Positions 1 through 64,000 of a stretch of DNA of 64,000 bases are shown piece after piece. Under the pieces are notes generated by a model, which saw only the letters and a program-made list of their open reading frames with translations, was not told the origin of the DNA and did not search any database. The position numbers and the translations under genes are program-made. Source of the stretch: Streptomyces sp. NBC_01351. Lineage in GTDB: Bacteria > Actinomycetota > Actinomycetes > Streptomycetales > Streptomycetaceae. The DNA lies in contig NZ_CP108356.1 of the NCBI RefSeq assembly GCF_036237315.1, positions 7,197,501-7,261,500 of the forward strand. The letters run 5' to 3'. Position 1 is the first letter of the stretch. Each line of letters opens with the position of its first letter.

Positions 1-112
1 GTGCCGGTCCACTTGCTGTGCCAGATGGTCGTGGCGTCGCCGTCTAGCACGTTCGCCGCGCGGCCGTTCTCGCCGACGGTCTCCGCGTCGCTCGCCGTGG
101 CCGTCCAGCCGG
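1..112. repeat. Direct repeat copy 1 (within discoidin gene)
   Basis: This is near-identical at the DNA level to 454-565, with only a handful of substitutions in about 112 bases (for example tctag against tcgag). It encodes the second discoidin unit. The 453-base offset equals 151 codons, so this is an in-frame domain duplication. Confidence 0.85.
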
Positions 113-818
113 TCCTGGACAGGTCCACGGTGGCGGCGGGAGTGCCGGGGTCGCCCAGCAGGTCGAGCTCGGCGGCGGAGGTCCAGGGCCCGCGGCCGCC
201 GGCCTCGGTGAGCGCGGTCAGCCGGACGAACCGGGCCCCCTGGGGCGCGAACCCGAGCGTCTTGGTGGTGGCGTCGTCCGCGAGGGTGCCGGTGGCGACC
301 GGGCTCGCCCAGTTCTGCCCGTCCGTACTGACGCTGATGGCGTACTCGCCGAGGCGCCCGTTGGGTCCGTCGGAGCGGGGGCGGTAGACGAGTGCGGAGA
401 CCACCGCCGTGCGGTGCATGTCGACGGTGATGGTGTGCGGGAGCGGGGCGGGGGTGCCGGTCCACTTGCTGTGCCAGATGGTCGTGGCGTCGCCGTCGAG
501 CACGTTCGCCGCGCGGCCGTTCTCGCCGACGGTCTCCTCGTCGCTCGCCGCGACCGTCCAGCCGGTCCGGTCGAGGACCGGAGCGGAGGGTTCCATGGCA
601 TTCGCCGGAGCGATGCCGTGGTGCGGCGACTGCTTCGCCGACTGCTGGTCGAAGGGCGTGCCCGCCGGTCCTGGCGGCGGAGTGCGGGCGGCCGGCGCCT
701 GGCTCGCGACCCCGAGCCAGGGCGTCAGCCCGATCAGGAGCGACCCGAGGCCTGCGCCCACCAAGAGGTGGGACCGGCGTATCAGAGGGGGACGGGCCTG
801 GCGTCGACTGAACTGCAA
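1..818 (-). CDS. Secreted protein with tandem discoidin (F5/8 type C) domains, 3' end outside window
   Basis: The C-terminus lies beyond the window; 272 codons are visible. The start is TTG at 818, chosen because a perfect CAGGAGGTC ribosome binding site sits 5 bases upstream. The first 45 residues form an Arg-rich Tat/Sec-like leader (RRQARPP, then a hydrophobic stretch) ending near SQAPA. From about residue 85 there is a discoidin-type beta-sandwich: TVGENGRAANVLDGD, IWHSKW, later FVRLTAL. A second copy begins near residue 234 and runs off the edge. These domains bind carbohydrate or surfaces, and in Streptomyces they usually decorate secreted glycosidases or galactose-oxidase-like enzymes. 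The catalytic part, if any, is not visible here. Confidence 0.8.
   Translation of the reverse strand, partial: MQFSRRQARPPLIRRSHLLVGAGLGSLLIGLTPWLGVASQAPAARTPPPGPAGTPFDQQSAKQSPHHGIAPANAMEPSAPVLDRTGWTVAASDEETVGENGRAANVLDGDATTIWHSKWTGTPAPLPHTITVDMHRTAVVSALVYRPRSDGPNGRLGEYAISVSTDGQNWASPVATGTLADDATTKTLGFAPQGARFVRLTALTEAGGRGPWTSAAELDLLGDPGTPAATVDLSRTGWTATASDAETVGENGRAANVLDGDATTIWHSKWTG
454..565. repeat. Direct repeat copy 2 (within discoidin gene)
   Basis: Partner of the copy at 1-112. It encodes the N-terminal discoidin unit (NGRAANVLDGDATTIWHSKW segment). High nucleotide identity, including third codon positions, suggests a recent duplication or gene conversion. Confidence 0.85.
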
Positions 819-874
819 GCTGACCTCCTGGGGCGAACGGACGGGCGCCCTAGAACATAGGTCAGCGGGATGTG

Positions 875-899
875 AACTCGCCTGGCAAACAGGCGAGTT
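875..899 (-). terminator. Perfect hairpin between tetR and the discoidin gene
   Basis: Arms AACTCGCCTG (875-884) and CAGGCGAGTT (890-899) are perfectly complementary with a 5-base loop. It lies just downstream of the TetR stop codon and 57 bases upstream of the discoidin start. There is no T-tract. It could end tetR transcription or serve as an operator for the next gene. Confidence 0.5.
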
Positions 900-952
900 G
901 ATACGTGAAGAGGTGCGAGTCGCGCACGCGCCGCGGGCGCCCGGGAGACGGC

Positions 953-1690
953 TCAGGCGGTCGGGCCGGAACTCTCGCCCGGGGACACCACGAGGCCGAC
1001 GCTCTCGGCCGCCACGGCCACGGCGTAGTCGAAGAACGCGGCCTCGTCCCCGACGCTGTCGTGGGTACGGCTGAACACCTGGAAGACCAGCAGCCCGATC
1101 AGGCTGCTCCACAGCACGATGCCGCGCTCGATGACGTCCGAGTACGGGGCCTCGGGCGCCCCGCCGAACAGCTCCACGGCCGCGGGCAGGAGCAGCGGCG
1201 GGCCGGGCACCGCCCGCCGGGGCGGGGTGAGTTCACCGGCCACCAGCGCCGACCGCACGATGCCGGCGAGCACCGCGGGGGTGCGCGAGGCGGCCGCGAC
1301 CGTGTCCTGCGGGGCGTGGTAGTCCGGCACGGGCGAGCCGTATATCAGGGCGAACTCGCCGGGGTTGTCGAAGGACCACTGTCGCAACGCACGCATGACC
1401 GCGAGCAGCCGCACACCCGCCGAGGCGCGGAGGTCCACCGCGGCCCGATCGGCCTGCTCCATCGCCGAGCCGGACGCGTCGTACGCATCGATCACCAGGG
1501 CGGTCAGCAGGTCGTCCCGGTGCGGGAAGAGGGCTTCCACCTCGGCGACGGCAAGGCCGCCGGCGCGCGCGACCCCGTCCGGGGACAGCCCCGCGGCCCC
1601 CACCTTCACCAGCTGCTGCCTCGCGGCGGCCTTGACCGCCCCCGCCGGCGTCGAGTTCTCGTCGTTCGAACGTGCTGCGGAAAGATCCAT
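953..1690 (-). CDS. TetR-family transcriptional regulator
   Basis: 245 residues. The N-terminal helix-turn-helix spans roughly residues 18-65 (GLSPDGVARAGGLAVAEVEALFPHRDDLL), matching the TetR pattern in which the recognition helix is followed by the (Y/F)xHR/K DLL segment. The C-terminal ligand domain contains FDNPGEFALIYGSPVP, typical of the WHG-type TetR C-terminal fold. The start at 1690 follows the family length; no strong ribosome binding site is seen. It lies 35 bases downstream of the small membrane protein gene on the same strand, so the two are probably co-transcribed and it may control that protein. The ligand is unknown. Confidence 0.85.
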   Translation of the reverse strand: MDLSAARSNDENSTPAGAVKAAARQQLVKVGAAGLSPDGVARAGGLAVAEVEALFPHRDDLLTALVIDAYDASGSAMEQADRAAVDLRASAGVRLLAVMRALRQWSFDNPGEFALIYGSPVPDYHAPQDTVAAASRTPAVLAGIVRSALVAGELTPPRRAVPGPPLLLPAAVELFGGAPEAPYSDVIERGIVLWSSLIGLLVFQVFSRTHDSVGDEAAFFDYAVAVAAESVGLVVSPGESSGPTA

Positions 1691-1725
1691 GCGGGCACCG
1701 TACCGGCCGACCGCACAGGCCCGGT

Positions 1726-2151
1726 TTACCGGGCCTGCCGGCGGCGTACCACGACGCGTGTCAGCGCCCAGAGGCACGTGGCGTTCGCCAGAGCGCCGAA
1801 CAGCAGCGCGCCGTAGAAGCCGATCCCCGCCAGCGCCTCGAAGCCTTCGGCCAGGGACGAGTCCGCGCTCACCGCGGCCGGAAGTGGGGCGGCCTCCGCG
1901 GGGAGGGGCTCGACCGGCACCGGCGGGCCCGTGTGCGCGAGCCCGTGCGGCGCCGCGACGGGATCCCCAGGACCGGGGACGGCCATCAGCGCCAGGAGGC
2001 TGAGGGGTGCGGTCGCCAGCATCGGCCACATACCGGCGAAGCCCGCGTCCCCGGTCCGGCTGACCACCTCCACCCACAGCTGCATCCCGAGCACGGCGGC
2101 CACGTAGCCCCCGGGCACCCACATCTCAAGCTTCGACCTGCGAAGTTCCAC
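1726..2151 (-). CDS. Small integral membrane protein, SCO4225-like
   Basis: 141 residues with about three hydrophobic segments (near residues 12-30, 38-60 and 105-130) separated by a Pro/Ala-rich loop (about 65-100). The motif MLATAPLSLL and the C-terminal GALANA...W pattern recall the SCO4225 family of Streptomyces membrane proteins; that is a recollection of family pattern, not a search. First gene of a two-gene unit with the downstream TetR gene, and divergent from the Gly-rich gene at 2384. Function unknown. Confidence 0.7.
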   Translation of the reverse strand: MELRRSKLEMWVPGGYVAAVLGMQLWVEVVSRTGDAGFAGMWPMLATAPLSLLALMAVPGPGDPVAAPHGLAHTGPPVPVEPLPAEAAPLPAAVSADSSLAEGFEALAGIGFYGALLFGALANATCLWALTRVVVRRRQAR

Positions 2152-2205
2152 TGCTCCCCCTTGAACGTCTCGCAGTCAGTATCGAGACGGTCGAGGGCGT
2201 GCGCC

Positions 2206-2221
2206 TGAGTACGACTACTCA
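2206..2221. promoter_or_regulatory. TGAGTA-N4-TACTCA dyad upstream of membrane/TetR genes
   Basis: A perfect 6-bp inverted repeat with a 4-base centre lies 55 bases upstream of the membrane protein start (2151) and about 163 bases before the divergent Gly-rich gene. Its position suits an operator or an activator site. The adjacent TetR protein is an obvious candidate binder, by inference only. Confidence 0.4.
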
Positions 2222-2383
2222 GCCCGGTCGGCCTTTTAGTGGGTACCCCGGGGTGTGTCAAGTCCCGACTTTCCGGAACATGACCGGGGTGTGCCGATCG
2301 CGGCTTACTTGTGGTGCGGGCCTCACCGGAAACAGAACCGGAAAGCATACGAGTCACCGCATCTGAATCGGTAGGAGAAAGTC

Positions 2384-2983
2384 ATGAACCGCAAGATTCG
2401 CACCAACAATGTTGTCCGTCCCCACCGCAAGGGATTCCGCATGGCGACGCTGGTCGCCTCGGCCGCGATGATCTCGGGAGGAGTCCTCCTTCCGGCGTCC
2501 ATGGCGACGGCGGCTCCGATGCCGGCCCACGTGGCCGCGGCCTTCCCGGCCGCAGGAGGCGCCGGAGGGGACGGCGGGGAGGGCGGCGGCGGCCTCATCG
2601 GCGGCGGTGGTGGCTCCGGTGGTGGCGGTGGCGGCAGCGTCCTCGGTACCGGCGGCGCCGGAGGCAACGGCGGCAAGGGCGGCAACGGTGTCCTCGTCGG
2701 TGGCGCCGGCGGTGGCGGCGGTGGCGGCGGCGAAGGCGTGATCGGCGGCAAGGGCGGCAACGGCGGCGACGGTGGCTCCGGCATCCTCAAGGGCGGCAAC
2801 GCCGGCAACGGCGGCGGTGGCGGCGACGGGGTCCTCAAGGGCGGCGCCGGCGGCAACGGCGGCAAGGGCGGCTTCGGCGTCTTCGACGGCGGCAACGGCG
2901 GCAAGGGCGGCAAGGGCGGCTTCGGCGGCATCCTCGGCGGCCTCGGCGGGAACGGTGGCGCCGGTGGCGGCAGCATCTTCTGA
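2384..2983 (+). CDS. Secreted Gly-rich repeat protein, first of three
   Basis: 199 residues. The ATG at 2384 has a good ribosome binding site (taggagaaagtc). Residues 1-44 form a long signal peptide with a basic head (RPHRKGFR) and a hydrophobic core ending MATAA. The rest is about 60% glycine in GGxGGx units (GGNGGKGG, GGDGGSG) with periodic aliphatic inserts (GLIGGG, GVLVGG, GVIGGK, GILKGG, GVLKGG, GVFDGG), a period of roughly 20 residues. It has no cysteine. Composition resembles mycobacterial PGRS domains and bacterial Gly-rich surface proteins. It is first in a run of three secreted Gly-rich genes. A structural or cell-surface role is inferred; no enzymatic feature is seen. Confidence 0.8.
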   Translation: MNRKIRTNNVVRPHRKGFRMATLVASAAMISGGVLLPASMATAAPMPAHVAAAFPAAGGAGGDGGEGGGGLIGGGGGSGGGGGGSVLGTGGAGGNGGKGGNGVLVGGAGGGGGGGGEGVIGGKGGNGGDGGSGILKGGNAGNGGGGGDGVLKGGAGGNGGKGGFGVFDGGNGGKGGKGGFGGILGGLGGNGGAGGGSIF

Positions 2984-3098
2984 CCCTCGCACCTGAGTCG
3001 CACCTGATCGGACGGGGTGGAGGCCTCCGGGCCTCCACCCCCTCACCCCCCACCCCAGAGCACCACCCGCAGTGATGCGGAAGCAGAAGGAGAACCCC

Positions 3099-3569
3099 AT
3101 GTTCACGAGTTCCTGGCAGCGTCCGCTCGTCCTGGCGGCGGCCTCACTGGCTCTCGTCACCGGCACGGCGTGCGCCGCGCAAGCCTCGCAGTCGCAGGCC
3201 CCCGCGGTCGTCAGCTCCTCGCCCTCCCACTGCGTCATGGCCGGCGCGGGCGGCGAAGGCGGCGAAGGCGGCAAGGGCGGAGAGGGCGGCAAGGGTGGAC
3301 AGCCCGGTCAGCCGGGTGAGCCCGGCAAGCCCGGTCAGGTGGGTTGCTTCCGCTTCGAGGACCTGCCCGACAAGTCGAAGTCCGAGCTGAACGCGATCGA
3401 CAAGGTGCGCATCGTGATGGCCCTGATGACCGACGACACGGACGCCACGAAGGACAAGATCTCCAAGAAGTACAAGATCTCGCACGAGCAGCTCGACGAC
3501 TGGAAGAAGGACTACCTCGCCGGCGACTGGTGCTCCCTGATGGCGGGCGGACTCCCCTTCTGCCTGTGA
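3099..3569 (+). CDS. Secreted protein: collagen-like GxY linker plus helix-turn-helix-like C-terminal domain
   Basis: 156 residues. I chose ATG 3099 over an upstream in-frame ATG because agaaggaga sits at ribosome-binding distance. The signal peptide spans residues 1-29 (LVLAAASLALVTGTACAAQA), cut by signal peptidase I; TGTAC is a poor lipobox. Residues 49-82 are GGEGGKGG then GQPGQPGEPGKPGQ, a short collagen-like GxY run. Residues 85-145 form a charged alpha-helical domain (DKVRIVMALM...KDKISKKYKISHEQLDDW...YLAGDW) whose pattern resembles the helix-turn-helix of IS3-type OrfA or DUF1153 proteins. That is unexpected in an exported protein. Four cysteines remain after cleavage (45, 83, 145, 155), enough for two disulfides. 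Function unknown. Confidence 0.8.
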   Translation: MFTSSWQRPLVLAAASLALVTGTACAAQASQSQAPAVVSSSPSHCVMAGAGGEGGEGGKGGEGGKGGQPGQPGEPGKPGQVGCFRFEDLPDKSKSELNAIDKVRIVMALMTDDTDATKDKISKKYKISHEQLDDWKKDYLAGDWCSLMAGGLPFCL

Positions 3570-3686
3570 TTCGACCCCATTCGGTCATCGGAAATCGCCC
3601 TTGCACATCGACATCGGAAACCGGCGCGGAAAGCGAGCGGGCAAACCGCGCCACGGACATTCAATTCCTCGGAAAGGGAGAACGTC

Positions 3687-4253
3687 ATGAGCGTGCGCAC
3701 CTGGAAGTTCCGTCTTGGTCTCGTCGTCTCGGCGACTCTGATCGGCGCCGGTGCGATGGTGCCGGCCGCCACGGCAGCACCGGTTCCCACGGCCGCGGTC
3801 GAGTACCAGGGGCCCTCACCCGGCGGCGGTGACGGCCGGACGGGCGGGAGCCGGTTCGGCAGCGGCGCGGCGCTCGGCGGAGTCAAGGTGGGCAACGGCA
3901 GCGTCCGCGTCGGCGACAAGGTCTGTGCGGGCAGCTGCAACGGATCGGTCAACGGCACCAACGGCACCAACGGCGGAGTCTGCGCCGGGCTGTGCAACGG
4001 CAGCGGCAACGGCGGCAACGGCACCAACGGCGGCCCCGGCGGCAATGGCACCAACGGGGGCAAGGGCGGGGTCTGCGTCGGGGTGTGCAACGGCAGCGTC
4101 AACGGGGGCACCGGCGGCAACGGCGGAGCCGCGCCGGCCACCGGCGGCAACGGCGGCAACGGGGGCTGGGGCGGCAGCGGCGGCATCTGCGTCGGCGTCG
4201 GCTGCCAGACCAGCGGCCAGGGCGGCCGCGGCGGCGACGGAGGCGAGGGCTGA
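3687..4253 (+). CDS. Secreted Gly/Asn-rich protein with repeated Cys-x3-Cys motifs
   Basis: 188 residues; ATG 3687 follows aaagggagaacgtc. Signal peptide residues 1-31 end in ATAA, like the first Gly-rich protein. After a short linker come four Val/Ile-Cys units: VCAGSCNG (80-84), VCAGLCNG (99-103), VCVGVCNG (130-134) and ICVGVGC (168-173). They are separated by NGTNGTNGG and GGNGG spacers. The eight cysteines are all in close pairs, suggesting disulfide staples or metal binding. It is third in the Gly-rich trio, and a strong hairpin follows. No known family is recognised. Confidence 0.8.
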   Translation: MSVRTWKFRLGLVVSATLIGAGAMVPAATAAPVPTAAVEYQGPSPGGGDGRTGGSRFGSGAALGGVKVGNGSVRVGDKVCAGSCNGSVNGTNGTNGGVCAGLCNGSGNGGNGTNGGPGGNGTNGGKGGVCVGVCNGSVNGGTGGNGGAAPATGGNGGNGGWGGSGGICVGVGCQTSGQGGRGGDGGEG

Positions 4254-4298
4254 CCCCCCGCCGGCGCCCGTACGGCCGGTCGGCGACCGGCGAGGAAC

Positions 4299-4345
4299 TG
4301 CTCCAGGGGGTCCCGTTCTCCTCCACACCGGGACCCCCTGGAGCA
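4299..4345 (+). terminator. Strong hairpin terminator after the Gly-rich gene trio
   Basis: The 17-base arms at 4299-4315 and 4329-4345 are perfectly complementary with a 13-base loop. It lies 46 bases after the stop of the third Gly-rich gene and has no downstream T-run, as is common for Streptomyces terminators. It separates the trio from the downstream kinase gene. Confidence 0.85.
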
Positions 4346-4450
4346 CTGTCACGAGGACACTCGGATGAACCACTGGATAGAATTCACGGTATGGAAGGGC
4401 GGCCTGGCGCGTCCGTCGTCGGGTCGGCCCCGTGAAGGGGGCGGCACCGG

Positions 4451-5443
4451 ATGGGCACGGCAGCGAACCTGAGCTCGTACACGGGCCGGCCCTCCGGCCT
4501 GATCGGCCGGCAGATCGCGGGTTACCGGGTCGAGCGCCTGATCGGCCGCGGCGGCATGGCCGTCGTGTACTGCGCGAAGGACCTGCGCCTGGACCGGATG
4601 GTCGCCCTCAAGCTGATCGCCCCGGAGCGCGCCCTCGACGAGACCTTCCGGCGCCGTTTCACCCACGAGTCACGGGTGGCTGCGAAGATCGACCACCCGC
4701 ACATCGTGCCCATCTTCGAGGCCGGCGAGACCGACGGCGTCCTGTACATCGCCATGCGCTACGTCTCCGGCCTCGACCTGCGCGGTCTGCTGGACCGGGA
4801 GGGGCCGCTCCCCGTCGCGACCGCCCTGCGCATCGCCTCCCAGGTGGCCTCCGCACTCGACGCGGCCCACGAGCACGATCTGGTCCACCGGGACGTCAAG
4901 CCCGCCAACATCCTGGTCGCCGCGGGCACCGACAGCGACCACCCCGAGCACTGCTACCTCACGGACTTCGGGCTCACGAAGAAGGCGCTCTCGCTCACCG
5001 GGTTCACCACGGCGGGCGAGTTCGTCGGCACGCTCGACTACATGGCGCCGGAACAGATCACCGGCCGTCCCGTGGACGGCCGGTGCGATCTCTACAGCCT
5101 GGCCTGCGTGGTCTACGAGTCCCTCGCGGGCGGGCCCCCCTTCGAGCGCGACGAGGACGTGGCCCTGCTCTGGGCGCACCAATACGACCAGCCGCCTCCC
5201 GTGATCGAGAGGCGGCCGGACATCGCGCCCGCGGTGGACGAAGTGCTGGGGAAGGCCCTGGCGAAGATCCCCGAGGACCGGTACGGATCCTGCCTGGAGT
5301 TCGTGGCGGCCCTGCGGGTCGCGGCCGGGGCGGGCGCCGGGGCCGGTGTCGTCAAGCGCACCGTCCCGGGGAGGGCCGTGCCGCCGCCGGAGCCTCCGGC
5401 CTGGGCCCGGCCGGTCTTCGGCGGCCCGCCCGGCCTGCGGTAG
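4451..5443 (+). CDS. Soluble Hanks-type serine/threonine protein kinase
   Basis: 330 residues; the kinase domain spans about 24-295. Visible motifs are the Gly loop GRGGMAVVY, catalytic Lys in VALKLIA (about residue 53), HRDVKPAN (about 147), DFG (about 172), APEQ at the activation-segment end, and DLYSLACV. Unlike PknB, it has no transmembrane segment or PASTA domains; it ends with a short Ala/Gly then Pro-rich tail (PPPEPPAW). A cytoplasmic phosphotransfer enzyme is expected. It stands alone after the terminator of the Gly-rich genes and converges with the small LuxR gene, so its substrate is not given by context. Confidence 0.93.
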   Translation: MGTAANLSSYTGRPSGLIGRQIAGYRVERLIGRGGMAVVYCAKDLRLDRMVALKLIAPERALDETFRRRFTHESRVAAKIDHPHIVPIFEAGETDGVLYIAMRYVSGLDLRGLLDREGPLPVATALRIASQVASALDAAHEHDLVHRDVKPANILVAAGTDSDHPEHCYLTDFGLTKKALSLTGFTTAGEFVGTLDYMAPEQITGRPVDGRCDLYSLACVVYESLAGGPPFERDEDVALLWAHQYDQPPPVIERRPDIAPAVDEVLGKALAKIPEDRYGSCLEFVAALRVAAGAGAGAGVVKRTVPGRAVPPPEPPAWARPVFGGPPGLR

Positions 5444-5469
5444 ACGCCCGCGGCCTCCGTGATCGGGTG

Positions 5470-5700
5470 CTAGAGCCCCAGGGAGATGGCCAGTCGGGTC
5501 ATCTCCGCCGTGGTGTTGATGCCCAGCTTGGCCCGGATGCGGCGCAGGTAGGCGTCGACGGTGTGCTTGGAGAGTCCCATGAGGCGGGCCGTCTGCAGGT
5601 AGGTGCATCCGGCGGCGATGTAGCGCAGTGCCTCCTGCTCGCGCGGGGCGAGCGTGGGGGCGGGAGCTTCGACCTGCGGCATGGTGAGTGTGAGGCTCAT
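5470..5700 (-). CDS. Stand-alone LuxR/NarL-type DNA-binding protein
   Basis: 76 residues. The start at 5700 follows GGAGG with a 7-base spacer, which makes it preferable to an in-frame ATG at 5733. Nearly the whole protein is a GerE-like helix-turn-helix: LAPREQEALRYIAAGCTYLQTARLMGLSKHTVDAYLRRIRAKLG (split motif APREQEALRYIAAG and KHTVDAYLRRI). It has no receiver or sensor domain. Such GerE-size proteins bind DNA constitutively or depend on abundance. Its upstream region holds an inverted repeat (5755-5785), and the next gene upstream is a multi-domain PP2C phosphatase on the same strand. Target genes are unknown. Confidence 0.85.
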   Translation of the reverse strand: MSLTLTMPQVEAPAPTLAPREQEALRYIAAGCTYLQTARLMGLSKHTVDAYLRRIRAKLGINTTAEMTRLAISLGL

Positions 5701-5754
5701 GGGATTACCTCCGACGAATCGGCTCGGTCTCACTGCTCACGCCTTCGGAAGCAG

Positions 5755-5785
5755 GGGACATATCCCGAATGTCGTCGTATGTCCC
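5755..5785. promoter_or_regulatory. GGGACATA/TATGTCCC inverted repeat upstream of the small LuxR gene
   Basis: Perfect 8-base arms at 5755-5762 and 5778-5785 are separated by 15 bases, centred about 70 bases upstream of the LuxR-type start. Position and symmetry suit an operator, possibly for autoregulation. A hairpin role is less likely because the arms are AT-containing and widely spaced. Confidence 0.45.
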
Positions 5786-5843
5786 TGATAAAGAGCTTGT
5801 TCGTCGGAGTTCATGGCGGTGTCCGCCGACTGTCACAGCGGTG

Positions 5844-8009
5844 TCACAGGGATCCGAAGTCGACGAGGGACTGCTCGGCCCAGATGGTCTTGCCGATCAC
5901 CGTGTGCCGGGTGCCCCACCGCTTCGCGAGCTGGGCGACGAGCAGCAGGCCCCGCCCTCCCTCGTCGAAGATCCGGGCCCGCCGCATGTGCGGCGCGGTG
6001 CTGCTCGCGTCGGAGACCTCGCAGATCAGCGTGCTCTTCTCGTGGATCAGCCGCAGCTGGACGGGCGGCGCGCCGTAGCGGATGGCGTTGGTGACCAGCT
6101 CGCTCACCAGCAGCTCGGTGACGAAGGAGGCCTCCTCCAGCCCCCAGGCGGTCAGCTGCTCGGTGGTCTGCCGGCGGGCCTCGGAGACGACCGAGGGGTC
6201 GGAGGCCAGGTCCCAGACGACGACCTGGTCGGCATGGAGGGCCCGGGTCCGGGCCACGAGCAGGGCGACGTCGTCCTCGGGCCGGTGGGTCAGCAGCGCG
6301 GTCAGTACCCGGTCGCAGACCGTGTCCAGCGTGGAGGCGGGGCGGACCAGGGCCGCGAGCATCGTGTCCAGTGCCTCGTCGATGTCGTGGTCGCGGGTCT
6401 GCAGCAGGCCGTCGGTGTAGAGGGCGAGGACGCTGCCCTCGGGCAGCTCGACCTCGACGGTCTCGAAGGGCAGGCCGCCCAGACCCAGCGGCGGCCCGGC
6501 CGGGACGTCGAGGAGGTACGCCGAGCCCTCCGGGGTGACCACGGCGGGCGGCGGGTGACCGGCCCGGGCGACGGTGCAGCACCGGGTGACCGGGTCGTAG
6601 ACCACGTACAGGCAGGTGGTGCCGATGCCCCCGGCGGCCTCCCCGTTGTCCTCCTGATCGGCCTCGTCGGCGGACAGGTGGATGATCAGGTCGTCGAGGT
6701 GGGTGAGCAGCTCGTCGGGCGGCAGATCGACGTCGGCCAGGGTGCGCACCGCCGTGCGCAGCCGGCCCATGGTGGCGGATGCACGGATGCCGTGACCCAC
6801 GACATCGCCCACGACCAGGGCCACCCGGGCACCGGACAGCGGGATCACGTCGAACCAGTCGCCGCCCACCCCGGCCTCGGAGCCGGCCGGCAGGTAGCGG
6901 GAGGCGATGTCCACCGCCGCATGGTCCGGCAGCGTGTGCGGGAGCAGGCTGCGCTGCAGGGTCATGGTGCTGGTGTGCTCACGGGTGTACCGGCGGGCCT
7001 TGTGGATGCTGACGGCCGCCTTGGCCGTCAGCTCCTCGGCCAGCAGCAGGTCCTCCGGCCGGAACGGCTCCTGGCGCTCGTGACGGCTGAAGACCGCCAG
7101 GCCGAGCGTGACACCGTCGGCGCGCAGCGGCACCAGCATCAGGGCGCGGGCCCCGTACTCGCCGATCCAGGCGGCCGCGGGATCCTGGGACACCCAACGG
7201 GCCACGGCCGGGTCGGTGGCCGCGTACACGGCGCCGCGGCCCGAGGCCAGGCACTCGACGGCGGGGGAGAGCGGCGGATAGGCGCTCGTCGCTCCCACCG
7301 AGATCCGGGCCTCCGGGCTGCCGCCGAGGATCGACCGCACCGCGGTGCGGGACACGGTGACGGGCCCGGGAACGGCACGGGAGGACGCCCCGTCGGCGCG
7401 CGGGGGAGGCTCCAGCAGGTCGACGACCGCGAGGTCGGCCAGCCGGGGGACGGCCACGTCGACCAGCTCCTGCGCCGTACGGGCGCTGTCCAGGGTGGTG
7501 CCGATGAGCGCGCCGGCCACGTCCGGCATGAGCAGCTGCTGCCGCTCGCCCTCGATCGCGGCCCTGTCGTGCGCGGCCAGGCCCACCGCGCGCACCCGGC
7601 CGTCCGGATCGCGCAACGGGGTCAGCGAGGTCGCCCAGCCGCGCCCGTGCTCCGCCGAGCTCGTACCCGCCGGGCGGACGAAGGAGTCCAGGTGTTGCGG
7701 CTCACCGGTCTCCAGGGCCAGGCGCATCCTGCGCTCGGTCTCCTCGCTCACGGGATCCGGCGCGATCTCCGGCAGCCGCAGCCCGCGCATCTCGGCCTCC
7801 GTGAGCGACAGCGTGCGCTCCATGCCGGAGTTCGCCCGCAGCAGCCGCAGGTCGGCGTCGAAGATCGCCAGGAAGCAGGGGGACTGGTCGAAGGCCCAGT
7901 CCTTGAGGGCTTGGCCCCAGGACGTGGTGGTCGTGGCCGTGCGTGCCGACTCGTGGGAGGCGTTCGTCTCCTCCGGCCGCTCACCGGGGGAGGTGGGAAG
8001 TTGCTCCAT
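5844..8009 (-). CDS. PAS-GAF-SpoIIE (PP2C) phosphatase with C-terminal HATPase domain
   Basis: 721 residues. Approximate domain order is PAS (35-150), GAF (170-345, ending AAVSIHKARRYTREH), SpoIIE/PP2C phosphatase (365-590) and an anti-sigma-type HATPase_c (600-715). The phosphatase shows VGGDWFDVIPL, VVGDVVGHG and LYTDGLLQTR, the metal-binding acidic motifs. The HATPase carries ELVTNAIRYG and GRGLLLV. Proteins of this layout dephosphorylate anti-anti-sigma factors and can also phosphorylate or bind them, acting as sensors for alternative sigma factors. No partner STAS or anti-sigma gene is adjacent. The small LuxR gene lies 143 bases downstream on the same strand. Confidence 0.93.
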   Translation of the reverse strand: MEQLPTSPGERPEETNASHESARTATTTTSWGQALKDWAFDQSPCFLAIFDADLRLLRANSGMERTLSLTEAEMRGLRLPEIAPDPVSEETERRMRLALETGEPQHLDSFVRPAGTSSAEHGRGWATSLTPLRDPDGRVRAVGLAAHDRAAIEGERQQLLMPDVAGALIGTTLDSARTAQELVDVAVPRLADLAVVDLLEPPPRADGASSRAVPGPVTVSRTAVRSILGGSPEARISVGATSAYPPLSPAVECLASGRGAVYAATDPAVARWVSQDPAAAWIGEYGARALMLVPLRADGVTLGLAVFSRHERQEPFRPEDLLLAEELTAKAAVSIHKARRYTREHTSTMTLQRSLLPHTLPDHAAVDIASRYLPAGSEAGVGGDWFDVIPLSGARVALVVGDVVGHGIRASATMGRLRTAVRTLADVDLPPDELLTHLDDLIIHLSADEADQEDNGEAAGGIGTTCLYVVYDPVTRCCTVARAGHPPPAVVTPEGSAYLLDVPAGPPLGLGGLPFETVEVELPEGSVLALYTDGLLQTRDHDIDEALDTMLAALVRPASTLDTVCDRVLTALLTHRPEDDVALLVARTRALHADQVVVWDLASDPSVVSEARRQTTEQLTAWGLEEASFVTELLVSELVTNAIRYGAPPVQLRLIHEKSTLICEVSDASSTAPHMRRARIFDEGGRGLLLVAQLAKRWGTRHTVIGKTIWAEQSLVDFGSL

Positions 8010-8124
8010 CGCCGCTCATCTCGCCCTCGCTAGTTCCTTGCCGCGTTACGACGGCAACCCGCATGGCCAGGGGCTCCACTGACAAGCATGATCCGGCCGG
8101 GCAAGGAGCACCAACGCAGTGCCG

Positions 8125-8769
8125 TCAGGGGCGCGCGAGGACGAGGGCGAGCAGCGCGTCCCCCGCTCGCCACACCATCGCGCGGCGCCGTCCGGCGAGC
8201 AGGGGCGGCCCGAGGGCGAGGATCTCGATGCCGCGCGGCGCTGCGCCGAAGACGCTGCTGCGGTCGGCCTTGACCGCGGCTTCCTTGAGCGCCCAGGCGC
8301 CGGCCAGCGCCTCGGGCCGCCGCGTACCGATGAGGGAGAGCTCCGAGGGCGAGAAGGCGTGGTCCGCGACGCGGCGCACGGTGGCGGCGGAGCCGGTCTC
8401 GCACAGGTCCACGCCGACCGGTTCCGGGGCGAGGGCCGCGGCGACGTGGCGGGTTGTGTGGCTGATGGAGAGGTGCAGCCCGGGCACCGGGCTGCCGCCG
8501 ACGAGCACGCACGGGCTGCCGTCGGCACGCGGGAGGACCTCCACCTGGGGCGCCGGCGCGGAGACGACCTGGCCGACCAAGCGCTTGGCGAGCAGTCGGC
8601 CGGCCAGCCACTCGGCCTGCCGCCAGGCCGGGAGCGCGCCGACCACGCGGCGCTCGGCCACCGAAAGGGGTGGCGCTGCGAGGAGGTCGGTGCGCCGGGC
8701 CACGATGAGGGCCGCTCCGCCCCATCGGTGGACGTCGCCCGGCGCGATCCGCCGGAAGGTGGTGTCCAT
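8125..8769 (-). CDS. 4'-phosphopantetheinyl transferase (Sfp/AcpT type)
   Basis: 214 residues. It transfers phosphopantetheine from CoA to carrier-protein serines. The signature motifs are present: LSISHT (substrate loop), VGVDLCE (Mg-binding Asp/Glu) and WALKEAAVKA (WxxKEAxxK). The start lies 11 bases past the PKS-AONS stop, indicating translational coupling and a dedicated role in activating that enzyme's ACP. It could also serve the CchH carrier domains, since no other PPTase is seen in the window. Confidence 0.93.
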   Translation of the reverse strand: MDTTFRRIAPGDVHRWGGAALIVARRTDLLAAPPLSVAERRVVGALPAWRQAEWLAGRLLAKRLVGQVVSAPAPQVEVLPRADGSPCVLVGGSPVPGLHLSISHTTRHVAAALAPEPVGVDLCETGSAATVRRVADHAFSPSELSLIGTRRPEALAGAWALKEAAVKADRSSVFGAAPRGIEILALGPPLLAGRRRAMVWRAGDALLALVLARP

Positions 8770-8780
8770 GACGGCGGGGC

Positions 8781-11700
8781 TCAGGCGGCGGCCGGAGCCG
8801 GAGCGGGAGCGGGAGCCGGGGCCGGTTCCAGGTTCCGGAGCTCCTGCGCCAGCGCGGTCACCGTGCGGCGGATCTGGTCGGGCGTGTGCTCATGGGTGAC
8901 GAAGAAGCGCAGCCGGGCCATCTCCTCGGGTACCGCCGGGTAGAGGATCGGATTGACGCTGATTCCCTGCTGGAACAAGGCCTCGGCCAGCCGCAGCGTC
9001 CTCAGCGAGTCCCCGACAATGCACGGCACGATCGCCGTGTCGTGGCTGTCCCCGGTGTCCACGCCCGCATCGCGCGCGAGGCGGACGAGCAGCGCGGCGT
9101 TCTCGGCCAGACGTGCCACGCGCTCCGGCTCCGCACGCAGCACCCGCAGGGCGGTCAGGGAGGCGGCGGTGTCGGCCGGGGTCATGCCCGCGCTGAAGAC
9201 GAATCCCGGAACGGTGTACCGCAGGTACTCGACGACCGCCCGGTTCCCGGCGACGTAGCCGCCGCAGCTCGCCAGGGCCTTGGACAGCGTCCCCGACCAC
9301 AGTTCCACGGCCGAGCGGTCGACGCCGAAGTACTCGCCGATACCGCGCCCCGTCGCACCGATCGTGCCGATGCTGTGCGCTTCGTCGATCATCAGCAGGG
9401 CACCGTGCCGCCGCTTGACCTCGATGAGCGCGGGCAGGTCGGCGATGTCGCCGTCCATGCTGTACACGCCCTCGATGACGACGAGCACCCGCCGGTACTG
9501 GTGGCGGACCCGCGCGAGGAGGGCGTCGAGGGCGGCCGCGTCGTTGTGGGGGAACGGCCGCCGGGTCGCGCCGGAGAGCGTGCACCCCTGCAGGATGCTG
9601 TCGTGGGCGAGGGAGTCGTGGACGACGAGGTCGCCCGGTCCGACGAGGTGCCCGATCACGGTGACGTTGGTGGCGTGCCCGTTGGCCAGGGTGATCGCGG
9701 CCTCGCATCCGAGCAGGTCGGCGAGTTCGGTGTCGAGCTCCACGTGGAGCGGACGGCTGCCGGACAGCAGCCGGCTGGCGGACACCGACGTGCCGTAGCG
9801 CTCGATCGCCTCCTTGGCGGCCTCGCTCACACGGGGGTGCGTGGCCATGCCCAGGTAGTTGTAGCTGGAGAAGGAGAGGAGCTCCCGGCCGTCCACCACG
9901 GTGGTGTCGGTCATGCCGCCCTCGTGGACGAGGAAGTACGGATTGGGGAGCCCGAGCGCCCCGAGCGTCTCCACGCGGCGGCCGTGCTCGGTGACCTCCG
10001 GGAAGCACTCGATCCGCGTGTGCTCCTCGGGCAGCGGGACGGGCGGGCCGGAGGGCGCCTGGTGCCCCTGCTCGTGCTGCCCGTGTTCGTGCTCGGCGCG
10101 CTGACCGGGTACGGCGGCGGGCGTGGCTTCGGCCTCAGGTTCGGCCTTGGCCTTGGCCTTGACCTTGGCCTCGGCCTCGAACCTGGCCTCGGCCTTGGGC
10201 TCGACCCCAGCCCCGCCCTCGGGCTCGGCTTCGGCCTCGGCGGTGCCGGTCGCGATCAGCGCGGAGATCCTCCCGACCGTCGGCCGGTCGGCCACCCTTT
10301 CGTCGAACCTCCACCGCGGCCACTCCCGCTTGAGGGAGGTGAACAGGTCGGTCAGCATCAGCGAGTCGAAACCGAGGTCGTCGATCAGCAGCTGGTCGCC
10401 GTTCAGGTGGCTCACCGGGAACGCGCTGATCCGGGCCACGTGCCCGAGCACGGTTCCTGTGACCTCGTCGATGCCCCCGATCAGCGACGGCTCCGCGTCG
10501 GCCGGTGCGGCAGCCGGTGCGTCGACCGGTACGGCGGCCGGTACGAAGACCTCCTCGGCCGGCGCGGGCTGCGCCGGCGCAGGCTCCGGTCGGGGCGCCG
10601 GCTCCGGTCGGGGCCGGACCGGGGCGGCGGGGGCCGCCTGCCGTGCGCCGCGCCCGCCCGTCACCCAGTACGACTGGGTGTCGAGCTTCGCCACCGGCAG
10701 GTCCAGCAGACGGCGGTCCTCCGCGGGAACCAGGGCGCGCGGGTCGACCGGGACGCCCAGGACCGCGAGCCGGGCGAGGGCCAGGACGAAGGAGCGCCCG
10801 CCGTCCGGCTCCGCCCCCACGACGGGGACGACGTGGAGGTCGCCGTGGCCGGAGAGGTTGCGGCAGACCGAGGTGAGCAGCGAGCTGCCGCCGGCCACCT
10901 GGACGAAGACGCGCGCGCCCTGCTCGTACGCGGTGCGGACGGCGTCGCCGAAGTGGACCGGCGAGGACGCGTGCCGCGCCCACAGCTCGCGCAGTCGCCC
11001 GGGGTCGGAGCAGACCTCCGCGTTCACGGAGGAGATGAACGGCAGCACGGGGCCGCTGACGGGACGGGCGGCGAGGTCCGCGCGCATGCTCTCCTCGGCG
11101 GAGGCCAGCCGCGGCGAGTGGAAGGCATTGGACACCTCCAGCATCGCCGTCACGATCCCGGCCTCGGCGCAGGCCTGCCGCATCGCGGCGAGTCCGTGCG
11201 GCGTGCCGCTGACCACGACCTGCCGCGGCTGGTTGAAGCAGGCGAGCCACACGTCGTCGATGCCGTCGATGAGCCGGCGGCAGGTCTCCCTGTCGCTCTG
11301 CACGGCGAGCATTCCGCCCCGCTGGCCGCTCTCGGCCTGCCGCAGGGCCGCGCCGCGGTGGACGAGCAGCCGGACGGCGCCCTCGTCGGAGAGCGCTCCG
11401 GCGGCCGCGGCCGCGGCGAACTCCCCGACGCTGTGGCCGAGGGTGAGGTCGGGGGCGATCCCGCAGTCGGCGAGGAGCCGGGTCGCGGCGATCTGGACGG
11501 TACCGAGCAGCGGCTGGCACACCTCGGTCGAGGTGAGCCGCTGTCCGAGCTCCTCGGTGCGGCCACGGGTGTACGCGGTGGCCGCGGCCTCCCCGTACAG
11601 CAGATCGGCGATGTCGAAGCCGGTGTCGCGGCGCGCCACGGCGCTCAGGACCCCGACCGTCGCCCGGAAGCCGGGGAACCGCTCGTGCAGGTCCTCCATC

Positions 11701-13457
11701 ATGCCCGGCCGCTGACTGCCCTGACCGGGGAAGAGGAAGGCGATCCGGCGCTGATCGGCCGGCAGCGGGGCGTCGGCGGCGAAGGCGCCGTCGCCGAGGT
11801 CGCCCCGGGCGCCTTCGACGAGCTGCCGGCGGGCGTGGCGCAGCCGTTCGGTGAACCCGTCCGTGTCGGTGGCCACGATCGCGAGCCGGGCCGTCAGCGG
11901 CCGGCGCGCGCCCAGCGTGTGGGCTAGCGCGGTGATCGGCGGACGGTCCGCCGTGTCGAGGGCGTCGAGCACGTCGAGCACCTCGCCGATGTGCCGGTCC
12001 AGCAGCTCGGGGTTGCCGGCCGACAGCAGTACGAGGTGGGGCGCGGGGCCCTCGGTGCGTACGGCGGGGCGGGCGGCGGCCGGCGCGGTCGGCGCCTCCT
12101 CCAGCACCACGTGGACGTTGGTACCGCCGAAACCGAAGGAGCTGACGGCGGCCCGCCGCGGGGCCCGCTCGCGCGGCCAGGGCCGTGCGGTCTCGGCGAT
12201 GCGCAGGCCCGCGGCGGAGATGCCGAGGTCCGGATGGGGGGTGGTGTGAGGCTGGGGCACGATCGTGCGGTGGTGGACGACCAGGGCCGTCTTGATCAGC
12301 CCCGCGATGCCCGCCGCGGCCAGGGAGTGCCCGATCAGGGCCTTGCCGGCGGCGAGGTAGCACAGCGCGGGGTCGTCGTCGGGGTACTCGGTGCGCAGCC
12401 GGCGCAGCGCCTCCGACTCGGCGCGGTCGCCCGCGGCGGTCCCGGTGCCGTGGGCTTCGAGGAAGCCGACGGAGGAGGGGGCGACCCCGGCGTCGTCGTA
12501 GGCGCGGCGCATGGCGCGGAGCTGGCCTTCGGCGGTGGGGATCAGAGGCCCGGGGGAGGCGCCGTCGTTGGCCGAACCGACGCCCTTGATCACCGCGTAG
12601 ACGCGGTCTCCGTCGGCGAGCGCGTCGGCGAGCGGCCGTATGACGACGACCCCCGCGCCCTCGCCGAGGACGAAGCCGTCGGCCGCCTCGTCGAACGGCC
12701 GGCACACCCCGCTGGCGGACAGCGCGCGGAGCCGGGAGAAGCCGACCAGGCTGTCGGGGGTGAGGTTGAGGTACACCCCGCCGACGGCGGCGATCCGGCA
12801 GGTGCCCAGCCGCAGGTGGGCGATCGCCTGGTCGAGGGCGACCAGCGATCCGGAGCACGCGGCGTCGACGGCGAAGCTGGGGCCGCCGAGGTCGAAGTGC
12901 CGGCTGACGGTCCCGGACGCCATGTTGAGGAGGCTCCCGGGCAGCGTGAAGCTCTGGATGGTGCCGAGCTGCCCTGCCTGCGCCTTGACGGCGTCGAGGC
13001 CGTCCCGGTCGTCCGCGTCGAGCGAGTCCTCGGCCAGGGTGATGGCCCGGATGGGGGCCGCCATCAGGTCCTTGTAGTCGGACACCGACAGTCCGAAGAA
13101 GACCCCGGTGTTCTCCCGGTCGAAGTCGCCGCGTCCCAGCCCCGCGTCGTCGAGGGCCTCGCGCGTGACGTCGAGCATCAGGCGGTGCTGCGGGTCCATG
13201 GCCCGGGCGCGGGCGGGCGGGATCCCGTAGTGCAGGGCGTCGAAGCGGTCCACGTCGTCCAGGAAGGCGACCTGGTCGGTGTAGGCCGCGTTGGGGGCCG
13301 ACCGGTTGGCGGGTTCGTGGAAGGTCTCGTGGTTCCAGCGTTCCGGCGGGACGGCGGAGAACTGCCGCTCCCCGCTCAGCAGGAGCTTCCAGTAGCCGTG
13401 GACGTCGAGGGCTCCGGGGAAGCGGCAGCCGAGTCCGGTGATGGCGATGTCGGTCAT
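8781..13457 (-). CDS. Single-module polyketide synthase KS-AT-ACP fused to an alpha-oxoamine synthase (AONS) domain
   Basis: 1558 residues. KS about 1-445: active Cys in DAACSGS (about 200), His in EAHGTGT and IGHSLAAAG. AT about 565-890: FLFPGQGSQ, nucleophile in GHSVGE (about 674); NAFHS in the specificity region matches malonyl-type HAFH rather than methylmalonyl YASH. ACP about 995-1075 with phosphopantetheine Ser in GFDSL (about 1030). An EA/KA-rich linker (about 1080-1140) follows, then a PLP-dependent AONS domain about 1155-1540 with NGHATN, DEAHSIG and PLP Lys in TLSKALASCGG (about 1391). No KR, DH, ER or TE is present. The layout predicts one malonyl extension, then decarboxylative condensation of the beta-ketoacyl-ACP with an amino acid, as in prodiginine PigJ plus PigH. 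A 60-base gap follows the MMPL gene; the PPTase follows after 11 bases. Confidence 0.93.
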   Translation of the reverse strand: MTDIAITGLGCRFPGALDVHGYWKLLLSGERQFSAVPPERWNHETFHEPANRSAPNAAYTDQVAFLDDVDRFDALHYGIPPARARAMDPQHRLMLDVTREALDDAGLGRGDFDRENTGVFFGLSVSDYKDLMAAPIRAITLAEDSLDADDRDGLDAVKAQAGQLGTIQSFTLPGSLLNMASGTVSRHFDLGGPSFAVDAACSGSLVALDQAIAHLRLGTCRIAAVGGVYLNLTPDSLVGFSRLRALSASGVCRPFDEAADGFVLGEGAGVVVIRPLADALADGDRVYAVIKGVGSANDGASPGPLIPTAEGQLRAMRRAYDDAGVAPSSVGFLEAHGTGTAAGDRAESEALRRLRTEYPDDDPALCYLAAGKALIGHSLAAAGIAGLIKTALVVHHRTIVPQPHTTPHPDLGISAAGLRIAETARPWPRERAPRRAAVSSFGFGGTNVHVVLEEAPTAPAAARPAVRTEGPAPHLVLLSAGNPELLDRHIGEVLDVLDALDTADRPPITALAHTLGARRPLTARLAIVATDTDGFTERLRHARRQLVEGARGDLGDGAFAADAPLPADQRRIAFLFPGQGSQRPGMMEDLHERFPGFRATVGVLSAVARRDTGFDIADLLYGEAAATAYTRGRTEELGQRLTSTEVCQPLLGTVQIAATRLLADCGIAPDLTLGHSVGEFAAAAAAGALSDEGAVRLLVHRGAALRQAESGQRGGMLAVQSDRETCRRLIDGIDDVWLACFNQPRQVVVSGTPHGLAAMRQACAEAGIVTAMLEVSNAFHSPRLASAEESMRADLAARPVSGPVLPFISSVNAEVCSDPGRLRELWARHASSPVHFGDAVRTAYEQGARVFVQVAGGSSLLTSVCRNLSGHGDLHVVPVVGAEPDGGRSFVLALARLAVLGVPVDPRALVPAEDRRLLDLPVAKLDTQSYWVTGGRGARQAAPAAPVRPRPEPAPRPEPAPAQPAPAEEVFVPAAVPVDAPAAAPADAEPSLIGGIDEVTGTVLGHVARISAFPVSHLNGDQLLIDDLGFDSLMLTDLFTSLKREWPRWRFDERVADRPTVGRISALIATGTAEAEAEPEGGAGVEPKAEARFEAEAKVKAKAKAEPEAEATPAAVPGQRAEHEHGQHEQGHQAPSGPPVPLPEEHTRIECFPEVTEHGRRVETLGALGLPNPYFLVHEGGMTDTTVVDGRELLSFSSYNYLGMATHPRVSEAAKEAIERYGTSVSASRLLSGSRPLHVELDTELADLLGCEAAITLANGHATNVTVIGHLVGPGDLVVHDSLAHDSILQGCTLSGATRRPFPHNDAAALDALLARVRHQYRRVLVVIEGVYSMDGDIADLPALIEVKRRHGALLMIDEAHSIGTIGATGRGIGEYFGVDRSAVELWSGTLSKALASCGGYVAGNRAVVEYLRYTVPGFVFSAGMTPADTAASLTALRVLRAEPERVARLAENAALLVRLARDAGVDTGDSHDTAIVPCIVGDSLRTLRLAEALFQQGISVNPILYPAVPEEMARLRFFVTHEHTPDQIRRTVTALAQELRNLEPAPAPAPAPAPAAA

Positions 13458-13517
13458 GACGGTTCTTCCTTCGGTGTTGTGGTGCGGTGCGGGATGCGTA
13501 CGGGGGTGTGCCGGCCG

Positions 13518-15731
13518 TCAGCGGCGCGCGGGGGCGCGGGTGCAGAGGGCGGTGCGGACCGGGGCCCGGCGGCGCACGGGCGGGCACCTCCCGGAGGTGT
13601 CCGGGGGAGGGCGGGGCGCCGGGCGCGGCGCCCTGCGCTTCAGTACCCGCGGCGCCCACCAGTTCAGGCCGCCCGCCAGGCGCATGAGCGCCGGTACGAG
13701 GACGCCCCGTACGAGCGTGGCGTCGAGGAGGACGCCAAGGCCCGCGCCGATCCCGAAGAACTGCAGGAGGGAGACCCGGGAGGTGCCGAAGCTCAGCAGG
13801 GTGAAGGCCAGGAGGGCGCCGGCGGTCGTGACGATGCCGCCCGTGCGGGAGATGCCCGTGACGATCGCGGCGGCGTCGTCCTGCCCCGCCTCGTGCGCCT
13901 CCTTGATCCGCGCGAGGACGAACACCTCGTAGTCCACGGACAGCCCGAAGACGATGCAGAACAGCAGCACCGGCATGGTCGTGCTGAGCGGGCCGGGCGT
14001 GAAACCGAGCAGCTGGTGCAGATGGCCCGACTGGAAGATCCACACCATGGCGCCGAGGACGGCGGTGAGGCTCAGCGCGTTCAGTGCGATGGCCTTCAGC
14101 GGCAGGAGCAGGCTGCGCGTGAAGCCGAGCAGCAGCACGAAGGTGGTGAGGGTGATCACGGAGAGGGCGAGCGGCAGCCGGTCCGCGACGGTGGCCTTCG
14201 CGTCGACCAGCACCGCGCTCGGTCCGCCGACGAGGACCTCTGTGCCCGCCGGGGCGACGGCCCCGCGGACGTCGCGCACGAGCTGCTGCGCGGCGTCCGA
14301 CCGGGGGTCGACCAGCGGCACCACGGAGAGCCGGACCGGGCCCTCGCCGACGGGGCCCACGACCTCCGTGACCTGCCCGACCTGCGGGAGGGAGGACAGC
14401 CGACGGGCGTACTCGGCCCGCTCCGGCGCGGACGCGGTACCCGCCATGACGACGTTCAGCGCACCGGCGCCCTTCATGTCGAACTCCTCGCGCACCAGGT
14501 CCCCGGTCTGCCGGCCGGCCGTGCTCAGCGGCAGCGCCCGGTCGTCGGGGGTGGCGAAAGTGGCGTGCGCGAACGGCCCGGAGAGGAGCACCAGCAGACC
14601 GATCACCGGCAGCGCCGCGACCAGCGGGCGGCGTACGACGATCCGCGCCAGCCCTTCCCAGAACCGCGACCGCGAGCCCGCGTGCACGCGGCGGCGCCAC
14701 GGCACGGGCCAGGCGTTCACCCGGTTCCCGAGCAGTGTGAGCAGGGCCGGCAGGACGGTCACGGCGCTCACGGCCGCGATGGCCACCACGGCGATGCCCG
14801 CGTAGGCGAAGGAGCGCAGGAAGTACGGCGGGAACACGAGCAGCGTCGCGAGCGCGGCCGAGACCGTGGCGGCACTGAACAGGATCGTGTGGCCGGCGGT
14901 GCGCACGGTCCGCACGGCGGCGTTGCGCGGCCGGTATCCGGCGGCGAGTTCCTCACGGAACCGGGAGACGATCAGCAGCCCGTAGTCGATGCCCAGCCCC
15001 AGGCCGAGCGCCGTGGTGAGGTTCAGCGCGAACACGGACACGTCGGTGACGGCGCCGAGGACGCTCAGGATCAGCAGGGTCCCGGCGATGGCCAGCACCC
15101 CGATCAGCAGGGGCAGGGCCGCGGCCACCACACTGCCGAACACCAGGACCAGCAGGAGCAGGGTGCCCGGCAGGACGACGGCCTCGGCCCGCTTCAGGTC
15201 GGACTCCGCGATGTCCTGGAGCTCGGCGTCGACCAGAGCCGGTCCGCCCGCGTGGACGGAAAGGGAGCCGGACGTGGAGGCGGCCGGGGCGGTCAGCTCG
15301 TCGCGCAGGCGCTCGACCCGCTCCGCGAGCTCCTCGCCCTCGCCGTCCACGTGCGCGAGGAGCATGGCCGCGTGGCCGTCCCGGCTGCGCAGCTCCGCCG
15401 CGCCGCCGGTCCAGTACGAGGTCACGGCGCTCACGTGCGGCCGGGCGGCGAGGCGCCCGGTCAGGCCCTCGCCCGCGCTCCGGGCCGCCGGGTCGTCGAC
15501 GTAACCGCCGCGCACCCGCGCCACGACCACCAGGTTGGGGGAGGCTCCGAGCCGCTCGGCCGCCACCTGGGCGGCGCGGCTGGACTCGGATCGCGGATCG
15601 TCGTACCCCTGCGTCTTCAGCCGGCCGGTCGATCCCGCGCCGAGCGCGACGGACAGCAGCAGGAACGCGAGTGCGGCGAAGAGGACGAACCGGGGGCGGC
15701 GGGTCACGAAGACTCCGGCACGGGGGTACAT
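13518..15731 (-). CDS. MMPL/RND-family lipid exporter
   Basis: 737 residues. ATG at 15731 was chosen over an upstream in-frame ATG (15839) because GGAGG sits 6 bases before it and the protein then begins MYPRAGVFVTRRPR just ahead of TM1. It shows the two-fold RND layout: TM1, a large external loop (about 40-180), five or so TM segments, TM7, a second loop and a terminal TM cluster. Asp-Tyr pairs occur in both halves (GIDYGL about 249, SVDYEVF about 598), matching the proton-relay pairs of MmpL3-type transporters. It is first gene of the operon with the PKS-AONS and PPTase, which points to export of their product, probably a lipid-like compound. Confidence 0.92.
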   Translation of the reverse strand: MYPRAGVFVTRRPRFVLFAALAFLLLSVALGAGSTGRLKTQGYDDPRSESSRAAQVAAERLGASPNLVVVARVRGGYVDDPAARSAGEGLTGRLAARPHVSAVTSYWTGGAAELRSRDGHAAMLLAHVDGEGEELAERVERLRDELTAPAASTSGSLSVHAGGPALVDAELQDIAESDLKRAEAVVLPGTLLLLVLVFGSVVAAALPLLIGVLAIAGTLLILSVLGAVTDVSVFALNLTTALGLGLGIDYGLLIVSRFREELAAGYRPRNAAVRTVRTAGHTILFSAATVSAALATLLVFPPYFLRSFAYAGIAVVAIAAVSAVTVLPALLTLLGNRVNAWPVPWRRRVHAGSRSRFWEGLARIVVRRPLVAALPVIGLLVLLSGPFAHATFATPDDRALPLSTAGRQTGDLVREEFDMKGAGALNVVMAGTASAPERAEYARRLSSLPQVGQVTEVVGPVGEGPVRLSVVPLVDPRSDAAQQLVRDVRGAVAPAGTEVLVGGPSAVLVDAKATVADRLPLALSVITLTTFVLLLGFTRSLLLPLKAIALNALSLTAVLGAMVWIFQSGHLHQLLGFTPGPLSTTMPVLLFCIVFGLSVDYEVFVLARIKEAHEAGQDDAAAIVTGISRTGGIVTTAGALLAFTLLSFGTSRVSLLQFFGIGAGLGVLLDATLVRGVLVPALMRLAGGLNWWAPRVLKRRAPRPAPRPPPDTSGRCPPVRRRAPVRTALCTRAPARR

Positions 15732-15928
15732 GGTGCCTCCGATTCCCTGGTAGATCCCGATCGGCTCCTGCTGAGCAGGACGGTCGATCTCCACCGTGCC
15801 CGGGGGCGGGGCGAGGGCGTAGCCCCGGCAATTCGTCACTTGACAGGAGCCGTGGGGAGGTCTCCGGCTTGTCCACAGGTTCGGCCGGGAGGGACGGGGG
15901 TGTCGGCAGGTGCCGCTAGGCTTCTCGA

Positions 15929-17935
15929 ATGGCCCTTCCGGACGCGTCCCCCGAGATCTCCGATGCTCTGCGCGTGCTCCACCGCGTCTTCGGTTACGAC
16001 TCCTTCCGCGGTGAGCAGCAGCAGATCATCGAGCAGGTGGCCGGCGGCGGCGACGCCCTCGTGCTCATGCCGACCGGCGGCGGCAAGTCGCTCTGCTACC
16101 AGATCCCGGCGCTCGTCAGAGACGGCACGGGCATCGTGATCTCGCCGCTCATCGCGCTGATGCAGGACCAGGTGGACGCGCTCACCGCCCTCGGCGTGCG
16201 GGCCGGATTCCTCAATTCCACGCAGGACACGTACGAGCGGCAGGCCGTCGAGCAGGCCTTCCTCGCCGACGAGCTGGACCTGCTGTACCTGGCGCCCGAG
16301 CGGCTGCGCACCGAGGGCACCCAGCGGCTGCTCGACCGGGGCAAGGTGGCGCTCTTCGCGATCGACGAGGCGCACTGCGTCGCCCAGTGGGGTCACGACT
16401 TCCGGCCGGACTACCTCGCGCTGTCCATGCTGCACGAGCGCTGGCCGAAGGTGCCGCGGATCGCGCTGACCGCGACGGCCACGAGCGCCACCCACGCCGA
16501 GATCGCGTCGCGGCTCGGTCTGGAGGACGCCCGGCACTTCGTGGCCAGTTTCGACCGGCCGAACATCCAGTACCGCATCGTGTCGAAGAGCAACCCGCAG
16601 AAGCAGCTGCTGGAGCTGATCCGGGCCGAGCACGACGGGGACGCGGGCGTCGTCTACTGCCTCTCGCGGGCCTCCGTGGAGAAGACCGCGGCCTTCCTCG
16701 TCGAGCAGGGCATCGACGCCGTGGCCTACCACGCGGGCATGGATTCCCGCACGCGCGCCGCGAACCAGGCCCGCTTCCTGCGGGAGGACGGGGTCGTGGT
16801 GGTGGCCACGATCGCCTTCGGCATGGGCATCGACAAGCCGGACGTGCGCTTCGTCGCCCACCTCGACCTGCCGAAGTCGGTCGAGGGCTACTACCAGGAG
16901 ACCGGCCGCGCGGGCCGCGACGGCGAGCCGGCCACGGCGTGGCTGGCGTACGGCCTGCAGGACGTGGTCCAGCAGCGCAAGCTCATCGACGGCTCCGAGG
17001 GCGACGAGGCGCACCGGCGCTCGATGGCCGCGCACCTCGACGCCATGCTCGCGCTGTGCGAGACGGTCGACTGCCGCAGGGTGGGGCTGCTGGCCTACTT
17101 CGGTCAGCCGGGCGAGGCGTGCGGGAACTGCGACACGTGCCTGACGCCGCCCGAGTCCTGGGACGCGACGGTCGCCGCGCAGAAGCTGCTGTCCACGGTG
17201 TGGCGCCTCGCGAAGGAACGGCGCCAGAAGTTCGGCGCGGGCCAGATCATCGACATCCTGCAGGGCAAGAAGACCGCCAAGGTCATCCAGTTCGACCACG
17301 ACGGGCTGTCGGTGTTCGGAGTCGGGGCGGACCTGAGCACCGCGGAGTGGCGAGGCGTCGTACGCCAGCTGCTCGCGCTGCGGCTGCTGACGGTGGAAGG
17401 CGACTTCGGGACGCTCGTGCTGACGGACGACAGCGGCGAGGTGCTGGGCGGGCGCCGCAAGGTCACGATGCGCAAGGAGACCGCGGCGGCGAGCCCCGCC
17501 CGCAAGGACTCCGGATCGCGCAAGGGCAAGGGCGGCCGGGTGCCGGCCGACCTGCCGGCGGCCGCGGTCCCGGTCTTCGAGGCCTTGCGGGCCTGGCGGG
17601 CCGCGACGGCGCGCGAACAGGGCGTACCGGCGTACGTCGTCTTCCACGACGCGACGCTGCGGGAGATCGCGACGCGGCTGCCCGGCACGGCCGAGGAGCT
17701 GGGCACGATCGGCGGGGTCGGCGAGGCCAAGCTCGCCAAGTACGCCGAAGGCGTGCTCGGGGCCCTGGCCGAGGCCCACGCCACGGTTCCGGCCCCGGCG
17801 ACCCCGCCCCCTGCCGAGTCCGTCCCGCAGGTGCCCGTGCCGGCTCCGGCATCCCGTTCCGCCGCGCCGTACGACGAGGAGCCGCCGCCCTTCGACCTGG
17901 AGGAAATGGACCCGCCGTGGGACGACTGGGAGTAG
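15929..17935 (+). CDS. recQ: ATP-dependent DNA helicase RecQ
   Basis: 668 residues. A 3'-5' helicase in recombination and fork repair. Visible motifs are Walker [11 protein letters not shown] (about 50), DEAHC (about 145), the aromatic-rich loop [10 protein letters not shown], motif [12 protein letters not shown], and a zinc cluster with four Cys (C-RRVG... CGNCDTC, about 375-405). The winged-helix region follows, then an HRDC domain (about 545-615, VFEALRAWR...). The last 50 residues are an acidic Pro-rich tail. Length fits actinobacterial RecQ. It is divergent from the MMPL operon, and its end overlaps the DUF5990 gene by 19 bases. No obvious ribosome binding site precedes the ATG. Confidence 0.96.
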
Positions 17936-18348
17936 TCCTCGCGCTGCGGATCGTGGGCCGCGAGCTGCCGGGCCGTGAATGCGGCGGGTACCGGGACGTG
18001 CACGTCGCCGTGCAGCGCGGGCGGGAGCCCGAAGGGGCCGTGCCCGCGGACGCCGCGGAGGCGGTCTGGGAGTTCACCGTCGAGGCGGTCGCCGCCCCCG
18101 ACGGCACCCGGGATTTCCGCGGACCCCACGTCCAGGGGCGGCGCGGGGCCCGGTTCCTCTACCTGACCTGGGGCGAGCAGCCGCCCGGCGGGGCGTTCAC
18201 GATGTTCCGGCGGGCCAAGCTGATGCTCGACGACCTCCCCGCGCGGTCCGTCGAGCGGGGCACCGCCGAAGCACGGCTCGCCCTGACGGACCGGTGCGGA
18301 ATGCCCGTGTGCGCGAGCGTCCGCCCGCCCGCCGTCACCTGGACCTGA
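17917..18348 (+). CDS. DUF5990 family protein
   Basis: 143 residues from GTG 17917, preceded by GGAGGAA 11 bases upstream and overlapping the recQ end. The sequence follows the DUF5990 pattern: [55 protein letters not shown] and [12 protein letters not shown] (quoted in pieces). It is a small soluble protein of unknown function. Translational coupling to recQ suggests shared expression. Three tandem 15-base repeats start at its last codons. Confidence 0.85.
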
Positions 18349-18388
18349 CGGGACCGGGCCTGACGGGACCGGACCTGACGGGACTGGA
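18344..18388. repeat. Three tandem copies of a 15-base unit spanning the DUF5990 stop codon
   Basis: Units cctgacgggaccggg, cctgacgggaccgga and cctgacgggactgga follow without spacing at 18344-18388. The first unit contains the TGA stop of the DUF5990 gene, so copy-number change would not alter the protein. Confidence 0.8.
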
Positions 18389-18433
18389 CGGGGGCACGTG
18401 TGACGTGTTCACGCCGGATTTACCTCCCCGGCG

Positions 18434-19399
18434 ATGCTCGGCGCCATGGCCCTCAGTAGACGAGCACTGCTGGCACAGGCAACCGCGGCGGCCACCGTCG
18501 CCACCTCCTCCGTAACGGCCGCCGCCGCAGCCGCGGAGCCGACCACCACCACGACGACCCTGCGCGGCACGATCCCGCCGGGGGCACCGGACTTCGTGTA
18601 CGTCCCGCTGGACGTTCCGCTGGGCGTACGGGAGTTACGCGTCTCCTACCGCTACGACAAGCCGCCCACCCCGCCCGGCACCCCGGGCAACGCCCTCGAC
18701 ATCGGCCTGTTCGACCAGCGCGGCACCGCACTCGGCCGCCGCGGCTTCCGCGGCTGGTCCGGCGGCACCCGCAGCGAGTTCTTCGTCCGCGCCGACGACG
18801 CCACCCCGGGCTACCTGCCCGGTCCGCTGGAGCCCGGCCGCCGGCACGTCGCACTCGGCCCCTACACCGTGGCCCCGCAGGGCCTGCCGTACGAGATCAC
18901 CGCCGTCCTCACCTTCGGCGAACCGGCGTCCCCCGCCCCCGTCACCTACCCGCCCGAGCGGGTCCCGGGCCGCGGACGCGCCTGGTACCGCGGTGACTGC
19001 CACGTCCACTCCGTGCACTCCGACGGCCGCCGCACCCCCACCGAGATAGCCGGCCTCGCCCGCGCCGCGGGCCTGGACTTCATCAACACCTCCGAACACA
19101 ACACCCACAGCTCCCACACCGCCTGGGCGGGCGCCTGCGACCAGGGCCTGCTCGTCCTCACGGGAGAGGAGGTCACCACCCGCACCGGCCACGTCCTGAC
19201 CGGGGCGGAGGGCTGCGACCTGCGGCTGGTCACGGACCAGGGCCTGGCGTTCACGGCGCCGGGGGCGACCTCCCTGGAGTGGCGCACGACGCCCGCCAGG
19301 GCCGCGTACGTCCGCGCGGAGGCCCGCCGTCCCGCGCAGATGCCACCGCTGCCCGGCCCGCCCGCTGCCTTCACCAACCCGATCTGGCTGGACTCCTGA
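18434..19399 (+). CDS. Tat-exported PHP/CehA-type metallohydrolase with a large internal deletion
   Basis: 321 residues. The Tat-like leader LSRRALLAQ is near the N-terminus; ATG 18446 is an equally good start. An N-terminal beta domain (about 45-170) is followed by the PHP opening GDCHVHSVHSDGRRTP and SEHNTHSS, then TGEEVTTRTGH. Family members normally continue for about 170-200 more residues with further metal ligands (AHP and SDxH-type). Here the sequence jumps at about 19197-19220 straight to the C-terminal beta segment (LVTDQGLAF...WRTTPARAAYVRAE...TNPIW). The frame is open, but half the metal site is missing, so the product is probably not an active hydrolase. Confidence 0.75.
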   Translation: MLGAMALSRRALLAQATAAATVATSSVTAAAAAAEPTTTTTTLRGTIPPGAPDFVYVPLDVPLGVRELRVSYRYDKPPTPPGTPGNALDIGLFDQRGTALGRRGFRGWSGGTRSEFFVRADDATPGYLPGPLEPGRRHVALGPYTVAPQGLPYEITAVLTFGEPASPAPVTYPPERVPGRGRAWYRGDCHVHSVHSDGRRTPTEIAGLARAAGLDFINTSEHNTHSSHTAWAGACDQGLLVLTGEEVTTRTGHVLTGAEGCDLRLVTDQGLAFTAPGATSLEWRTTPARAAYVRAEARRPAQMPPLPGPPAAFTNPIWLDS

Positions 19400-19406
19400 C
19401 GCAGGA

Positions 19407-20234
19407 TCAGGACGGGCTGTCCAGCAGCCGCGTGCGGAACAGGCCGAGCACCTGGTCCAGCGCCGCCCGGGTCGGCTCGCCGGGGGCGTCGATCAGGTGC
19501 TCGGTCAGCACGGAGTGCGGGGGCAGCAGGCCCTCGGGGTTGGCGGCGCCGTCCTCCAGCTCGACGGCGACGAAGGCCTCGCCGAGCTCGCGCCGCAGGA
19601 AGGCGAACCGCTCCCCGGGCACGAACCGGTCGCCCTTGAACCGCAGCCCCATGACCTGCAACCCCTCCCGCTCGCAGCGCCCCCGTACGACGGCGAGCTC
19701 CGCGGGGCTGATGTCGATCGTCCGCGAACGGCCCGCCGAGACGGCCAGCGGCAGCGACGGCTGGGACAGCACCGGGGCGACCAGCCGGGGGTCGGTCGCC
19801 ATCGCCAGCGCGAAGCCCCCGGTCAGGCACATCCCGACGGCACCGACGCCCGGGCCTCCGCACCGCTCGTGCTCGTGGGCGGCCAGGGCGCGCAGCCAGG
19901 CCACGACGCGGGAACTGCGGCCCGTGGCCAGCACGGTGAACTCGCGGCTCACGCACACCTTGAGCATCGTCGAGGCCGCGTACCGCGCGGTGCCCAGCCG
20001 GCCGTGCGCCTCGGGGCGCGGGTCGAGGCCGGGCTCGCCGAACAGCACCGGGAGCACGGCCGTGCAACCGATCGCCGCGACCCGGTCCGCGAACTCCAGC
20101 ACCTTCGGCGTGATGCCCGGTACCTCGGCCATCACGATCACGGCGGGACCGGTGCCGCGCCGCAGGATCCCGCGTGAGGTGCCCTCGTGCGTGAACGAGC
20201 CCCGCTCGTACCCGGACAGGTCGTGGTCGGTCAT
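19407..20234 (-). CDS. Dienelactone hydrolase family protein
   Basis: 275 residues, alpha/beta-hydrolase fold. The nucleophile motif is GMCLTGGFA, the Cys version (GxCxGG) typical of dienelactone hydrolases. The oxyanion region is VIVMAEVPGITPKVLEFADRVA (in part). The expected acid/His pair would fall in the C-terminal third (PPHSVLTEHL). Hydrolysis of lactone or ester substrates is likely; the actual substrate is unknown. It ends 7 bases from the convergent PHP gene stop and stands as a single gene. Confidence 0.85.
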   Translation of the reverse strand: MTDHDLSGYERGSFTHEGTSRGILRRGTGPAVIVMAEVPGITPKVLEFADRVAAIGCTAVLPVLFGEPGLDPRPEAHGRLGTARYAASTMLKVCVSREFTVLATGRSSRVVAWLRALAAHEHERCGGPGVGAVGMCLTGGFALAMATDPRLVAPVLSQPSLPLAVSAGRSRTIDISPAELAVVRGRCEREGLQVMGLRFKGDRFVPGERFAFLRRELGEAFVAVELEDGAANPEGLLPPHSVLTEHLIDAPGEPTRAALDQVLGLFRTRLLDSPS

Positions 20235-20329
20235 GACTTCTCATCCCCTCCGCACACCGGACGGGCCGGGAGAACTCGGCGGCCCCGGGGGAGTCTCGCA
20301 CGCGTGAGCGGGTTCGGGAGGCCCGCCGG

Positions 20330-21250
20330 TCAGACTTCGTCGCCCGGCGTGTACGAGGTGAACGGAGCCCAGCCCTTGAGGGCGAAGCCGCCGTCCTCCC
20401 GCACCACTTCGGCGGCGCCGTGGCCGCCGAAGTGCGCCGGAACCACCAGCCCGTTGTGGTCGGCGGCCCAGCCGAGCACCCTGCGCCGGGCGGCCCGCGC
20501 CTGCACGGCGTCCTCGCAGAAGCAGCTGTTCGCGTCCGGCTCCAGGATCTGCACCGGACTGTGCAGCAGGTCCCCGACGAACACCGCCCGGTCGGTGCCC
20601 GACGCGAGCGTGAGCACGGAGGACCCCGGGGTGTGGCCGGCGGCCAGGTTCAGCGTCAGGTTCGCGTCGATACGGTGGTCGGCGCCCTCCCACAACAGGG
20701 TCCGGCCCGCCTCGTGGACGGGGGCGACGCTGTCCGCGAAGGCCTGGGCGTTGCCGTCGCCGAGGACGGAGGCGTGACCGTTCGCCGGGTTCCAGAAATC
20801 GAAGTCGTCGCGGTGGATCAGGTAGGTGGCGTTCGGGAAGGTGGGCACCCAGTCCTCCCCGTCCAGACGGGTGTTCCAGCCCACGTGGTCCGCGTGCAGA
20901 TGGGTGTTGACGACGAGGTCGACGTCCTCGGGGCGCACCCCGGCCCGGGCGAGGTTGCCCAGGAAGTCGGTCTCCAGCCGGTCCCAGGGCATGCCGGGGC
21001 GCGCCTTGTGGTTGCCGCCGCCGGTGTCGACCAGGATGGTGCGGCCCTCGCTGCGCAGCACCCAGGTCTGCAGCGCCGCGTTGGCGACCGGCGGCTCTCC
21101 ATTGACGAACTCCGGCCGCAGCCAGGCGGATTCCTCCGCCCAGACGCTCTCACTGCTCTCGGGGACGAAGGCGCGGGGGGCGAGCCCGAGGGGTCCGTAG
21201 TACTCGCGGACCCGGCTCACGGTGACATTGCCCAACTCGATGGTGTCCAT
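20330..21250 (-). CDS. Metallo-beta-lactamase-fold hydrolase
   Basis: 306 residues from ATG 21250 (GTGGGGGCC upstream). It carries the metal-binding THLHADHVGWN (HxHxDH) at about residue 115, a GHTPGSSV segment with the third His, and VFVGDLLHSP. It resembles the quorum-lactonase-like MBL enzymes common in Streptomyces. Divergent from the XRE/MmyB regulator gene (start 21354) across 103 bases, the usual arrangement for a regulator and its target. Confidence 0.9.
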   Translation of the reverse strand: MDTIELGNVTVSRVREYYGPLGLAPRAFVPESSESVWAEESAWLRPEFVNGEPPVANAALQTWVLRSEGRTILVDTGGGNHKARPGMPWDRLETDFLGNLARAGVRPEDVDLVVNTHLHADHVGWNTRLDGEDWVPTFPNATYLIHRDDFDFWNPANGHASVLGDGNAQAFADSVAPVHEAGRTLLWEGADHRIDANLTLNLAAGHTPGSSVLTLASGTDRAVFVGDLLHSPVQILEPDANSCFCEDAVQARAARRRVLGWAADHNGLVVPAHFGGHGAAEVVREDGGFALKGWAPFTSYTPGDEV

Positions 21251-21353
21251 GGCCCCCACACTCGGCGGATCCGGGGCGGGCAGCCACACCCTTCCCTGCC
21301 TATCCCCGGCAGGGAGCGGTTACCGGCCGGAGACCTCCCGGATACTGGGGCGC

Positions 21354-22268
21354 ATGGATGGACAGAGCTCCCTCGGCGCGTTCCTGCAGGCCCGCCGCTC
21401 CCGGCTGCGGCCCGAGGACATCGGCCTCGACACCTACGGCGAACGGCGCCGGGTCCAGGGCCTGCGCCGTGAGGAACTGGCCCTGCTCGCCGGCGTCAGC
21501 GCCTCGTACTACGCCCGGCTGGAACAGGGCCACGCGCACCACGCCTCCCCCGAGGTGCTGGACGCCATCGCCCACGCCCTGACGCTGGACGAGGTGGAGC
21601 GCCGGCACCTGCACGACCTCGCGGGGGCCGCCGTCCGGCGCCGACCGGCCCGCCGCCCGCCGCCGGAGCGCGTCGACCCGGCGACCCGTACGCTGCTGGA
21701 CTCCATGCCCGACGTACCGGCCGTCGTCGGCGGCCGGCGCACCGACATCCTGGCCTGGAACCCGCTGGGTCACGCCCTGTTCGCCGGCCACCTGGACCCG
21801 CTCGCACCCGACCGGCCCGCGGACCGCCCCAACATGGCCTCGCTGATCTTCCTCGACGCCCACACCCGGGACCTGTACGTCAGCTGGGAGGACAAGGCGC
21901 GGGCCGTCGTGGGCAGCCTGCGCCACGCGGCGGGCCGCCACCCCGGGGACGCGCTGCTCGCCGCCCTCATCGGTGAACTCAGCATGCGGAGCGCCGAGTT
22001 CGCGACGATGTGGGCCGACCACCGGGTGCGGCAGTGCACCGTCGCCGAACACCGGATGAGGCATCCGCTGGTCGGCGCGCTGACGGTCAGCCAGCAGGCG
22101 TTGCGGATCACCGACGACCAGACCCTGCTCGTGGCGACCGCTCCCGCCGACTCGGAGGCCCGTACGGCTCTCCGATTGCTGGCGCAGGCCACTGCCACTG
22201 CCACTGCCACTGTCACCGCCACCGCCACTCACGAGGCCGTGGGCGCGGGAGGGGTCCCTCGGCCCTGA
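21354..22268 (+). CDS. XRE-family regulator with MmyB-like ligand-binding domain
   Basis: 304 residues. The start is ATG 21354, whose protein begins MDGQSSLGAFLQARR as in family members. The N-terminal helix-turn-helix spans about 8-80 (GLRREELALLAGVSASYYARLEQG). The C-terminal MmyB domain (about 105-270) binds fatty-acyl-like ligands in the family and carries DVPAVVGGRRTDILAWN and WADHRVRQC. Near the end is an Ala-Thr run (ATATATATVTATATH) from a six-base repeat tract at about 22188-22226. It probably represses or activates the divergent MBL-fold gene. Confidence 0.9.
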   Translation: MDGQSSLGAFLQARRSRLRPEDIGLDTYGERRRVQGLRREELALLAGVSASYYARLEQGHAHHASPEVLDAIAHALTLDEVERRHLHDLAGAAVRRRPARRPPPERVDPATRTLLDSMPDVPAVVGGRRTDILAWNPLGHALFAGHLDPLAPDRPADRPNMASLIFLDAHTRDLYVSWEDKARAVVGSLRHAAGRHPGDALLAALIGELSMRSAEFATMWADHRVRQCTVAEHRMRHPLVGALTVSQQALRITDDQTLLVATAPADSEARTALRLLAQATATATATVTATATHEAVGAGGVPRP

Positions 22269-22413
22269 CGCGGGTGCGGTGCGGGGGCGCCGCGGTCCCG
22301 AGCCGGGGACCGACCGGCTCTGCTCCCATCGGCAACGAGCCGCCGGTACAGTCGACTTGCGCCCCCGGCGCCGGGCTTTCGCGCACCCGCTCCCCATACC
22401 CCAAGGTCCCCAC

Positions 22414-23118
22414 ATGCACCTCGAACTGTTCGGCATCTCCTTCGACGATCCCCGCTACCAGGAGTTCCTCGCCGAGCAGGAGAGGGCGTACGCCCGGCTC
22501 GGCCACGAGACGATGGTCAGGTTCGGCAAGGGCGACGCGCGCGTCGGCGCCGATGCGCTCACCTGCGTGGCAGCCTTCGACGACGACGGCCGGCTCGTGG
22601 GCGGAGTGCGGATCCACCACGGCGTCGAAGGGGAGTTGCCCTCCGTCATCCACCTCGGCAGTCCGGAAGTCGCCTCCGCCGTCGCCGCGGCCCGCGCCCG
22701 GGGAGAGGCGGTGGCGGAGGTCTCCGGCGCGTGGGTGGCGCCGGACTGGCAGGGGCGCCATCTCGCCACCGTGCTGGTGGTCGCCGCCATCGCCGCCGCC
22801 GAGGCCCTCGGTGCCACGGCGATCCTCGGCAGCTGCTCAGCCCGGCTGACGGAGATGTACGAGCGCTGCGGCTACCGGTTCCGGCTGGAACGCCCCCTGA
22901 CCGATGCCCCGTTGCCGGGAGTCACCTCGTACTACTCCATCGACCGCATCGAGGAGTTCCACGACCGGGAAGCGCCACTGACGGGGGCGCTGCACGCGCT
23001 GGGCCAAGGGCTGCGGAGCACGCGCGAGCGCGTACCCGAGCAGGTGCTGCGCGTCTGCGCCGACCGGCTCGGCCTGCGGCTGTTCGAGCCGTCGCTGTCC
23101 TACTCGCCGGAACGCTGA
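22414..23118 (+). CDS. GNAT-family acetyltransferase
   Basis: 234 residues from ATG 22414 (ccaagg upstream). The acetyl-CoA motif appears as VSGAWVAPDWQGRHLATVLVVAAIA (quoted in part: WQGRHLATVL), followed by MYERCGYRF, a typical GNAT beta5 element. The C-terminal 60 residues are extra. It is 78 bases upstream of the E1-nitroreductase fusion on the same strand, and the two probably form one unit. The acetyl acceptor is unknown. Confidence 0.82.
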   Translation: MHLELFGISFDDPRYQEFLAEQERAYARLGHETMVRFGKGDARVGADALTCVAAFDDDGRLVGGVRIHHGVEGELPSVIHLGSPEVASAVAAARARGEAVAEVSGAWVAPDWQGRHLATVLVVAAIAAAEALGATAILGSCSARLTEMYERCGYRFRLERPLTDAPLPGVTSYYSIDRIEEFHDREAPLTGALHALGQGLRSTRERVPEQVLRVCADRLGLRLFEPSLSYSPER

Positions 23119-23196
23119 CGCCCCCGGCCCTCCGACCTTTTCCCCCCGGCCCGCCGCCCCCCTCGTCCCCCGACCACGACCTGCCGAAGGTGCACG

Positions 23197-25542
23197 ATGA
23201 GCCTGGAAGCGCACATCAACTCCCTTGCCCGGACCACCGCCGACGACGCGAGCCCCTGGCGTCCGCGGCTGTTCGACGCGGCCGACCCCGGCCAACGGGC
23301 GGAGCTGGCCGGGATGCTCGCCCGCGGTGAGGCGACGGCGGTGGGGGACACGCTCACCGAACAGGTGGAGGAGCTGCTCACCACCCGCCGTCCCGCCTGG
23401 CGTCCGAGCCCCGAAGAGCTCGCGGCGGCGGTGGCGGAACACCTCGACGGGCGGTCGTCCCTGGAGTACGGGACGTGGGTCTGGTTCCCGTGGTCGCGGC
23501 GGCTCGCGCACGTCCTGCCCGAGCCGGAGTACCGCGAGCTGCGCCAGTCCCGCAACCACTACAAGATCACAGCGGCGGAACAGGCCGAGCTCACCGGCAG
23601 GACGATCGCGGTGGCCGGGCTCTCCGTGGGCGCCGCCAGCGCGTTCACCCTCGCCCAGGAAGGGGTCGGCAGCCGCTTCCGGATCGCGGACTTCGACCGG
23701 CTCGCCCTCTCGAACCTCAACCGGCTGCGTGCCTCGGTCAGCGACATCGGCCTGCCCAAAGTGGTCATAGCCGCACGGCAGATGTACGAGATCGACCCCT
23801 ACCTCGACATCGAGGTCTGGCCCGAAGGGCTCACCGAGGACAACGTCGACGCCTTCCTGACCGGCGGCGGCCGCGCCGACCTGTTCATCGAGGAGTGCGA
23901 CGACCTCTACATCAAGGTCTTCGCGCGCGAACGTGCCCGGGCGCACGGGATCGCGGTGCTGATGGAGACCAACGAGCGCGGCATGCTGGACGTGGAACGC
24001 TTCGACCTCGAACCGGACCGGCCCCTGCTGCACGGCCTGATCGACGGCGTGGCCGCCGCCGACCTCAAGGGGCTTCCGGTCCGCGAGAAGGTGCCCCACG
24101 TCCTGCGGATCCTCGGCCCGGAGAACCTCTCGGAACGCATGGCCCCCTCGCTGATGGAGATCGGGCACACCCTCTCCTCCTGGCCCCAGCTCGCCTCGGG
24201 GGTGGCCCTGGGCGCCGCCGTTGTCACCGATACCGCCCGGCGCGTCCTGCTCGGGCAGTTCACCGCCTCGGGACGGTTCTTCGTCGACCCGGCGGAGCTC
24301 GTACGCGACGGCGCGCAGGCCCGGATCGAGGTGCAGACCCAGGGCCACGGCCACCAGGGCCACGGCCAGGCCCAGGGCCAGACGCCCGCGGTGCCCGGCA
24401 TGCCGACGGACTCCCCGCTCCTGCTGCCCGGCCCCGGCGAGGTACTGGGCGAGGAGGGCATCCGCCGCCTCGTGGCGTACGGGATCCAGGCCCCCTCCGG
24501 CGGGAACGTGCAGCCCTGGACGTTCCTCGCGCGCGGACAGGTGCTGTACTGCCGCACCGACGACGCGCAGCCGCCGACGCTGCTCGACTTCCAGGGGGGC
24601 GCCACCCGGCTGGCGATCGGAGCGGCCGTCGAGAACATCGACCTCGCTGCCCGGGCCGCGGGCTGGGCCTGCCAGGTGCGCGCCTTCCCCGACCCGGCCG
24701 ACCCGGGACTCGTCTGCGAGCTCACCTTCTCCAGGGCCCCGCACACACCGCGGCCCGAACTCGCCGACTGGATCGACCGGCGTGCCACCAACCGCCGGGC
24801 CGGCCCCGCCCGCCCCCTGGACGAGTCCCACCGGCAGGCCCTGACGCGCTGCGCGTCCGACAGCGGCGCACGACTGCACCTGGTCACCGACCGGGCGGAG
24901 CTGGAGGAGGCGGGGCGCGTCCTGGGCGCCTGCGACCGGCTGCGGATGCTGTCCCGCCGCCTGCACGCGGAGATGATGAGCGAGCTGCGCTGGACCCCCG
25001 AGGAGGTGCGGGCGACCCGGGACGGCATCGACATCGCCACCCTGGAAGCGGATGCCACCGACCTGGCGGGGCTGTCCCTCGCCCGGCACCGGCCCCACCT
25101 CGCCCTCGTCCGGCAGATGGGCGGCGGCCGGGCCTTCGAGGAGGGTGCGCGCAACAGCGTCGCGGCCTCCTCGGCGATCGGCTGCCTGACCATCCCCGGA
25201 ACCGGCTCCGCCGCCTACTTCGAGGGAGGCCGGGCCCTGCAACGGCTCTGGCTCACCGCGACGTCCCTGGGCCTCGGGTTCCAGCCCGTCACCGTACTGC
25301 TGTACCTCCTGGCCCGAGTCGAGGGCGGCGGCAACGGCAACGGCGGCATCGACAACGGGCTGGACGCGACGGAAACGGCCACCCTGCACGCCCTGCGCAA
25401 ACGGCTCGCCGCCCTCGTCCCGCAGCGCCCGGACGAGACGGAACTGCTCCTGTTCCGCCTCTCCTACGCGCCCCCGCCCACCGCCCGCGCCCTGCGCCGG
25501 GACGTCGGGACCGTACTCCGCTTCGACGACCCGGACGCGTGA
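23197..25542 (+). CDS. E1/ThiF-like adenylating domain fused to a nitroreductase domain (Rv1355c-like)
   Basis: 781 residues. Residues about 125-370 are an E1/ThiF-type nucleotide-binding fold: VAGLSVGAASAF (Gly-rich loop), DFDRLALSNLNR and EECDDLYIK. No catalytic Cys typical of E1 transthiolation is evident. Residues about 425-760 form a nitroreductase-like FMN domain (YGIQAPSGGNVQPWTF, ENIDLAARAAGW). A short His/Gln/Gly-rich linker (QGHGHQGHGQAQGQ, about 385-400) joins them. The layout matches mycobacterial Rv1355c. The first domain probably adenylates a carboxyl group or binds ATP, and the second supplies a flavin redox step. The GNAT upstream appears co-transcribed. Pathway unknown. Confidence 0.85.
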   Translation: MSLEAHINSLARTTADDASPWRPRLFDAADPGQRAELAGMLARGEATAVGDTLTEQVEELLTTRRPAWRPSPEELAAAVAEHLDGRSSLEYGTWVWFPWSRRLAHVLPEPEYRELRQSRNHYKITAAEQAELTGRTIAVAGLSVGAASAFTLAQEGVGSRFRIADFDRLALSNLNRLRASVSDIGLPKVVIAARQMYEIDPYLDIEVWPEGLTEDNVDAFLTGGGRADLFIEECDDLYIKVFARERARAHGIAVLMETNERGMLDVERFDLEPDRPLLHGLIDGVAAADLKGLPVREKVPHVLRILGPENLSERMAPSLMEIGHTLSSWPQLASGVALGAAVVTDTARRVLLGQFTASGRFFVDPAELVRDGAQARIEVQTQGHGHQGHGQAQGQTPAVPGMPTDSPLLLPGPGEVLGEEGIRRLVAYGIQAPSGGNVQPWTFLARGQVLYCRTDDAQPPTLLDFQGGATRLAIGAAVENIDLAARAAGWACQVRAFPDPADPGLVCELTFSRAPHTPRPELADWIDRRATNRRAGPARPLDESHRQALTRCASDSGARLHLVTDRAELEEAGRVLGACDRLRMLSRRLHAEMMSELRWTPEEVRATRDGIDIATLEADATDLAGLSLARHRPHLALVRQMGGGRAFEEGARNSVAASSAIGCLTIPGTGSAAYFEGGRALQRLWLTATSLGLGFQPVTVLLYLLARVEGGGNGNGGIDNGLDATETATLHALRKRLAALVPQRPDETELLLFRLSYAPPPTARALRRDVGTVLRFDDPDA

Positions 25543-25563
25543 CGGGCGGCTTCCCGAGCGGGT

Positions 25564-26049
25564 TCAGTACCTGAGGGCGGTGCCCGGGGTGGCGGTCACG
25601 TCACCCGACAGCTTGTGGGTGCTGCGCGCGGTGGCGTCCTTGGACTCACCGGCGGCCACGTCGGAGACGGTGACGACCACCGTGTCCACCAGGTTGCCGG
25701 CGGGGTCCTTGAAGTCGACCTTGACGGCGAAGGACTTCGTCGAGTCGTCGGTGTTCCTGGCCGTGACGGTCACGGTCGACGAACCCTCGGCGTCGGTGGT
25801 GACGTCACCGAGCTTCACCGCGTCCTTGGCGTCGACGCCGTCCTTGACCTCGTCGAGCTTCTTCTTCGCGGAGTCGGTGGCCGAGTCGACCGCGTCGGCG
25901 GCCTGTGACCCGATCGAAGCGGCGGCCGATGCCGCCTTGGACGCCGCGTCCGAAGCACTGCCGTCGCCGTTGGAGCAACCGGCCGCTCCGGCGACGACCA
26001 CCAGCGAGAGCAGGGTCCCGCAGGCGGTCCGAATCGAGTTACCGCGCAT
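25564..26049 (-). CDS. Small lipoprotein with Ala/Ser/Asp-rich helix and beta-sandwich domain
   Basis: 161 residues; AAGGAGG precedes the ATG. The leader ends in VVAGAAGC (lipobox, Cys 25), so surface lipid anchoring is expected. Residues 30-80 form an Ala/Ser/Asp/Lys helix (ASKAASAAASIGSQAAD). The C-terminal 80 residues look like an FxLYD-type Ig-like fold (TVTVTARNTDDSTKSFAVKVDF). Function unknown; perhaps binding or spacer duty at the envelope. Confidence 0.78.
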   Translation of the reverse strand: MRGNSIRTACGTLLSLVVVAGAAGCSNGDGSASDAASKAASAAASIGSQAADAVDSATDSAKKKLDEVKDGVDAKDAVKLGDVTTDAEGSSTVTVTARNTDDSTKSFAVKVDFKDPAGNLVDTVVVTVSDVAAGESKDATARSTHKLSGDVTATPGTALRY

Positions 26050-26093
26050 GCGGCTGCCTCCTTGTTCCGTGGTGCCCGCACGGTCCGCACGGA

Positions 26094-26231
26094 CGTCCTG
26101 GTAAGAATCTGGCGCAGGTGGGCCGGGTGCAGGGAGACGCCCTGCCGGTCGAGCTCCTCGCGGAGTTCTCCGAGGGTGTCGAGGACCGGAACGCCGAGCT
26201 GGAAGCAGGCCGTCAGGTCCAGGACGACGGC
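26094..26231 (-). pseudogene. Remnant of a STAS domain (SulP transporter or anti-anti-sigma type)
   Basis: Translation of the minus strand here gives AVVLDLTACFQLGVPVLDTL then ELREELDRQGVSLHPAHLRQ, a clear STAS signature (LDLs...D/GVxxLxxLrxeLxxRGvxLhxAhl). No start, transporter part or proper stop accompanies it. The 26050-26414 gap that contains it holds no other recognisable gene, so this looks like the decayed C-terminus of a SulP permease or a STAS protein. Confidence 0.6.
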
Positions 26232-26414
26232 CCGTGGCGGCGGCGCGGCGGGCCCGCCGCAGGTCCAGGACGGCTGTGGCTGGTCGCGTCCGCGCTCACC
26301 GCGCAAGCCCTCCTCGTCGGCCTCGTACCGCCCTGCCGCGCAACGCCGCTGCGGCCCGGCCCGGCTCGGACCGGCCCGGGGGAGGGGGCCGCCAAGCCGG
26401 GCCGCAGCGGGGTC

Positions 26415-26906
26415 TCAGGCCGCGAAGACCTCGCGGAGGCGCTGCTCCTGCTCACCGGACAGGTTGGAACGGATGAGCTGGGCCTTTCCGCCGGGGAACG
26501 CGCCGCGCACCCGCTCGATCACGGCGTCGGAGGAGAGCAGGAACAGTGCGGAGGTTCCCGGCTTGACCTCGGTCTTCACACCGTCGATGAACTGGTCGTC
26601 GATGCCGACATCGGCGAGGGATCCGCCGACGGCGCCGGCGGCCGCGCCCACGGCGGCGCCGAGCAGCGGGACGAAGAAGAGGAGGCCGAAGAGCATCCCC
26701 CAGAAGGTGCCGGAGAGGGCTCCGGCTCCCGTGAGGTTGTTCAGCTGCTGGGTCTTCGGCTTCTTGCGGTCCTCGGGCCAGGTCACGACGGCGGCGTCGT
26801 GCACCTGTATCAACCGTTCCTTCTGCAGCGCGAGCAGGGACGATTCCGCCTGCTGCGCGCCCTCGGGCGTGGGGAACTTCCAGACGGTGAGGGTGGTGGA
26901 TGCCAC
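26415..26906 (-). CDS. DUF1269 family membrane protein
   Basis: 163 residues from GTG 26906, with GGAG 6 bases upstream. N-terminal soluble part: TVWKFPTPEGAQQAESSL and DAAVVTWPEDRKKPKTQQ. A hydrophobic Gly-rich helical hairpin follows (about 78-112: GMLFGLLFFVPLLGAAVG). C-terminal soluble part: TSALFLLSSDAVIERV. This matches DUF1269 proteins, which are common stress-associated membrane proteins in actinomycetes. Function unknown. Divergent from the DUF7144 gene over 276 bases in which I see no other gene. Confidence 0.85.
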   Translation of the reverse strand: MASTTLTVWKFPTPEGAQQAESSLLALQKERLIQVHDAAVVTWPEDRKKPKTQQLNNLTGAGALSGTFWGMLFGLLFFVPLLGAAVGAAAGAVGGSLADVGIDDQFIDGVKTEVKPGTSALFLLSSDAVIERVRGAFPGGKAQLIRSNLSGEQEQRLREVFAA

Positions 26907-27182
26907 GAAACGCTCCAGATGCCGGATGGTGTCGTCTTGGCGCCCAGTACATCCCAAGAGCTGACAATTCGCCATAAATGCCCAGCCCCTGAAGGTTCGC
27001 CGGCCTGCCCGGGTGCGGAGGCGACCCTTTTGGTGGGCCTTCCGTGTCATGCCCCTGCGCCCCTCGGCGTTCCGGGATGACGAATCACCCGTTCGGCCGT
27101 ACTCCGCTGTTCGGTCACCGCGTCCGCACCGAGGGTGGGAGTGCGTGGGGCGTCCTCGCCCCAGCGGACGAAGGAGCTTCAC

Positions 27183-27650
27183 GTGGCACAGACTGCGTCT
27201 TCGAGCGGAACCCCCCGGCATTCCTCCGCGGGAGGTGGGGAAGCGCCGTCGGGCACCGGAAGTGCCTGGGCGGCGGGCGGCGCCATGTTCGCCGGCGTCA
27301 TCCTCCTGGTGGACGGCGTCATCGCCGTGCTCAAGGGCATCGCCGGCATCGCGGAGAACGACGTCTACGCCCGGCTGGGCGACTACGTCTACAAGCTCGA
27401 CACCTCGGCCTGGGGCTGGATCCTCCTGGTCCTCGGCATCGTCCTCGCGGTCGTGGGCTGGGGGATCCTCAAGAACGCCCCGTGGGCGCGCGCCACGGGC
27501 GTCGCCCTGGCCGGGATCAGCATCGTCATCAACTTCATGTGGCTGCCCTACTCCCCGGTCTGGGCCCTCGTGTCGATCGCTCTCGGCGTCTTCGTGATCT
27601 GGGCCCTGTGCACGACGGGCTCGGACCGCACGGCATCCTCCGCCCTCTGA
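27183..27650 (+). CDS. Four-helix membrane protein, DUF7144-like
   Basis: 155 residues from GTG 27183, preceded by gaaggag. The Ser/Gly-rich N-terminus (1-27) is probably cytoplasmic. Four hydrophobic segments follow (about 30-52, 76-97, 103-120, 124-143), with charged loop AENDVYARLGDYVYKLD. Layout and the YKLDTSAWGWI motif fit the DUF7144 family. It is upstream of the GPP34 gene and may belong to the same stress-type group as the DUF1269 protein. Confidence 0.8.
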   Translation: MAQTASSSGTPRHSSAGGGEAPSGTGSAWAAGGAMFAGVILLVDGVIAVLKGIAGIAENDVYARLGDYVYKLDTSAWGWILLVLGIVLAVVGWGILKNAPWARATGVALAGISIVINFMWLPYSPVWALVSIALGVFVIWALCTTGSDRTASSAL

Positions 27651-27849
27651 TCCGAAGGAGCCCGCGCCCATGGCACCCGTGGCACCCATGGAGATCCTGG
27701 GGAGGGGGTGCCGCAGGCCGGTCGTGGCCCGGGACGCGGGCCGGGGATGTGACGTTTCGCGAACGGCCGGGTCCGAACCCCACCCATGGGCGGCCAAGTC
27801 GATCGACAATCGACCTGCACCCTTCCTGCACGGTTGAGAGGAGCCCTTG

Positions 27850-28458
27850 ATGACCACGCCGCGGGACTTGTTGATCGTCACCATGGACATGGAGCCCGGT
27901 CGTCCCGTCGAACAGGGCGACCTCTCACTCGCGCTCGCGGGGGCCGAGGCGATCGATCTCCTCGCCGCCGAGGCCATCGGGCTGGACGGGGACCGCCTCG
28001 TGCCGGGCCGCCGGCCGGCCCCGGATGACCCCCTGTTGGGCGCGGCGGCCGCGTCGCTCGTTCGGGAGGCGCCCGACGAGTCGGTCGCCGACTGGCTGTG
28101 GCGCAGAGGCCGCGGCCTGTCCGCGGCGTACCGGGCTGCGCTCGAGGCGGAAGGCCAACTCGTCCGGCAACCGCGCCGCGGGATCTCCCTGCGGGCCGGT
28201 CGGCTCGTGCCGGCCGATACTCCTGCCCGCCGCCGGGCCGGGGAGCGCTGGAAATCGAACGAACCCGTCCTCGTTCTCCTCGCCGAGGCCGTGGGCGGCC
28301 GCGATGGACGCACCGGGGACTCTCCCGACGTGGCCGACGACACCGTCGCGACGGTACTGGCCGCCGTCAACGACGCGTTGGTGGAACTGGCGTCGGTACG
28401 GCAACGCCGAGCCATCGACGAGGCGGCCTTCGACAACATCTGGCGAGGCGGCGTCTGA
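27850..28458 (+). CDS. GPP34/GOLPH3-like protein
   Basis: 202 residues from ATG 27850 (gagaggag upstream). The all-helical GPP34 pattern is visible: DLSLALAGAEAIDLLAAEAI, ADWLWRRGRGLSAAYRAALE and LVPADTPARR (in pieces), ending RAIDEAAFDNIWRGGV. The eukaryotic relatives GOLPH3/Vps74 bind phosphatidylinositol-4-phosphate. Bacterial members are abundant in Streptomyces, with no settled function. A small inverted repeat (GTCGAT/ATCGAC, 27798-27814) lies upstream. Confidence 0.87.
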   Translation: MTTPRDLLIVTMDMEPGRPVEQGDLSLALAGAEAIDLLAAEAIGLDGDRLVPGRRPAPDDPLLGAAAASLVREAPDESVADWLWRRGRGLSAAYRAALEAEGQLVRQPRRGISLRAGRLVPADTPARRRAGERWKSNEPVLVLLAEAVGGRDGRTGDSPDVADDTVATVLAAVNDALVELASVRQRRAIDEAAFDNIWRGGV

Positions 28459-28515
28459 CGCCTGAGAGCCGGCAGCCCATGCGTGGCCCATGCGCGGCCC
28501 AGGCCAGGCCCAGGT

Positions 28516-29655
28516 CTAGTCGGTGTCCGTGGCTGCCAGGACCGCGAGGCGGCGGCCGTCCGGGGAAAGGGCGGCGATGCCGTAGTCATTGCCGATCTCG
28601 TTGTGGAAGAACTCGGCGTCGGTCTCGAAGTGGAACCAGGTGCACTGCTCGGCGCGGAGTTCCACCTCCCCCGCGCTCGCGCTGAACGGGGCGCCGCACA
28701 GGCCCGCCAGCGAGCGCCATGCCCGCAGCCGGCCCCATGCCCCGTACCTACCGGTGCCGTAGCAGCCCCCGACCGCCGAGGTGGCGAACAGCAGGGACCA
28801 GATGTCCCCCACGGGGCGGGCGGCTATCTCGTAGCGGCCGGTGGGGCCGAGGCCGGCGACGCAGTCCATCGGCAGGGTGGGGAGCAGGGCGGGCACCCGG
28901 TCGGGGGCGATGGGCTGCTCCGGCCGGAAGACCCAGGCCTCGGCGTAGCCCCAGTTCCCTTCGACGGCGGTGAGGATGAGGTCGTGCTCGTCCACCGTCA
29001 CGGAGTTCCGCAGCGGCGACGCCTCGGTCGGGCGGGGGGTCGGCGGATCCAGACGGCCGTCCGTCTCGGGCAGGCCGGTCTTCACGCTCCCGGCCGAGCC
29101 GTTCGCGGAGTGGCGCGTGAAGTCGGGTGCGGTCTCCAGCGCGCGGCGGCGGTCGGGGAGCCAGGACAGGGGGTGCATCCGCGAGCCGGGCCGCAGGGCC
29201 GGGAACTCGTCCGGGTCCACGCCGCGCAACAGCAACTCGTGGAACAGACAGGTCCGCAGCTCGCCGAGCCGGTCGCCCTCGGGGACGTCGGCGAAGACCG
29301 CCTGCGCGAGGACCGCGGCCGGCTGGTGCTGGGCGAGCACCGTCGCCATGAGCGGCAGTTCGAGTCCCGCTTCTCCGGCAGCGGCTCCCTGTTCGCCGAG
29401 GAGCTGGAGCAGCAGCTCGACGCTGTCGCGGCCGGGGGTCGTGGCGAGGAGCCGCCGGAGGTAGGAGAGGTCGCTTCCGTGGATCCGGGCGGCCCGGGCG
29501 GCGGCCGCGTAACGGGTGGTGAGCTGCGACCCCACCCCGCGCAGATGGGCGATGTCTCCGGCCATGGCGTGCTGGAGGGCCTTGTCGCGCGCGAGGTGCT
29601 CAGGCTCGCAGTTGATCGTTTCGTCGTTCGCTCTGTCGTTCGCCTCGTCGTTCAC
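28516..29655 (-). CDS. Conserved actinobacterial protein, DUF6183-like
   Basis: About 379 residues if GTG 29655 is used; no strong ribosome binding site, so the start is uncertain. The N-terminus has an NDEANDRANDE repeat. The C-terminal half (about 245-379) is the conserved part: NWGYAEAWVFRP, PMDCVAGLGPTGRYE, DIWSLLFATS, GCYGTGRYGAWGRL and FHFETDAEFFHNEIGNDYG. I associate this with the DUF6183 family by pattern only. Soluble, no signal peptide. Function unknown. Confidence 0.72.
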   Translation of the reverse strand: MNDEANDRANDETINCEPEHLARDKALQHAMAGDIAHLRGVGSQLTTRYAAAARAARIHGSDLSYLRRLLATTPGRDSVELLLQLLGEQGAAAGEAGLELPLMATVLAQHQPAAVLAQAVFADVPEGDRLGELRTCLFHELLLRGVDPDEFPALRPGSRMHPLSWLPDRRRALETAPDFTRHSANGSAGSVKTGLPETDGRLDPPTPRPTEASPLRNSVTVDEHDLILTAVEGNWGYAEAWVFRPEQPIAPDRVPALLPTLPMDCVAGLGPTGRYEIAARPVGDIWSLLFATSAVGGCYGTGRYGAWGRLRAWRSLAGLCGAPFSASAGEVELRAEQCTWFHFETDAEFFHNEIGNDYGIAALSPDGRRLAVLAATDTD

Positions 29656-29750
29656 GGTGCGCCAGCCTATGGCGCCTCGTGCGGGTCTTGTCGTCCGGAC
29701 CCGCGTCGCCCGAGGGGTCGGGGCGCCGCCCACGGCAGGCGCGCGAGCCC

Positions 29751-30548
29751 CTAGCTCGGGGACGGCGTCAGCACCACGAAGTCGGCGTTCGACGGGTCGA
29801 GGCAGACGGCCAGCCGGCCGACGCCCTCGGCGTCCTCCGGCCCCATCTGCACGCTGCCGCCGCTCTCGATGACCTTGGCTACAGCGGCGTCACAGTCCGT
29901 GACGTTGAAGACCGGGTGCCAGTACGCCCGGCCGTCGGCCAGGGCGAGGTTCTCCTGAGGGAGTTCCATCAGACCGCCGTGCATGCGCTCCGCGGGCAGC
30001 CCGGCGGGGGTGACGAGGGAGTACGTGCCTCCGCCGCCCGGCAGTTCCATGTCACTGAACCACCAGCCGAGGACACCGCCGTAGAACTCCTTCGCCGCCG
30101 CGGCATCGCTCGTGTACAGCTCCGTCCAGGACATCGAGCCCGCCTCGTCCACCAGCTCGACGCCCGTGTTCGTCCCCGGCTGCCAGACGGCGAACTGGCC
30201 CCCCAGCGGATCGCTGTACTGCGCCATCCGGCCCCATTCGTCGAGGTCCCGCGGAGGCACCCGCACCGTGCCGCCGGCGCTCTCGACGGCCCGGGTCGTG
30301 GCGTCCGCGTCGGCGACGTTGTAGTAGATCATCCAGGCCGAGCGCGCCCCCTCCTCGGTGAGCTTGCCGAGCCCGGCGACGATCTTGCCGTCCTTGCGGA
30401 ACATGCCGCCTTCCATGTCCTCCCCCTCGCCCATGGACTCGTACTCCCATCCGAGGACGCCGCCGTAGAAGGCGGCGGCGGCAGGGACGTCAGGGGCGCC
30501 GAGGTCGAGCCAGCAGGGGGAGCCGGGGGCGAAGTCAGTGGTGATCAT
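29751..30548 (-). CDS. Two-domain VOC (glyoxalase/bleomycin-resistance fold) protein
   Basis: 265 residues with two VOC repeats (about 8-125 and 140-262). Both begin with a 'CWLDLG/SWTELY..D..AA..FYGGVLGW' element and contain matching D-P-x-G/N segments (YSDPLGGQFAVWQPG; CLDPSNADFVVL). It resembles the CFP30B-type hydroxylase/antigen group. The metal-site residues are only partly recognisable, so a binding role is as possible as catalysis. Monocistronic. Confidence 0.87.
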   Translation of the reverse strand: MITTDFAPGSPCWLDLGAPDVPAAAAFYGGVLGWEYESMGEGEDMEGGMFRKDGKIVAGLGKLTEEGARSAWMIYYNVADADATTRAVESAGGTVRVPPRDLDEWGRMAQYSDPLGGQFAVWQPGTNTGVELVDEAGSMSWTELYTSDAAAAKEFYGGVLGWWFSDMELPGGGGTYSLVTPAGLPAERMHGGLMELPQENLALADGRAYWHPVFNVTDCDAAVAKVIESGGSVQMGPEDAEGVGRLAVCLDPSNADFVVLTPSPS

Positions 30549-30640
30549 GGCGATGGCCTTTCACGGATCGAGTACGACCCCAGCCTGGCACCGGACCCCG
30601 CCACCCGCCCGTCGATCGCCCGCCCGCGGCGTACGACGGG

Positions 30641-31570
30641 TCAGGGCACGAGCACGATCTTTCCGCGGACCCGTCCGCTCTCGATCAACTCGTGGGCCTT
30701 GGCCGCCTCGGCCAGGGGCAGCGTCTCCTCGACGGAGGGGCGCACGCCCGCGCGGTCGATCAGGTCGGCGAAGCCGGCCAGGTCGGCAGGGCTGGGCGCG
30801 AGGAAGTACTCGACGAAGCGCACACCGCCCGCCTCCGCCTGCTCCCGGACCGCCGTCCGGTCGACCCCGACGCCCACGACGTCGATGAGGATGCCGCCGC
30901 GCCCGAGCGTGCGCAGCGACCTCGGACCGTAGTCGTTGCTGATCGTGTCGATCACGACGTCCACGTCGCGCAGGGCCGTGAAGTCGGCCGTCGTGTAGTC
31001 GATCAGTTCGTCGGCGCCGAGCTCTCGCAGGAAGGGGTGCTTGGCCGCCCGGGCCGTACCGATCACGTACGCCCCGCGCGCCTTGGCGATCTTGACGGCG
31101 AAGTGGCCCACGCCGCCGGCCGCCGCGTGCACCAGAACGCGCTGCCCGGGCCGTACCCGGGCGATGTTGACCAGGGTCTGGTAGGCGGTCAGACCGGCGA
31201 TGCCGAGGGCCCCCGCGTGGACGTGGTCGAGGGTCGTGGGCTTGGCGGCGATGGAGGTCTCGGGGACGAGCACGTAGTCGGCGTGGCTGCCGTCCGGCGG
31301 GGTCGTCCAGCCGAACACCTCGTCACCGGGCCGGAATCCGGTGACGCCCGCACCGACCTCGTCCACCACTCCGCTGAACTCGTGCCCCAGGACCAGCGGC
31401 GGCTCGCCGAAGAACCGCACGTATCCCGAGCGCACCTTGCCGTCCGCCGGGTTGATGCCCGTGGCGTGGACGCGCACGAGAACCTGACCGCCTTCGGGAG
31501 CGGGCCGCTGCGCTTCCACGACTTCCAGAACTTCCGGTCCGCCAAGGGAGTACTGCTTGATCACGCGCAT
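30641..31570 (-). CDS. NADP-dependent quinone-oxidoreductase-like MDR enzyme
   Basis: 309 residues. Medium-chain dehydrogenase/reductase of the zinc-independent quinone reductase type. GroES-like N-domain with GINPADGKVRSG and LGHEFSGVVDEVG; nucleotide-binding HAAAGGVGHFAVKIAKARGA (in part: AAAGGVGHFA). Zinc ligands of alcohol dehydrogenases are absent. The upstream region contains a perfect 23-base palindrome (31664-31686) that probably controls it. Confidence 0.92.
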   Translation of the reverse strand: MRVIKQYSLGGPEVLEVVEAQRPAPEGGQVLVRVHATGINPADGKVRSGYVRFFGEPPLVLGHEFSGVVDEVGAGVTGFRPGDEVFGWTTPPDGSHADYVLVPETSIAAKPTTLDHVHAGALGIAGLTAYQTLVNIARVRPGQRVLVHAAAGGVGHFAVKIAKARGAYVIGTARAAKHPFLRELGADELIDYTTADFTALRDVDVVIDTISNDYGPRSLRTLGRGGILIDVVGVGVDRTAVREQAEAGGVRFVEYFLAPSPADLAGFADLIDRAGVRPSVEETLPLAEAAKAHELIESGRVRGKIVLVP

Positions 31571-31663
31571 GTGTTCATCCTGGAATCGTCGACGTGCAGG
31601 GCACCCCGGGTGGCTTCCCGCCAAGGATCACCCGCCGGTCCGCCATGATCAACGACGGCCTGG

Positions 31664-31686
31664 TCAACGATCGCAGCGATCGTTGA
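31664..31686. promoter_or_regulatory. Perfect 23-base palindrome, candidate operator
   Basis: Arms TCAACGATCGC and GCGATCGTTGA flank a single A. Further TCAACGA copies occur at about 31649 and 31694, giving a cluster of direct and inverted half-sites. It lies about 95 bases upstream of the quinone-reductase-like gene and just after the HTH gene stop. With no GC-rich stem or T-run, an operator is likelier than a terminator. Confidence 0.6.
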
Positions 31687-31713
31687 AGGGAACTCAACGA
31701 CCTGCGCACGGGC

Positions 31714-32361
31714 TCAGCCCCGGTGGGTGATGCCCTCGCCCGACCCGCCTTCCGGGTCGTCCCGTCGGCTGCCCGGGGACAGGACGGGATCGTCCAGCTC
31801 CACGATCCGGTAGCCGGCGCGGAGGCCCGCCGACCCGGGGGGTCTGCGCCATCGGCCCGGGGTCGCCTGCGCCGACCGGGCGCGCCGGGCTGCCGCGACC
31901 AGGGCCGCCACCGACGGGGCGTCGGCGCGCAGGCGGTTGAACCCGCGGACCGAGAGGCCGATGAGGTTCGCCGCAGCCGGCAAGGTCGCGCCCTTGCGGA
32001 TCGCGTTCAGCATCAGCTGCAGGGCGGCGGGGGTGGGCGTGGGTCCCGGGTTCGCACCGTGTGCCTCGGCCAGCGCCCGCGCTGCGCGGAGCGCCCCGGC
32101 GAAGCCGGCGTCGAGGACCAGCCACTCGCGCAGGGTGCGCTCGGAGACGCCGGCCGCGGCCGCGCACCCGGGGACGGTCAGTCCCTGGGCCGCCCCGCGG
32201 AGCGCGTCCGCCATCCGGGTGATCGTCTCCTCGCGCTGGCTGGGCGGCCGGCGGAGCGCGTCGCGCAGCGCCCGGTCGAGCTCCTCCTGGAAGCCCGTCC
32301 GGGCCACCACGCGGTCGGCCCACTCGTCCTGCTTCGCCTGGTGCCGTGCTTTTTCCTGCAC
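31714..32361 (-). CDS. Protein with two helix-turn-helix motifs, unknown role
   Basis: 215 residues from GTG 32361. Two similar HTH segments are visible: LTVPGCAAAAGVSERTLREW (about 62-81) and ATLPAAANLIGLSVRGFNRL (about 124-143), each followed by an Ala/Arg helix (GALRAARA; ALVAAARRA). This double pattern recalls terminase-small-subunit or transposase-like homeodomain proteins. The tail is Arg/Pro-rich. It lies 52 bases downstream of cchA on the same strand and may be read from the iron-controlled promoter. It is not part of the cch set I know. Confidence 0.6.
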   Translation of the reverse strand: MQEKARHQAKQDEWADRVVARTGFQEELDRALRDALRRPPSQREETITRMADALRGAAQGLTVPGCAAAAGVSERTLREWLVLDAGFAGALRAARALAEAHGANPGPTPTPAALQLMLNAIRKGATLPAAANLIGLSVRGFNRLRADAPSVAALVAAARRARSAQATPGRWRRPPGSAGLRAGYRIVELDDPVLSPGSRRDDPEGGSGEGITHRG

Positions 32362-32413
32362 GGGGCCGTCCCATCCGGTCGCCGAGCGCTGCAGCCGCGG
32401 CGAACGCGGCCGA

Positions 32414-33361
32414 TCAGGGCCGCCCGGTCAGATAGCCGCCCATCGAGGTGAAGTACTCGGACGCGGTCAGCTCCCGGCCGTCCTCGGTCCGTACGCGCGT
32501 GATGGCCAGCCCGTGGTTGCGGCCCGTGCGGGCCTCGGCGCCCGCGACGATGACCACGCCGTCGCCCTCGCGATAGAAGATGCGGCCGGGCGTACCGCCG
32601 TACCTGCCCTGCGACACGCACGCGGACAGGACTTCGAGCCGCTTGCCCCTGTGGAAGGTGAAGGCGCTGGGGTACGGCTCCGACTGCGCGCGGACCAGGC
32701 GGTCCAGTTCTTCCGCGGACCAGGTCCAGTCGATGCGGCTGTCCTCGACGGACCGCTTGTGGAAGAAGCTCGCCCGGGACCGGTCCTGCGGGGTGAACTC
32801 CGTCTGCCCCGACGCGATGAGGGCGAGCGCGCCGACCGTGACGGGTGCGATGAGGTCGACGGTCCGGTGGAAGAGGTCGGTGGCGGTGTCCCGCGGTCCG
32901 ACCGGCACCGCCTCCTGCCGCACGATGTCGCCGGCGTCGAGTTCGTCGTTCATCAGGTGCGCGGTGACGCCCACTTCTGTCTCGCCGTTGATGAGGGCCC
33001 AGATCAACGGGGAGAAGCCGGCGTACTTCGGCAGCAGGGCGTCGTGCACGTTCAGCGTGCCGTGGCGCGGGAGGCCGAAGATGCGCGGGGGGATCCACGT
33101 ACGCCAGTTGTTGGCGACGATGACGTCCGGATCGGCCTCCTTGAGGCGTGCGAACAGCTCGTCGTCATCGGGGCGGTTGCGGATCAGTACCGGGACGCCG
33201 TGCGCTTCGGCGAGGTCGGCGACGGAGTCGCTCCAGATCTTCTCGTAGGCGTGCTCGCTCTTGGGGTGCGTCACGACCAGCACCACGTCGTGCTCGGAGT
33301 CCAGGAGGGCTTGCAGGGTGCGATGCCCCCAGGTCTGGTAACCGAACATGACGACCCGCAT
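32414..33361 (-). CDS. cchA: N5-hydroxyornithine formyltransferase CchA
   Basis: 315 residues; GGAGG lies 7 bases before ATG 33361. Formyltransferase fold like methionyl-tRNA formyltransferase: catalytic Asn/His in TLNVHDALLPKYAGFSPL and the Asp in DELDAGDI. It transfers a formyl group from formyl-tetrahydrofolate to N5-hydroxyornithine, the first building block of coelichelin. Divergent from cchB, with two iron boxes in the 277-base gap between them. The gene order of the following locus is that of the S. coelicolor cch cluster. Confidence 0.93.
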   Translation of the reverse strand: MRVVMFGYQTWGHRTLQALLDSEHDVVLVVTHPKSEHAYEKIWSDSVADLAEAHGVPVLIRNRPDDDELFARLKEADPDVIVANNWRTWIPPRIFGLPRHGTLNVHDALLPKYAGFSPLIWALINGETEVGVTAHLMNDELDAGDIVRQEAVPVGPRDTATDLFHRTVDLIAPVTVGALALIASGQTEFTPQDRSRASFFHKRSVEDSRIDWTWSAEELDRLVRAQSEPYPSAFTFHRGKRLEVLSACVSQGRYGGTPGRIFYREGDGVVIVAGAEARTGRNHGLAITRVRTEDGRELTASEYFTSMGGYLTGRP

Positions 33362-33399
33362 GGGGTACCTCCTCGGATCAGGGGGGCTGGCAAATTCAG

Positions 33400-33418
33400 T
33401 TAAGCAAGGCTTGCCTAA
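33400..33418. promoter_or_regulatory. Iron box (DmdR/IdeR operator) near cchA
   Basis: TTAAGCAAGGCTTGCCTAA is a near-perfect 19-base dyad matching the actinobacterial iron box (TTAGGTTAGGCTMACCTAA type). It lies 39 bases upstream of the cchA start, so Fe-bound DmdR should block cchA transcription. Confidence 0.88.
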
Positions 33419-33506
33419 GCGCGCAATGAGGCCTGTGCGTAAGGGAGTTGACGATCATCGCCCTGTGGGTGGGTGCCCGATTTGCCTATCGACAGCTCCG
33501 CCTGAA

Positions 33507-33525
33507 TCAGCTTAGCCTTGCCTAA
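33507..33525. promoter_or_regulatory. Iron box (DmdR/IdeR operator) upstream of cchB
   Basis: TCAGCTTAGCCTTGCCTAA keeps the TTAG...CCTAA core of the iron box. It lies 114 bases upstream of the cchB ATG, consistent with control of the rightward cchB operon. Confidence 0.8.
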
Positions 33526-33638
33526 GTTCCGGGTCGTGGCTTCGTCGTGGTGCCCGATTTCCGTGCTTCCCGATGATCTACCGACGGCTACCCGCCTGCT
33601 CGGTACGGCGGCCCGCCCCCCCGCACGATGGGAGTGAC

Positions 33639-35000
33639 ATGGCACAGGCTCGTCCTGGCGAACCCCCGTTGATTCACGACCTCATTGGCATCGGCTTCGG
33701 CCCGTCCAACGTGGCCATGGCGATCGCGGTGAGCGAGCACAACTCACGCGTCGGCAGAGGGGAAGCGATCACCGCTCACTTCTTCGAGCAGCAGCCGCGC
33801 TTCGGCTGGCACCGGGGCATGCTCATCGACGACGCGACCATGCAGGTGTCCTTCCTCAAGGACCTGGTGACCCTCCGGAACCCGGCCAGCGAGTACAGCT
33901 TCCTGTGCTACCTGAAGAGCAGGGGGCGGCTGATCGACTTCATCAACCACAAGAATTTCTTCCCCCTGCGGATCGAGTTCCACGACTACCTCGAATGGTC
34001 CGCGGACAAGGTCGACGACATGGTCTCCTACGGCCACGAGGTCGTCGGCGTCACGCCCGTCGTGCGCGACGGAGTCGTGGAGCACCTCGACGTCACGGTC
34101 CGGTCGGGGGAGGGGCTCGCGCTGCACCGGGCCCGCAACCTCGTCATCGGCACCGGCCTGCGTCCCCTGATGCCGGACGGCGTGGAGCGCAGCGACCGCC
34201 TCTGGCACACCTCCGATCTGCTGACCAAGGTCGACGGCCTGGAGGGAGAGGGAGCCGCCCCCTCGCGGTTCATCGTCGTGGGCGCCGGGCAGAGTGCCGC
34301 CGAGAACGTCGCCTACCTGCACCGCCGCTTCCCCGAGGCCGAGGTCTGCGCCGTCTTCTCCCGGTACGGGTACAGCCCCGCCGACGACAGCAGCTTCGCC
34401 AACCGGATCTTCGACCCGGCGGCGGTGGGCGAGTACTTCGATGCGCCCGAGGACGTCAAGCGCAGGCTGATGGACTACCACGGGAACACCAACTACTCCG
34501 TGGTGGACATCGACCTGATCGACGACCTGTACCGGCAGATGTACCAGGGGAAGGTCCTCGGCACCGAGCGCCTGCGCTTCATCAACGTCTCCCGGCTGAC
34601 CGACGTCAGGGAGACGCCGGCCAGGGTCCACACCACCGTGCAGTCGCTCGTCACCGGAGAGGAAGCGTCCCTGGACGCGGACGTCGTGGTCTTCGCCACC
34701 GGCTACCGCCCCGCCGACCCGCTCGGCCTCCTCGGCGAGGTCGCCGATCGCTGCCTCTGCGACGACGAGGGCCGCGTCCGCGTCGAGCGCGACTACCGCG
34801 TCGCGACCGACCCCGAACTGCGCTGCGGAATCTACGTACAGGGCGGTACGGAGCACACGCACGGCATCACGTCGTCGCTCCTGTCCAACATCGCCATCAG
34901 GGTCGGCGAGATCCTCGACTCGCTCCTCGACCGGGGTCTCAAGTCCGATTCCGACGAGGTCAGAACGGTCGCCGACGGCACGGGCAGCGCGGCCCGCTAG
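33639..35000 (+). CDS. cchB: L-ornithine N5-monooxygenase CchB
   Basis: 453 residues from ATG 33639. Flavin-dependent N-hydroxylating monooxygenase: FAD motif GIGFGPSNVAMAIA, NADPH motif VVGAGQSAAENVAYL, and C-terminal ATGYRP. Substrate-site elements (MQVSFLKDLVTLRNP, NYSVVDIDLI) match ornithine hydroxylases such as PvdA/SidA. It makes N5-hydroxyornithine for CchA and for module 3 of CchH. First gene of the rightward operon. Confidence 0.95.
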   Translation: MAQARPGEPPLIHDLIGIGFGPSNVAMAIAVSEHNSRVGRGEAITAHFFEQQPRFGWHRGMLIDDATMQVSFLKDLVTLRNPASEYSFLCYLKSRGRLIDFINHKNFFPLRIEFHDYLEWSADKVDDMVSYGHEVVGVTPVVRDGVVEHLDVTVRSGEGLALHRARNLVIGTGLRPLMPDGVERSDRLWHTSDLLTKVDGLEGEGAAPSRFIVVGAGQSAAENVAYLHRRFPEAEVCAVFSRYGYSPADDSSFANRIFDPAAVGEYFDAPEDVKRRLMDYHGNTNYSVVDIDLIDDLYRQMYQGKVLGTERLRFINVSRLTDVRETPARVHTTVQSLVTGEEASLDADVVVFATGYRPADPLGLLGEVADRCLCDDEGRVRVERDYRVATDPELRCGIYVQGGTEHTHGITSSLLSNIAIRVGEILDSLLDRGLKSDSDEVRTVADGTGSAAR

Positions 35001-35065
35001 CCGCTCGGTGGCGTGTTCCGCCGATCATGCTTCCCGCGGGGGATCGAAGGGTAACGTACAGCGAC

Positions 35066-36124
35066 ATGGGCACGATTGCAGTCGAGCGCCCCCTGCTCAA
35101 GAGCACAACAGGGCTCCACCGCCGACGAGTTGTGGGGCTGGGGGCACTCGGGTTGATCCTCCTGACCGCAGTGGTGGTGTCGTTGGCCGTGGGTGCGCGC
35201 GCGCTCACTCCGGGGGAGGTGTGGCACGGGTTGCTGGCCGCGCCGGAGCCCGACCGGCGGCTCACCGAGATCAGACTCATCGTGCGGACGGTGCGGGTGC
35301 CCCGGACGGTGCTCGCGATCGTGGCGGGCATCGCCCTGGGGGTCGGCGGGGCGCTGATCCAGGGGTACACGCGCAACCCGATCGCCGACACGGGCCTGCT
35401 CGGGGTGAACGCGGGCGCCTCCTTCGCCGTGGTGACGGTGATCGCCCTGTTCGGGTTCGCCGACCCGCTCCAGTACGTCTGGTTCGCCTTCCTGGGGGCG
35501 GCGGTCGCCGGTGTCGTCGTGTTCGGGCTGGCGAGCATCGGCAGGGGGGCGGGCAACCCGTTGACGCTCGCCCTGGCCGGGCAGGGGGTCACGGTGTTCC
35601 TCGCGGCCATGACCACCGCGGTCTCGCTGACCGACAAGGCGGCGCTGAACGCGCTGCGCTTCTGGCACGCGGGCTCCGTGGCCGGCGTCGGCTTCGACGT
35701 CATCTGGCCGGTGACCGCGTTCATCGCGGTCGGGCTGGTACTGGCCCTGACCACGCTGCCCGCCATCAACCTGCTCAACCTGGGCGACGACGTGGCGCGC
35801 GGCCTGGGGGTGAACATCGCGCTGAGCCGGACCGTCGGCATCATCGCCATCACCCTGCTGGCGGGAGCGGCGACGGCGGCGTGCGGTCCGATCGCGTTCC
35901 TCGGCCTCATGGTGGCCCACGTGGCCCGCTACCTGACCGGGCCGGACTACCGCTGGCTGGTGCCGTACGCGGGTCTGCTCGGCGCGGTGGTCCTCCTGGT
36001 CTGCGATGTCGCGGGGCGCTTGCCGGTGCGGCCGGGGGAGTTGGACGCGGGTGTCGTCGTGGCCCTCCTCGGTGCGCCGTTCTTCGCCGTCCTGGTCTGG
36101 CGCGGAAAGTTCAGGACCGCGTGA
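35066..36124 (+). CDS. cchC: Ferric-siderophore ABC permease CchC
   Basis: 352 residues from ATG 35066. FecCD/BtuC-type permease with about nine to ten TM helices; motifs GVGGALIQGYTRNPIADTGLLGVNAGAS and the cytoplasmic coupling segment CGPIAFLGLMVAHVAR (quoted in part). It pairs with CchD, whose start overlaps its stop (GTGA). Import of ferric coelichelin. Confidence 0.94.
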   Translation: MGTIAVERPLLKSTTGLHRRRVVGLGALGLILLTAVVVSLAVGARALTPGEVWHGLLAAPEPDRRLTEIRLIVRTVRVPRTVLAIVAGIALGVGGALIQGYTRNPIADTGLLGVNAGASFAVVTVIALFGFADPLQYVWFAFLGAAVAGVVVFGLASIGRGAGNPLTLALAGQGVTVFLAAMTTAVSLTDKAALNALRFWHAGSVAGVGFDVIWPVTAFIAVGLVLALTTLPAINLLNLGDDVARGLGVNIALSRTVGIIAITLLAGAATAACGPIAFLGLMVAHVARYLTGPDYRWLVPYAGLLGAVVLLVCDVAGRLPVRPGELDAGVVVALLGAPFFAVLVWRGKFRTA

Positions 36125-37182
36125 ACGGGGCCGATGTGAAGCCGGTGGTGGCGCCGGGCGTGCGGCTCGGCCGGGTGTCGTTCGTCTGGCGGCCGTGGAT
36201 CGTGTGCGTCACGGTGCTGTTGGCGGCGGCCACGTTCCTCGTGTTCTGCCTGTCCATCGGCGTCGGGGACTTCCCCATCGGTCTGCCCCAGGTGATCGCC
36301 ACGATCCTCGGCCGGGGCGAGCAGGTCGACGAGTTCGTCGTCATGGACCTCAGGATGCCGCGCGCCCTGGCCGGATGCGTCGTGGGCATGGCGCTGGGGG
36401 TGTCCGGGGCGATCACCCAGTCCATCGCGCGCAATCCGCTGGCCAGTCCGGACATCCTGGGGATCACCGGGGGAGCCGGCGTGGTCGCGGTGTTCCTGGT
36501 GACGGTGTCGGGCGGGACCGCCGCGGCGGTCGTCAACTCCGTGGGCCTGTCCGGGGCGGCGCTCGCGGGCGGTCTCGGCACGGGTCTCCTCGTGTACTTC
36601 CTGGCGTGGCGGCGCGGGATCGACGGCTTCCGGCTCATCCTCATCGGGATCTCGGTGAGCGCCGTGATGCAGGCCGTCACGACCTGGCTGCTGGTGCAGG
36701 CCGACATCAGGGACGTGGCCCGGGCCCAGGCCTGGCTGATCGGCTCGCTGGACAACCGGTCGTGGGACGACGTCCGGGTGGCGGCCTGGTGCACGCTCGT
36801 CCTGATGGCCGTCGTGGTGTGCGTCGCGTTCCAGTTCAAACCGCTGCACCTCGGCGACGACGTGGCCGCGGGCCTCGGCGTCCGGTACACGAGGGTCCGG
36901 GCGGTGCTGCTCCTGTGCGCCGTGCTGCTGGCCGGCGCGGCGGTGAGCGCGGCGGGCCCGGTCCCGTTCGTCGCGCTGGTGGCGCCGCAGGTGGCGATGC
37001 GTCTGGCCAGGTGCCCGACACCGCCGATGGTGGCATCCGGGATGGTGGGAGCCCTGCTGTTGATCGGCGCGGACCTGGTCGCGCGCACGGCGCTGCCGAT
37101 CACGCTCCCGGTCGGCGTCGTCACCGCCGCGATCGGAGGGCCCTTCCTCGTCCATCTGCTGGTGCGGGCCAATCTCCGCTAG
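36121..37182 (+). CDS. cchD: Ferric-siderophore ABC permease CchD
   Basis: 353 residues from GTG 36121, overlapping the cchC stop by 4 bases, so translation is coupled. FecCD family: GVSGAITQSIARNPLASPDILG and the coupling helix region GPVPFVALVAPQVAMRL (in part). It forms the second half of the permease with CchC. Confidence 0.94.
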   Translation: MNGADVKPVVAPGVRLGRVSFVWRPWIVCVTVLLAAATFLVFCLSIGVGDFPIGLPQVIATILGRGEQVDEFVVMDLRMPRALAGCVVGMALGVSGAITQSIARNPLASPDILGITGGAGVVAVFLVTVSGGTAAAVVNSVGLSGAALAGGLGTGLLVYFLAWRRGIDGFRLILIGISVSAVMQAVTTWLLVQADIRDVARAQAWLIGSLDNRSWDDVRVAAWCTLVLMAVVVCVAFQFKPLHLGDDVAAGLGVRYTRVRAVLLLCAVLLAGAAVSAAGPVPFVALVAPQVAMRLARCPTPPMVASGMVGALLLIGADLVARTALPITLPVGVVTAAIGGPFLVHLLVRANLR

Positions 37183-37232
37183 CCGGTACACGTACACGCA
37201 CGTACACACGCACGTCCAGGTCAGGGGGACCC

Positions 37233-38072
37233 ATGGCGGTTGGGCACATCACCGGGATCGAGGCCGGGGGCGACGACGCCTCGCGGCTGGCGGCCAGGGG
37301 CGTCTCGGTCGGGTACGGCGGCCGGATCGTCATCGACGACCTCCACGTGGCGATCCCGCCCGGGGTGGTCACCACGATCATCGGCTCCAACGGCTGCGGG
37401 AAGTCGACCCTGCTGCGGACCCTGTCGCGGCTGCTCAAGCCGGTCAAGGGGACGGTCGTACTGGACGGCGAGGACATCGCCCGGCTCCGGACCAGGGACG
37501 TGGCGAAGAAGCTCGGCCTGTTGCCGCAGGCGCCGGTGGCGCCCGAGGGTCTGACGGTGGCCGACCTCGTCGCAAGGGGCCGCCATCCGCACCAGAGCTG
37601 GCTGCGCCAGTGGTCGTCGGACGATGCCGCCGTCGTGGAGCGGGCGCTGGCCATGACCGGGGTGTCCGACCTTGCCGACCGTCCGGTCGACGCGCTGTCC
37701 GGTGGGCAGCGCCAGCGCGTGTGGATCTCGATGACGCTGGCCCAGGGCACGGATCTGCTGCTGCTCGACGAGCCGACCACCTACCTGGATCTGGCGCACG
37801 CGATCGACGTGCTCGACCTGGTGGACGACCTGCACGAGTCCGGGTGCACGGTGGTCATGGTGCTGCACGACCTCAACCTGGCCACGCGGTACAGCGACAA
37901 CCTCATCGTGCTGAAGGCGGGAGCGATCCTGGCGCAGGGGCACCCCCGGGACGTGATCACGGCCGAGTTGCTGGGCGAGGCGTTCGGGCTGCGGGCCAAG
38001 GTGATCGACGATCCGGTGGGCGACCGGCCGCTCATCGTGCCGATAGGCCGAACCCACGTCCGGCTCGGCTAG
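37233..38072 (+). CDS. cchE: Ferric-siderophore ABC ATPase CchE
   Basis: 279 residues from ATG 37233. FepC-type ATPase: Walker A GSNGCGKST, Q-loop LLPQAPVAPEG, signature [11 protein letters not shown], Walker B LLLLDEPTTYLD and switch HDLN. It powers CchCD. Followed by a gap containing an iron box in front of cchF. Confidence 0.95.
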   Translation: MAVGHITGIEAGGDDASRLAARGVSVGYGGRIVIDDLHVAIPPGVVTTIIGSNGCGKSTLLRTLSRLLKPVKGTVVLDGEDIARLRTRDVAKKLGLLPQAPVAPEGLTVADLVARGRHPHQSWLRQWSSDDAAVVERALAMTGVSDLADRPVDALSGGQRQRVWISMTLAQGTDLLLLDEPTTYLDLAHAIDVLDLVDDLHESGCTVVMVLHDLNLATRYSDNLIVLKAGAILAQGHPRDVITAELLGEAFGLRAKVIDDPVGDRPLIVPIGRTHVRLG

Positions 38073-38116
38073 CGGCCTCGGCGGCGGGGTCACCGTGGAC
38101 AAAGATACGGGTCAAG

Positions 38117-38135
38117 TAAGGCTAGGCTAGCCTCA
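38117..38135. promoter_or_regulatory. Iron box upstream of cchF
   Basis: TAAGGCTAGGCTAGCCTCA matches the 19-base iron-box consensus at about 15 positions. It lies 71 bases upstream of the cchF start and implies a second iron-controlled promoter driving cchF-cchI. Confidence 0.85.
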
Positions 38136-38205
38136 GTTGGGCGCGGTAGGGTTTGGCTGCCCTCGGGTGGGGTGCAATGGATGGCACGAAAGCAAGGGAT
38201 TGCGG

Positions 38206-39264
38206 ATGCTGCTGCTCCATCGAACGACTCCTGTGAACTCCTGGCGGCGGACCGCGGCGGCACTGTCCACCGCGACCCTCGCCGTCGGCCTCCTCGCCGG
38301 ATGCGGTTCCGACGAGAAGGAACCGACCGACAAGAAGGGCAACGAGACCCCGGCCGCCGCCGGCGCCTTCCCGGTCACCGTGGACCACGCCTTCGGATCC
38401 ACGAAGGTCGCCAAGGCCCCGCAGCGGGTCGTCTCCGTCGGTTACACCGACGATCAGGCCATCCTGGCGTTCGGCATCAAACCGGTGGGCATGGTCGACC
38501 AGTACCCGAACCCGCCGGGAACGAGCCCCGACATCAACACCCAGTGGCCCTGGGTGAAAGACAAGTGGGGTGACACCCGTCCCGAGGTCGTCATGAACAA
38601 CGGCGACGCCGGTCCGAACTACGAGAAGATCGCCGCCCTGCGGCCGGACCTGATCATCGCGGTCTACTCCGAGATCGACCAGGCCGCCTACGACAAGCTC
38701 TCCAAGATCGCTCCGACGGTGGGCCGGACCAAGGCCGAGAAGGAGCCGTTCAGCGCTCCGTGGCAGGACAACGCGATCCACATCGCCAAGGCCCTGGGCC
38801 AGGAGGCCAAGGGGACCGAGCTGGTCAACGGCATCCAGGCCAAGCTCGACGCGGCCAAGAAGGCGCACCCCGAGTTCGCGAACCAGACCGCCGTCGCCCT
38901 GTCCTGGTACAAGGACTCCGCGGCCCCGTTCACCTCCACCGACGTCCGCGGCCGACTGGTGACGGGCACCGGCTTCACGTACCAGACCGAGATCGACAAG
39001 ATCGCGGACGGTAAGTTCTACACCACGCTCTCCCCCGAGCGCATGGACCTGATCGACGTCGACCGGATCTTCGTCATCAACGACAAGGCGGACACGGAAG
39101 CGTTGAAGAAGTTCGAACTGTTCACCAACCTCTCCGCGGTCAAGAACGGCAAGGTGTCCTACCTCCTGGACAGCGAGGGCCCGGCGGTCGGCGCGGCCAT
39201 GTCCCAGGGCACCCTGCTGTCCCTGCCGTACGCGATCGACGAACTCGTCAAGTCGGTCGGCTGA
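38206..39264 (+). CDS. cchF: Siderophore-binding lipoprotein CchF
   Basis: 352 residues; aaggg precedes ATG 38206. Lipobox GLLAGC near residue 27, then a class III periplasmic-binding-protein fold (FhuD/FepB type) with APQRVVSVGYTDDQAILAFG and a long linking helix. It captures ferric coelichelin at the cell surface and delivers it to CchCDE. The cchG start lies 2 bases past its stop. Confidence 0.94.
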   Translation: MLLLHRTTPVNSWRRTAAALSTATLAVGLLAGCGSDEKEPTDKKGNETPAAAGAFPVTVDHAFGSTKVAKAPQRVVSVGYTDDQAILAFGIKPVGMVDQYPNPPGTSPDINTQWPWVKDKWGDTRPEVVMNNGDAGPNYEKIAALRPDLIIAVYSEIDQAAYDKLSKIAPTVGRTKAEKEPFSAPWQDNAIHIAKALGQEAKGTELVNGIQAKLDAAKKAHPEFANQTAVALSWYKDSAAPFTSTDVRGRLVTGTGFTYQTEIDKIADGKFYTTLSPERMDLIDVDRIFVINDKADTEALKKFELFTNLSAVKNGKVSYLLDSEGPAVGAAMSQGTLLSLPYAIDELVKSVG

Positions 39265-39266
39265 GT

Positions 39267-41069
39267 GTGAGCACCACCGACACGCGGGTCGCCCCGTCCA
39301 CCCTGCGCACGACGACCGGGCGCGAGGCCGCCCGCTGGGTGCGGGCGCACTGCCGCGAAGTGCCGTGGCTGACGTCGGCCACCGTGTTCACCACGGTGGC
39401 CGGGGCGGCCCTCCAGGTACTCCCGCTGCTGCTGCTCGGCCGGGTCGTCGACGGCGTGGTCGCGGGCGGACCGCGTTCGGTGCTGGTCACGACGGGCGTG
39501 TTGATGGTGGCCGCCGCGCTCCTCGGCGCGGCGGCCACCGCCCTGTCGGCCTACCTGGTCGGGCGGCTCGGCGCCGATCTGCTCGCGCGCTTGCGCGAAG
39601 GCGCCGTACGCGCGGTGCTGGGGATGCCGAGCGAGCGGATCGAACAGGTCGGCCGGGGCGATGTGCTGTCCCGGGTCGGTGACGACGTGGCCGTGCTGTC
39701 CCGGGGCATCCGCACGGCCGTCCCCACCGTGTTCTCGGCGGGCGTGCTGGTGTTCATCGCCACCCTCGGCATGTTCGGTCTGGACTGGCGGCTCGGCCTG
39801 GCGGGCGCCTGTGCGCTGCCCGCCTACGCGCTGGCCCTGCGCTGGTACCTCCCCCGGTCCGCCCCGCTCTACCGCGAGCAGCGCGCCGTCCAGGCCGACC
39901 GCGCGCAGGCGCTGATCAGCGGACTGAACGGGATCGACACGGTCCGGGCGTACCGCCTGGAGGGAGCCGTCCGTGACAAGGTCACCAGCGAGTCGTGGCG
40001 CGTGCGCGAACTCGGCATCGAGGTGTTCCGGCTCTTCGGCCGGTTCGTCGGCAGGGAGAACCGGGCCGAGTTCATCGGACTGGTCCTGATCATCGTCGTG
40101 GGGTACGCGCTGCTGGAGGCCGATGCGGCCAGCCTGGGCGAGGTGTCGGCGGCCCCGTTGCTCTTCCACCGGCTGTTCACCCCGCTGGGCTCCATCATGT
40201 TCACCTTCGACGAGGCGCAGAAGTCGGGCGCGAGCCTGACCCGGCTGGTCGGGGTGCTGGGGGAGGCCGCGGACGACCGGCTGGTGGGCGCCCCGGGCGT
40301 CGCCCCGGCGGTGGAGGTGCCGGAGACCGGCATCCGGTACGCGGTGACGGTGGAGGGGCTGACGTTCCGGTATCCCGACAGCGAGGAGCCGGTGCTGCGG
40401 GACGTAGACCTGGCGATCCCGGCCGGTGGTTCGCTCGCCCTGGTGGGGGCGACGGGCGCGGGCAAGTCGACCCTGGCCGCGCTGATCGCCGGGATCGGGA
40501 CCCCGGGGGCCGGCTCGGTGCGCATCGGCTCCACCGACCTCGCCGGTCTGGACGAGGCCGGGGCGCGGGCCCTGGTGAGCATCCTGACGCAGGAGACGCA
40601 CGTGTTCTCCGGCCCGCTCGCCGACGACCTGCGGCTGGCCGCACCGCAGGCCACCGACGCCGAGCTGACGGACGCCCTGCGCACGGTCGGCGCCGACGGC
40701 TGGGTCGAGGCCCTGCCCGACGGGCTGAACACGCTGGTCGGCGAGGGGGGCGAACGCCTGGACGTCACCAAGGTCGCCCAGATCGCCCTGGCCCGGCTGG
40801 TGCTGGCCCGGTCGCCGGTGGTGGTCCTCGACGAGTCGACGGCGGAGGCGGGCAGCGAGGGCGCGGCCGAACTGGAGCGGGCCGTACTGGCCGCGTGTGC
40901 CGGCCGGACCACGCTGTTCGTGGCACACCGGCTGACACAGGCGATGGCGGCGGACCGGATCGCCGTGCTGGACGCGGGACGCGTGGTCGAACAGGGCACG
41001 CACGAGGAGCTGGTGGCTCTGGGCGGCCGGTACGCACGACTGTGGCAGGCCTGGCGCGAGGGTAGCTAG
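39267..41069 (+). CDS. cchG: ABC exporter half-transporter CchG (consensus ATP site, degenerate signature)
   Basis: 600 residues from GTG 39267. N-terminal six-TM domain (about 30-320) and C-terminal ATPase. Walker A is intact (GATGAGKST), and so are Walker B plus catalytic Glu (VVVLDEST) and the switch His (VAHRL). The LSGGQ signature is replaced by [17 protein letters not shown]. With CchI, which shows the opposite pattern, it should form a heterodimeric exporter for the apo-siderophore. Confidence 0.92.
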
Positions 41070-41125
41070 CCCACCCTGATCCGGGTTGGGCAACTTGTAG
41101 GTCTGGAAGGGGCGTTGAGACTTCG

Positions 41126-44100
41126 ATGACGGAATCGACCACTCGTCTCGTGCGGCTTTCTCCCACGCGCCTGGCCGGCGTGCGCCGCCGGGCCGGCGAC
41201 TACTCCGACAGAACCATCGCCGAAGCCTGCTCCATCGGGCTCGCGTACTGGGCGACGGGCCGCGGCCCCGAGGGTTTGGAGCTCACCTCCGGCACCCGGT
41301 TCACCGATGTCCTCGGCTGGGCCGACAAGGGCGGGGCCGGGCCCACAGGGTGGGAGGTCGGCGCGGACGGTCGGAGCATCGCCGTCCCGGAGGACGTCGT
41401 ACCGGCCGACGCGCAGCGCGCCCTCGACGACCTGGCCGACTTCCCGGACCGGCCGCTGGGCAGCATCGGCCCGGCCGACGTGGCGGCGCGCCTCGAAACC
41501 CTGGCCGAGTGGAACGACACCCGGGCGGACCGGGAGCGCCCGACCATCGTGGAGATGTTCCGCGAGCAGGCGCGGACCAGGCCGGACGCCGTCGCCATCG
41601 TCGACCGGCACCGCTCATTGACGTACCGTCAAGCCGCTGAAATGTCCAGTCAGTTGGCCCATCACCTGATCGAGCGCGGCATCGGGGCCGAACAGGTCGT
41701 CGGCATCTCGCTGGACCGCTCGGCCGACATGGTGATCGGGCTGCTCGGCGTCCTCCAGACGGGCGCGGCCTTCGTACCGCTCGACCCGCACTGGCCGGCC
41801 GCACGCCGGGCCGTCGTCATCGACGACGCCGGCGTCGTACTCCAGCTGGGCGCCCCCGGCGCCTCCGGCGATCCCGGCGGGCGCGACCGGGCCGAACCGG
41901 AAGCCGTCGCCGTCGACCTCGCCGACTGGCGGTACGGCTCCTACCCCGGCGAGGGGACCGGGATCACCGTCCCCGGCGACGCCCTCGCCTACGTCATCTT
42001 CACGTCCGGCTCGACCGGCCGGCCCAAGGGCGCGATGATCCGGCACGAAGCGATCAGCGAACGCCTGCTGTGGCAGGTCGACGAGATCCTGCACTTCGGC
42101 CACGACGACGCGTCGCTGTTCAAGGCCCCGCTCTCCTTCGACATCTCCATCAACGAGATCTTCCTGCCGCTGGTGTCCGGCGGCAGGCTGGTGGTGCTGA
42201 GGCCCGGCGGCGAACGCGACCCGCACCACCTGCTGAGCGTGATCGCCGCCCAGCGCGTCACGTTCACCTACCTGGTGTCGTCCATGCTCGACGTACTGCT
42301 GGAGATCGAGGGCGACTCCGGGAGGCTGGACAGCCTGCGGCACGTGTGGTGCGGCGGCGAGGTGCTCACCCCGGAGCTGTACGAGCGGTTCCGCGCACGG
42401 TTCGACATACCCATGTACCACGGCTACGGACCGGCCGAGACGACGATCGGCGTCTCGCACGTCATCTACCGGGGCGCGGCGGAACGCCTGTCCACCTCGA
42501 TCGGCAAGGCCAACCCCAACACCCAGCTGTACGTCCTGGACGGCGAACTGCGCCCGGTCCCGGTCGGAGTCGGCGGCGAGCTCTACGTCGGCGGCTTCCT
42601 CCTGGGCCGCGGATACGCGGGCGCGCCCGGCCTGACGGCCTCCCGGTTCGTCGCCAACCCCTTCGCCGCGGACGGGTCACGGCTGTACCGCACCGGTGAC
42701 CTCGCGCGGTTCGCCCCCGACGGGTCCCTGGACTTCCTCGGCCGGACCGACAACCAGATCAAGATCCGCGGGATGCGGCTGGAGATCGAGGACGTCGAGG
42801 TCGGCCTCGCCGAGCACCCCGACGTACGGCACACCTGCGTCGTCGCGCGGAAGAACCCCGCCGGCGGCACCTACCTGGTCGGCTACGTCATCCCGGCCTC
42901 CGGCAGCGAGCACCTGCGGGCGGACGAGGTCAAGGCGTGGGCCGCCGCGCACCTGGTGGAGTACATGGTGCCCGCCCACATCGTCGTGATGAAGGAGTTC
43001 CCGCTCACCGACAACGGCAAGCTCGACCGCGGCGCGCTGCCGGAGCCCGAGACCGGCACGGGCCCGCTCGCCCCGCCCGCCACCGAGAACGAACGCCTGG
43101 TGTGCGCGGCGGTCGCATCGGTACTGCGCCTGGACGCGGTCGGCGTCGACCAGGACTTTTTCCAGCTCGGCGGGGACAGCATCCTGGCCATCTCGCTGCT
43201 GAGCGCGTTGCGTGACGCGGGCCTCCACGTCACCGCCCGGCAGATCTTCACCCACACCGTCGTGGCGGCGCTCGCGGCGGTCGCCGATCGCGAAGGCACA
43301 GCCCTCGTGGACCACGACGACGTCCCGACCGGCCGTGTCGTGGGATCCCCGATCGTCCAGTGGCTCGGCGAGACCACGGACGCGATCGACGGCTTCGTGC
43401 AGTCGGTGGTGCTCAACACCCCGGCGGACCTGACCGCCGACGCCCTCGACGAGATCCTCGCCACCGTGCTCGGACGCCACCACATGCTGCGCGCCAGGCT
43501 GGTGCGCGGCGACCGCTGGAGCTTCGAGATCCCGGAAGCGGGCCCGGAAGCCGGCCGGGTCGCCGCAGTCAGGCAGGAGAGCGACCTGCCGCTCGACGCG
43601 TGCGTCGCGCTCGCCACCGACGGGCTGGACCCCGACGGCGGGGTGATGGTGCGTGGCGTGTGGCGCCGCGCCGCGCGGCAACTGGTCCTGGTCGCCCACC
43701 ACGTGGTGATCGACGGCGTGTCCTGGCGGATCCTGCAGGAGGACCTCGCGACGGCGTGGCGGCGGTACACCTCGGGCGAGCCGGCCGAACTGCCCCCGGT
43801 GGGAACCTCGTTCCGGCGCTGGACGCAATTACTGGAGGGCGCCGCGTTCGACGCGGACCTCGCCCACTTCCGGCGCCCCCTGCCCGGGATCGACGAGCCC
43901 CTGGGGCGGCGCGCGCTGTCCGCGGCCGACACCGTCGCGCGGGAGCGCGCGATGACCGTCACCGTCGGGCCCGAGGCCACGGCCGCGCTGCTGGGCGAGG
44001 TTCCCGCGAGGTTCCACGCGGGCGTCAACGACGTCCTGCTGACCGCGCTCGCCGTCACCCTCGCCCGATGGCGGCGCGACCGCGGGCAGGACCAGACGTT

Positions 44101-47100
44101 CGCGCACATCGAACTGGAGGGCCACGGCCGCGAAGGACGGTTCGTCGCGGACTCCGCAGGCTTCGAGCCCGAACTCTCGCGGACCGTGGGCTGGTTCACC
44201 ACCCTGTTCCCGGTGACCCTGGACCCCGCCGCGGCCTCGGACCCCACCGCTCCCGGCTATCTGGCCGCAGCCCTCAAGGCGGTGAAGGAGGACCTGGCCC
44301 GGGTGCCGTGCAACGGCCTCCCCTACGGCGTCCTGCGGTACCTGAGTGGCGCCCGGTTCGACACCTCCGCACCCCAGGTGCTCTTCAACTACCTGGGCCG
44401 CTTCGACGCGGGAGCGTCCGGCGACTGGGAACTGGCCGACACCACCGGCCAGTTGGGGGAGCGGCGCGACCCGAGGATGCGCCTGCCGCGCGCCCTGGAG
44501 TTCAACGCGATCACCGAACCCGCCCCGTCGACCGGCGCGTACCAGCTGGTCACCACCCTCTCCTGGCCCGAGGGGATGTTCACCGACGAGGACATCGAGA
44601 CCATCGGCGGGTACTTCCGGGAGGCCTTGGCCGGACTGGCCGCACTGGCCGCGCTCGACCACGGCGGCCACTCTCCCAGCGACTTCGCACCGGTGGCGCT
44701 CACGCAGACCGACGTCGACGACCTGGACGGCCCGGCGCTGCGGGACGTCCTGCCCCTGACCCCGCTCCAGGAAGGGCTGTACTTCCACTCGGTCTTCGAC
44801 GACGACTCCGCGGGCAGCTACGTCGAGCAGCAGCTGCTGACCCTGGACGGAGAGGTCGACACCGCCCGGCTCGCCGCGGCGGCCACCCGGGTGCTCACCC
44901 TGTTCCCGAACCTGGCCGCGCGGTTCACGGCCCTCGCCGACGGCCGTGTGGTCTGCGTGCTGGAAAGCGGCACGGAGGTCCCGTTCACCACGCTGGACCG
45001 CCCGGGCATCACCGACGAAGAGATCCGCGAACTCGCCGAGCGGGACCGTCGCGCCGGATTCGACCTGGCCACCGGACCGCTGATGCGGTACACGCTCATC
45101 CGCGCCGGCTCCGGCCACAGCGTCCTGGTGCAGACCGTGCACCACATCATCGCCGACGGCTGGTCGGTCCCGCCGATGCTCCGCGCGCTGCTGGCCGAGT
45201 ACCACGCCCCGGGGACCGGACACCCGCTCGGCGGCTTCACCGACTACGTCCGCGGGCTCGCCGAACGCGACGAGGGCGAGAGCGACCGCGTGTGGCGCGA
45301 AGAGCTCGCCGGTCTCCCCGGCCCTTCGCTCGTCGCCGAGGGGCACACGCCGTCCGACCGGTTCTCCGACACCGCCGTGGAGCCGGAGTGCGACATCGAC
45401 GGGGCCGCCCGGTCGGCCGGTGTACCGCTGAGCGCGGCCGTGCACAGCGCCTGGGCAGTGACCCTGGGCGGCATCCTCCACGGCAGGGACGTGGTGTTCG
45501 GCTCCACGGTGTCCGGACGCGACGCGGACGTGCCCGGCATCGCGGACATGGTGGGCCTGTTCATCAACACGATCCCCGTGCGCGCCCGGTGGACCGCGAC
45601 CACCACGGCGCGCGATCTGCTGGCCTCGGTACGGGACCACCAGAGCGCGGTGCTGGCGCACCAGCACGTCTCGCTGGCCAGGATCGGCCGCCAGGCCGGA
45701 GCGGGCCCCCTGTTCGACACCCTGGTGGTCTTCGACGTCGCGACCGATGTGGACGCCCTGCGGGGGCCCGACGACACGCTGGTCATCACCGACATCGTGA
45801 ACGAGGGCGCCCCGCACTATCCGCTGACGCTGGTCGTGGAGCGCACGCCCGACGGTCGCCCCCGCTTCAACCTGATCTACGACGGCGCCCTGCTGAGGGA
45901 GGCGACCGCCCGGGAGATCGCGCGCACGTTCACCCGCACCCTCGCAGGCCTGCTCGACCGCCCCGACGCCCTGGTCGACGACGTGGCCCTCGACGACACC
46001 CGGCGCCCGGCACGGATCACCCCGATGACCCTGGGCGCCCTGTTCGACGCCGCCGCGGACCGCGACCCGGCCGCCACCGCCGTCACCCAGTGCGCGCTCG
46101 ACGGCCGCACCCGATCGCTCACCTACGGCCAACTGGCCGATGACAAGGACCAGTTGGCCGGGACTCTGCGCGCGGCCGGCGTCGGGCCGGGCGAACGGGT
46201 CGCCGTCGCCGTCCCGCGCTCCCTCGAACAGGTCGTCGCCCTGGTCGCGATCGTCACCGCGGGCGGCGCGTACGTACCGCTGGACCTGGCCTACCCGGAC
46301 GAGCGGCTGGAGTACGTCCTCGCCGACGCCGCTCCGCAGGCCGTGCTCGTCGACCGCGACCAACGGGACCGTTTCACACGGCTGCTGGACCGGGCGGGGG
46401 TGCCGGCCCGCGTGCTCGTCCAGGGTGACGAGCCGGAGCGGGACGCCGGGGATGCCTGGGACGCCGGGGATGCCCAGCAGGTCCGGGGGACCGACCTGCC
46501 GGAGGTGACCTGGCACGATCCCGCCTACGTGATCTACACGTCCGGCTCGACCGGCCGGCCCAAGGGCGTCGTCGTCCCGCACTCCGCCGTGGTGACGCTG
46601 CTCGCGAACACCTGGGCCGACATGGACTTCGGCCCGCAGGACGTGTGGGTCCAGTTCCACTCGTACGCCTTCGACTTCGCGGTCTGGGAGCTGTGGGGCG
46701 CGCTGGCGCACGGCAGTGAACTGCTGGTGCCGGAGTACGGACTGACCCGCTCCCCGGTCGACTTCCACCGGCTGGTGCGCGAGCGCGGAGTGACCGTGCT
46801 CAACCAAACCCCCTCCGCCTTCTACCAGTTCATCGAGGCCGATCGGGAGAGCGGCCGGCCGCTGCCCGCACTGCGCCGGATCGTCCTCGGCGGCGAAGCA
46901 CTGGATCTCGGGCGGCTGCGCGCCTGGGTGGAACGGCACGGCGCCGCCTCGCCCGAACTGGTCAACATGTACGGCATCACCGAGACGACCGTCCACGTCA
47001 CCCACCGGGTCCTGACCGACGAGGACTTCGGCCCGGGCGAGGACGTCAGTCCGATCGGCGGCCCCCTTCCCGGACTGGTCACCCACCTGCTCGACGACCG

Positions 47101-50100
47101 GCTGCGCCCCGTGCCGCCCGGTCGGGTGGGCGCCATCTACGTGGCCGGCGACCAGGTGTCGCTCGGCTACCTGGGGCGGTCGGCGCTCACCGCCTGCCGG
47201 TTCGTGGCGGACCCGTTCGCGGGCGACGGCTCCCGCATGTACCACACGGGCGACCTCGCCCGCCCTACGCTCGACGGCGAACTGGAGTTCACCGGCCGCG
47301 CCGACGACCAGGTACAGCTCAAGGGCTTCCGGATCGAGCTCGGCGAGGTCGAGTCCGCGCTCAGGGAACTCGACGGCGTGGTCGACGCGGCCGTCACCGT
47401 GGCCGACAGCGGCGACCATCTGGTCGCCCACGTCGTGGGCCGGATCCCCGAGGACCCCACCGCCTTCACCGCCCTCCTGTCCGCCAAGCTGCCCGCGCAC
47501 ATGGTGCCCGGCCGGGTCCTGCCGCTCGACGCCCTGCCACTGACGGTCAACGGGAAATTGGACCGGAAGGCCCTGACCGACCGGGCCGCACGCGAGGACA
47601 CACCGACACCCGCACCCACACCCACTTCCGCGCCCGCGCCGGACTCCGTACTCGCCGCGGTCCCCGCACTCGTCGACATCTTCACCGAGACGCTCCCCGG
47701 CACCGCCTTCGACGGCGACAGCGACTTCTTCGGCGCCGGCGGCGACAGCATCCTCGCCATCACCGTGGTCAACCGGGCCAGGACCCTCGGCCTCGCGATC
47801 ACGCCCCGGGACGTGTTCCTGCTCAGGACACCCCGCGCGCTCGCCGCACACCTGGCGACGCGCACTCCGCAGGCGCCTGCGGACGCACCAGCCCCCCGCG
47901 AGGACGGCCCGCTGGCACCGACACCGATCGTCCTGCGCCAGCGCGAACTGGGCGGAACCCTCGCCCGGTTCGCCCAGGCCAGGTCGCTCACGGCGGCCGA
48001 AGGCACCGGCTTCGCCGAGGTCCGGTGCGCCGCGAACGCCGTCGTGGCCGCACACCCGGCCCTCCGGTTGCGGCTGCGCGTCGAGCACGGGGTGTGGGCC
48101 CTGCGCACCGAACCCGCCCGCGAGGTCACCGTCGTCCGGACGGACGCCACCGACCCGACGGACGCGGCGAACGAAGCCGCCGGACGACTCGACCCCGAAG
48201 CCGGCGAGGTCATCGCGTTCACCTGGCTGGAGCCGAGCCGGACCCTCGTGGTCACCGCGCACCACCTCGCCGTCGACGCGGTGTCCTGGTTGGTCCTGCT
48301 GGACGATCTGGCGGCCGCCCTGCGCGGGACGGCCCTCGCACCGCCGACCACCTCCTACGCCGAGTACGCCGAAGCACTGGCGTACCGGGCGGCCCAGGCG
48401 ATCGACGACCTCGGGCAGTGGGTCACCACCCTCCAGGCGCCCCCGCTGCTGCCCGCCGTCCACGCGCTCCGCGAGACCACCGTCGTGCTCCCGCCCGAGG
48501 CGAGCGACCTCGTGACGCGCACCGCGCCCGCGGCGCTCGGCGTCGGACTCACCGAGCTGCTGTGCGGCGCGCTGCGTACGGCGCTGACACACGTCCAGGC
48601 CGCGCCCACCGATCTCGCGATCGATCTGGAACGCCACGGCCGGGTGCCGGCGCTGCCGCACCACGACTACACCCGCACGGTCGGCTGGTTCACCTCCATC
48701 GCGCCCGTACGGCTCACGGCCCACACCGATCCCCTCGCAGCGGCGCGCGAGGCCGCCGACCGCCGGCCGGACGAGGGCGCGCACGTGGCGTACGGCCTGC
48801 TCAGGTACCTCAACCCGCAGACGGCGCCGCTGCTGGACGCCCGCCCGCAGGTGCTGTTCAACTACCTCGGCCGGGGCGCAGAGTCGCAGGCGCTCCACAT
48901 CACCGGCGGCGATCAGGGCAGCCCGTACGCCGTCGAGGTCAACGCCTGGACCGACGCGGCCACCGGCAGCCTGCACGCGGCCTTCACCCTCGCCGAGGGC
49001 GTCCCCGACACGATCACCGGGCACTGGCTGGCCGCCCTGGCCCAGCTCGCGGAGGCCGCGACCACGGCCGAGCGCACGGCGCCGGTCACCCCGCTCCAGC
49101 GGGGCCTGTACTTCCAGGCCCAGCTGGCCGGCCCGGCCGGCCACTACGTCGCGCAGAGCTGGTTCGCCTTCGACCGGCGGCTGGACACCGACGCGCTCGC
49201 CGAGGCGATGGCCTGGGTGATGGCACGGCACCCGGCCGTGGGCGCGGGCTTCACCACCGACGCCGACGGGAAGGCGGTACAGGTCCTCGCGGCGGGCCGT
49301 ACGGTCGACGTCCGCACCCTCACCCTCGCGACGGACGCGGAAATCGACGCCCTGCTCGCCCGGGACCGTGACACGGGATTCGACCCGGACGAGCCGCCGC
49401 TGATCCGGCTGACGGTCGTCCGGCTGCCCGGTGACCGCCACGGGCTGCTGCTGAGCTACCACCTGCTGCTGTGGGACGGCTGGTCCCGCGAGATCGTGCT
49501 GCGGGACTTCTTCGACGCCTACGAGGCCGCGGTCGCGGGCGAGTTGACGCCTCCGGCCCCGGCCACGCCGAGCTTCGAGGACCACGCACGGGCGCTCGAC
49601 GCCAAGGACTCCGCCGCAGCGGAACGCTTCTGGGCCGGGCACCTGACCGGCCTCCCCGGCCCGACGCTGCTCGCCGGAGCGGCCCCGGCCCTGGTCGACG
49701 ACCTGCCGCGGACGCTCGTACACGCGCTCTCCGCCGAACGGTCGCAGCGGTTGCGGGAGACGGCCAAGGCGCACGGCGTCACCCTGAACACGGTGCTGAC
49801 CGGCGGGTTCGGGCTCCTGCTGGGTGCCCGCACGGGCCGCGGCGACGCCGTATTCGGCGTGACCGTCTCCGGCCGTGAGGGCGAAGGCCTGTCCGGCATC
49901 GTCGGCGTGCTCCTCAACACCGTGCCGATGTGGACGCGGGCCCGGCCGGGGGACACGGTCCGGGAGTACCTGTCCGGCGTGCAGGCGGCCAGGGTCGAGG
50001 TGATGGAGCACGAGCACCTCGGGCTCGGCGAGATCCAGCGGGCCAGTGGCCACGACACCCTGTTCGACAACCTCTTCGTGCTCCAGAACTTCCTGGACAT

Positions 50101-52144
50101 GGACGCGTTCGCCGAGATGAACGCCCGGCACGGCATCACCGCGGTGCGCGCCGACGACTCCACGCACTACCCGTTCACCTGGGTCGTCACCCCGGGCGAG
50201 CGGCTCACGGTCAAGCTGGAGTACCGCGACCACGACACGGATGCGGCCCGCAGGCTCCTCGACGACTACCTGCGCGTGCTCGACGACCTGGCCCGGTCCA
50301 CCGGCCCGGTGGGCGCCCTGCGGGGCCCGGGCCCGGGGCCGGAGCCCGAGCCCGTCGACCGTACGGACATCGGCACGGACACCGTCGTCGACCGCTTCGA
50401 CCGGGCGGCCGACCGCGACCCGGGGCGGGTCGCGCTCGTCGCCCACGGCCGGACCATGACCTTCGGCGCGCTCCGGGACCGCAGCCGCGCGGTGGCCGGT
50501 GTGCTCGCGGGACGCGGCATCGGCCCCGAGAAGACCGTGGCCCTCGCGATCCCGCGCTCCCTCGACTCGATCGTCGCGCTGTTCGCCGTACTGCGCACGG
50601 GCGCCGCGTACGTACCGCTGGAACTGGACCACCCGGACGAGCGGATCGCCGCGATCGTCGCCGACGCCCGCCCGGACGTGATCCTCACGGTGAGCGCCGT
50701 ATCGCCCCGGCTGACCGGCGACCTGCTCGAACTGGACCGGCCGCTCCCCGCGGCCGAGCCGTTCGCATCGTTCGCCCCCGACGACCCGGACCGGCTGCGG
50801 CACCCCGCGTACACGATCTACACCTCCGGATCGACCGGGAAGCCGAAGGGCGTGGTGACCGAGTACGCCGGGCTCACCAACATGCTGATCAACCACCAGC
50901 GCCGGATCTTCGAGCCGGTGCTGGCGGAACACGGCCACCGGGTCTTCCGCATCGCGCACACCGTGTCCTTCGCCTTCGACATGTCGTGGGAGGAACTGCT
51001 GTGGCTCGCCGACGGCCACGAAGTGCACGTCTGCGACGAGGAACTGCGCCGTGACGCTCCCCGGCTCGTCGAGTACTGCCTCGAACACGCCATCGACGTC
51101 GTCAACGTGACCCCGACCTACGCGCAACAGCTGGTGGCCGAAGGCCTCCTCGACGATCCGGCGCGGCGGCCGGCGCTCGTACTGCTGGGCGGCGAAGCCG
51201 TCACCCCGACCCTGTGGCAGCGGCTCGCCGAGACCGAGGGGACGGCCGGCTACAACCTGTACGGCCCCACCGAGTACACCATCAACACCCTCGGCGTCGG
51301 CACCTTCGAATGCCAGGACCCGGTGGTGGGCGTGGCCATCGACAACACCGACGTCTACGTGCTGGACCCGTGGCTGCGCCCCCTGCCGGACGGAGTCCCC
51401 GGCGAGCTGTACGTGGCGGGCATCGGCATCGCCCGCGGCTACCTCGGGCAGCCCGCCCAGACCGCCGACCGGTTCGTGGCCTGCCCGTTCGGGGCACCGG
51501 GCGAGCGGATGTACCGCACCGGGGACCTGGTGTCCCGGCGGCCCGACGGGAACCTGACGTACCTGGGCCGCACCGACCAGCAGGTCAAGATCCGCGGGCA
51601 CCGGGTCGAACTCGGCGAGGTCGAGGCCGCGTTCGCGGCGCACCCGGCGGTGCGGTTCGTCGCCGCGGTCGCCCAGCCCGACCCGCAGGTGGACGGCGCG
51701 TACCGGCTGGCCGCCTACCTCGTCCTCGGCGACGGGCGGGACCTGGCGGCGGTCGCCCACGAAGTGGGGGCCGCGCTGCCGGACTTCCTGCGCCCGACGC
51801 ACTACGCCCAGGTCGACGCCATCCCGCTGACGGTGAACGGGAAGGCCGACACCAAGGCGCTGCCGGAGGCCAGGCCGCTCGGCGCGCTGACCACGGCGGG
51901 GGAGCGCGGCCCGGAGACCGGGACCGAGACCGCGGTGTGCGCGTACTTCGCCGAGGCACTGGACCTGGACGACGACGAGGTGAGCGCGGTGAGCGATTTC
52001 GTGTCCCTCGGAGGGCACTCCATGCTGGCGGTGCGGCTGATCGGGCTGCTCCGCCGGGAGTACGGTCCTGTGATCACGATCCGTGACCTGTTCACCCTGC
52101 GGACCCCGGAAGCGATTGCGCGGCACCTTCATGACAACTCCTGA
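41126..52144 (+). CDS. cchH: Trimodular coelichelin-type NRPS CchH
   Basis: 3672 residues, order A-T-E-C-A-T-E-C-A-T with no thioesterase. A1 about 150-640, T1 Ser about 682 (GGDS), E1 HHVVIDG about 858, C HHIIADG about 1338, A2 from about 1560, T2 about 2205, E2 HHLAVDA about 2378, C3 about 2778, A3 from about 3080, T3 GGHS about 3629. Ten-residue codes read by alignment to GrsA: A1 DINYWGGIGK, A2 DFWNVGMVHK, A3 DMENLGLINK. These are the codes I know for formyl-hydroxy-Orn, Thr and hydroxy-Orn in coelichelin. Two epimerases predict D-residues 1 and 2. The first 100 residues look like a vestigial condensation-domain tail. The last condensation motif reads YHLLLWDG, off the HHxxxDG pattern. 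Confidence 0.96.
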
Positions 52145-53831
52145 CACGCGGCGGCCCCGCTCGGCGTCCGACATACTGCGCATCGCACTGCGCCGCAACG
52201 TCGGCGCGATGGTCTGGGGCACCGTCCTGATGGGCCTCTACCAGGCCGGCGAGACGGCGTTCCCGATCGCGCTCGGCCTGATCGTCGAGCACACGATGCA
52301 GGACCGCAGCACGGGCTCCCTCGCCCTGTCGATCGGCTCGCTGGCCTTGATCATCACGACCGTGTCGCTGTCGTGGCGGTTCGGGATGCGCATCCTGCAG
52401 AAGGCCAACACGACCGAGGCGCACCGCTGGCGGGTGCGCGTCGCCGACTGCGGACTCCAGCCGGTGGCCAGGGACGTCGACCTCAAGTCCGGCGAGGTGC
52501 TGACCATCGCCACCGAGGACGCCGACCAGACCGCCGACATCGTCGAGGTGGTGCCGCTGCTGGTCAGCTCACTGGTCGCGGTGCTCGTCGCGACGGTCGC
52601 GCTGGGGCTGGCCGACCTCCGGCTCGGTGTGCTGGTGATCGTGGGAACCGTCGCGATCCTGTCGGTCCTGAGCGTGATGTCCAAGCGGATCGGCTCCAGC
52701 ACCCGCGAACAGCAGGCCCGGGTGGCACGGGCGGGCGCGAAGGTCGCCGACCTGATCACCGGCCTGCGGCCGCTGCACGGCTTCGGCGGCAACCACGCCG
52801 CGTTCCTGTCCTACCGGAAGGTCAGCACGGAGGCGAGGCACCAGGCGATCGTCGTGGCCAGGGCGAACGGCGCGTACGCGGGCGTCGCCACGGCCCTCAA
52901 CGCGACGCTCGCCGCCGCCGTGACCCTCACGGCGGGCTGGCTGGCCTTCAACGGCCGGATCACCATCGGGGAACTCGTCATGGCCGTGGGGCTGGCGCAG
53001 TTCATCATGGAACCCCTCAAGATGTTCTCGGACATGCCCAAGTACGTGATGATGGCCCACGCCTCGGCCGAGCGGATGGCACTGGTGCTGGCCGCTCCCG
53101 CGGTCGCGACCCCGGGGCCGGAGCTGCCGGCCGCGGGCGGGGACCTCGAGATCGACTGCGTCCGGTACGGCGCCCTGCGCGGGCTGAAGTTCCGGGTGCA
53201 CGCGGGCGAGTTCGTGGCGGTCGCCGTCTACCAGCCGCGCGCGGCGGCGGACCTCGCCTCGGTGCTGGCCGTGAAGGTCGCGCCCGACGCGTACGAGGGA
53301 GTGGTGCGGCTCGGGGGGCAGGACATCGCCGGCCTGTCCGTCGACGCGGTCCGCGAGCACATGCTGGTGAACCCGTACGAGGGGGAGATCTTCGCGGGCA
53401 CCCTCCGTACGAACATCGACCCGTCGGGCACCAGCCGGACGGTGCCCGAGGCCGTCGAGGCGTCCATGCTGACCGACGTCGTCGCCCTCCACAGCGGAGG
53501 ACTCGACCACGGCGTCCGCGACCGCGGCGCGAACCTCTCCGGTGGGCAGCGCCAGCGACTGTCCCTCGCCCGCGCCCTCGCCGCCGACAGCGACGTCCTC
53601 GTCCTGCACGACCCGACCACGGCCGTCGACGCGGTCACCGAGCAGCTCATCGCGCGCAACGTCGCGAAGCTGCGGCGGGGCCGCACCACGGTCGTGATCA
53701 CCAGCAGCCCGTCGCTCCTGGACGCCGCCGACCGTGTCCTCGTCCTGGACGACGGGGTCGTCACCGCCGAGGACAGCCACCGCAACCTCCTCGCCACCGA
53801 CGAGGACTACCGCCGGGCCGTGGCCCGGTGA
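52131..53831 (+). CDS. cchI: ABC exporter half-transporter CchI (intact signature, degenerate Walker A)
   Basis: 566 residues; the start overlaps the cchH end by 14 bases. A six-TM domain is followed by an ATPase with canonical [15 protein letters not shown]. The Walker A position reads [11 protein letters not shown] with no GKS/T, and the catalytic Glu is replaced (VLVLHDPTT). This complements CchG: one complete ATP site can form at the dimer interface. The stop is one base from the convergent cchJ stop. Confidence 0.92.
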
Positions 53832-53832
53832 C

Positions 53833-54954
53833 CTAGCCGAGTGCCCAGGCGACATCCCGGAGCAGGGCGTGCCGCCAGCCCGCCCGGTCGTGGCCGGAGG
53901 CCGACCGCGACACCCGTACGGTCGCACCGGCCTGGTCGGCCAGGGCCTCGACCAGCTCGCAGTGCGGCAGCATCCGCGTCTCGTGTTCCCCCAGGTCGAA
54001 GGCGATCCGTACGCCGGACAGGTCGGGGCGCTCGCGCAGGCGCGCCGCGATGGCGCCGCCGACCGGGCCGGCCAGGGGGTCTGGCAGGTCGGGGGCGCCG
54101 GGCGTCCACCAGAACGAACCCGACTGGCAGGCGACCCGGGACACCAGGTCCGGGTACTCCAGCGCCGCGTACACCGCGCTCAGCCCGCCGAGGCTCTGTC
54201 CGGCGACCACCAGGCGGTGCGGGTCGGCGGGCAGGCCGGTTTCCGCGACCAGCGGCAGCAGTTCGTCCCGGACGGCCTCCCACAGCTCGGGCCCGCAGCC
54301 GAACTCGGCCTCCCGGTCCCCGGCCGGCAGGAAGACGAGGGTGACGGGCGGCATCTCGCCACCGGCGACGGCCGAATCGAACGCGGTCACGGCCGGGTGC
54401 AGGTACAGCCAGTCGTCACCGTCGAGCAGCAGCACCACCGGCCCGCCACCGCCGGCCGGATGGACCCGAACGGTGCGCCGCCCGCGCAGCAGTCCGCTGC
54501 TCCAGCGGACCCTGGCAGGGGGGACGGGCAGGACGTCGGCGGCGCCGATGAGGGGCCAGTGCGGCTGGGCCGGGGCGTCCGGGGTGGCCGCGATGGACCG
54601 GTCGCCGCCCGCGCCCACCGGGTTGAACGGGTCGGCGTACGGGGTGTCGCCCGCGAGGAACCGGTAGGTCACGCGCAGCCGCGCGGGCATGCGCACCTCG
54701 GCGTACCAGCAGTCCGTGTCGCCCCACCGGCGCAGGGGCACGGGCTCCGACCAGCTCTCGAAGACGATGCTCGCCGGAGAGCCGCGCCACAGGAAGAGGG
54801 TCACCCAACCCCCGTCGTCGGCAGGCACGGACGCGGGCGTCCCCGCCGCGGCCCAGAACGCTTCGGTACCGGGCTCGCCGGGCAGTCCGAACGCGGCGAA
54901 GGCGTCCTCCGCGCCGCCCCCGCGACCGGGGACGGGATCGGTCAGGCGTCGCAT
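53833..54954 (-). CDS. cchJ: Siderophore esterase CchJ (Fes/IroE-like)
   Basis: 373 residues; AAGGAGG lies 5 bases before ATG 54954. The N-terminal enterochelin-esterase-type beta domain (about 1-150) precedes an alpha/beta-hydrolase with nucleophile GQSLGG and His in SASGHDRAGW. Because CchH lacks a TE domain, CchJ is the likely hydrolytic release or remodelling enzyme of coelichelin assembly. The shared iron box with cchK lies upstream. Confidence 0.92.
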   Translation of the reverse strand: MRRLTDPVPGRGGGAEDAFAAFGLPGEPGTEAFWAAAGTPASVPADDGGWVTLFLWRGSPASIVFESWSEPVPLRRWGDTDCWYAEVRMPARLRVTYRFLAGDTPYADPFNPVGAGGDRSIAATPDAPAQPHWPLIGAADVLPVPPARVRWSSGLLRGRRTVRVHPAGGGGPVVLLLDGDDWLYLHPAVTAFDSAVAGGEMPPVTLVFLPAGDREAEFGCGPELWEAVRDELLPLVAETGLPADPHRLVVAGQSLGGLSAVYAALEYPDLVSRVACQSGSFWWTPGAPDLPDPLAGPVGGAIAARLRERPDLSGVRIAFDLGEHETRMLPHCELVEALADQAGATVRVSRSASGHDRAGWRHALLRDVAWALG

Positions 54955-55000
54955 GAGGCCTCCTTGTGAGCGGCAAGGGCAAAAGCTAAGCTCGTCGCAA

Positions 55001-55019
55001 TTAGGCGAGCCTAACCTTA
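55001..55019. promoter_or_regulatory. Iron box between cchJ and cchK
   Basis: TTAGGCGAGCCTAACCTTA matches the 19-base consensus at about 15 positions. It sits 47 bases from cchJ (leftward) and 29 bases from cchK (rightward), so one operator can serve both divergent promoters. Confidence 0.87.
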
Positions 55020-55047
55020 TCGGTAACTTCCCGTGGAGGCGCCGACC

Positions 55048-55260
55048 ATGAGCACCAATCCGTTCGACGATCCGGAAGGCCGCTTCCTCGTCCTCGCGAA
55101 CGACGAGGGCCAGCACTCGCTCTGGCCGTCCTTCGCCGACGTACCCGGAGGGTGGACGATCGTCTTCGGCGAGAACACCCGAGCGGCGTGCCTGGACTTC
55201 GTCGAGGCCAACTGGACCGATCTGCGCCCCCGCTCCCTCGCGCAGTCGATGGACGCCTGA
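55048..55260 (+). CDS. cchK: MbtH-like protein CchK
   Basis: 70 residues from ATG 55048 (tggagg upstream). MbtH motifs: [23 protein letters not shown] and WTDLRPRSL. MbtH proteins bind adenylation domains and are often needed for their folding or activity, here CchH. Divergent from cchJ and closely followed by an amidohydrolase gene (38 bases). Confidence 0.95.
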
Positions 55261-55298
55261 CCCACACCGGCCGACAACCACGGGGAACACCACCGCCG

Positions 55299-56882
55299 AT
55301 GCTCTGCACCAGGCTGACGAACGCCCGCTTCCTCACCATGGACCCGGACCATCCGGTCGCCCACCAGCTGGGCATCTGGCGGGGCCGCATCGTCAGCCTG
55401 GACGAGGCGGTGGCCTCCTTGCCCGCACACGAGGTGATCGACCTTCAGGGAGCCACCGTGCTCCCGGGGTTCATCGACGCCCACGTGCACCTGCCCTGGA
55501 CCGGTTTCAAGCAGAACACCCCGAGCATCGCGGGCCTCACCCGGATCGACGACGTCCTCGCCGTCGTGGCGCATGCCGTCGCCCGGAAGGACTCGCCCGG
55601 ATCCTGGGTGAGCATCGCCGGTTACGACCAGCGCGCGCTGGGCCGCCACCTGACCGCCGCAGAACTCGACAAGGTCAGCCAGGGCCACAAGCTGTACGTG
55701 CTCCACGACTCCGGGCACGGCTGCGTGGTCAACACCGCCGTCCTGGACCTGCTCGCCGCGGACGTCCCGCACGAGAACGGCTTCCTCGCCGAGGGCGCGA
55801 TGGGCGCCGCCCGCGCGCTGCGGCTCCCGTACTCCCAGCAGGACCTGGCCGAGGCGATCGGGCGTGCCGCCCGGACCTGCCTGGCCGAGGGGATCACCGC
55901 CTGCGCCGAGGCGGGCATCGGCGGCGCCCTCTTCGGCCACAGCCCGGTCGAACTGGGCGCGTACCAACTGGCCCGGGAAAAGGGTCTGTTGCCGCTCCGG
56001 GTGCAGCTGATGGTCTCCGCCGACCGACTCAATCCGGTCGCCGCTCACGCAGCGGACGGCATCCCCAAGGCCCTCGACCTCGGGCTGCGCACCGGCTTCG
56101 GCGACGAGTGGCTCTCCGTGGGCGCTCTCAAGATCTATACCGACGGCGGCATGATGGCCCGTACCGCGGCCCTGAGCGCCCCGTACGAAGGGCTCCGGCA
56201 CGCGGGCCAATTGCAGGACGACCCCGAGGCGCTCGCGCAGTCGATCGTGGACGGGCACCTCGCCGGTTGGCAGCTCGCCGTGCACGCCATCGGCGATCGC
56301 GCGGCCGACGTCGCCCTGGACGCCCTGGAACGGGCCCAGCGCCTTCGCCCCCGCCCCGACGCCCGGCACCGCATCGAACACGCCGGCCTGATCCGCCCCG
56401 ACCAGCTCCCGCGCTTCGCGGGGCTCGGCGTCAGTGCGGTCGTCCAGCCCAACTTCCTGCGTTACTTCGGAGACGACTACGCGGCCATCATGGGTGAGGA
56501 GCGGGCCAAGTGGCTGTACCGGGGCCGGGGGTTCCTCGATCACGGCATCCCCCTGGTCGGCAGCTCCGACCGCCCGGTGACGGACGGCTCCCCGCTGCGC
56601 GCCATCCAGTTCATGGCCGAACGCACCTCCGCGTCCGGCCGCCTGATCGGCCCGGACGAGAGCATCACCGTCGACGAGGCCCTGCACGCCTACACCGTCG
56701 CCGGCGCCCGCGCCTGCCACTGGGAGGACACCGCGGGCAGCCTCACCCCGGGCAAACGCGCGGACCTGGTCGTACTCGGAGACGACCCGCACCGCGTCGA
56801 GATCTCGCGCATCGGCGACATCGAGGTGGTGGCGACGTACGTCGACGGCCGGGCCACCCGGCCGCCGCCCGCTCATCGGTGA
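55299..56882 (+). CDS. YtcJ-like metal-dependent amidohydrolase
   Basis: 527 residues from ATG 55299. Amidohydrolase superfamily: GFIDAHVHLPW (HxH metal pair), HAIGDRA (later His), IEHAGLI, and SSDRPVTDGSPL (Asp). The flanking beta-sandwich is formed by both termini (LPGFID, GKRADLVVLGDDP). It lies 38 bases after cchK on the same strand and may be read from the same iron-controlled promoter. It is not part of the known coelichelin set, and a role in processing the siderophore is only a possibility. Confidence 0.9.
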   Translation: MLCTRLTNARFLTMDPDHPVAHQLGIWRGRIVSLDEAVASLPAHEVIDLQGATVLPGFIDAHVHLPWTGFKQNTPSIAGLTRIDDVLAVVAHAVARKDSPGSWVSIAGYDQRALGRHLTAAELDKVSQGHKLYVLHDSGHGCVVNTAVLDLLAADVPHENGFLAEGAMGAARALRLPYSQQDLAEAIGRAARTCLAEGITACAEAGIGGALFGHSPVELGAYQLAREKGLLPLRVQLMVSADRLNPVAAHAADGIPKALDLGLRTGFGDEWLSVGALKIYTDGGMMARTAALSAPYEGLRHAGQLQDDPEALAQSIVDGHLAGWQLAVHAIGDRAADVALDALERAQRLRPRPDARHRIEHAGLIRPDQLPRFAGLGVSAVVQPNFLRYFGDDYAAIMGEERAKWLYRGRGFLDHGIPLVGSSDRPVTDGSPLRAIQFMAERTSASGRLIGPDESITVDEALHAYTVAGARACHWEDTAGSLTPGKRADLVVLGDDPHRVEISRIGDIEVVATYVDGRATRPPPAHR

Positions 56883-56947
56883 CGGGGGCGGCGTGCATCA
56901 CGCTGCTCGTCCGGTGCCGTGCCGCTGCCCGGTGCGCGGTGAGTGGT

Positions 56948-58891
56948 TCAGGACACCGCTTCCCGTAGGTCGCCGGCCGGCGCGGGGCTGCGCGGGTCGG
57001 CCGGGCGCGGGACGTAGACCGGCGAGTCCGACTGGTAGAAGAGGTCGATGTCGGCCTCCTCTCCGCCGACGATCAGGGTGTCCCAGGCTCCGCTCTCCTG
57101 AAGGACCCGCAGGGTGGCGGGCGCGACCGTGGCGAGGTGGGAGCGCAGTTCCGCGTCCGTGGGCATTCCGGGCAGCCGGGGCGCCAGCCGATCGCGGATC
57201 GCCGCCATCCGGTCGAGGAGCCCGTCGAGTTCGATGCCGACGCCGAGGTCGGCCCGGTCCGGCGCGGAACCGGTGCCACGTCGCGGTTCCGCACTGCGGG
57301 CGATGATGTCCTTGATCGCACGGGTGGTGCCCTGTTCGTCGGTGGTCACCATGGCGTTCCAGGCCCGGCTCTTGTGCCGGTACTGGAGCATGGACATGGC
57401 CGCCTCGTGCCGGATGAAGTCGGCGTCGCGCAGCGGCTTCCCCCGCCACGCGCGAACGAGGGTGCGGGCCAGGGAAGTGGCCGAGGCGAGACCGCTGTTG
57501 AGGCCCCGACCGGGCCAGAAGTGGATGGCGTTGGCGGCGTCACCCAGCAGGAAGCCGTACGTGCCCGGGCTCGTCGCGGTCGGGCGGTTCAGCTGGGCCG
57601 TGAACCTCGGGCGCTGCACCATGTCCAGCCGGAACGAGGTGATGGCCGACAGATCGTCCTCGGCCACGCCGAACAGGTTCAGGCCCTGCCGGATCTCCTT
57701 CCACAGCGGCGAGCTCCGCAGCAGGGCCGGCAGGAAGAGCGTCCCGTGCGTCGGGCAGCGGAACTCGTTGTCCTCCTCACGGCTCATCAGGCAGGGACGC
57801 GCGGCGATGCACTCCTCGAAGACCTGACGGACCGGGTCGATGCCGATCACGCTCTTGGCCTCCTCACGCGTGAGGCGCATGTTCAGGAAACCCTCGCCCC
57901 TCAGCGAGTTGAGCAGGAACCGGTTCTGCGACACGGTCAGCAGCACGCTCATCGGGTCGGACAGCTTCGATTTGACCCGGAGCCCGAGAACGACGTCCTG
58001 CAGGTGCTCCCCGTCGAGTGAGTAGATCGACGAGTCGGCCCCGCCGAAGCGGTCGCCGTAGTGCTCGCGGGTCCGGGAACGCCCGCCCTCGCAGATCGCC
58101 AGGACGTGTTCCTGCGCCAGGCGGCTCTGCTGCTCCTGCGGGTCGAAGCGGCTCGGAACGAGCCGGATCGCCGCCTTCGTGTTGGCCAGCTCCAGGAGCC
58201 GGTTCTCGATGTACGCGATCCGGATGTTGCGGGGAGGGCTCCCGTCGACGGAGTCCGGTCCGACGGGCCACATCTCCGAGTAGGCGCCTTCGTCGAACAG
58301 AGCCGACCGCACCTCCTCGGACAGCGCGAGGTACTGCCGGCTCTGCACGGTCACGACCTGCTGGCGGCGGACGTTGCCCTGCTCCTCGCCCTTCCAGACG
58401 ATCCCGGAGTCCTTCCTGATCCATCGTCCGTCGTGGACGGTGATGGCCACGCGCCCGTGGAGCGTCTCCTCCAGGGCCAGCGCGAAGGCGAGACCCACCG
58501 GGCCCCCGCCGGAGACCGTGACCCGCAGCACGCCGGGGTCCGTGCCGACGCCCGCGCGCGGGACGTCCAGCTGGGAGAGGTTGATGACCGTCTCCATGGC
58601 GTCCTGCGCCTCGTAGAGAAAGGTCTCGTCACCGATCCGGACGCAGTCGTTCGGACGCAGCACGTGCCGGGTGACGCGTTCGTCGTTGACGTACGTGCCG
58701 TTCCTGCTGTCCCGGTCGTAGAGGACGAATCCGGCGTCCTCCGTGACGATCTCGGCGTGCAGCCGGGAGGCGCTGGGGCTCACGATCACGATGCCGCTGT
58801 CGCTCTTGCGCCCGAAGGTGAGGGGGGCGCTGCCCAGAACCACGCTCTGCCCCGTGAAGGGACCCGTGCGCCCTACGATGACCGATGCCAC
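56948..58891 (-). CDS. FHA domain fused to an FAD-dependent monooxygenase-like protein
   Basis: 647 residues from GTG 58891, with GAGGAG 6 bases upstream. N-terminal forkhead-associated domain (about 1-100): FGRKSDSG, SASRLHAEIV and RDSRNGTYVN carry the phospho-Thr-binding Arg, Ser and Asn. A flavoprotein follows (about 118-500) with SGGGPVGLAFALALE (about 126), CEGGRSRTR, and GDAANAIHFWPGRGLNSG (about 449), the GD motif of aromatic hydroxylase-type FAD enzymes. A helical C-terminal tail closes it. FHA domains bind phosphothreonine peptides, so this suggests a redox enzyme recruited or gated by Ser/Thr phosphorylation. It is divergent from a PknB-type kinase. The substrate is unknown. Confidence 0.9.
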   Translation of the reverse strand: MASVIVGRTGPFTGQSVVLGSAPLTFGRKSDSGIVIVSPSASRLHAEIVTEDAGFVLYDRDSRNGTYVNDERVTRHVLRPNDCVRIGDETFLYEAQDAMETVINLSQLDVPRAGVGTDPGVLRVTVSGGGPVGLAFALALEETLHGRVAITVHDGRWIRKDSGIVWKGEEQGNVRRQQVVTVQSRQYLALSEEVRSALFDEGAYSEMWPVGPDSVDGSPPRNIRIAYIENRLLELANTKAAIRLVPSRFDPQEQQSRLAQEHVLAICEGGRSRTREHYGDRFGGADSSIYSLDGEHLQDVVLGLRVKSKLSDPMSVLLTVSQNRFLLNSLRGEGFLNMRLTREEAKSVIGIDPVRQVFEECIAARPCLMSREEDNEFRCPTHGTLFLPALLRSSPLWKEIRQGLNLFGVAEDDLSAITSFRLDMVQRPRFTAQLNRPTATSPGTYGFLLGDAANAIHFWPGRGLNSGLASATSLARTLVRAWRGKPLRDADFIRHEAAMSMLQYRHKSRAWNAMVTTDEQGTTRAIKDIIARSAEPRRGTGSAPDRADLGVGIELDGLLDRMAAIRDRLAPRLPGMPTDAELRSHLATVAPATLRVLQESGAWDTLIVGGEEADIDLFYQSDSPVYVPRPADPRSPAPAGDLREAVS

Positions 58892-58949
58892 TCCACACTC
58901 CTCGCGAACGATGCCGGCTCCACCCGGTACACACACGCCGTCGGGGAGG

Positions 58950-59003
58950 TTTTGGTTCACGCCCTCCCGAAATCGAGCTTCTCCGGAGTCGCGTTGAACC
59001 AAA
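58950..59003. promoter_or_regulatory. Mirrored TTTGGTTCA / TGAACCAAA elements in the FHA-flavoprotein/kinase divergent promoter
   Basis: TTTGGTTCA (58951-58959) and its exact inverse complement (58995-59003) are 44 bases apart centre to centre, in the middle of the 199-base divergent gap. Read outward in each direction, TGAACCAAA is followed about 15-16 bases later by GTGKTG-like sequence. They could therefore be matching -35 elements of divergent promoters or two half-sites of an operator. Confidence 0.5.
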
Positions 59004-59090
59004 CGGCCCGGTCCGCCCGTGGTGTTCGCGGCGGCTCTCGCAGATCGCGACGCCGGGCCGCTTGGGCAAGGAGTGGGGAGAACCACCGCG

Positions 59091-60671
59091 ATGTACAACG
59101 AGGATTCCGTGCCGGAGCAGCCGGACGGTGGACGACTGGTCGCAGGCCGCTACCGCCTGCTGTGCCGTCTCGGCGAAGGCGGAATGGGAACCGTGTGGCG
59201 CGCTCACGACGAGACGCTGCACCGGGAGGTCGCCGTCAAAGAGGTGCGCGCCCCGCTCGGCGTGCGCGCCGCCGACATCGCGCGCATGTACAGCCGGCTG
59301 GAACGTGAGGCGTGGGCAGCCGCACGGATAGCCGACCGCAACGTGGTGACGGTGTACGACGTGGCCATGGACGACGACCGCCCCTGGATCGTGATGGAAC
59401 TGATCCGCGGGCGGTCGCTGGCCGAACTGCTGAGCTCCGGGCCGATCACCCCGCAGCACGCCGCGCGCATCGGCGCCGAGGTGCTGGCCGCGCTCCGCGC
59501 CGCCCACGCCGTCGGCGTCGAACACCGGGACGTGAAGCCGGCCAATGTGCTGCTCGCCGACGACGGAAGGGTGGTGCTCGGCGATTTCGGCATCGCGATG
59601 GTCGAGGGCAGTACGGCCCTCACCATGACCGGTGAGGTCGTGGGCTCCCCTGAATACCTACCCCCGGAGCGGGCGCTCGGCCGCCCCTCCGGCCCGGAGT
59701 CCGACCTGTGGTCCCTCGGCGTGCTGCTGTACGCGTCCGTCGAGGGCATCTCCCCGTTCCGTCAGGACTCCGCGCTGAGCACCCTGCGCGCCGTCGTCGA
59801 CGCGGAACTTCCCGCGCCGCGCCGGGCCGGTCCTCTCGCGGCCGTCATCGAAGGACTGCTCCGCAAGGAGCCTGCCGAGCGGACCCCTGCCGAGCGGGTC
59901 GCGGTCGCGCTGCGGGACATCGGCCGGGGTGTGCCGTCGCCCGCGGACGACGCCACCGCGTCGCAGGCCGCCCACACCGCGGCGCTCGCTCCGGGCCTCG
60001 ACACGGGGTCGACGACGGCCGCCGCCCCCCTCGCCCCCCTGCCCGGCTCCGAACCGGAGACGACCGACGTCACCCCCCTCGAACCCGCCACGGCGGCGGC
60101 GACCGTGCCCCCACCCGTCGCGGACACCGGCCACTTCGCACCGCCCGCGCCGGCCCGCCGCCCGCGCAAGCGGCGCAAGGCCGTGGTGGGGGCCGGCGCG
60201 GCGGCTTGTGCCCTGCTCGTGGCGGGGCTGGGGTACGCGTTGACCGACCGGTCCGAGGGCAACGAAGCGGGCGCCGACCAGGCTCCCGCCGGGGCGAGCG
60301 CGTCCTTGCGGGAAGCCGGCACCACGCCGGCCGCCTCGGCCGTACGCGTCTCGGTGGTGGGCTCGAACACCACGTACGCGGGAGCCTGTCCGTCGCCGGG
60401 CCATCAGGCGCCCACGTTCACGGCGACGTTCACCGCGGCGGAGCCGACCCGGATCTCCTACCGCTGGGTTTCCAAGGACGGATCAGTGGTCGATCCGCAC
60501 TGGCGCGTCCTGTCGATCGGGGACGAGGGAACCCGTACGAGTCAGGACACGGTGCGCCTGACGACGTACGCGAAGGCCGGAACGCTGAACAGCGAGATCG
60601 GCGTGGAGCTGCGCCAGCCCTTCGCCGGGACGTCCAACGCGGTTCCCTTCTCGATGACCTGCGGCGGCTGA
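59091..60671 (+). CDS. Membrane-anchored serine/threonine protein kinase (PknB-like)
   Basis: 526 residues from ATG 59091 (gtggggaga upstream). Kinase domain about 19-280: GEGGMGTVW, Lys in VAVKEVR (about 50), HRDVKPAN (about 146), DFG (about 165), PPER and DLWSLGV. A Pro/Ala/Thr-rich juxtamembrane linker leads to one TM helix (about 364-384, preceded by PRKRRK). The roughly 140-residue external domain has a beta-sandwich look with Cys pair (YAGACPSP, SMTCGG) and no PASTA repeats. A surface-sensing kinase is likely, with the divergent FHA-flavoprotein as a plausible phospho-dependent partner. Confidence 0.94.
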   Translation: MYNEDSVPEQPDGGRLVAGRYRLLCRLGEGGMGTVWRAHDETLHREVAVKEVRAPLGVRAADIARMYSRLEREAWAAARIADRNVVTVYDVAMDDDRPWIVMELIRGRSLAELLSSGPITPQHAARIGAEVLAALRAAHAVGVEHRDVKPANVLLADDGRVVLGDFGIAMVEGSTALTMTGEVVGSPEYLPPERALGRPSGPESDLWSLGVLLYASVEGISPFRQDSALSTLRAVVDAELPAPRRAGPLAAVIEGLLRKEPAERTPAERVAVALRDIGRGVPSPADDATASQAAHTAALAPGLDTGSTTAAAPLAPLPGSEPETTDVTPLEPATAAATVPPPVADTGHFAPPAPARRPRKRRKAVVGAGAAACALLVAGLGYALTDRSEGNEAGADQAPAGASASLREAGTTPAASAVRVSVVGSNTTYAGACPSPGHQAPTFTATFTAAEPTRISYRWVSKDGSVVDPHWRVLSIGDEGTRTSQDTVRLTTYAKAGTLNSEIGVELRQPFAGTSNAVPFSMTCGG

Positions 60672-60738
60672 ACATCCGGCTCGGCCCGCGACCGGCCCGC
60701 GACCGGCCCGCGGTCCGCCCGCCGACCGTGAGCCGCGG

Positions 60739-61062
60739 TCAGTCGACCTGCAGCTCGCCCATCCGGCTCCAGCCGTCGGCGCCCTCGATGGTGGTGCTGA
60801 CGATGTGGGGCGTACGGGTGACCAGGGGGCGCATGGTCTCCAGCGCGGTCCGGAAGTGCTCGGAGGTCACGTGCGCCTCCGCGGCGCCGTCGTGGAACGC
60901 CTCGACCAGAACGTAGGTGTCGGGCTCCTCAAGGCTGCGGGACCACTCGAACCACAGGTTGCCGGGCTCGGCACGGGTGGCGCGGGTGAACTCCGCGACC
61001 GTCTCGGGCCACTGCTCGACGTGTTCGGGCTTGACGGGGAATTTCACCACGATGAAGATCAT
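60739..61062 (-). CDS. Antibiotic-biosynthesis-monooxygenase (ABM) fold protein
   Basis: 107 residues from ATG 61062. Dimeric alpha/beta ABM fold: MIFIVVKFPVKPEHVEQW, the FEWSRSLEEPDTYVLVEAFHDGAAEAHVTSEHF core (quoted in segments: WFEWSRS, VLVEAFHD, HVTSEHF). Similar to YgiN-type quinol monooxygenases, which act on quinols without cofactors. Convergent with the kinase gene and divergent from the GNAT gene. Confidence 0.88.
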   Translation of the reverse strand: MIFIVVKFPVKPEHVEQWPETVAEFTRATRAEPGNLWFEWSRSLEEPDTYVLVEAFHDGAAEAHVTSEHFRTALETMRPLVTRTPHIVSTTIEGADGWSRMGELQVD

Positions 61063-61161
61063 CCAGACATTGTAGGCACCGTCCCCGACGGGGGCGCCGT
61101 TCCCGGACGACGGCGCGGAATTCGCTGGTCGCCCGGCTCCGGAGGCCCGTAGCATCCGCCC

Positions 61162-61755
61162 GTGATCGAGAACGAGTTGGACCTGGCGGCCGTGGAGACG
61201 GACCGAGTGACGTGTTGGCGGGGGAGGGCGGTCGGCCTCGCACCGCTCGATGCCGAAGACGCCGAGTTGATGCACACCTGGCGGTCCGACCCGGTGGCCG
61301 CTCTTGAGATCGGCTTCTGGCCGCGCTCCCTCACCTCACTGCGCGAGCGCATGGAGCGGGACCGGGACGATCACGACCGTGACGACTTCATGGTGTTGCT
61401 CCCCGACGGCACCCCGATCGGCCACATCGCGCTCGTCGATCAGGACATGGTCGACGGTACGGCGGAAGTCCACCTGATGATGGCCCCGGAGCACCGGGGG
61501 CAGAGCCACGGCACCGACGCGCTGGAGGCACTGACCGACCTCGCCTTCGGCGAACTGCCCATGCAGCGCGTCCAGGCCGTCACCCACACCGGCAACGCGG
61601 CCGCGCTCGGTGTCCTGGCCAAGGCGGGATTCGTACGGGAGGGAGTGCGCCGCTCGGCTTGTCTGCACCGCGGGCGCCGCCTCGACGTCGCCGTCCTGTC
61701 CCTGCTCCGTACGGAGTGGGAGGCGCTGGAACGCCCGAGGTCCTGGGACCTCTGA
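61162..61755 (+). CDS. GNAT-family acetyltransferase (RimJ/RimL type)
   Basis: 197 residues from GTG 61162. Elements of the GNAT fold include IGHIALVDQD, HLMMAPEHRGQSHGTDALEAL (acetyl-CoA loop HRGQSHGT) and NAAALGVLAKAGFVREG, which fits the RimJ/L branch that acetylates protein N-termini or small amines. Stands alone; convergent with the ABC-F gene. Confidence 0.85.
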   Translation: MIENELDLAAVETDRVTCWRGRAVGLAPLDAEDAELMHTWRSDPVAALEIGFWPRSLTSLRERMERDRDDHDRDDFMVLLPDGTPIGHIALVDQDMVDGTAEVHLMMAPEHRGQSHGTDALEALTDLAFGELPMQRVQAVTHTGNAAALGVLAKAGFVREGVRRSACLHRGRRLDVAVLSLLRTEWEALERPRSWDL

Positions 61756-61798
61756 CCGGAGGGGTCCCGCCTCCAGCGGACGAGGCGGGCCAACAGAC

Positions 61799-63469
61799 CT
61801 AGACGTGCCGTACCGAGCCCGCCACCGGGGAGCCCGCCCGGAGTTCCAGGCCGGGGCCGGTGAAGGCGGAGCGGAAGCGGCGGTCGTGGGAGACGGCGAC
61901 GACCGCGCCGCGGAAGGCGGCCAGGGCGTCCTCCAACTCCTCGACCAGCGCGGGGGACACGTGGTTGGTCGGCTCGTCCAGTACGAGCAGCCCGGCGGGG
62001 CGCGTCACGAGCCGGGCCAGTTCCAGCCGGCGGCGCTGGCCGACCGAGAGCGCGGCCACGGGCACGCGCAGGTCCTCCGCGCGGAACAGGCCGAGGCCGA
62101 GGAGCTGCTCGGCGTACTCCTCCGGGTCGCCGGGGCGTCCGGCCGCGAAGCCGTGCAGCAGCGGGTGCCGGCCCGGGTCGAACGCGACCTCCTGCGGGAG
62201 GTAGCCGACCGATGTCCCGCACCGCACCGTGCCCTGGTCCGGCGCGAGGTCTCCGGCGAGCACCCGCAGCAGCGTGGACTTGCCGGCTCCGTTCGGGCCC
62301 GAGACCAGCAGCCGGGCCCCCGGGCCGATCGCCAACTCCGGTACGTCCAGCCGCCCGTCGACCCGGACCGCGGCCAGTTCCGCCACGTACGGGGTGTCCT
62401 CCGGCGGGGCGCCGCCGTCCTCGTCGATCCGGGCGGCGAACCGAAGCGGCTCGGGAGGCGCCTCGACGGGCTCCCGCAGCAGCCGGTCCAGATGCCGTCG
62501 CGCCGCCCTGACCTGCCCCGACAGCTTGGCCTCGTGCGAGCGCCGGTGCTTGCCGAAGCCCTCCCCGGGGTCCTTGCCGCTGGTGGCCAGCCGCTGCCCC
62601 GCGGCGTCGACGAGGCGCTGCGTACGGGCGAGTTCGCCGAGGTATTCCTGGTGGCGCTGCTCGCGCCCCCGGCGGGCCGCCGCCCGGGCGGCACGGTAGC
62701 CCGCCCAGCCGTCCCCGTACCGCGTGACGGTCCGCAGATCGCGGTCGACCTCCAGCACGGTCGTCGCCACGGCCTCCACGAACGCGCGGTCGTGCGTGAT
62801 GACCATCAGCGTCCCCCGGTGGGCGCGGAGCCGCTCCGCCAGCCACGCCACGGCCGGTTCGTCGAGGTGGTTGGTCGGCTCGTCCAACAGCAGCAGTTCC
62901 GGTGACGCGCCGAGTACGCAGGCGAGGGCCAGCCGGGACTGTTCACCGCCGGACAGCGAGCCGAGGGTCCGCTCGCGTCCGACGTGCCCGATCCCGAGCC
63001 CGTGCAGGGCGGCGTCGGTGCGGGCGTCGGCCGCGTAGCCGTCGCGGGCCTCGTACGCGGTGAGCAGGTCACCGTACGCGTCGAGCTCGGCGGGCCCGGC
63101 GTCGGCGAGCGCCGCCTCGGCGGCCCGGATGCCCGCCTCCAGCGTCCGCAGCTCGTGCAGGGCGGAGTCCACGGCGTCCCGCACGGTGCGGTCCGGCCCG
63201 AGACCGAGGGTCTGCGCGAGGTGACCGACGCCGCCGGGGAAGCTTCGGGTGATCCGGCCGTGGTCGGGTGCCTCGACCCCGGCGATCAGTCGCATGAGGG
63301 TCGACTTGCCGGAGCCGTTCTCGCCGATGACGGCGGCCTTCTCGCCGGGGCGCAGGGTGAAGGAGACCTGGTCGAGCACGACGCGGTCGCCGTAGGCCTT
63401 GGAGACGTCGGTGAGAGCGAGCTGCGCGGCCGGTGCGGTTGAGGCGGCGGTGGTGGTGGCGGGGCGCAT
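61799..63469 (-). CDS. ABC-F type ribosome-protection/antibiotic-resistance ATPase
   Basis: 556 residues from ATG 63469 (AGAGGA 6 bases upstream). Two ATPase domains with no membrane part: Walker A GENGSGKST and GPNGAGKST, signatures LSGGEQSR and LSVGQRRR, Walker B LLLLDEPTNHLD and LLVLDEPTNHV. They are joined by an Arg-rich helical linker (about 245-330). Actinomycete members of this class (TlrC, OleB) protect the ribosome from macrolides, lincosamides or related drugs. Expression seems controlled by a short upstream leader peptide whose end can pair with this gene's ribosome binding site. Confidence 0.93.
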   Translation of the reverse strand: MRPATTTAASTAPAAQLALTDVSKAYGDRVVLDQVSFTLRPGEKAAVIGENGSGKSTLMRLIAGVEAPDHGRITRSFPGGVGHLAQTLGLGPDRTVRDAVDSALHELRTLEAGIRAAEAALADAGPAELDAYGDLLTAYEARDGYAADARTDAALHGLGIGHVGRERTLGSLSGGEQSRLALACVLGASPELLLLDEPTNHLDEPAVAWLAERLRAHRGTLMVITHDRAFVEAVATTVLEVDRDLRTVTRYGDGWAGYRAARAAARRGREQRHQEYLGELARTQRLVDAAGQRLATSGKDPGEGFGKHRRSHEAKLSGQVRAARRHLDRLLREPVEAPPEPLRFAARIDEDGGAPPEDTPYVAELAAVRVDGRLDVPELAIGPGARLLVSGPNGAGKSTLLRVLAGDLAPDQGTVRCGTSVGYLPQEVAFDPGRHPLLHGFAAGRPGDPEEYAEQLLGLGLFRAEDLRVPVAALSVGQRRRLELARLVTRPAGLLVLDEPTNHVSPALVEELEDALAAFRGAVVAVSHDRRFRSAFTGPGLELRAGSPVAGSVRHV

Positions 63470-63475
63470 GGGGAG

Positions 63476-63568
63476 TCCTCTGGGAGCGCGGTACCTGCTT
63501 TCCGGCGGAGGGCTGCGCGAACCGGCTACGCGGTGGCCGGGTCCGGATCGCGCAGCAGGGTCAGAGGA
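63476..63568 (-). promoter_or_regulatory. Leader/attenuator region of the ABC-F gene
   Basis: In the transcript the end of the leader peptide (TCCTCTG, 63568-63562) is complementary to the ABC-F ribosome-binding segment (CAGAGGA, 63482-63476). A further hairpin pairs 63548-63556 with 63512-63520 (9 bases, perfect), with an inner CCGGC/GCCGG stem. TACCTG in the leader can also pair with CAGGTA at 63497-63492. Mutually exclusive pairings are the hallmark of drug-inducible attenuation. Confidence 0.6.
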
Positions 63569-63587
63569 ACAGGTAGTGCACGCACAT
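63561..63587 (-). CDS. Eight-codon leader peptide MCVHYLFL upstream of the ABC-F gene
   Basis: ATG TGC GTG CAC TAC CTG TTC CTC TGA, 91 bases upstream of the ABC-F stop-free region and ending 91 bases before the ABC-F ATG. A -10-like TATGCT (63599-63594) ends 6 bases before the ATG, so the leader may be translated from a leaderless transcript. Short hydrophobic leaders of this type let drug-stalled ribosomes open the downstream gene. Confidence 0.6.
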   Translation of the reverse strand: MCVHYLFL

Positions 63588-63879
63588 GGGACCAGCATAC
63601 TGCGGCCCGAACCGTCTCGTCTTGTCGATTCGGCCGCCTCCGCGGCCCCGGATCGCTATCCGAACGCACGGTTCCGCAGAGTTCCGAGAACGTGTGTGTT
63701 TCGCAAGGGAGTTCGCCTGAACCTGTGTGCGAGATGGGGGCGGTGTGGAGAGCCTTTTAAGAAACCTTGTTGAACAAGTCCTTACCCCCGGTTCGCCCTT
63801 GATTTGCTCCTGTCAATCGGAACAGGGTTCCTCAGAACGTTTGACGCCCCACACGTCACAACGAGGAGAACCTCCTACA
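63588..63879. other. Divergent intergenic region between ABC-F leader and the secreted-protein gene
   Basis: No gene is seen. It should contain the leftward ABC-F promoter (TATGCT at 63594-63599) and the rightward promoter of the gene at 63880. The right half is notably AT-richer (around 63755-63840) than the rest of the window. I looked for a c-di-AMP (ydaO) riboswitch pattern, as found before some rpf genes, and did not see one. Confidence 0.5.
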
Positions 63880-64000
63880 TGGCAACTCACAAGCGATCCA
63901 ACGGCCTTCGCAACGCGGCCATAGTCACGGGCGCCGCAACAGCGGCCGCCGCGGCCTTCTTCGCGAGCCCCCTCGCCGGGGCGGCCACACCGGCCGAAGG
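63880..64000 (+). CDS. N-terminus of a secreted protein, truncated by window end
   Basis: 40 codons are visible. ATG 63880 is preceded by acgaggagaacc. The sequence begins MATHKRSNGLRNAAIVTG and continues into an Ala-rich hydrophobic core ending LAGAATPAE, a Sec signal peptide with likely cleavage after AGA-A. The mature protein lies outside the window, so its function cannot be told. Confidence 0.75.

Follow-up and report, generated by a model that had tools for sequence, protein, structure and literature searches.

Background

Release by alpha-oxoamine synthase (AONS) domains, and the RedL-type core of ketosynthase, acyltransferase, acyl carrier protein and AONS domains (KS-AT-ACP-AONS), are already known. 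RedL, of undecylprodiginine biosynthesis, is stated to make 4-keto-2-undecylpyrroline (PMC12654105, PMC11188435), by one malonyl extension and a condensation with glycine (PMC11188435); PigH/RedN is described as using serine to give a hydroxybipyrrole (PMC12654105, PMC11188435). SgaAB of Pseudomonas fluorescens MYb115, a polyketide synthase (PKS) plus an alpha-oxoamine synthase (AOS), is reported to form long-chain sphinganines, with PfSgaB strongly preferring L-serine over alanine and glycine (PMC12134224). An amino-acid selectivity site has been placed at the position of ThAOS Val79 and Ser102 of serine palmitoyltransferase (SPT); as described there, ThAOS V79S took not only Ser but also Gly and Ala, and Escherichia coli AONS uses L-alanine yet has Ser at this site (PMC11906848). 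Here, we report a locus of Streptomyces sp. NBC_01351 whose synthase differs from RedL in having no loading unit, its own KS lineage and its own selectivity motif, in a small orphan pathway with a product class predicted from sequence and analogy.

Methods

The window is the whole stretch of DNA analyzed (64,000 nucleotides). Of 8000 scored entries, 3380 passed E 1e-100, and the best 120 of these served as the synthase homologues. Neighboring genes at other loci were called with a simple GC-by-codon-position rule, by which genes or starts may be missed. A locus with an AONS only (L024) and genome G012 were excluded from linkage counts. The KS tree left out 3 of 17 hits, whose alignments were short, and 15 of 27 earlier rows; the AONS tree left out RedNlike_L065, RedNlike_L063, L044 and L060, the last three for want of a match.

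Gene content

Three minus-strand genes with gaps of 60 and 11 bases encode an MMPL transporter, a KS-AT-ACP-AONS synthase and an Sfp-type phosphopantetheinyl transferase (PPTase) (ORF and domain analysis; Table 1), the layout given in a first-pass annotation of this DNA. The MMPL gene starts at an ATG, and its mechanical ORF extends to a GTG at 15839. The operon is flanked by LuxR, SpoIIE and kinase genes and by a gene that we named recQ from our own reading of the sequence; no prodiginine gene neighborhood was found in these flanks, the region to which that examination was confined.

Table 1. Features of the operon and its leader (window positions)
Feature	Coordinates	Strand	Evidence
Sfp-type 4'-phosphopantetheinyl transferase, 214 aa	8125..8769	-	Pfam ACPS 32.4 bits, cut-off 25
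KS-AT-ACP-AONS synthase, 1558 aa	8781..13457	-	Pfam and NCBIfam
Alpha-oxoamine synthase domain, ~residues 1150-1545, PLP Lys1393	8823..10010	-	PDB match; Lys in 120/121 (window plus best 120 of 3380)
Ser1228 codon, amino-acid selectivity site, equivalent to ThAOS Val79 / S. paucimobilis SPT Ser102	9774..9776	-	Alignment to V79A structure 8s1y
Acyl carrier protein, ~residues 1001-1080, attachment Ser1032	10218..10457	-	GFDSLML motif; PF00550 in some homologues
Acyltransferase domain, ~residues 570-900, malonyl-type motif	10758..11750	-	Pfam; GHSxG and AFHSP motifs
Ketosynthase domain, ~residues 1-455, active-site Cys201	12093..13457	-	Pfam; Cys kept in 121/121 (window plus best 120 of 3380)
MMPL-family transporter, 737 aa	13518..15731	-	Pfam MMPL 282.9 bits; linked homologues
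Second conserved leader stretch, CGGGCACGGTGG	15791..15802	-	Alignments
Conserved upstream element TGTCAAGNNACGAANNGCNGGGNCTACG	15818..15845	-	Match counts in window, genome and loci

Pfam placed the KS at residues 2-279 and 287-405, the AT at 574-890 and Aminotran_1_2 at 1192-1536 of the synthase, and the AT region matched FabD/MdcH (NCBIfam). The AFHSP motif of the AT, which we take to be malonyl-type, has F, H and P invariant across the window synthase and the best 120 of 3380 homologues. Over the same 121 sequences, KS Cys201, both KS His, the AT active Ser and the ACP Ser were kept throughout (121/121 each), and the PLP lysine and the conserved Asp, His and Arg of the AONS domain, which aligns to SPT, in 120/121 each. 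PP-binding (PF00550) matched some homologues and gave no Pfam match in the window synthase, whose ACP was assigned from its GFDSLML motif. The best PDB match of the AONS domain was SPT (3a2b, with 8guh equal; E 2.4e-74). Matches, motifs and residues thus agree with the first-pass reading of a KS, a malonyl-type AT, an ACP and an AONS in one chain, homology supports the AONS-type release that it proposed, and, as it had noted for reductive and thioesterase domains, KR, DH, ER and TE matches were absent from the Pfam listing of the synthase. In the PPTase, PF01648 (ACPS superfamily) scored above its cut-off and the N-terminal domain PF17837 below; PF03176 (MMPL) matched the transporter in two stretches.

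Distribution and linkage

At least 17 of the 246 genomes sampled from the genus, counting its own and sorted by identity, have a synthase of the window type, a lower bound because seven candidates were scored per genome; further sampled genomes carry relatives of other architectures. Streptomyces venezuelae has a member of 1422 aa (P0119, among the best 120 of 3380). Its recurrence in other Streptomyces shows that the gene set is not a chance arrangement.

A whole MMPL gene lies upstream of the synthase in 10 of 15 named loci (3 not found, 2 broken or partial) and MMPL is present in 5/5 further loci (split in one), a conserved linkage that reaches a diverged KS-AT-ACP-AONS subgroup (3/3 loci). 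In most strains examined, the pathway brings a transporter of its own, and from this linkage we infer that it exports the product of the linked synthase; given the named loci where it is missing or damaged, it is not essential or is replaceable. The synthase gene is followed immediately by a full-length PPTase homologue in 11 of 14 assessable named loci (2 not found, 1 broken) and in 2 of 5 further loci. Linkage in related strains, suggested earlier as a check, therefore holds for synthase and MMPL, and the PPTase is optional across loci; we rejected it as a defining part, and the epithet "dedicated" fits poorly with a gene missing or broken in 3/14 named loci and not found in 3/5 further ones.

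Genome G012 carries apparent synthase halves (KS-AT and ACP-AONS) 2.1 Mb apart, with the upstream element directly before the KS-AT half and no MMPL seen beside the ACP-AONS half. The peptide preceding the latter is presumably translated sequencing adapter, and on this ground the split was rejected as real and treated as an assembly artefact.

Relation to known systems

By architecture the nearest described system is RedL, with the same core in one chain, which the first-pass annotation missed in naming PigH/RedN and SPT relatives as precedents. A RedL-like protein (L064:4600-12348) contains this core in the order KS-AT-ACP-AONS, has an N-terminal AMP-binding/FAAL-type ligase (AMP-binding 15-419) and ACP (PP-binding 690-756) and a C-terminal epimerase-family domain, and adjoins a RedH gene (NF052632, 1611.7 bits, cut-off 1350). 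The window synthase, in contrast, lacks the N-terminal fatty-acyl ligase/ACP loading unit, its KS starting at residue 2; its KS lineage also differs from that of the RedL-like rows, and at the selectivity site it has Ser-Arg, compared with Thr-Pro in 10/10 RedL-like sequences. Because these three features and the gene neighborhood all differ, RedL membership was rejected. In PigH/RedN with PigJ/RedX, KS and ACP-AONS are described on separate proteins (PMC11188435), unlike the single chain here, and RedN-like AONS sequences (four rows) are 39 to 42% identical to the window AONS.

SgaAB-like loci L031 and L026 couple a type I PKS to a putatively serine-type AOS encoded, unlike the window fusion, by a separate gene; the window AONS is 53% (L031) and 55% (L026) identical, which overlaps its 51.5 to 55% identity to RedL-like sequences (7 rows). 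The L031 PKS (SgaA-like) has DH, ER-type and KR domains, whereas none is in the Pfam listing of the window synthase; the Planktothrix PKS of L027 likewise has KR, DH and ER-type domains, and the L031 stretch has no MMPL or PPTase among its 9 annotated genes. SgaAB membership was rejected because the reductive domains are absent from that listing of the window synthase.

In the KS tree the window group is distinct both from RedL and from the SgaAB/cyanobacterial type; its support of 90/99 falls slightly short of the tool's star, and this group was recovered in 100% of 200 bootstrap trees. In the AONS tree the window line is separate (94/94), and the window AONS falls no nearer to the SgaB-like than to the RedL-like sequences (80/24 for the order among them). 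Both the KS and the AONS of the window synthase group with the diverged subgroup and with KS-ACP-AONS proteins that have no AT. Within the genus this line has two architectures, one of them lacking the AT, and AT-less members occur in a second family of the order as well. The AT-less proteins (L066, L067, L102-L104, L107-L110, L118) have no AT match, unlike the window synthase; of the rows entered in the trees, L066, L102 and L107 share its KS group, and L066 and L067 its AONS group. An epimerase-family gene adjoins 9/10, and MMPL occurs only with L066, L067 and L104, 3 to 4 kb from the synthase gene.

Predicted pathway and product

The synthase ACP would be brought to its holo form by the linked PPTase or by some other PPTase of the cell, and the KS would accept an acyl starter. 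That starter probably comes from fatty acid synthesis, since the operon has no loading domain or ligase gene; for want of an acyl-activating or loading gene, the self-contained pathway first proposed is not borne out. From the domain content, the AT would charge the ACP with malonate for a single decarboxylative extension by the KS, a number taken by analogy, as the window KS lies outside the RedL lineage; with no reductive domain, the product would stay a beta-ketoacyl-ACP. The PLP-dependent AONS, judged by homology and Ser1228, would join this thioester to an amino acid, most likely L-serine, with loss of CO2, freeing an amino-diketone. An ACP-bound beta-keto thioester and serine are likewise described as giving a hydroxypyrrole with PigH/RedN and PigJ/RedX in the prodigiosin bipyrrole ring (PMC11188435). 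By RedL and PigH/RedN chemistry, ring closure between the amine and the distal keto group would yield a 5-alkyl-2-(hydroxymethyl)-3-hydroxypyrrole, or the tautomeric pyrrolinone, and the MMPL protein would carry this product out of the cell. An unreduced beta-keto thioester implies that the amino-diketone should cyclize in this way, so the amino ketone named in the first-pass annotation is probably an intermediate, as the beta-keto thioester meets no reductase in the operon. Reductases standing alone could act in trans on the ACP.

We put the chance of this whole pathway (one malonyl extension, serine release, a 3-hydroxypyrrole/pyrrolinone lipid and MMPL export) at about even. More tentatively, a separate KS-AONS fusion line may make exported serine-derived 2-hydroxymethyl-5-alkyl-3-hydroxypyrroles/pyrrolinones, a lipid class not met in our literature search. 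That search, of largely non-subscription sources and partly through the first entries of long result lists, found no paper describing the gene set and, in agreement with the first-pass annotation, no characterized product. One enzyme, an acyl starter and serine may suffice for a pyrrole-type lipid. The window family would extend AONS release beyond a single ketosynthase lineage. It also raises the question of whether actinobacterial MMPL proteins beyond mycobacteria export PKS lipids.

A sphingoid-base route, with repeated KS extension, fatty-acid reductases acting in trans and serine joined to a saturated acyl-ACP to give 3-ketosphinganine-type lipids, would suit the SPT match, the serine-type residue at the selectivity site and the sphinganines reported for SgaAB (PMC12134224). 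We consider it rather unlikely: the operon has no ketosphinganine reductase, the KS lineage differs, and the reductive domains of the L031 and L027 PKSs have no counterpart listed for the window synthase.

Serine as the most likely substrate of the preferred pathway is read from Ser1228. Ser occupies the equivalent position in 120/121 sequences (window plus best 120 of 3380) and in both SgaB-like rows (2/2); three diverged relatives have Ala. RedL-like chemistry could instead take glycine or alanine, in which case the pyrrolinone would lack its hydroxymethyl group. This reading would follow the glycine use described for RedL (PMC11188435), and the behavior of ThAOS V79S and of alanine-using E. 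coli AONS suits it too (PMC11906848). Against this stand the Thr-Pro of RedL-like sequences where the window family has Ser, and the serine preference of PfSgaB, of related layout (PMC12134224), which make the glycine or alanine reading quite improbable. Very improbable is a non-reducing iterative synthase condensing several malonates without reduction before AONS release of a short aromatic or poly-keto amine, which the lack of listed reductive domains and a KS lineage of its own would allow, but the operon has no cyclase or aromatase, RedL is described as extending once (PMC11188435), and the MMPL linkage would fit a lipid.

Upstream element

The leader element TGTCAAGNNACGAANNGCNGGGNCTACG was matched once in the window, where shuffled sequence gave an expectation of 0; with as many as 3 mismatches allowed, this is also the only match in its own genome. 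The leader gave no match in a sigma-70 scan and one chance-level match in Rfam (E 0.56, 14.1 bits versus a gathering score of 200). One frame of the region yields a partly similar peptide across loci; a coding reading was rejected and the region taken as non-coding because no start codon is conserved, as judged by eye. The element is probably a promoter or operator: at most one of its 22 fixed positions is changed in 17 of 22 loci, and it is retained at loci where MMPL has been lost.

The window (G000:C1:7197501-7261500, in a genome of 8.9 Mb and three contigs) carried the minus-strand trio described in the first-pass annotation, with open reading frames found in place and separated by 60 and 11 bases. 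The described absence of reductive and thioesterase domains from the synthase was borne out, as neither was among its Pfam/NCBIfam matches. Pfam did not match the ACP of the window synthase, and PF00550 was matched in some relatives. When the synthase was aligned with its best 120 listed homologues, the KS Cys, both KS His, the AT Ser, and the ACP Ser were invariant (121/121) and the PLP Lys was conserved in 120/121. Its close named homologues were from Streptomyces.

Features of the operon and its surroundings (window coordinates)
Feature	Position	Strand	Description
MMPL-family transporter	13518-15731	-	737 aa, first in transcription order; two MMPL stretches (Pfam/NCBIfam)
Synthase	8781-13457	-	1558 aa, second; KS, AT, BioF/SPT-like PLP domain (Pfam/NCBIfam)
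PPTase	8125-8769	-	Third; ACPS (Pfam/NCBIfam)
TGTCAAGNNACGAANNGCNGGGNCTACG element	15818-15845		Putative promoter or operator
Kinase-LuxR-SpoIIE genes	4451-8009		Beside the operon
L-lysine/L-ornithine monooxygenase	33573-35000	+	
NRPS	41126-52144	+	3672 aa; three adenylation, four condensation stretches

Among published systems, RedL comes nearest in architecture; it converts dodecanoate to 4-keto-2-undecylpyrroline according to passages of PMC12654105 and PMC11188435; one of the two, a review, includes malonyl extension and glycine condensation in this route and has PigH/RedN form a hydroxybipyrrole with serine. Our RedL-like reference protein (locus L064) adjoins a RedH gene (NF052632, 1611.7 bits; cut-off, 1350) in the order ligase-ACP-KS-AT-ACP-AONS-epimerase (second ACP from BLAST), and the remaining RedL-like rows were named by architecture, plus a RedN-like neighbor where the stretch reached one. 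Compared with L064, the window synthase corresponds to the core and lacks the loading and terminal portions. Because it matches this core, it would perform one malonyl extension, release the beta-keto thioester through the AONS domain, and yield a 3-hydroxypyrrole or pyrrolinone upon ring closure. No RedK-like reductase was found in the operon, so the ring should retain its oxygen; a sphingoid route could apply if free-standing reductases act on the pathway. None of the papers listed in a literature search, with most subscription papers outside its reach, described this gene set.

Serine is the favored candidate for the amino acid. At the selectivity site of ThAOS (Val79), KBL has Val, both SPT and Escherichia coli AONS have Ser, and Rhodobacter capsulatus ALAS has Thr (PMC11906848). 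Alignment with the V79A structure identified Ser1228 as the equivalent, conserved in 120/121 family members; the site held Thr in all 10 RedL-like proteins (7 tree rows plus L111, L112, and L119), Ser in both AOS proteins of SgaAB-like loci, and Ala in the diverged relatives L025, L105, and L106. This distribution, with the virtually exclusive serine preference described for PfSgaB in a section of PMC12134224, points to serine. An amino acid other than serine, namely glycine or alanine, would be consistent with two statements in PMC11906848: E. coli AONS has the same Ser residue yet uses alanine, and ThAOS V79S accepted Gly and Ala too.

Both trees were midpoint rooted and read with a long-branch warning, which in the KS tree includes SGA_L031. 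In the AONS tree (41 rows), the window family, L025, and the KS-ACP-AONS proteins formed one group (94/94, narrowly short of the tool's star) beside the RedL-like and Sga/Planktothrix rows, all within a PKS-linked AONS clade (100/100), the three groups branching in no clear order (80/24). The KS tree, with 26 rows, placed the window family and both kinds of relatives in one group (90/99; 100% of 200 bootstrap trees), and another group (99/99) united the RedL-like and Sga/Planktothrix rows with seven of eight PKS KS rows from the window's own genome, the eighth being unplaced. On these groupings, the synthase would be RedL-like in its working by analogy but is no member of the RedL type, and more than one KS lineage seems to have become coupled to AONS.

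Across loci, linkage to the synthase held for MMPL in most cases and only partly for PPTase. A pattern-based scan of genome contigs gave 15 Streptomyces loci with the synthase and one AONS-only Verrucomicrobia locus. Directly upstream of the synthase, MMPL was whole in 10/15 (L009, L011, L013, L015 to L020, and L022, with the L018 alignment falling into two pieces within one frame), broken or partial in L012 and L014, and not found in L010, L021, and L023. Of the 14 loci where PPTase could be assessed (excluding L011, where the contig ends), 11 had a full-length copy directly downstream; L014 had a fragment, and none was found in L012 or L019. The synthase itself was split over two frames in L014 and L016. 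In five further loci (L113 to L117), drawn from 16 other family-bearing genomes and possibly repeating species of the first set, MMPL was present throughout (split over two frames in L117) and PPTase in two.

Beside the diverged KS-AT-ACP-AONS genes, a divergently oriented MMPL gene (41 to 43% identity) occurred in 3/3 loci, directly adjoining the synthase in L025 and separated by a TetR-like gene in L105 and L106, and PPTase was found in none. From this pattern, MMPL would appear to have joined the synthase first, and PPTase later as an optional addition. We infer that MMPL exports the operon product; having been lost more than once, MMPL is not strictly required. A 336- or 386-aa protein adjoins MMPL in L025 and L106 (65% identical to each other), and that of L025 has a nitroreductase-family Pfam match (30 bits).

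An alignment of MMPL leaders from seven loci contained the block TGTCAAGNNACGAANNGCNGGGNCTACG and, downstream, a second block, CGGGCACGGTGG. The TGTCAAGNNACGAANNGCNGGGNCTACG element occurred once in the window (shuffles expect 0) and once in its genome with up to three mismatches allowed. Best matches over 22 fixed positions in 22 loci (window, L009 to L023, L113 to L117, and L120) had at most one change in 17, three to four in three, five in L115, and six in L117. Elsewhere, L025 and L068 reached six and seven changes, and therefore the weakest of the 22 count by position only; L105 and L106 had no match within seven. Where no MMPL was found upstream (L010, L021, L023, and L120), the element lay within ~170 bases of the synthase start. 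It is a putative promoter or operator of the operon.

AONS matches at E 1e-110 or better occurred in 42/246 sampled genomes of the genus (7 candidates scored per genome). By identity, the 47 listed places included 17 at ≥76% (the window's family, own included), 2 at 62 to 63% (L105 and L106, KS-AT-ACP-AONS), 17 at 57 to 61%, and 11 at 52 to 56%; a Thr-Pro motif was present in all five checked of the last class (L062, L063, L111, L112, and L119). Context was read for 8/17 places of the 57 to 61% class (L102 to L104, L107 to L110, and L118) and for L066 and L067, from another family of the order. None of these 10 had an AT match, and in all except L109 the synthase adjoined a gene of the epimerase family (L067 judged by start and length). 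Most members of this KS-ACP-AONS family had TetR and DUF6545 genes nearby, and, by identity, 5/246 sampled genomes held both this family and that of the window.

Homologues P0035, P0057, P0104, and P0119 share a similar AT-ACP linker stretch with Met at its start and a PMDxLxxLVQQQ-like part; no such stretch was seen in the window synthase, and it may be a scar left when separate KS-AT and ACP-AONS genes fused. In genome G012, the two halves of the synthase lie far apart (L068 and L120), one preceded by what is presumably adapter sequence, and this was taken as an assembly error. On the third contig of the window's own genome, an AONS-like gene (L070; 44% identical) adjoins a KS gene, a layout resembling L030 on another Streptomyces plasmid.

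Next to the operon lie genes for a Ser/Thr kinase, a small LuxR-type regulator, and a PAS-GAF-SpoIIE phosphatase, an order that recurs beside the operon in many named relatives, probably through synteny and possibly with a regulatory role. The monooxygenase and NRPS look like a hydroxamate siderophore cluster separate from the operon.
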